From: Campylobacteraceae bacterium
GTDB taxonomy: Bacteria; Campylobacterota; Campylobacteria; Campylobacterales; Sulfurospirillaceae
Reading direction: 5' to 3'
Length of the DNA: 15,337 bases
Assembly (NCBI GenBank): GCA_027040375.1
Contig: JALUMJ010000012.1
Location: forward strand, 1-15,337
Shown in pieces: positions 1 to 15,337 of this stretch. Within the stretch, counting starts at the first letter, position 1. Each line of letters starts with the position of its first letter. The position numbers and the translations under genes are program-made. The notes under the pieces are model-generated. The model searched no databases. It worked only from the letters and a program-made list of their open reading frames with translations, and had not been told where the DNA came from.

Positions 1-1
1 A

Positions 2-1105
2 GACAATAGCATAAAAGCAAATATAAATTATTCGTACTTGTATGATGATTATCAAGACAATTCAAATGCTCCACTAGGCTTAAATCATATTTCTACTCCT
101 CCCTTTTATATCCCGTATTATAGTTCAATTGCTAAAACTAATGAGCATTTGCTAGATACTCAAATAACAAAAAAATTAGAATTCAACAAGTTTTCGTTAT
201 TGCTTGGTTTTAGAAATAGATATAAAAAATTTGATACATATACACACACTAGAGACGGAATAAATGTTAAAAACAATAGCAACTACGATAGTGAAAATAT
301 CACTTCGTTTTTTGGTGAGATGGATTATTTACTTGATGAAAAAAATAGACTTATCTTATCTACGAGTGCAGAAAAGTATTTTGAAAATGCAAATGTTAAA
401 GATGAAACGATATATGGTGTAAGAATAGGGCATATATATAGTACAAATAATTTTACTCAAAAATCTTTTTTACTTTATGGACAGTTTAGGCCTAGTCCAT
501 ATGAACTTCTTGCTAATGATTCAATTAACCCTGGCTCAAATGATTTAGATTCAGAAAAGGCATATCTTATATCTACAAAATCTATTTGGAGGCATGAGGA
601 TTTAACTTTATCTTTGTTTCTTAGTAGAACGATTAGTAGCAATTTTATATACTTTGACTTTCATAATTATAAAAATATTAAAGATAGATTCACTTTTGAT
701 TCAATCTCTTTTAAAAGTAGCTATGTCCTAAATAATACAGATAAGATAGAGTCAAATTTTTGGGTACTTTTTGAAGACTATGGTAAAAACTCAAGTGATA
801 GGTATATAAATAGATATGGTGGATATCTAACTCTATTTAAAAAAATTGCAAAAATAGATACATATAATTCTATCGCATATAGAGATGGATATGATAGCGT
901 TTCTGCTGGTTGGAATTATAATCTAACTTTAAGCTATCCATACTCAAAGCATCTCTCTTTTTTCTTAAAAGGAGAAAATCTTTTCAAAGATGCTTTGAAA
1001 ACAAACTACAAGAGAATCAACCCATTAACACATTTGATTACAACACTTGATAATGTTTCTGTTTTTGACAGAACAGTTTGGTTTGGCATGGAGTATGAAT
1101 TTTGA
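2..1105 (+). CDS. TonB-dependent outer-membrane receptor, C-terminal part (5' end outside window)
   Basis: The reading frame is open from the left edge, so about 367 C-terminal residues of a longer protein are visible and the plug domain is missing. The sequence is rich in alternating aromatic/polar strands with polar loops, typical of an outer-membrane beta-barrel. Near the end it has a GENLFKDALKTNY stretch, which resembles the 'xNLFDxxY' penultimate-strand signature of TonB-dependent receptors. It ends in the aromatic signature MEYEF with the C-terminal Phe recognised by BAM. Such receptors import siderophores, metal complexes or cobalamin using TonB energy; the substrate cannot be told from this fragment. 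The stop codon overlaps the TTG start of the next gene, so it is probably co-transcribed with the small exported protein and the diguanylate cyclase. That raises a sensory role. An OmpA/porin barrel is a less likely alternative. Confidence 0.75.
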   Translation, partial: DNSIKANINYSYLYDDYQDNSNAPLGLNHISTPPFYIPYYSSIAKTNEHLLDTQITKKLEFNKFSLLLGFRNRYKKFDTYTHTRDGINVKNNSNYDSENITSFFGEMDYLLDEKNRLILSTSAEKYFENANVKDETIYGVRIGHIYSTNNFTQKSFLLYGQFRPSPYELLANDSINPGSNDLDSEKAYLISTKSIWRHEDLTLSLFLSRTISSNFIYFDFHNYKNIKDRFTFDSISFKSSYVLNNTDKIESNFWVLFEDYGKNSSDRYINRYGGYLTLFKKIAKIDTYNSIAYRDGYDSVSAGWNYNLTLSYPYSKHLSFFLKGENLFKDALKTNYKRINPLTHLITTLDNVSVFDRTVWFGMEYEF

Positions 1106-1515
1106 AATTATTTTTATTCTCCATCTTAATCATATCTTCACTTTTAGGTTCCAATGTAGAAAAGTTAGAAACTCAGATATTATCTTCAATTGCACACTCT
1201 TTAGTCCATAAAAAAAGTGTAAATATATGTATAAAAGATAAAAAATTTAAAAATATCAAAAAGTATGCGCAAAACATCAAGCTAGTTTCTTGTGCTAAAG
1301 CCGATATTGTATTTACTTCAAAAGATAGTGATATGAAAAGAAAATGCAAAACAAGTCTTATATTTTCCACTTCATATTATCTATATAAACATTCTCCTAT
1401 GATGGTTGGAGCATTTTTTTGGCAAAAAGGTAGACCAAATATAATATTTAGAGAAAAGCAACTTAAGCATTTGAATATTAAACTGCCTAAAAACTTTGAA
1501 AAATACATAGAATAG
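1102..1515 (+). CDS. small exported protein, YfiR-like in position and pattern
   Basis: A 137-residue protein starting at TTG, whose TTGA overlaps the receptor stop; a GGAG at 1090-1093 lies 8 nt upstream and supports this start. Residues 1-16 form a signal peptide (MKLFLFSILIISSLLG), so the product is probably periplasmic. The mature part is very basic. It holds three cysteines (in NICIKD, LVSCAKAD and KRKCKTS), an ADIVFTS strand, and a C-terminal pattern in which GAFFWQKGRPNIIF is followed by a K/L-rich helix. This recalls YfiR/DUF4154 proteins (an 'AD.vfls' strand, then a Gly-rich loop and a 'gr.rF.inl' strand), periplasmic repressors of a diguanylate cyclase. The next gene is a diguanylate cyclase with a periplasmic domain, so a similar regulatory role is inferred. 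The family assignment is weak, based on pattern and context only. Confidence 0.7.
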   Translation: MKLFLFSILIISSLLGSNVEKLETQILSSIAHSLVHKKSVNICIKDKKFKNIKKYAQNIKLVSCAKADIVFTSKDSDMKRKCKTSLIFSTSYYLYKHSPMMVGAFFWQKGRPNIIFREKQLKHLNIKLPKNFEKYIE

Positions 1516-1527
1516 GTATAGTTCTTC

Positions 1528-2673
1528 ATGAAAAAAATTAATTTTTCTATTAACTCTTTTTTCATTTTTATTTCCGTTATTTTTGTTGTGATGGTTGCTG
1601 GATTATTTTTTCAGTTTAACAGTGTTATCAATAAAACTAGCTCAGAGATTAACAAAATTGAGATAAACCGAGCCAATGCCTTAACTAGAAAACTTGTTTT
1701 ACATGTACGAAATAAAATCACAGGTAATTTTTCAATTTTATTAAAAGACAAGGCTCTTAGAAAAGTAATCTCGAATTTTTTATCTTTGTATATAACTGAT
1801 GAGTTTAAGTATATATATGTGATATATAAAGACAAGAAAGGCATATATCGATATTTGCTTGATGGTTCCGATAGCTTAGATAGAGGTGAATTTAAGCAAA
1901 AGTTTAACCCCTTATTGGAAAATTTATGGAAAAAGAGTTTTCAAATAGGTCGTCCAATGCATGGATTTCAAAGCAAAGCTGATGGTCTATGGATAACATA
2001 TTTACACCCTATCATGATAAATGGCAAGACAAGAGCAGTTTTGGCGGTTGATATCTCAACAAAGGAATATCAAAATTTAAATAATTTTTTAATTCCACTA
2101 TATGATTTTTTGAAAATATTTTTGTTTGTTATTACAGTCATTGTTTTAGTGGTTTTATCGCAGATGTATATGTTTTATAAGGAACGCAAAAAGAGTATTA
2201 TAGACCCTCTAACAAGATTACATAATAGAAACTATCTAAAAGAAATTTGGAATAAAATTAATCTTGAAAAAGTAGCTATCTTGATGCTAGATATAGACCA
2301 TTTTAAATCAGTAAATGACACATATGGTCATGATATTGGGGATGTAGTTTTAAGATCAATAGCCAAAAGATTAATGAGCGAAATAAGACTAGAAGATAGA
2401 GTTATAAGATATGGCGGAGAAGAGTTTTTAATCTTTTTAGAATGGCCAAAAAATGATGATGAAGTAATGCAAATATCCCAAAGAATTTGCAAAAGCATAG
2501 CAAATGATAAAATACGAATAAATGAAGATTTAAGTATCAATATTACTATATCTATAGGTGTAAATATAAATCCTAGCAATAGTGGAACTCTTAGGGAAGC
2601 CATCATTTTAGCAGATAAGATGCTATATACGGCAAAAAATGAAGGTAGAAATAGAGTTGCCTATTCAAAATAG
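1528..2673 (+). CDS. membrane-anchored diguanylate cyclase with periplasmic sensor domain
   Basis: A 381-residue protein that makes c-di-GMP from two GTP. TM1 is at about 10-30. A periplasmic domain follows at about 31-190; its central YIYVIYKDKKGIYRYLLDG strand and LWITYLHPIMINGK hairpin resemble a single-Cache/PAS-like fold. TM2 is at about 193-216, and a C-terminal GGDEF domain at about 222-381. The Mg/GTP-binding motif LDIDHFKSVND (254-264) and active site GGEEF (296-300) are intact, so catalysis is expected. RLED (287-290) lies at the correct spacing upstream to be an RxxD allosteric inhibitory site. There is no EAL domain. The gene lies 12 nt after the small exported protein; only a weak AGGT is seen upstream. 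Context suggests the periplasmic partner or the receptor controls its activity. The cyclase assignment is firm; the sensor fold is an inference. Confidence 0.92.
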   Translation: MKKINFSINSFFIFISVIFVVMVAGLFFQFNSVINKTSSEINKIEINRANALTRKLVLHVRNKITGNFSILLKDKALRKVISNFLSLYITDEFKYIYVIYKDKKGIYRYLLDGSDSLDRGEFKQKFNPLLENLWKKSFQIGRPMHGFQSKADGLWITYLHPIMINGKTRAVLAVDISTKEYQNLNNFLIPLYDFLKIFLFVITVIVLVVLSQMYMFYKERKKSIIDPLTRLHNRNYLKEIWNKINLEKVAILMLDIDHFKSVNDTYGHDIGDVVLRSIAKRLMSEIRLEDRVIRYGGEEFLIFLEWPKNDDEVMQISQRICKSIANDKIRINEDLSINITISIGVNINPSNSGTLREAIILADKMLYTAKNEGRNRVAYSK

Positions 2674-2678
2674 AATAG

Positions 2679-2703
2679 ACAGGTAGATTTGTAATCTACC
2701 TGT
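2679..2703. terminator. hairpin between convergent operons, probable bidirectional terminator
   Basis: A perfect 10-bp inverted repeat (ACAGGTAGAT / ATCTACCTGT) with a 5-nt loop fills the 35-nt gap between the stop codons of two convergent genes. The placement and symmetry suit a terminator working in both directions. U-tracts are weak: the minus-strand side runs into CTATTCTATTTTG, and the plus side has TGTAGTTATAAATTTTTT only further on. Confidence 0.7.
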
Positions 2704-2708
2704 TGTAG

Positions 2709-3179
2709 TTATAAATTTTTTAGAGTTCTTTCAAAATCTCCTGCGATTTCCTCACTAGCTTTTGCTACATCACTACTAGTAACATCTATCCAATGGATAA
2801 AAAGAGTGTCATCTTGCACATCCATCGTGATAGTCCCTGGAGTTAGAGTGATGCTGTTGGCTAGCATTAGTTTTTTATAATCCTCTTTTAGCTCAGTTTT
2901 AATCGCAACAATTCCTGGGTTTATCGGAAGTTTAGGGTCGATTACTCTTTTTGCTACATCCCAATTTGCTAAAAACAAGGCTTTTAAAAATGTCACAATA
3001 TATATAATATATGCAATCGGTCTAAATCTAAAATTATCGCTACTTGGATAATTTCTTACATATAATATCGCCAAAACAAGAGAGACAACAAAACCAGTTG
3101 TAACTTCTTGCACACTAAAACTCATAGTTAATCCAAGCCAAATTATAAATAAAAATATAGTCCAAAATATAATTCTCAT
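2709..3179 (-). CDS. MnhE/MrpE-family subunit (MbxA-like), last gene of the MBX-type operon
   Basis: A 156-residue membrane protein. Two or three hydrophobic segments occupy about residues 1-80. A cytoplasmic domain follows with the family hallmark NSITLTPGT, then TMDVQDDTLFIHW. This is the MrpE/MnhE fold of multisubunit Na+/H+ antiporters, present as MbhA/MbxA in archaeal membrane-bound hydrogenase and sulfur-reductase complexes. It belongs to the membrane arm and its precise role is structural. The start ATG overlaps the previous stop by 4 nt (ATGA), so it is translationally coupled to the NuoI-like gene. Its position is odd: in Mrp operons this gene lies next to mnhF/G, and in Pyrococcus mbx it comes first, whereas here it is last and separated from mnhF by eleven genes. 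The family call is firm. Confidence 0.92.
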   Translation of the reverse strand: MRIIFWTIFLFIIWLGLTMSFSVQEVTTGFVVSLVLAILYVRNYPSSDNFRFRPIAYIIYIVTFLKALFLANWDVAKRVIDPKLPINPGIVAIKTELKEDYKKLMLANSITLTPGTITMDVQDDTLFIHWIDVTSSDVAKASEEIAGDFERTLKNL

Positions 3180-3586
3180 GATACTTCCTCTCCTATACTT
3201 TTATGATTTTTTGGCATATATAAAAAATTATCTGGATTACTGTCTGCATGTGTACATATATTGTCAAGTTTCAATGAATCAGGAGGGCATACATCAGTGC
3301 AAAGTGAGCACCAACAGCATCTTCCGTAATCGATTCTTGGCACGCAACCACTTGTGTTTTTTATATTATACTCAATATCTGGATGAACCATATCAATCGC
3401 ATCATTCATACATACTTCTTCACAACTTGCACAGCCTATGCAGGTTTCTAAGTTATTTATATGAAAACCTCTATATCCAAGAGGAATATCTTTTTTAACC
3501 GCAGGATATGTAATCGTTTTAGGATGCTCAAAGAGAGTCCCTATCGCGCTAAGTGGTGACAATACACCTTTTACATCTATAGCCAT
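3176..3586 (-). CDS. NuoI/MbxN-like 2[4Fe-4S] ferredoxin subunit
   Basis: A 136-residue protein with two complete [4Fe-4S] motifs: Cys49-52-55-59 (CIGCASCEEVC) and Cys90-93-96-100 (CCWCSLCTDVCP). This matches the NuoI/HycF/MbxN electron-input subunit that wires a soluble donor to the NuoB-like cluster. Additional cysteines (81, 91, 111) are present. The start at 3586 is preferred because AAGGGAG lies about 6 nt upstream. An in-frame ATG at 3622 would lengthen the overlap with the upstream gene and has no comparable ribosome-binding site. No NADH-oxidising subunits are encoded nearby, so reduced ferredoxin, or an unlinked NAD(P)H module, is the likely donor (inference). It overlaps the MnhE gene by ATGA. 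Confidence 0.93.
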   Translation of the reverse strand: MAIDVKGVLSPLSAIGTLFEHPKTITYPAVKKDIPLGYRGFHINNLETCIGCASCEEVCMNDAIDMVHPDIEYNIKNTSGCVPRIDYGRCCWCSLCTDVCPPDSLKLDNICTHADSNPDNFLYMPKNHKSIGEEVS

Positions 3587-3597
3587 AATCTGCTCCC

Positions 3598-4713
3598 TTA
3601 TCTTTCTATTTCTGGTGGGCATATACCCAACGAATTCATGGTCATCGCAACATCAGATAACTGTGAATCTACTAGTAACTTTTCAAGCAAAGTATATGCA
3701 TGCACCAAAGATGGCCCTCGTACTTGCATTCTTCTAATTTTCTCACTTCCATCTCCTGCCATATAGTAACTCATTGCACCTCTTGCACTCTCTGTTTGCA
3801 CATAAGTATCGTCTGCTGGAAGTTTAAATTTTCTATGTTTTGGAATCTTTTGCAAGATATCACCCTCACTTGGCATTTGCTTGATAATTTGTCTTAAAAT
3901 TTTTATAGATTGCAACATTTCATCTCTTCTAACCAGTGCCCTCGCATACACATCTCCATCACTTTGCACTGGTATATCAAAATCAAGTTTATCATACATC
4001 AAGTACGGCATATCTTTTCTTACATCTTTTTTTATACCACAACCACGCATAACTTGACCAACATATGCATTTTTGATTACATCATCCGCATTTACTATGC
4101 CAACACCGATAGCTCTTTTTTTGAAGATTATATTATCAAAAAAAGTGTTATTGTAAACTATAATTCGTTTTTCATAATAATCAAGAAGATCAGACAACCT
4201 ACTAAGAAAACCTTCTGGCAAATCTCTTCTGACGCCCCCTGGGAAAGCATACATGTGGTAAACTCTACCACCAGTTAACTCTTCAAAAAGGTCTAACATA
4301 TAATCTCTATCGCAAACAGACCATTGAGGTATGAGTCCAAGCCCTATAGAGCCAGCTTGTCCACCCATCCATAAAAACATGGTTGCCAATCTTTGCATCT
4401 CAAGCACCATAGTTCTTATATATTTTGCTTTTTCGCTGATTTCAAGTCCAGTCAAATTTTCAACTGCTCTTGCAAAATTTTCTTCATTTGGATCAGGTTC
4501 TGGTACACAGATTCTACAGACTATCGTAAAAGCTTGTACAACAGTTCGTCTTTCGACTAATTTTTCAAATCCTCTGTGAAGATAACCTACATGTGTTTGT
4601 GCCCTTTTTATAGTTTCACCAAGTAAGTCAAGCTCTACACTCATATTTCCAGTGATTCCAGGATGCTGAGGACCATGAAATATCTTAATAGTATTTTCTA
4701 AATCATTCTTCAT
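3598..4713 (-). CDS. NuoD/[NiFe]-hydrogenase large-subunit-like protein lacking a NiFe site (MbxL-like)
   Basis: A 371-residue homologue of NuoD and of group 4 hydrogenase large subunits. It has the family N-terminus FHGPQHPG (12-19) and the HVGYLHRGFEKL loop (41-52) that packs near the proximal cluster. Using the invariant Arg67 as anchor, the hydrogenase motif R-x-C-G-x-C reads R67-I-C69-V-P-E72. Using the terminal Arg371, the C-terminal DPCxxC reads C365-P-P-E368. Each CxxC has therefore become CxPE, so a NiFe centre cannot be bound normally. NuoD itself has neither Cys pair, so this is also not a complex I NuoD. The pattern fits MbxL/Ehr-type (energy-converting hydrogenase-related) subunits. 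Cys66 is a further non-standard cysteine where hydrogenases have Glu or Asp. A ribosome-binding site AAGAGGTG precedes the start. It partners the NuoB-like subunit in the peripheral arm. Confidence 0.93.
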   Translation of the reverse strand: MKNDLENTIKIFHGPQHPGITGNMSVELDLLGETIKRAQTHVGYLHRGFEKLVERRTVVQAFTIVCRICVPEPDPNEENFARAVENLTGLEISEKAKYIRTMVLEMQRLATMFLWMGGQAGSIGLGLIPQWSVCDRDYMLDLFEELTGGRVYHMYAFPGGVRRDLPEGFLSRLSDLLDYYEKRIIVYNNTFFDNIIFKKRAIGVGIVNADDVIKNAYVGQVMRGCGIKKDVRKDMPYLMYDKLDFDIPVQSDGDVYARALVRRDEMLQSIKILRQIIKQMPSEGDILQKIPKHRKFKLPADDTYVQTESARGAMSYYMAGDGSEKIRRMQVRGPSLVHAYTLLEKLLVDSQLSDVAMTMNSLGICPPEIER

Positions 4714-5314
4714 TTTGCACCTCTTGGCTTGGATTATTTTGTGTTTCTAATTCTGCTTTTGCAGCAGCTTCTTGCTCAGCTTTTAATTTTGCTGCTTTTT
4801 TTGCTTCTCTTTTCTTTTTCATCTCTACTTTTGCATCGAGTGCATCATCTCTTTGTCCACGAAAAGGATTCATATCATTTACATATTGAAGTGTATCAAA
4901 GTCTCTTCTTAGTGGCGGTATATTGTCCCAATACTCCAATGCAAAATCGATGAGAGTAGGGTGTCCTGGAAAATCTACACCAAACATTTCATGCATTTCT
5001 CTTTCCATTATCTCAGCTTGAGGCCAAAATGTATGTATAGAAGGCAAACTTGCATTTTCTCGCTCAATACTTGTTTGAACCATGACAACATGGTCTCTTT
5101 TTGGAGTTAATAAACAATAAGTGATAACAAAATTTCCTTCTTCTAAGTCGTCTCTACAATTGATAGAATCAAGCGTGATATATCCAAACTCATTTAAAAA
5201 ACTAAGTAGGAGAGATTCAAGTTGTTCTTTTTTTACCTCTACTTTATATAGATAATCTTGCTTTTGAACAAGTTCAAGTGATAATTTTTCTAATTTAGAT
5301 ATTAATTCTATCAT
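4703..5314 (-). CDS. NuoC-like 30-kDa subunit (MbxK-like) with charged C-terminal tail
   Basis: A 203-residue protein. The respiratory-chain 30-kDa signature lies at about residues 84-119: ERENASLPSIHTFWP, then MEREMHEMFGVDFPGHP. This marks the NuoC/HycE-N/MbxK subunit that scaffolds the NuoB- and NuoD-like subunits. Residues 1-35 are charged and helical. After the conserved core (to about 153) comes an unusual tail of roughly 45 residues rich in Lys, Glu, Ala and Gln (KKKREAKKAAKLKAEQEAAA), predicted to be helical or disordered. The start ATG overlaps the NuoB-like stop as ATGA, and the end overlaps the NuoD-like gene by 11 nt, so the three peripheral-arm subunits are translationally coupled. 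The family call is firm; the role of the tail is unknown. Confidence 0.93.
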   Translation of the reverse strand: MIELISKLEKLSLELVQKQDYLYKVEVKKEQLESLLLSFLNEFGYITLDSINCRDDLEEGNFVITYCLLTPKRDHVVMVQTSIERENASLPSIHTFWPQAEIMEREMHEMFGVDFPGHPTLIDFALEYWDNIPPLRRDFDTLQYVNDMNPFRGQRDDALDAKVEMKKKREAKKAAKLKAEQEAAAKAELETQNNPSQEVQNEE

Positions 5315-5946
5315 ACTTCACTCCCATTTTCAAGATTATACCAGTCGGTTTCGTAAGAAGGATCAACATGATTTCCAAGTACTCTTTTTTGGTTTTTCTT
5401 ATAAAAATCAAGGTTTTCATCATACTTTTCCCAACCAGCTTTTTCCCCATTTTTGATTCTTTTTTGAAGAAGAGAAAAACCGTCTATGACTGCCTCTGGT
5501 CTTGGCATACAACCTACAACAGAGACATCAACAGGCAAATAATCATCAAGTTTTTTTATAGTATTGTATGAATCCCAATACATTCCACCATTTATCGGGC
5601 AACTTCCTAGTGTGATTATGTATTTTGGTTTTTGCATTTGCTCATAAGTTCGTATAACCCTTCTTAGGGTTTTATATGCCAAATATCCAGATAATATAAT
5701 CAAATCAGCTTGTCTTGGCGTGGCAACACCAACAACTCCCATCCGTTCAGCATCATATCTACTTGTAAATGTAGGCGGCATCTCTATAGCGCCACAGCCT
5801 GTGCCGTATGCCACTACAAATATACTTCTACTTCTAAACCACGCAGCTGCTTTTTCCATCACAGAATGAGTATTTTGTGTTCCACTCTCTTCTAGCTTAC
5901 ACTTTAGACTATCGTCTAAATCACAGCCATGAAAACCACTTTCCAT
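5311..5946 (-). CDS. NuoB/hydrogenase small-subunit-like Fe-S protein with three-Cys cluster site (MbxJ-like)
   Basis: A 211-residue homologue of NuoB and of group 4 hydrogenase small subunits. With the start at 5946, the family motifs are GTGC51-GAIEMPP, GSC116-PINGG and GC146-MPRPEA. NuoB has tandem Cys-Cys followed by AIE; here the second Cys is Gly52, leaving three canonical ligands. A site-differentiated, three-Cys [4Fe-4S] cluster has been proposed as the catalytic centre of archaeal MBS. Two extra N-terminal cysteines (8 and 16) might substitute as ligands, so this is not proof. Start choice: AAAGGGGAG precedes two adjacent ATG codons. The second (5946) has the better spacing; 5949 and an in-frame TTG at 5964 are alternatives. 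No maturation-protease tail is expected. The gene overlaps the NuoC-like gene by ATGA. Confidence 0.92.
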   Translation of the reverse strand: MESGFHGCDLDDSLKCKLEESGTQNTHSVMEKAAAWFRSRSIFVVAYGTGCGAIEMPPTFTSRYDAERMGVVGVATPRQADLIILSGYLAYKTLRRVIRTYEQMQKPKYIITLGSCPINGGMYWDSYNTIKKLDDYLPVDVSVVGCMPRPEAVIDGFSLLQKRIKNGEKAGWEKYDENLDFYKKNQKRVLGNHVDPSYETDWYNLENGSEV

Positions 5947-5956
5947 CATCTCCCCT

Positions 5957-6850
5957 TTATCCAAACCAAATAATTCTAACCAATCCGATTACTCCGATTA
6001 GTGTAGGTATCTTCATTAAAAAATCAACAGCTTGCTCTACTTTGTATCTACCATAAACAATGCCTATAAAAATAATAGTTATAAAAATAGCAAATGTTTT
6101 TATCACTAACATCCATAATGAATCAGCACCACCTAAAAATAAATCTATAATCAAAACAAGTTTAGCAAAGGCAAATATAGAACCTTGTGACATAAGCAAT
6201 GCTAAGAATTTACCACTAAATTCAGTCCTAGGTCCAGAATAAACCTCTTGAGGGGCTCCTGGTATATCAAATGGAGAAGCTCCAAAAAAACCAACCATAG
6301 ATATCATAGCTGCTATAAATAAAAATGGATGAACCAAGATATTTAAACCAGTAGTTTTTTGCAAATCTATGATATGTACTATATCGCTACTGTTTGATGC
6401 AATTATCAAACCAACTACAGCTATATAAAATGGAAGCTCCAAGCCTATGAGCCTTGTAAGACCTCTTACAACTCCCATAACACCAAATGGATTTCCACCC
6501 GTCCCAACGGCTAAAGCATTGCCCAATGGTCCTAAAACCATAAGATATAGCAGTAAAAACAGATTTCCTTGTGTTGTGACGCTTCTTAAAAAATCACTAT
6601 CGCTAAAAACAGGGACGAGTATGAGTGTTAAAACTGCTCCTGTTGCCATGATTACAGGTCCAAGATAAAACATCCAGCCGTAACTTACTGAATTTTTTTT
6701 AGAAAATAGCTTAATGCTATCATAAAATGTTTGATATACCGTTGGACCATATCTACCTTGAATTCTAGCTGTTATATTTCGATATAAACCCATATAGATA
6801 AAACCAACAACATATGCTAGCATGATAAGTAATATAATTTGAAAAATCAT
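5957..6850 (-). CDS. NuoH-like membrane subunit (MbxM-like)
   Basis: A 297-residue protein with about eight transmembrane segments, of the NuoH/HycD/MbhM/MbxM family. This subunit anchors the peripheral Fe-S arm to the membrane arm and carries the coupling channel. Visible family motifs are RIQGRYGP (29-36) in the first cytoplasmic loop, a conserved Glu138 in GLELP within a membrane helix, and the long loop ASPFDIPGAPQEV followed by SGPRTEFSG (191-213) with Glu202 and Glu210. This loop contacts the NuoB/NuoD pair in complex I relatives. Its start codon overlaps the stop of the upstream 590-residue antiporter gene (TAATG). Length and motifs are normal. Confidence 0.94.
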   Translation of the reverse strand: MIFQIILLIMLAYVVGFIYMGLYRNITARIQGRYGPTVYQTFYDSIKLFSKKNSVSYGWMFYLGPVIMATGAVLTLILVPVFSDSDFLRSVTTQGNLFLLLYLMVLGPLGNALAVGTGGNPFGVMGVVRGLTRLIGLELPFYIAVVGLIIASNSSDIVHIIDLQKTTGLNILVHPFLFIAAMISMVGFFGASPFDIPGAPQEVYSGPRTEFSGKFLALLMSQGSIFAFAKLVLIIDLFLGGADSLWMLVIKTFAIFITIIFIGIVYGRYKVEQAVDFLMKIPTLIGVIGLVRIIWFG

Positions 6851-8622
6851 TAGTTAACTCCTATAAAATACAATGCACTAAAAAATAGCAAGATTATAAT
6901 CATGGTATTGTGAATATTGCCATAATACATCCTGCTTAAAAGTCCTGCGGTTTTCTTTGTTTGTGTGGCTAATGCCTCATAAAATGGGCTAGAGCTTCTT
7001 TTTAGTATGGCATTGACAAATTTTATCCTATACAAGTCTGTTCCAAAACCATATCCATAGTGTAATTGCGTATTTTTAGAAGGAACTTCTCCACAATAGC
7101 TTATATCAAATCTATTGAGATTGTTTTTAGCTTTTGATTTGATTCTCCATATCAAAAGTAAAATAAAGACAAAAATCACTACAAAAGCACTTATTATGAA
7201 CAATCCATTAAAATTACCTACAGCACTTTGCATAACGCCCATGCTTGTGTAAGGTATAGTATTTAAAGAAAATTCGATTAAAATTGGATTTATAACTTTG
7301 ATAAATGCTCCTGGAAATGCTCCAGTTGCCACTAATAAAAGTGCTAGTATGACCTGAGGTATAAGATAACTAATCGGTACTTCCTTTTGAGTTTCCAAAT
7401 CTTTTGATGTTGGATGACCAAGATATATGCCATATACAAGTTTATAACAATACAAAAATGAGGCTGCACCAGAGAAAAGCATACCAACTAAGATAAGAGC
7501 AAATTTTGAATCAATTGCTGCATTATAAAGCATAAATTTTGATGCAAATCCACCAAGTGGAGGCATACCAGCAAGAGCTATGATTCCTATCAACAACATC
7601 ACAAAAGATACTGGGGTTCTATATATCAAACCACCTAATTCACTAAATTTATTTTTACCAGTTTGTGCAACGATGGCAGCAACATTTATAAACAACAGTA
7701 GTTTTATGATTGTATGAATCAAAGTGTGGTACATTGCCCCCGCCACACCAAAAGAAGTTCCCATACCGATAACTGCGATTATGTAACCTAATTGTGCTAT
7801 AGATGAGTAAGCTAACAATCTTTTTACCTCATCTTGTGTAATTGCCTTAAATGTAGCTATTATTGAAGTAATTACACCAATCCAACCAAGAACATAACCA
7901 AAATCTGTACCATTTAGGATAACTCCAAACATATCTTTTAACTCTGCATATCCCACCAAATGTCCATATACTAAAAATAATCCATATATTCCCATCTTTG
8001 ACATAACTGCTGAAAGTATAGAGCTAAACAAATCAGGTGCTTTAGAATATGTATCTACAACCCAATAGTGAAGCCCTATGACTCCAGCTTTTGTAAAAAA
8101 GCTAAGAGAAAAGAGGACAATCAATGCCACTTTTATATTAAAAGGCATAGTATGAAATGAGTTTTGAATGACATTAAAATCAAATGAATTTGCAAAAGAA
8201 TACGCAATCACCATACCAGCAATCAAAGAAAAAGCAGATGCAAGTGAAAATAGTATGTATTTTTGTAAAGATTTTGTATCTATATCGCTTGATTTTGAGA
8301 TTAAGAAGTAGCTGCTCCAAGTCATAATCTCCCAACCGATAAAGAAAGTGATAAAGTCACCAGCTAAAACTATAGCTAACATGGCGATAGAGAGTAAAAA
8401 TTGCAAAGCATAATAGCTAAAAGATGTTTTCTTACTTTTTTGGGCTATGGTTACTAGTAAAAATGATATCAAACTCAAGTATGCGAAAAATGTACCCAAT
8501 GGTGTCTGCGATAGGCTTAGAGTAAACTCTTTTGTTAAAGATAAGCTTACATGTAAGTCTCCGCCAAATTGGTATAAAAACAGTATAGGTAGTAAATTTA
8601 ACAATAAAAATATCGAATTCAT
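6850..8622 (-). CDS. second NuoL/M/N-like antiporter subunit (MbxH'-like)
   Basis: A 590-residue polytopic protein of the proton-translocating NADH-quinone oxidoreductase family (MrpA/MrpD/NuoL type), with about 14 transmembrane helices. The key channel residues are present: Glu98 in FFIGWEIMTW (TM5), Lys178 in FFTKAGVIGLHYWVVD (TM7), Lys307 after HTLIHTII, and Lys362 in GGFASKFML. The C-terminal 85 residues hold FDISYCGEVPS (505-515), an amphipathic stretch and a last transmembrane helix, similar to HyfB/HycC-type subunits. It sits between a second antiporter subunit and the NuoH-like subunit, as MbxH' does in Pyrococcus. Two pump subunits distinguish MBX/MBS from the single-pump MBH. Whether H+ or Na+ moves cannot be told from the sequence. 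The start overlaps the upstream stop (ATGA). Confidence 0.93.
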   Translation of the reverse strand: MNSIFLLLNLLPILFLYQFGGDLHVSLSLTKEFTLSLSQTPLGTFFAYLSLISFLLVTIAQKSKKTSFSYYALQFLLSIAMLAIVLAGDFITFFIGWEIMTWSSYFLISKSSDIDTKSLQKYILFSLASAFSLIAGMVIAYSFANSFDFNVIQNSFHTMPFNIKVALIVLFSLSFFTKAGVIGLHYWVVDTYSKAPDLFSSILSAVMSKMGIYGLFLVYGHLVGYAELKDMFGVILNGTDFGYVLGWIGVITSIIATFKAITQDEVKRLLAYSSIAQLGYIIAVIGMGTSFGVAGAMYHTLIHTIIKLLLFINVAAIVAQTGKNKFSELGGLIYRTPVSFVMLLIGIIALAGMPPLGGFASKFMLYNAAIDSKFALILVGMLFSGAASFLYCYKLVYGIYLGHPTSKDLETQKEVPISYLIPQVILALLLVATGAFPGAFIKVINPILIEFSLNTIPYTSMGVMQSAVGNFNGLFIISAFVVIFVFILLLIWRIKSKAKNNLNRFDISYCGEVPSKNTQLHYGYGFGTDLYRIKFVNAILKRSSSPFYEALATQTKKTAGLLSRMYYGNIHNTMIIILLFFSALYFIGVN

Positions 8623-10073
8623 AGTCCTACTCCTAGTGCAAATTGAAGATAGCTATGCGGTTGCAGCAAAGCATTTGTTGCTAAATCTGTATAATGAGTC
8701 AATAGCGAAGGATAAACGCCAAAAAGCACTATCAAGATAGCTAAAACAGATAAAACTATATAGTTGACAAATCCAACTGGCACGCTTGTTTTTGTTCTTT
8801 TTTTATCTAACATCAAAGCAATAAGCCTAAAGAAATAAACCGCTTCTACGATAGAAACCAAGAGTATGAAAGCTATGGCTATATAGTTGTGTGAAAGTGC
8901 AAAGCCTTTGAGAATCAAGATTTTACCAATAAATCCACTAAATGGTGGAATTCCTAAAATCGATAAAAAACCTATGATTAAAACTATGCTTAAAAACAGA
9001 GATTTAAAGTCACCGACTATCGTAATCTTTGTGCTTTTAAATTTGCTGATTAAAATTCCAAGAACTAAAAATATCAACAACTTAGATATAGAGTGACTTG
9101 CTAGATGAAACAATGCACCAGAAATGGTGTCGCTAGAGTTAGAAGCTAAAGCCATAAATAAGATACCTAATTGCCCAAGCGTTGAGTATGCAAAAAGCCT
9201 TTTGATATCTTTTTGATTTAAGGCTGTAAATTCTGAAACTAGGAATGTAATAGCTCCTAGACTCATAATTAAAAGCGTATATTTTGTATTTAATCCAAAC
9301 AGATAAAAGAGGTGAAAAAATACAAATAGATAAGATTTGGCGACGATTGCACTAAAAAGTCCATTTACATGTGAGCTACTTCCTTGATATATATCAGGTG
9401 CCCAAAAGTTCATAGGGAAAAGTTCTGCTTTTGTTCCAAAGCCGATAAAAAGCATCAAGGCTATCAAAACTGCAATTTTAGGATCAATTTCACTGTATCT
9501 TTGAGCTATAAGCCCTATATTTACAGTACCAATCTGCAAGTATATAAGCATAATAGCAAAAACTATAAATATAGAAGCTATAGAGCCGATGATAAGGTAT
9601 TTGATGCCAGCTTCTAGTCCTAATTTGTCTTTATTGTAAGCTGCTAGTGCGTATGAGCTAATGCCTGTGATTTCAAAAAAGATATACACATTAAATATAT
9701 CACAGCTAAGTATCATGCCGATACTTCCAGCTAATAACATGTTAAAAAATACATAAAATCTTGTCTCATTTGTATTGTCATTTGCTTTAAAATACCAAAG
9801 CATATAGAGTGAAACCATAAAACCACTAAATGTAAAAATCAACAAAAACAATAAGGAAAAATTGTCTAGTACAAAAGCGATACCTATAGGAGGTGCTACA
9901 GAAAATTGTGAAATCTGAGGTAAACTTACGCCTGTGTATTCCAGCGTTTGGACAAAAAGTATAAAAGTTAGAAAAACTGAACTGCCTCTTAGAGCAGAAG
10001 TTCCTAGTTTTCTAAAATAAGGAGTTAAAAATGAAAAAATAACGGGTAATAAAAAATAATAACCTAAGCTCAT
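8619..10073 (-). CDS. MrpD/MnhD-like antiporter subunit (MbxH-like)
   Basis: A 484-residue protein with about 14 transmembrane helices, of the MrpD/NuoN/NuoM family. Channel residues seen are Glu134 in VYIFFEITGISSYAL (TM5), Lys215 in GFGTKAELFPMNFWAPD (TM7), Lys246 in IVAKSYLF, Lys331 in FHLASHSISKLLIF and Lys384 in GFIGKILILKG. It directly follows the MnhC-like gene (1-nt gap), the standard Mrp C-D order, and overlaps the next antiporter gene by ATGA. It is therefore the distal pump of the membrane arm. Paralogy with the adjacent 590-residue subunit suggests an old duplication. The family assignment is firm; the translocated ion is unknown. Confidence 0.94.
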   Translation of the reverse strand: MSLGYYFLLPVIFSFLTPYFRKLGTSALRGSSVFLTFILFVQTLEYTGVSLPQISQFSVAPPIGIAFVLDNFSLLFLLIFTFSGFMVSLYMLWYFKANDNTNETRFYVFFNMLLAGSIGMILSCDIFNVYIFFEITGISSYALAAYNKDKLGLEAGIKYLIIGSIASIFIVFAIMLIYLQIGTVNIGLIAQRYSEIDPKIAVLIALMLFIGFGTKAELFPMNFWAPDIYQGSSSHVNGLFSAIVAKSYLFVFFHLFYLFGLNTKYTLLIMSLGAITFLVSEFTALNQKDIKRLFAYSTLGQLGILFMALASNSSDTISGALFHLASHSISKLLIFLVLGILISKFKSTKITIVGDFKSLFLSIVLIIGFLSILGIPPFSGFIGKILILKGFALSHNYIAIAFILLVSIVEAVYFFRLIALMLDKKRTKTSVPVGFVNYIVLSVLAILIVLFGVYPSLLTHYTDLATNALLQPHSYLQFALGVGL

Positions 10074-10074
10074 A

Positions 10075-10452
10075 TTAATCCCTTAATTCATTCATTTTAG
10101 ATATATCATTTATACCTGTGAGTCTAAAATACTCAATACCAAATGACAATCCAAGTGCTAAAACCGCAAGACCAATAACGATGGTTGTAAGTATCATCGC
10201 TTGTGGAACTGGGTCAACCATATTTGTAAAAGTTTTGTCACTTCCATCTACGATAGGAGCCACAAGACCAAAATTATAATGCAAACCAATAAAAAATAAA
10301 AACAAAGCACTTTCCATTATGTCAAACGATATCAAGACTTTTACCAAGTTTTTTTGTGTAAATATTCCATACAACCCTATGGTAAAAAGCAACATCGAAC
10401 CGACTGTTATGATAAAATGTATAGTTTCATTTGAATTAAAAAAATCAAGCAT
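10075..10452 (-). CDS. MnhC/NuoK-like subunit (MbxG-like)
   Basis: A 125-residue protein with three transmembrane segments. It contains the NuoK/MrpC-type helix LVKVLISFDIMESAL with Glu47, and the MrpC hallmark DPVPQAMILT (80-89) followed by a TIVIGLAVLALGL helix. It forms part of the proton path beside the antiporter subunits. The start at 10452 is preferred because AAAGAGGT lies about 5 nt upstream and the overlap with the MnhB stop is then only 8 nt. An in-frame ATG at 10485 would add 11 residues (MLKKIILKRCL) not typical of the family. One nucleotide separates its stop from the MbxH-like gene. Confidence 0.93.
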   Translation of the reverse strand: MLDFFNSNETIHFIITVGSMLLFTIGLYGIFTQKNLVKVLISFDIMESALFLFFIGLHYNFGLVAPIVDGSDKTFTNMVDPVPQAMILTTIVIGLAVLALGLSFGIEYFRLTGINDISKMNELRD

Positions 10453-11173
10453 GAGGCACCTCTTTAAGATAATCTTCTTTAACAAAATACTCTACGATAA
10501 CGCTCATCTCACTACCTACTTTTATACCTACTATTATATAGATAATCGGGATAATACCACCACTTACAAGTTCTCCAATTTGACTAACTGGGTGTGGTAA
10601 AAAGTTTCCAAGTAGTATATTTATCTTAAATAGTGATATGATAGCAATTAACACATAAGCAGCACCACTAAGTGATTCGCCAAGTGTCAATATAGAGTGT
10701 TTTAGTTTCATATTTGGATTTGCTAAAAACAGCAATAAAAATGCAGTAGCTATAACAACACCACCTTGAAAACCACCACCTGGACTTAGATGACCATGCA
10801 CGATGACATAAACACCAAAAAGCACTATAACATTTAAAAGCATCTTACTGCCGATATCCAAAATAAAACTTTCTTGATGAACAACTTTTTTATAAGTTCT
10901 CTGAGTTGATGAAAGCATCAAAGCTATACCTGTAGTTGCTAAAAAAAGCACAGTAACCTCACCAACTGTATCAATTCCACGAAAGAAAGTGACAACAGAT
11001 GTGACAGCATTTGCTGTAGCTGTTTGCATATTTAGCGATAAAACTATATCTCCAACTGTTTTATGCAAATTTGTCTTTACATGTGAGAGCAAGCCAAGAA
11101 TAGAAAGCATCAGAGCAGAAGAGAGTAGGGATAAAACTATATGCTTTAACCTAAATTCTTTTTTTAGATTCAT
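10445..11173 (-). CDS. MbhE-MnhB fused subunit (MbxF-like)
   Basis: A 242-residue membrane protein combining two Mrp modules. Residues about 10-90 resemble MbhE or the C-terminal end of MrpA: a first helix, then FFRGIDTVGEVTVLF with Glu72, in a family usually reading 'DTLGE'. Residues about 100-242 are the MnhB domain, with VHGHLSPGGGFQGGVV (125-140) and four or so transmembrane helices. In MBH these are separate E and F subunits; the Pyrococcus mbx series skips E, consistent with the same fusion. It is part of the ion-translocating membrane arm. The start overlaps the upstream small subunit by ATGA. It could be annotated simply as MnhB, but the length and N-terminal motif support a fusion. 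Confidence 0.9.
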   Translation of the reverse strand: MNLKKEFRLKHIVLSLLSSALMLSILGLLSHVKTNLHKTVGDIVLSLNMQTATANAVTSVVTFFRGIDTVGEVTVLFLATTGIALMLSSTQRTYKKVVHQESFILDIGSKMLLNVIVLFGVYVIVHGHLSPGGGFQGGVVIATAFLLLFLANPNMKLKHSILTLGESLSGAAYVLIAIISLFKINILLGNFLPHPVSQIGELVSGGIIPIIYIIVGIKVGSEMSVIVEYFVKEDYLKEVPHA

Positions 11174-11421
11174 GATTCCATCTCCTTATCGATAGAAGTA
11201 TGCCTGATGCCTAGTAAAAACACTGCTGTGCTAAGTCCTGTGCCAATAACCGCTTCAGTAAGTGCAACATCAGGAGCTTGAAATATAAAAAATAGCACAA
11301 CACTACCAAGACCAACTCCCATAAAAAGTATCACAGACTGAGTTATATCTTTGCTCAAGATTGCATAAAATGCAACGGATAGGATGGCAAGAAAGGTAAA
11401 TAAAATTGTAATTCCTATCAT
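11170..11421 (-). CDS. MbhD-like / MrpA C-terminal (DUF4040) subunit (MbxD-like)
   Basis: An 83-residue protein with about three transmembrane helices. It has the DUF4040 signature FQAPDVALTEAVIGTGLS, including Glu56. In canonical Mrp antiporters this segment is part of the C-terminal region of MrpA; in MBH/MBX-type complexes it is a separate small subunit (MbhD). Finding it free-standing between the MnhG and MnhB genes is one sign that the operon is MBH/MBX-like and not a plain Mrp antiporter. Both ends overlap neighbouring genes by ATGA, so it should be made in register with them. Confidence 0.93.
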   Translation of the reverse strand: MIGITILFTFLAILSVAFYAILSKDITQSVILFMGVGLGSVVLFFIFQAPDVALTEAVIGTGLSTAVFLLGIRHTSIDKEMES

Positions 11422-11759
11422 AATTCTTCCTCTTTGTTAGTATCTGCTGTTTTAAGAGCATCTGCTCCGCTTGTATTGTAAACATGTTTATAAAATCTTT
11501 TGTAAGTAGTCATCGCTAACAATGAAGATGAGATTGGATTTGTAATTAACAAAAATATACTTAAAACGACAAGCTTAAATGTCCATTGTGGCTCAAAACA
11601 AGCTACTCCTAAAATCACAAATAAAGAACCAAGCGTTGAAGCTTTTGTTGCGGCTTGCATACGAGTAAGAGTATCTGGCATACGCAACAAGCCAATACCA
11701 CTGATAAAAAATAGAATTACCCCTAAAAAACCAAGAATATACCCTAAGATACTTAGCAT
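11418..11759 (-). CDS. MnhG/MrpG-family subunit (MbxC-like)
   Basis: A 113-residue protein with about three transmembrane segments. The MrpG hallmark GIGLLRMPDTLTRMQAATK (21-39) is followed by ASTLGS. The C-terminal 25 residues are hydrophilic (NTSGADALKTADTNKEEEL) and likely cytoplasmic. It is a membrane-arm subunit of Mrp/MBH/MBX complexes. It sits between the MnhF gene (TAATG overlap) and the MbhD-like gene (ATGA overlap). The family call is unambiguous. Confidence 0.94.
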   Translation of the reverse strand: MLSILGYILGFLGVILFFISGIGLLRMPDTLTRMQAATKASTLGSLFVILGVACFEPQWTFKLVVLSIFLLITNPISSSLLAMTTYKRFYKHVYNTSGADALKTADTNKEEEL

Positions 11760-12007
11760 TAAAGCTCCTTATCCAAAAATTTTGCGAATACAACAGTACC
11801 TATGAATCCAGTCAATCCAAATACAAAAGCAACATCTAAATATAAGCTTTTGTGGAAATAGAAAGACAGAACCACCAGCAATGAAGTAGTTATGACGCTC
11901 ATTGAGTCAAAGGCAACTACTCTATCAACTAAAGTCGGACCCCTTAAAAACCTAATTAATGCTAACAATAGCGATAACGCTATAAGTAAAATTAAAAAAT
12001 TAAACAT
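11759..12007 (-). CDS. MnhF/MrpF-family subunit (MbxB-like), first gene of the operon
   Basis: An 82-residue protein with three transmembrane helices and the MrpF hallmark RGPTLVDRVVAFD (22-34). It is the promoter-proximal gene of the 13-gene operon. A GGGG lies about 5 nt before the ATG and may serve as a weak Shine-Dalgarno. The stop overlaps the next start as TAATG. In Pyrococcus mbx the MnhE gene precedes this one; here that gene has moved to the operon end. The family call is firm. Confidence 0.94.
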   Translation of the reverse strand: MFNFLILLIALSLLLALIRFLRGPTLVDRVVAFDSMSVITTSLLVVLSFYFHKSLYLDVAFVFGLTGFIGTVVFAKFLDKEL

Positions 12008-12039
12008 TTTTGCCCCATCAAATTTACTTTTTTTGTAAG

Positions 12040-12045
12040 ATTATC
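12040..12045 (-). promoter_or_regulatory. candidate -10 element for the MBX-type operon
   Basis: On the minus strand GATAAT lies 32 nt before the first ATG, with transcription expected to begin near 12033 and leave a leader of about 26 nt. No clear -35 is seen; Campylobacterota sigma-70 promoters commonly lack one. The overlapping ATTATA just upstream (12053-12048) is an alternative. The call is tentative. Confidence 0.35.
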
Positions 12046-12094
12046 GCTATAATGCTTTTTCTTAGATAAATAACTCAAACTATAAACAATAATT

Positions 12095-12111
12095 AACATT
12101 ATTATAATGTT
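12095..12111. promoter_or_regulatory. 17-bp perfect palindrome, candidate operator
   Basis: AACATTAT-T-ATAATGTT has perfect 8-nt arms around one central base. It lies in the divergent intergenic region between the MBX-type operon and the TRIC-family gene. Its size and symmetry suit a dimeric repressor such as a Fur/PerR-, ArsR- or Crp-type regulator. No regulator gene is present in the window. In AT-rich DNA a chance palindrome is possible. Confidence 0.4.
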
Positions 12112-12174
12112 GTTGATACAAATATCATATAATTTAAATTAAACTTTATTTGCAAAAATTAATGTAAAATTTTG

Positions 12175-12180
12175 TATAAT
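12175..12180 (+). promoter_or_regulatory. consensus -10 (TATAAT) immediately before the TRIC gene
   Basis: A perfect TATAAT preceded by TG ends 6 nt before the ATG at 12187, so transcription would begin at or next to the start codon. A weak TTGCAA at 12150-12155 (19-nt spacer) could be a -35. No Shine-Dalgarno is seen. This implies a leaderless transcript if the promoter is used. Confidence 0.5.
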
Positions 12181-12186
12181 ACAAAA

Positions 12187-12810
12187 ATGATTAGCAATAC
12201 AATTTTATTAGATCTAGCAGATTTTATCGGTATTATTTCTTTCGCATTGAGTGGTTTTTATGTGGCTACAAAAGATAGACTAGATTTGCTTGGCATCTTT
12301 ATAGCTTCTTTTTTAACTGCCCTTGGTGGTGGGGTTATACGAGATATTATTGCAGAACAAATCCCTTTTTCTTTTTTTGAAAAATCACCTGCTATCATCG
12401 TTATCTCAGTTTTGTTTTTGAGTATTTTGTTTGGCTTGCACAAAAAAAGCAAAATTATCAATAGCAAAATTTTGATTTTAAGTGACTCTATAGGTTTGAT
12501 TTCCTTTTCAATTTCAGGAGCATTAGTAGGCTTACATGTAGGCTTTAGTATGTTTGGTGTTGCTTTGCTTGCAATCATCACAGCGACTGGTGGCGGTGTG
12601 ATGAGAGATATCTTACTAAATAAAATTCCTCTTCTTTTAACAAGCGAGCTTTATGGAACCATCTCTTTGTTAATTGGAATTATTTTATATGAACTTAATT
12701 TATATGAGCAAATAAATATTTATACCATAAGTGCTCTCTTTGCTTTTGGTTTGATATTCAGGCTTCTTGCATATTATAGAAAATGGCATCTCCCGCTTCT
12801 AAATACTTAA
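12187..12810 (+). CDS. TRIC/UPF0126 family membrane protein (YicG/YadS-like)
   Basis: A 207-residue membrane protein with seven predicted transmembrane helices arranged as an internal duplication. Each half carries a glycine motif: GGGVIRDII (47-55) and GGGVMRDIL (135-143). This is the UPF0126/TRIC fold; prokaryotic members are trimeric cation channels or have been linked to glycine transport, so the substrate is uncertain. The ATG at 12187 is preferred. An in-frame TTG at 12172 would place the TATAAT inside the coding region and has no ribosome-binding site either. It is transcribed divergently from the MBX-type operon; a functional link is not shown. It may supply a counter-ion conductance (speculation). 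Confidence 0.9.
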   Translation: MISNTILLDLADFIGIISFALSGFYVATKDRLDLLGIFIASFLTALGGGVIRDIIAEQIPFSFFEKSPAIIVISVLFLSILFGLHKKSKIINSKILILSDSIGLISFSISGALVGLHVGFSMFGVALLAIITATGGGVMRDILLNKIPLLLTSELYGTISLLIGIILYELNLYEQINIYTISALFAFGLIFRLLAYYRKWHLPLLNT

Positions 12811-12821
12811 GTGATTTTAGA

Positions 12822-12827
12822 TATAAT
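12822..12827 (+). promoter_or_regulatory. candidate -10 (TATAAT) for argD
   Basis: A perfect TATAAT preceded by TTTTAGA lies in the 46-nt gap after the TRIC gene, 29 nt before the argD ATG. It gives a predicted leader of about 23 nt that contains the AAGGA ribosome-binding site (12845-12849). The -35 region is not recognisable. It also forms the small inverted repeat GATAT-A-ATATC. Confidence 0.5.
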
Positions 12828-12856
12828 ATCGTAAAAAGATATATAAGGACATCAAC

Positions 12857-14041
12857 ATGTATGAAAAAATGGATAAAGATTTTGTACTAAATACTTATGC
12901 TAGAAACTATGTAAATTTCAAACAAGGCATCAATGCAACTTTGTATGACGACAAAGGCAAAGATTATATAGATTTTACTAGTGGGATAGGCGTTGTGAGC
13001 GTAGGTCACGGTAACGCTAGGATGGCAAATGCTATATGTGAACAAGCTAGAAATCTTATACATACTTCAAACTTATATTTGATAGAGCCTCAAGCCAAAT
13101 TGGCTAAAAAGATTGTTCAATTAAGCGGCTTCGATATGGCTGTATTTTTCGCAAATTCTGGAGCAGAAGCAAATGAAGGAGCCATAAAGATAGCCAGAAA
13201 GTATGGTGAGCGAAAATTTAAAAACAAAAAATATAAAATTATAACTTTAGAAAACTCATTTCATGGTAGAACCATCACAACAGTAAAAGCAACAGGACAG
13301 AAAAGTTTTCATAAGTCTGATTTTAGCCCATATCCAGATGGATTTTCATTTGATAAAAACATAAAAACAATCTATGACTCTATAGATGATGAAACTATAG
13401 CTGTTATGATTGAGTTAGTGCAAGGCGAGGGTGGAGTTTGGCCAATCGACAAAAAAGAAGTTCAAGATTTGGCGAAATATTTAAAAGAAAGAGGACTCTT
13501 ACTTATAGTCGATGAAGTTCAAACTGGTGTCTATAGAAGTGGAGAATTTTTAGCCACAAATCTATATGAGATTGAGCCAGATATCATCACTCTAGCTAAG
13601 GGATTAGCAGGAGGAGTGCCGATAGGTGCAGTTTTAACAAAGCATAAAGACATATTTGAACCAGGTGATCACGGAAGCACTTTTGGAGGCAATTTTTTAA
13701 GCACAAGAGCTGGACTTGAAGTGCTTGATATTCTAGAAAGCTATAAAAATAGTGGCTTGCTTGATGAAACATTTTTGTATTTTGAAGAAAATCTAACTGA
13801 CATATGTTCAAAGTATCCAAATATCTTTAACAAGCAAGTTGGGCTAGGTTTGATGCGAGGTTTGAGATGCAAAGATGCACAAGTTTTATCGGATGCTATA
13901 AAAGCGTGCTTTGATGAGGGCTTGCTTGTTTTAAAAGCTGGACAAAATACTCTTCGCGTATTGCCACCGCTAACGATAAGTAAAGATGAGATAAAAGAAG
14001 GGTTTAAGAGGATGAAAAATGCATTTGACAAAATCTCTTAG
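12857..14041 (+). CDS. argD: acetylornithine aminotransferase, class III PLP enzyme
   Basis: A 394-residue cytosolic enzyme, the usual ArgD length. It converts N-acetylglutamate semialdehyde and glutamate to N2-acetylornithine and 2-oxoglutarate in arginine biosynthesis, and ArgD enzymes often also serve as succinyldiaminopimelate aminotransferase in lysine/peptidoglycan synthesis. Visible features are the SGIGV loop near the N-terminus, the phosphate-binding FANSGAEANEGA (98-109), NSFHGRT (133-139), VDEVQTG with Asp219 for the PLP pyridine N, the Schiff-base Lys248 in ITLAKGLAGGVP, GSTFGGN (273-279) and Arg367 for the substrate carboxylate. The start is supported by AAGGA 7 nt upstream. The 3' end overlaps the TolC-like gene by 23 nt. 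Other class III aminotransferases are possible, but motifs and length favour ArgD. Confidence 0.92.
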   Translation: MYEKMDKDFVLNTYARNYVNFKQGINATLYDDKGKDYIDFTSGIGVVSVGHGNARMANAICEQARNLIHTSNLYLIEPQAKLAKKIVQLSGFDMAVFFANSGAEANEGAIKIARKYGERKFKNKKYKIITLENSFHGRTITTVKATGQKSFHKSDFSPYPDGFSFDKNIKTIYDSIDDETIAVMIELVQGEGGVWPIDKKEVQDLAKYLKERGLLLIVDEVQTGVYRSGEFLATNLYEIEPDIITLAKGLAGGVPIGAVLTKHKDIFEPGDHGSTFGGNFLSTRAGLEVLDILESYKNSGLLDETFLYFEENLTDICSKYPNIFNKQVGLGLMRGLRCKDAQVLSDAIKACFDEGLLVLKAGQNTLRVLPPLTISKDEIKEGFKRMKNAFDKIS

Positions 14042-15200
14042 CTTTTGCCTGCTATTGTCGTACTCCACGCTGTTTGCTACGCAGAGTAATCTACTTTCAA
14101 ATTTGAAAAAAGAGATTATAAAAAATGATCAGCAAAAAAACGAGCTAAATAGTGATAATCTAGAGAAAAGTTGGATAAACAGCATCGATGGAAAATTTTC
14201 TTACAATGAAAATGATTCGATAAATCACAAGTATGAAACGACCAATACCCTTTCTATATCTATAAATCAACCTATATTTAAAAGTGGTGGGATTTATTAT
14301 GCCATTAAATACGCAAATGCCGATAGAAATTTTTTAAGAATTGTAAATAAAAATAGTGAACAATTGCAGATAAAAACGACTTTATCCTCTTTATATAATA
14401 TCAAAAAGATAGATTTGCAACTTCAAAAACAGAAACTTCTGATAAAAAATGCAAAGATAGATATACTCAGAAAAGAGGAGCAATACAAAAGTGGCTTCTT
14501 GGACAGTAGTTACTTAAATCAATCCATACTCTCTAAAAATTCTCTTGAAAGAGGATTGCTAGACATGAAATCAAGCAGGTTTGACCTTGTTAAAATATTT
14601 AAATCATATAGTGATATAAATATCAAAAATACCAAACTTCCTGTTTTCTCTCTAATAGACGAATCAAAGTTTTTGAAAAAATCACTAGCAATTTCCCAAA
14701 AAAATAGTGAAATAGTCAAAAACAACTACCTTAAAAAGATGACAAAATCAAGCTACTTGCCTACAGTATCTTTCAGTGCTGGATACCATAATACACACGA
14801 TTTTGGCAGTAAAAAATATACAAATTTTGGCTTGACTTTCAGTATTCCGCTTATAGATATAAATAGAAACAGGACTATCCAAATAAAAAATTTGGAATAC
14901 TTAAAATCAAAACTTGAACTAAGTGACACAAAAAGAGCACAAAAAGAAAATTATGATAGCGTTGTAAATAAGATATTATTACTAAAAGAAAAAATAAAAC
15001 TTACAAATAGAGATTTGAAACTTTATGATTCACTTTTGAGCTCAACCAAAGATTCTTTTAAAGCAGGAGAAAAAACTATCTATGATGTTCAGACTCTTGA
15101 AAATTCTAAAAAAACTATGGACTTAGATGCTAAAATTTTCAAATTAGATATACAGTTAGCTCTATTAGAATTATATGCGCAGATGAACGGTGAAATTTAG
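14019..15200 (+). CDS. TolC-family outer-membrane efflux protein
   Basis: A 393-residue exported protein. Residues 1-20 form a signal peptide (MHLTKSLSFCLLLSYSTLFA). The mature part shows two repeats of long coiled-coil helices (about 95-180 and 285-390) flanking beta segments (LSISINQPIFKSGG near 75-90; LPTVSFSAGYHN and FGLTFSIPLID near 247-280). This is the OEP/TolC trimer-tunnel architecture. It is shorter than the roughly 450-490 residues typical of TolC, mainly by lacking long termini. AAGAGG 7 nt upstream supports the ATG inside the argD end. Such proteins pair with periplasmic adaptors and inner-membrane pumps, but none is encoded here, so the substrate is unknown. The stop overlaps the next gene. 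Confidence 0.85.
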   Translation: MHLTKSLSFCLLLSYSTLFATQSNLLSNLKKEIIKNDQQKNELNSDNLEKSWINSIDGKFSYNENDSINHKYETTNTLSISINQPIFKSGGIYYAIKYANADRNFLRIVNKNSEQLQIKTTLSSLYNIKKIDLQLQKQKLLIKNAKIDILRKEEQYKSGFLDSSYLNQSILSKNSLERGLLDMKSSRFDLVKIFKSYSDINIKNTKLPVFSLIDESKFLKKSLAISQKNSEIVKNNYLKKMTKSSYLPTVSFSAGYHNTHDFGSKKYTNFGLTFSIPLIDINRNRTIQIKNLEYLKSKLELSDTKRAQKENYDSVVNKILLLKEKIKLTNRDLKLYDSLLSSTKDSFKAGEKTIYDVQTLENSKKTMDLDAKIFKLDIQLALLELYAQMNGEI

Positions 15201-15337
15201 TCAATACATGAGCGATTGGCTCTATGGAGACCAAGGCTATTATAAAATTCACAGAGACATAGGCAAGAAAGGTGACTTTTACACAGCAGTAAGCAGCAGT
15301 ATGTTTTTTGGAGGCTGCATAGCTAAAAGATTGATAA
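15190..15337 (+). CDS. MidA/NDUFAF7-like SAM-dependent methyltransferase, N-terminal fragment
   Basis: The reading frame runs off the right edge, leaving 49 residues. GTG at 15190 gives MKFSQYMSDWLYG then DQGYYKIHRDIGKKGDFYTAVS. This matches the N-terminus of the MidA/DUF185 family, where YY, a basic 'G..GDF.TA.e.s..FG' segment and the following helix precede the SAM-binding domain. The mitochondrial member NDUFAF7 methylates an Arg of the NuoD-homologous NDUFS2 subunit of complex I. An ATG at 15208 is an alternative start. GTG is chosen because it retains the KFS N-terminus. It overlaps the TolC-like stop by 11 nt. The assignment rests on a short segment. Confidence 0.7.
   Translation, partial: MKFSQYMSDWLYGDQGYYKIHRDIGKKGDFYTAVSSSMFFGGCIAKRLI

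Follow-up and report, generated by a model that had tools for sequence, protein, structure and literature searches.

A complete 13-gene MBS/MBX operon in Campylobacterota, with a predicted rearrangement of proximal-cluster cysteines relative to Pyrococcus furiosus

The window analyzed here is the whole 15,337-nucleotide stretch of contig JALUMJ010000012.1 from a Campylobacteraceae bacterium, and its positions 2709 to 12007 hold a full 13-gene set for MBS (equivalently, MBX). We propose that the encoded complex is probably a ferredoxin:polysulfide oxidoreductase coupled to ion pumping, in a form of MBS with rearranged cysteines. MBX in bacteria has already been published; the new point is a Campylobacterota copy with cysteine changes, and we found no report of MBX in Campylobacterota in the literature searched. 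The cysteine pattern, together with the sparse distribution and the split copies in relatives, goes beyond what a first-pass annotation of this DNA had described.

All 13 reading frames are open, lie on the minus strand, and are packed from 12007 to 2709, separated by 1 base or overlapping by no more than 41, taking the start codons as listed (Table 1). Pfam and NCBIfam name them as MrpF, MnhG, MbhD, a fusion of MbhE (weak) and MnhB, MnhC, two antiporter-type proteins, NuoH-, NuoB-, NuoC-, NuoD-, and NuoI-like proteins, and MnhE; with best E-values near 1e-115, assignment to these families by chance is excluded. Among solved structures, P. furiosus MBS (6u8y) gives the top match to each of the seven subunits compared (L, J, H, H', M, N, and D). 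There are two pump subunits of the antiporter type, for which the top matches are 6u8y_H (H) and 6u8y_X (H'). The first-pass annotation was therefore right in describing a complete 13-gene MBX/MBS-type operon with two MBS-like pumps. The fused gene that it listed as "MbhE+B" is also real, but it is no oddity: fusion is the ordinary MBS state, since P. furiosus MbsE is a single six-helix protein (PMC7684303). Both [4Fe-4S] motifs are present in MbsN across the seven rows counted, which leave out L007, L010, L011, and L039.

Table 1. Features of the MBS operon in the window
Feature	Position	Strand	Basis
MbsB (MrpF-like), 82 aa	11759..12007	-	PF04066
MbsC (MrpG-like), 113 aa	11418..11759	-	PF03334
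MbsD (MbhD), 83 aa; E56 matches P. furiosus MbsD E58	11170..11421	-	PF13244; 6u8y_D best solved match
MbsE (fused MbhE+MnhB), 242 aa	10445..11173	-	PF04039; PF20501 under cut-off; NF009217
MbsG (MrpC/NuoK-like), 136 aa from listed TTG	10075..10485	-	NCBIfam match
MbsH, antiporter-type pump subunit, 484 aa	8619..10073	-	6u8y_H best, 256 bits
MbsH', second antiporter-type pump subunit, 590 aa	6850..8622	-	6u8y_X best, 231 bits
MbsM (NuoH-like membrane anchor), 297 aa	5957..6850	-	6u8y_M best, 142 bits
MbsJ (NuoB-like, proximal cluster), 217 aa from listed TTG	5311..5964	-	6u8y_J best, 217 bits
MbsJ Gly54-Thr-Gly-Cys57; Gly at P. furiosus Cys25 position, Cys57 = ligand C28	5794..5805	-	alignment
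MbsJ Cys122 codon = P. furiosus ligand C93	5599..5601	-	alignment
MbsJ Cys152 codon = P. furiosus ligand C123	5509..5511	-	alignment
MbsK (NuoC-like), 203 aa	4703..5314	-	PF00329
MbsL (NuoD/hydrogenase-large-subunit-like), 371 aa	3598..4713	-	6u8y_L best, 299 bits; L tree
MbsL Cys66-Arg-Ile-Cys69; Cys66 = Leu in P. furiosus, Cys69 = C85	4507..4518	-	alignment
MbsL Cys225 codon; Thr in P. furiosus	4039..4041	-	alignment
MbsL Cys365 codon = P. furiosus C385	3619..3621	-	alignment
MbsN (NuoI-like, two [4Fe-4S] motifs), 148 aa	3176..3622	-	6u8y_N best, 58 bits; cysteines
MbsA (MrpE-like), 156 aa	2709..3179	-	PF01899
Inverted repeat between operon end and convergent GGDEF gene; probably a shared terminator	2674..2708	no strand	read from sequence

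Membership in MBS/MBX is supported, at the level of sequence, by the subunit set, the structural relatives, the phylogeny of L, the loss of the quinone-site and two NiFe-site residues, and the presence of two pumps. In the L phylogeny that the first-pass annotation had suggested, 11 Campylobacterota L proteins and 6u8y_L, the sole MbsL reference from outside the phylum, were joined at 100/99, apart from complex I and hydrogenases. For the first L tree, NuoC-only matches were removed and fused proteins were trimmed to the D part; G535 was omitted from the second. Equivalents of Nqo4 His38 and Tyr87 (quinone site) and of MbhL Glu21 are missing from the window L, absences that are published marks of MBS. 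Two of the four NiFe-site cysteine equivalents, C69 and C365, are kept and the other two are Glu; P. furiosus MbsL likewise keeps two (C85, equivalent to C69, and C385, equivalent to C365), and the true hydrogenases in relatives (L034, L035, and L058) keep all four. Thus, the earlier view that this is not a hydrogenase holds, but its premise that NiFe ligands are lacking does not. Its separation of the operon from complex I is borne out by the absent quinone-site His/Tyr, the lack of NuoE/F/G in the operon, and the separate branch of L, and its separation from a plain Mrp antiporter by the J, K, L, and N redox arm within the same operon.

We consider it extremely improbable that the operon is a misread complex I or hydrogenase or belongs to a contaminant contig, even though NCBIfam places L over the cut-off for a NuoD model and J over the cut-offs for two models of NuoB subfamilies. 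The L tree and the residues above already contradict such a reading, the same genome holds two separate complex I loci, and in the closed genome of the same genus (G061) the operon is likewise flanked, on the mrpF side, by TolC-, ArgD-, and TRIC-like genes. The Foldseek ranking of the moderate AlphaFold2 model of L (pLDDT 71.4) does not discriminate, since complex I heads the list and 6u8y_L stands at rank 9. A plasmid search with L returned 244 records, all below 60% identity; the best 15 of the 244 are from Rhizobium/Sinorhizobium, and the three naming a feature say nuoD.

Alignment indicates that the cysteines around the predicted proximal cluster are rearranged relative to P. furiosus, the only MBS reference compared. 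All 20 distinct Campylobacterota J sequences have Gly at the position of MbsJ Cys25 and retain the three ligand cysteines. Compared with P. furiosus, L has gained Cys66 (25/25) and Cys225 (25/26). These counts cover 26 genomes with L and 20 with J (none from G393, G444, G447, G474, G479, or G535); L084 ends before the C66 position and so falls outside the Cys66 count, and loci L041 to L044 were dropped beforehand as repeats of L010, L011, L007, and L008. Wherever J and L could both be seen in a genome, J lacked Cys25 and L had Cys66, the G542 J included. In P. furiosus, Cys25 of MbsJ is non-ligating; activity survives the J C25A and L C85A/C385A mutations but not removal of the labile iron.

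The co-occurrence suggests that L Cys66 might cap the proximal cluster. Taken further, Cys66, with Arg67, would be a fourth ligand that closes the cluster, and chemistry would take place at C66, C69, C225, and C365 of L, for example via a persulfide or disulfide. Cys66 does adjoin Arg67, whose complex I equivalent lies near cluster N2. Nevertheless, this arrangement is very unlikely: the L cysteines tested in P. furiosus are dispensable, the aligned P. furiosus Leu gives no hint of a ligand at the Cys66 position, and residues 44 to 77 of the L model, including the C66/C69 region, have pLDDT <50. The J model is poor as well (pLDDT 59.7).

As a ferredoxin:polysulfide oxidoreductase, the complex would take electrons from reduced ferredoxin into the two [4Fe-4S] clusters of MbsN and pass them on to MbsJ, where three cysteines only (C57, C122, and C152) would hold the proximal [4Fe-4S] cluster. 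The fourth iron site of that cluster, facing the J/L/M chamber, would then split polysulfide or another disulfide, and the energy would travel via M to the two pumps and the Mrp-type module to build an H+ or Na+ gradient. The gene set, homology, phylogeny, and residue patterns are observed, whereas cofactors, donor, acceptor, direction, and pumped ion are inferred; the first-pass annotation likewise treated acceptor and donor as inference. Among the charged-axis residues compared in H, H', M, and D, 11 of 14 positions are identical to P. furiosus. MbsH E219 is Lys, and the ten Campylobacterota M rows aligned all have Val in place of MbsM E104 and Ser in place of E193; thus, part of the charged axis differs from that of P. 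furiosus. The H' of L037 and L038 has only 19 residues in the aligned rows and was checked there by tblastn.

Besides these charged-axis differences, the possible cap by L Cys66, and the model results above, other points weigh against ferredoxin-linked polysulfide reduction: NrfD/PsrC-type anchors, found in 6 of 6 MBS+ genomes examined; a ferredoxin-needing autotrophy, as the hosts look, from their genes, like autotrophs that need reduced ferredoxin; and, in two relatives, K-L-N-A with none of the other genes alongside. The same complex could in principle run in reverse, with the ion gradient driving electrons from sulfide or polysulfide to ferredoxin and so feeding reductive TCA carbon fixation in sulfur-oxidizing autotrophs. 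The ATP-citrate lyase domain in 6/6 MBS+ genomes and SoxB above the cut-off in 10/16 genomes are in line with this, as are the five of 16 genomes searched with no NiFe hydrogenase over the cut-off (G196, G393, G479, G498, and G535) and an estimate that the stated 41 kJ/mol per 2 e- for MBS approximates the cost of two pumped ions. We nonetheless regard reversal as unlikely, since P. furiosus and Thermotoga maritima data point toward sulfur reduction, alternative routes exist in the NrfD/PsrC-type anchors and in the two complex I loci, the other 11 of the 16 genomes do carry NiFe hydrogenase above the cut-off, and the operon adjoins glycolysis genes in two genomes, consistent with catabolism. 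Decidedly doubtful, too, is the joint reading of a Campylobacterota MBS subtype, with J Cys25 lost and L Cys66 and Cys225 gained, that is reversed in sulfur-oxidizing rTCA autotrophs so that the gradient drives sulfide/polysulfide electrons to ferredoxin for carbon fixation. As for the glycolysis genes, the pgi-pfk/GH57 flanks are limited to two g45 genomes (G335 and G196). Of 394 genomes sampled across the phylum, 102 have PFK, and among the six MBS+ genomes first examined it occurs in G331, G196, G335, and G393; its absence from G000 and G061, with the limited flanks, led us to reject a sugar-metabolism association as a general rule.

It is similarly unlikely that the complex is MBS-like but has a different physiological acceptor, either an organic disulfide (e.g., CoA disulfide) or NADP. 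Although the cysteine make-up near the cluster is unlike that of P. furiosus, and N has its top NCBIfam match, under the cut-off, to the N-terminal portion of PRK13984, a putative oxidoreductase model of 611 aa, the 13 genes include no NAD(P)-binding subunit. MBX was once taken for a ferredoxin:NADP oxidoreductase, according to PMC4596419. The published MBS mechanism treats inorganic and organic disulfides alike, so that this alternative is partly the same answer as polysulfide reduction.

MBS is sparse in Campylobacterota. A genome survey, also suggested in the first-pass annotation, found L in 6 of 397 sampled genomes of the phylum, 7 of 44 in the window's own family, and 18 of 175 in a second family. 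A contig scan gave six Campylobacterota loci, with L of relatives at 85 to 95% identity. The hosts are vent Campylobacterota. All 13 genes occur in the same order in 7 of 10 relative loci (L006, L007, L008, L010, L036, L037, and L038), the MbsA match in L007 spanning 104 of 156 residues; L009, L011, and L039 have partial gene sets, with contig ends truncating the first two. We nevertheless reject the idea that all 13 genes form an unbroken block everywhere, as the operon is split or interrupted in at least three L-bearing genomes. In G542, M and J are separated by a methylase-like gene, and J and K by TmtA- and DUF1016-like genes; in G444 and G447, K-L-N-A lies beside unrelated genes. In G393, K is preceded, as far as the end of the contig, by a protein whose description is near-identical to that of the DUF1016-like one.

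Campylobacterota are usually taken to reduce sulfur with a quinone-linked, molybdenum-containing polysulfide reductase. MBS would give some of these bacteria a second route, one that is ferredoxin-linked, directly ion-pumping, and on the cytoplasmic side. Because the J cysteine that is dispensable in P. furiosus is gone in every J seen and L cysteines are added, these fixed changes serve as a natural experiment on the mechanism proposed for MBS. Reverse operation, if true, would bear on ferredoxin reduction in sulfur-oxidizing rTCA autotrophs.

The MBS machine is best known from heat-loving archaea. In the P. furiosus operon mbsA comes first, whereas the mbsA-type gene is last in the window. 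With P. furiosus MBS (PDB 6u8y, PMC7684303) the window operon has in common 13 matching subunits, the fused MbsE, two pumps, the three proximal-cluster ligands, C85/C385 equivalents, and the absence of quinone-site residues; it differs in the Gly of J at Cys25, the extra Cys66 and Cys225 of L, Lys at MbsH E219, and the replaced MbsM E104/E193. Bacterial MBS homologues from other phyla, likened to the window operon here by published description, are T. maritima MBX, for which PMC9431562 states that mbxA rises with S0, and the mbx of Caldanaerobacter/Thermoanaerobacter, with lateral transfer argued for Caldanaerobacter in PMC4596419. Complex I (NuoA-N) shares NuoB, C, D, H, and I and antiporter homologues, but the window operon has no NuoE/F/G, lacks the quinone-site His/Tyr, and includes an Mrp Na+ module. 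The MBH/Ech/Hyf group 4 [NiFe] hydrogenases have the peripheral arm and membrane parts in common with it, yet here two of the four NiFe cysteines are Glu and there are two pumps, compared with one in MBH. The Mrp Na+/H+ antiporter shares the membrane module, to which the window operon adds the Fe-S/NuoD arm.

We confirmed that the 13-gene operon read as complete and of MBX/MBS type by the first-pass annotation is present. Its open genes run on the minus strand from 12007 to 2709, separated by 1-base gaps or overlapping. From position 12007, they encode MrpF-, MrpG- and MbhD-like proteins, a fused MbhE+MnhB, an MrpC-like protein, a pair of large antiporter-type proteins of 484 and 590 aa, followed by NuoH-, NuoB-, NuoC-, NuoD- and NuoI-like proteins, and lastly an MrpE-like protein. 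The genes correspond one-to-one with Pyrococcus furiosus MbsB, C, D, E, G, H, H', M, J, K, L, N and A. The mbsA-type gene is the final one here; in the P. furiosus operon it stands first. A fused E gene is expected for an MBS, because MbsE of the 13-subunit P. furiosus complex has six helices (PMC7684303). The window is the entire contig C12 of a host genome of 1.67 Mb in 224 contigs (91% complete).

Features of the window and of related loci
Feature	Position	Remark
Outer-membrane-receptor-like ORF	window 38-1105	no evident link to operon
GGDEF protein	window 1528-2673	convergent with operon; no evident link
Near-perfect inverted repeat	window 2674-2708	separates operon end from convergent GGDEF gene; probably a shared terminator
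MBS operon	window 2709-12007	
MbsN	window 3176-3622	best NCBIfam match falls to the N-terminal portion of PRK13984 (putative oxidoreductase, 611 aa)
PF03458 membrane protein	window 12172-12810	no evident link to operon
ArgD-like aminotransferase	window 12857-14041	from reading of sequence; no evident link
TolC-like protein	window 14019-15200	from reading of sequence; no evident link
Defence-type genes in MBS operon of G542	L086 13599-19024 and 11109-12950	TmtA-like by PADLOC; DUF1016/YhcG nuclease-like; methylase-like from sequence reading
DUF1016-like protein before K, reaching contig end	L039 18700-19942 (G393)	same place as in G542

Membership of this operon in the MBS family is well supported, and its catalytic function and direction we infer. 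Seven subunits were compared by sequence with the PDB, and P. furiosus MBS (6u8y) was the top match for all seven: L (299 bits; next complex I at 212, MBH at 131), J (217; next 126), H' (231; next 147), H (256; next 170), M (142; next 75), N (58; next 45) and D (47; next 28). The first-pass annotation had also set the complex apart from complex I and hydrogenases, and phylogeny of L bears this out. In a 33-row tree with complex I (represented by 2fug, 7q5y and two types from MBS-positive genomes), Ehr-like proteins, MBH and group 4 hydrogenases, 11 Campylobacterota L sequences clustered with 6u8y_L at 100/99, a grouping to be read with a long-branch warning and with 6u8y_L as the sole MBS from outside the phylum. 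Complex I formed a separate group (95/96). The Ehr-like rows, four hydrogenase-large-subunit-like proteins without CxxC from loci L059, L060 and L061 (genomes G331 and G061), formed their own branch. The host genome itself has two complex I loci: one type has separate NuoB, C and D followed by small unusual proteins at the NuoE/F place, and the other a fused NuoCD followed by NuoE (L002 on C192 and L003 on C68).

Residues that tell MBS from its cousins are given in PMC7684303. In our alignments, the quinone-site positions Nqo4 His38 and Tyr87 are Thr20 and Val70 in the window L, and the MbhL Glu21 position is Gly. The earlier claim that L has no NiFe ligands holds only in part: two of the four NiFe cysteines are replaced by Glu, but C69 and C365 are retained, as in MbsL. 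MbsN has eight cluster cysteines and three extra ones, all conserved in 7/7 rows counted. MbsJ C57, C122 and C152 align with the proximal-cluster ligands C28, C93 and C123 of P. furiosus, and Gly54 occupies the position of P. furiosus C25, which is not a ligand of this cluster and can be replaced by Ala without loss of activity (PMC7684303).

A cysteine census took in 30 L rows, which after removal of 4 duplicates represented 26 distinct genomes, J being available for 20 of them. Gly54, C57, C122 and C152 occur in 19/19 J of the main set; the displaced J of genome G542 also has Gly54 and C57, bringing Gly54 to 20/20. L C69 is present in 25/25 and C365 in 26/26. Two further L cysteines are without counterpart in P. 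furiosus: C66 (25/25, one incomplete row excluded) and C225 (25/26, the exception being Ala in the diverged G479). At that locus (L083), L is 56% identical to the window protein and keeps C66, and J lies beyond the contig end. Arg67 immediately follows C66 in 25/25, and the equivalent arginine of complex I adjoins cluster N2. C66 may lie near the place vacated by the spare J cysteine and might bind the cluster; AlphaFold2 models (J pLDDT 59.7; L residues 44-77 below 50) give no usable C66-cluster geometry.

All 13 genes occur in window order in 7/10 loci compared, and also in G498 (L090). G542 (L086/L087) has all 13, but they are interrupted at M-J by two ORFs, one of 218 aa and a methylase-like one of 613 aa, and at J-K by a TmtA-like 1444-aa gene and a DUF1016/YhcG-like gene; the insertions share the direction of the MBS genes and are packed head-to-tail with mbsJ and mbsK. 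G444 (L088) and G447 (L089) have K-L-N-A only on the stretches read, adjoining unrelated genes such as folB. With the G393 case (see table), these exceptions indicate that the complex is not always encoded in one unbroken block. In genus g45, the block of G335 (L037) and G196 (L038) is flanked by pgi-pfk and a GH57 alpha-amylase gene; since their congener G177 (L057) keeps pgi-pfk and has other DNA from ~150 bp past pgi, the block comes and goes. G061, a closed genome from the host genus, carries the block with TolC-, ArgD- and TRIC-like neighbours as in the window, two further genes intervening there, which argues against contamination.

Relatives occur on six MAG contigs (L identity 85-95%; genome_contigs), presumably of vent origin, judging from one title ('Dive100') and general habitat. 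Searching with L at 1e-70, where absences in incomplete MAGs may be false, we found L in 6/397 sampled genomes of the phylum, 7/10 of the host genus, 7/44 of the host's family f1 (every one in the host genus) and 18/175 of family f4, across 6/11 genera. In a tree of 25 Campylobacterota L rows, the f1 genus nests within f4 (fork 91/83), and the branches marked with a star require two changes for f4, the placement of G479 being unsure. The tree suggests transfer of MBS between the two families. Any such transfer is old, because L differs between them about as much as NuoD does (identity ~74% against 74-76%).

The ATP-citrate lyase citrate-binding domain and NrfD/PsrC-type anchors were each found in 6/6 MBS-positive genomes searched, SoxB above cut-off in 10/16, and NiFe hydrogenase above cut-off in 4/6 and then in 7/10 further ones. 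Because of these findings and those on complex I, the hosts are probably sulfur- and/or H2-oxidising autotrophs having other sulfur enzymes. By analogy with P. furiosus and T. maritima, the best-fitting role for a ferredoxin-oxidising sulfur reductase here would be to use S0 as the sink for overflow or for fermentation of stored glycogen. Reverse operation producing reduced ferredoxin is a bolder reading.

Bacterial MBX is already published: there is a 13-subunit homologue in T. maritima, whose mbxA rises with S0 (PMC9431562), and evidence of lateral transfer of Caldanaerobacter/Thermoanaerobacter mbx (PMC4596419). We found no report of MBS/MBX in Campylobacterota among open-licence papers, some represented by title or abstract opening, and mbx literature for hydrothermal epsilonproteobacteria and ferredoxin yielded Thermococcus work only. 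The P. furiosus complex has a solved structure and a tested mechanism (PMC7684303). Compared with it, the window complex retains 11/14 charged-axis positions: MbsH E138, K250 and H330; MbsH' E128, K217, K248 and H336; MbsM D196, E203 and E211; and MbsD E58. However, MbsH E219 is Lys in the window, and at the MbsM positions E104 and E193 each of the ten aligned Campylobacterota M rows has Val and Ser, respectively, replacements that argue against an unmodified archaeal machine. Relative to this one characterised MBS only, the window complex is a variant in which changes to the cysteines around the predicted catalytic cluster are conserved.
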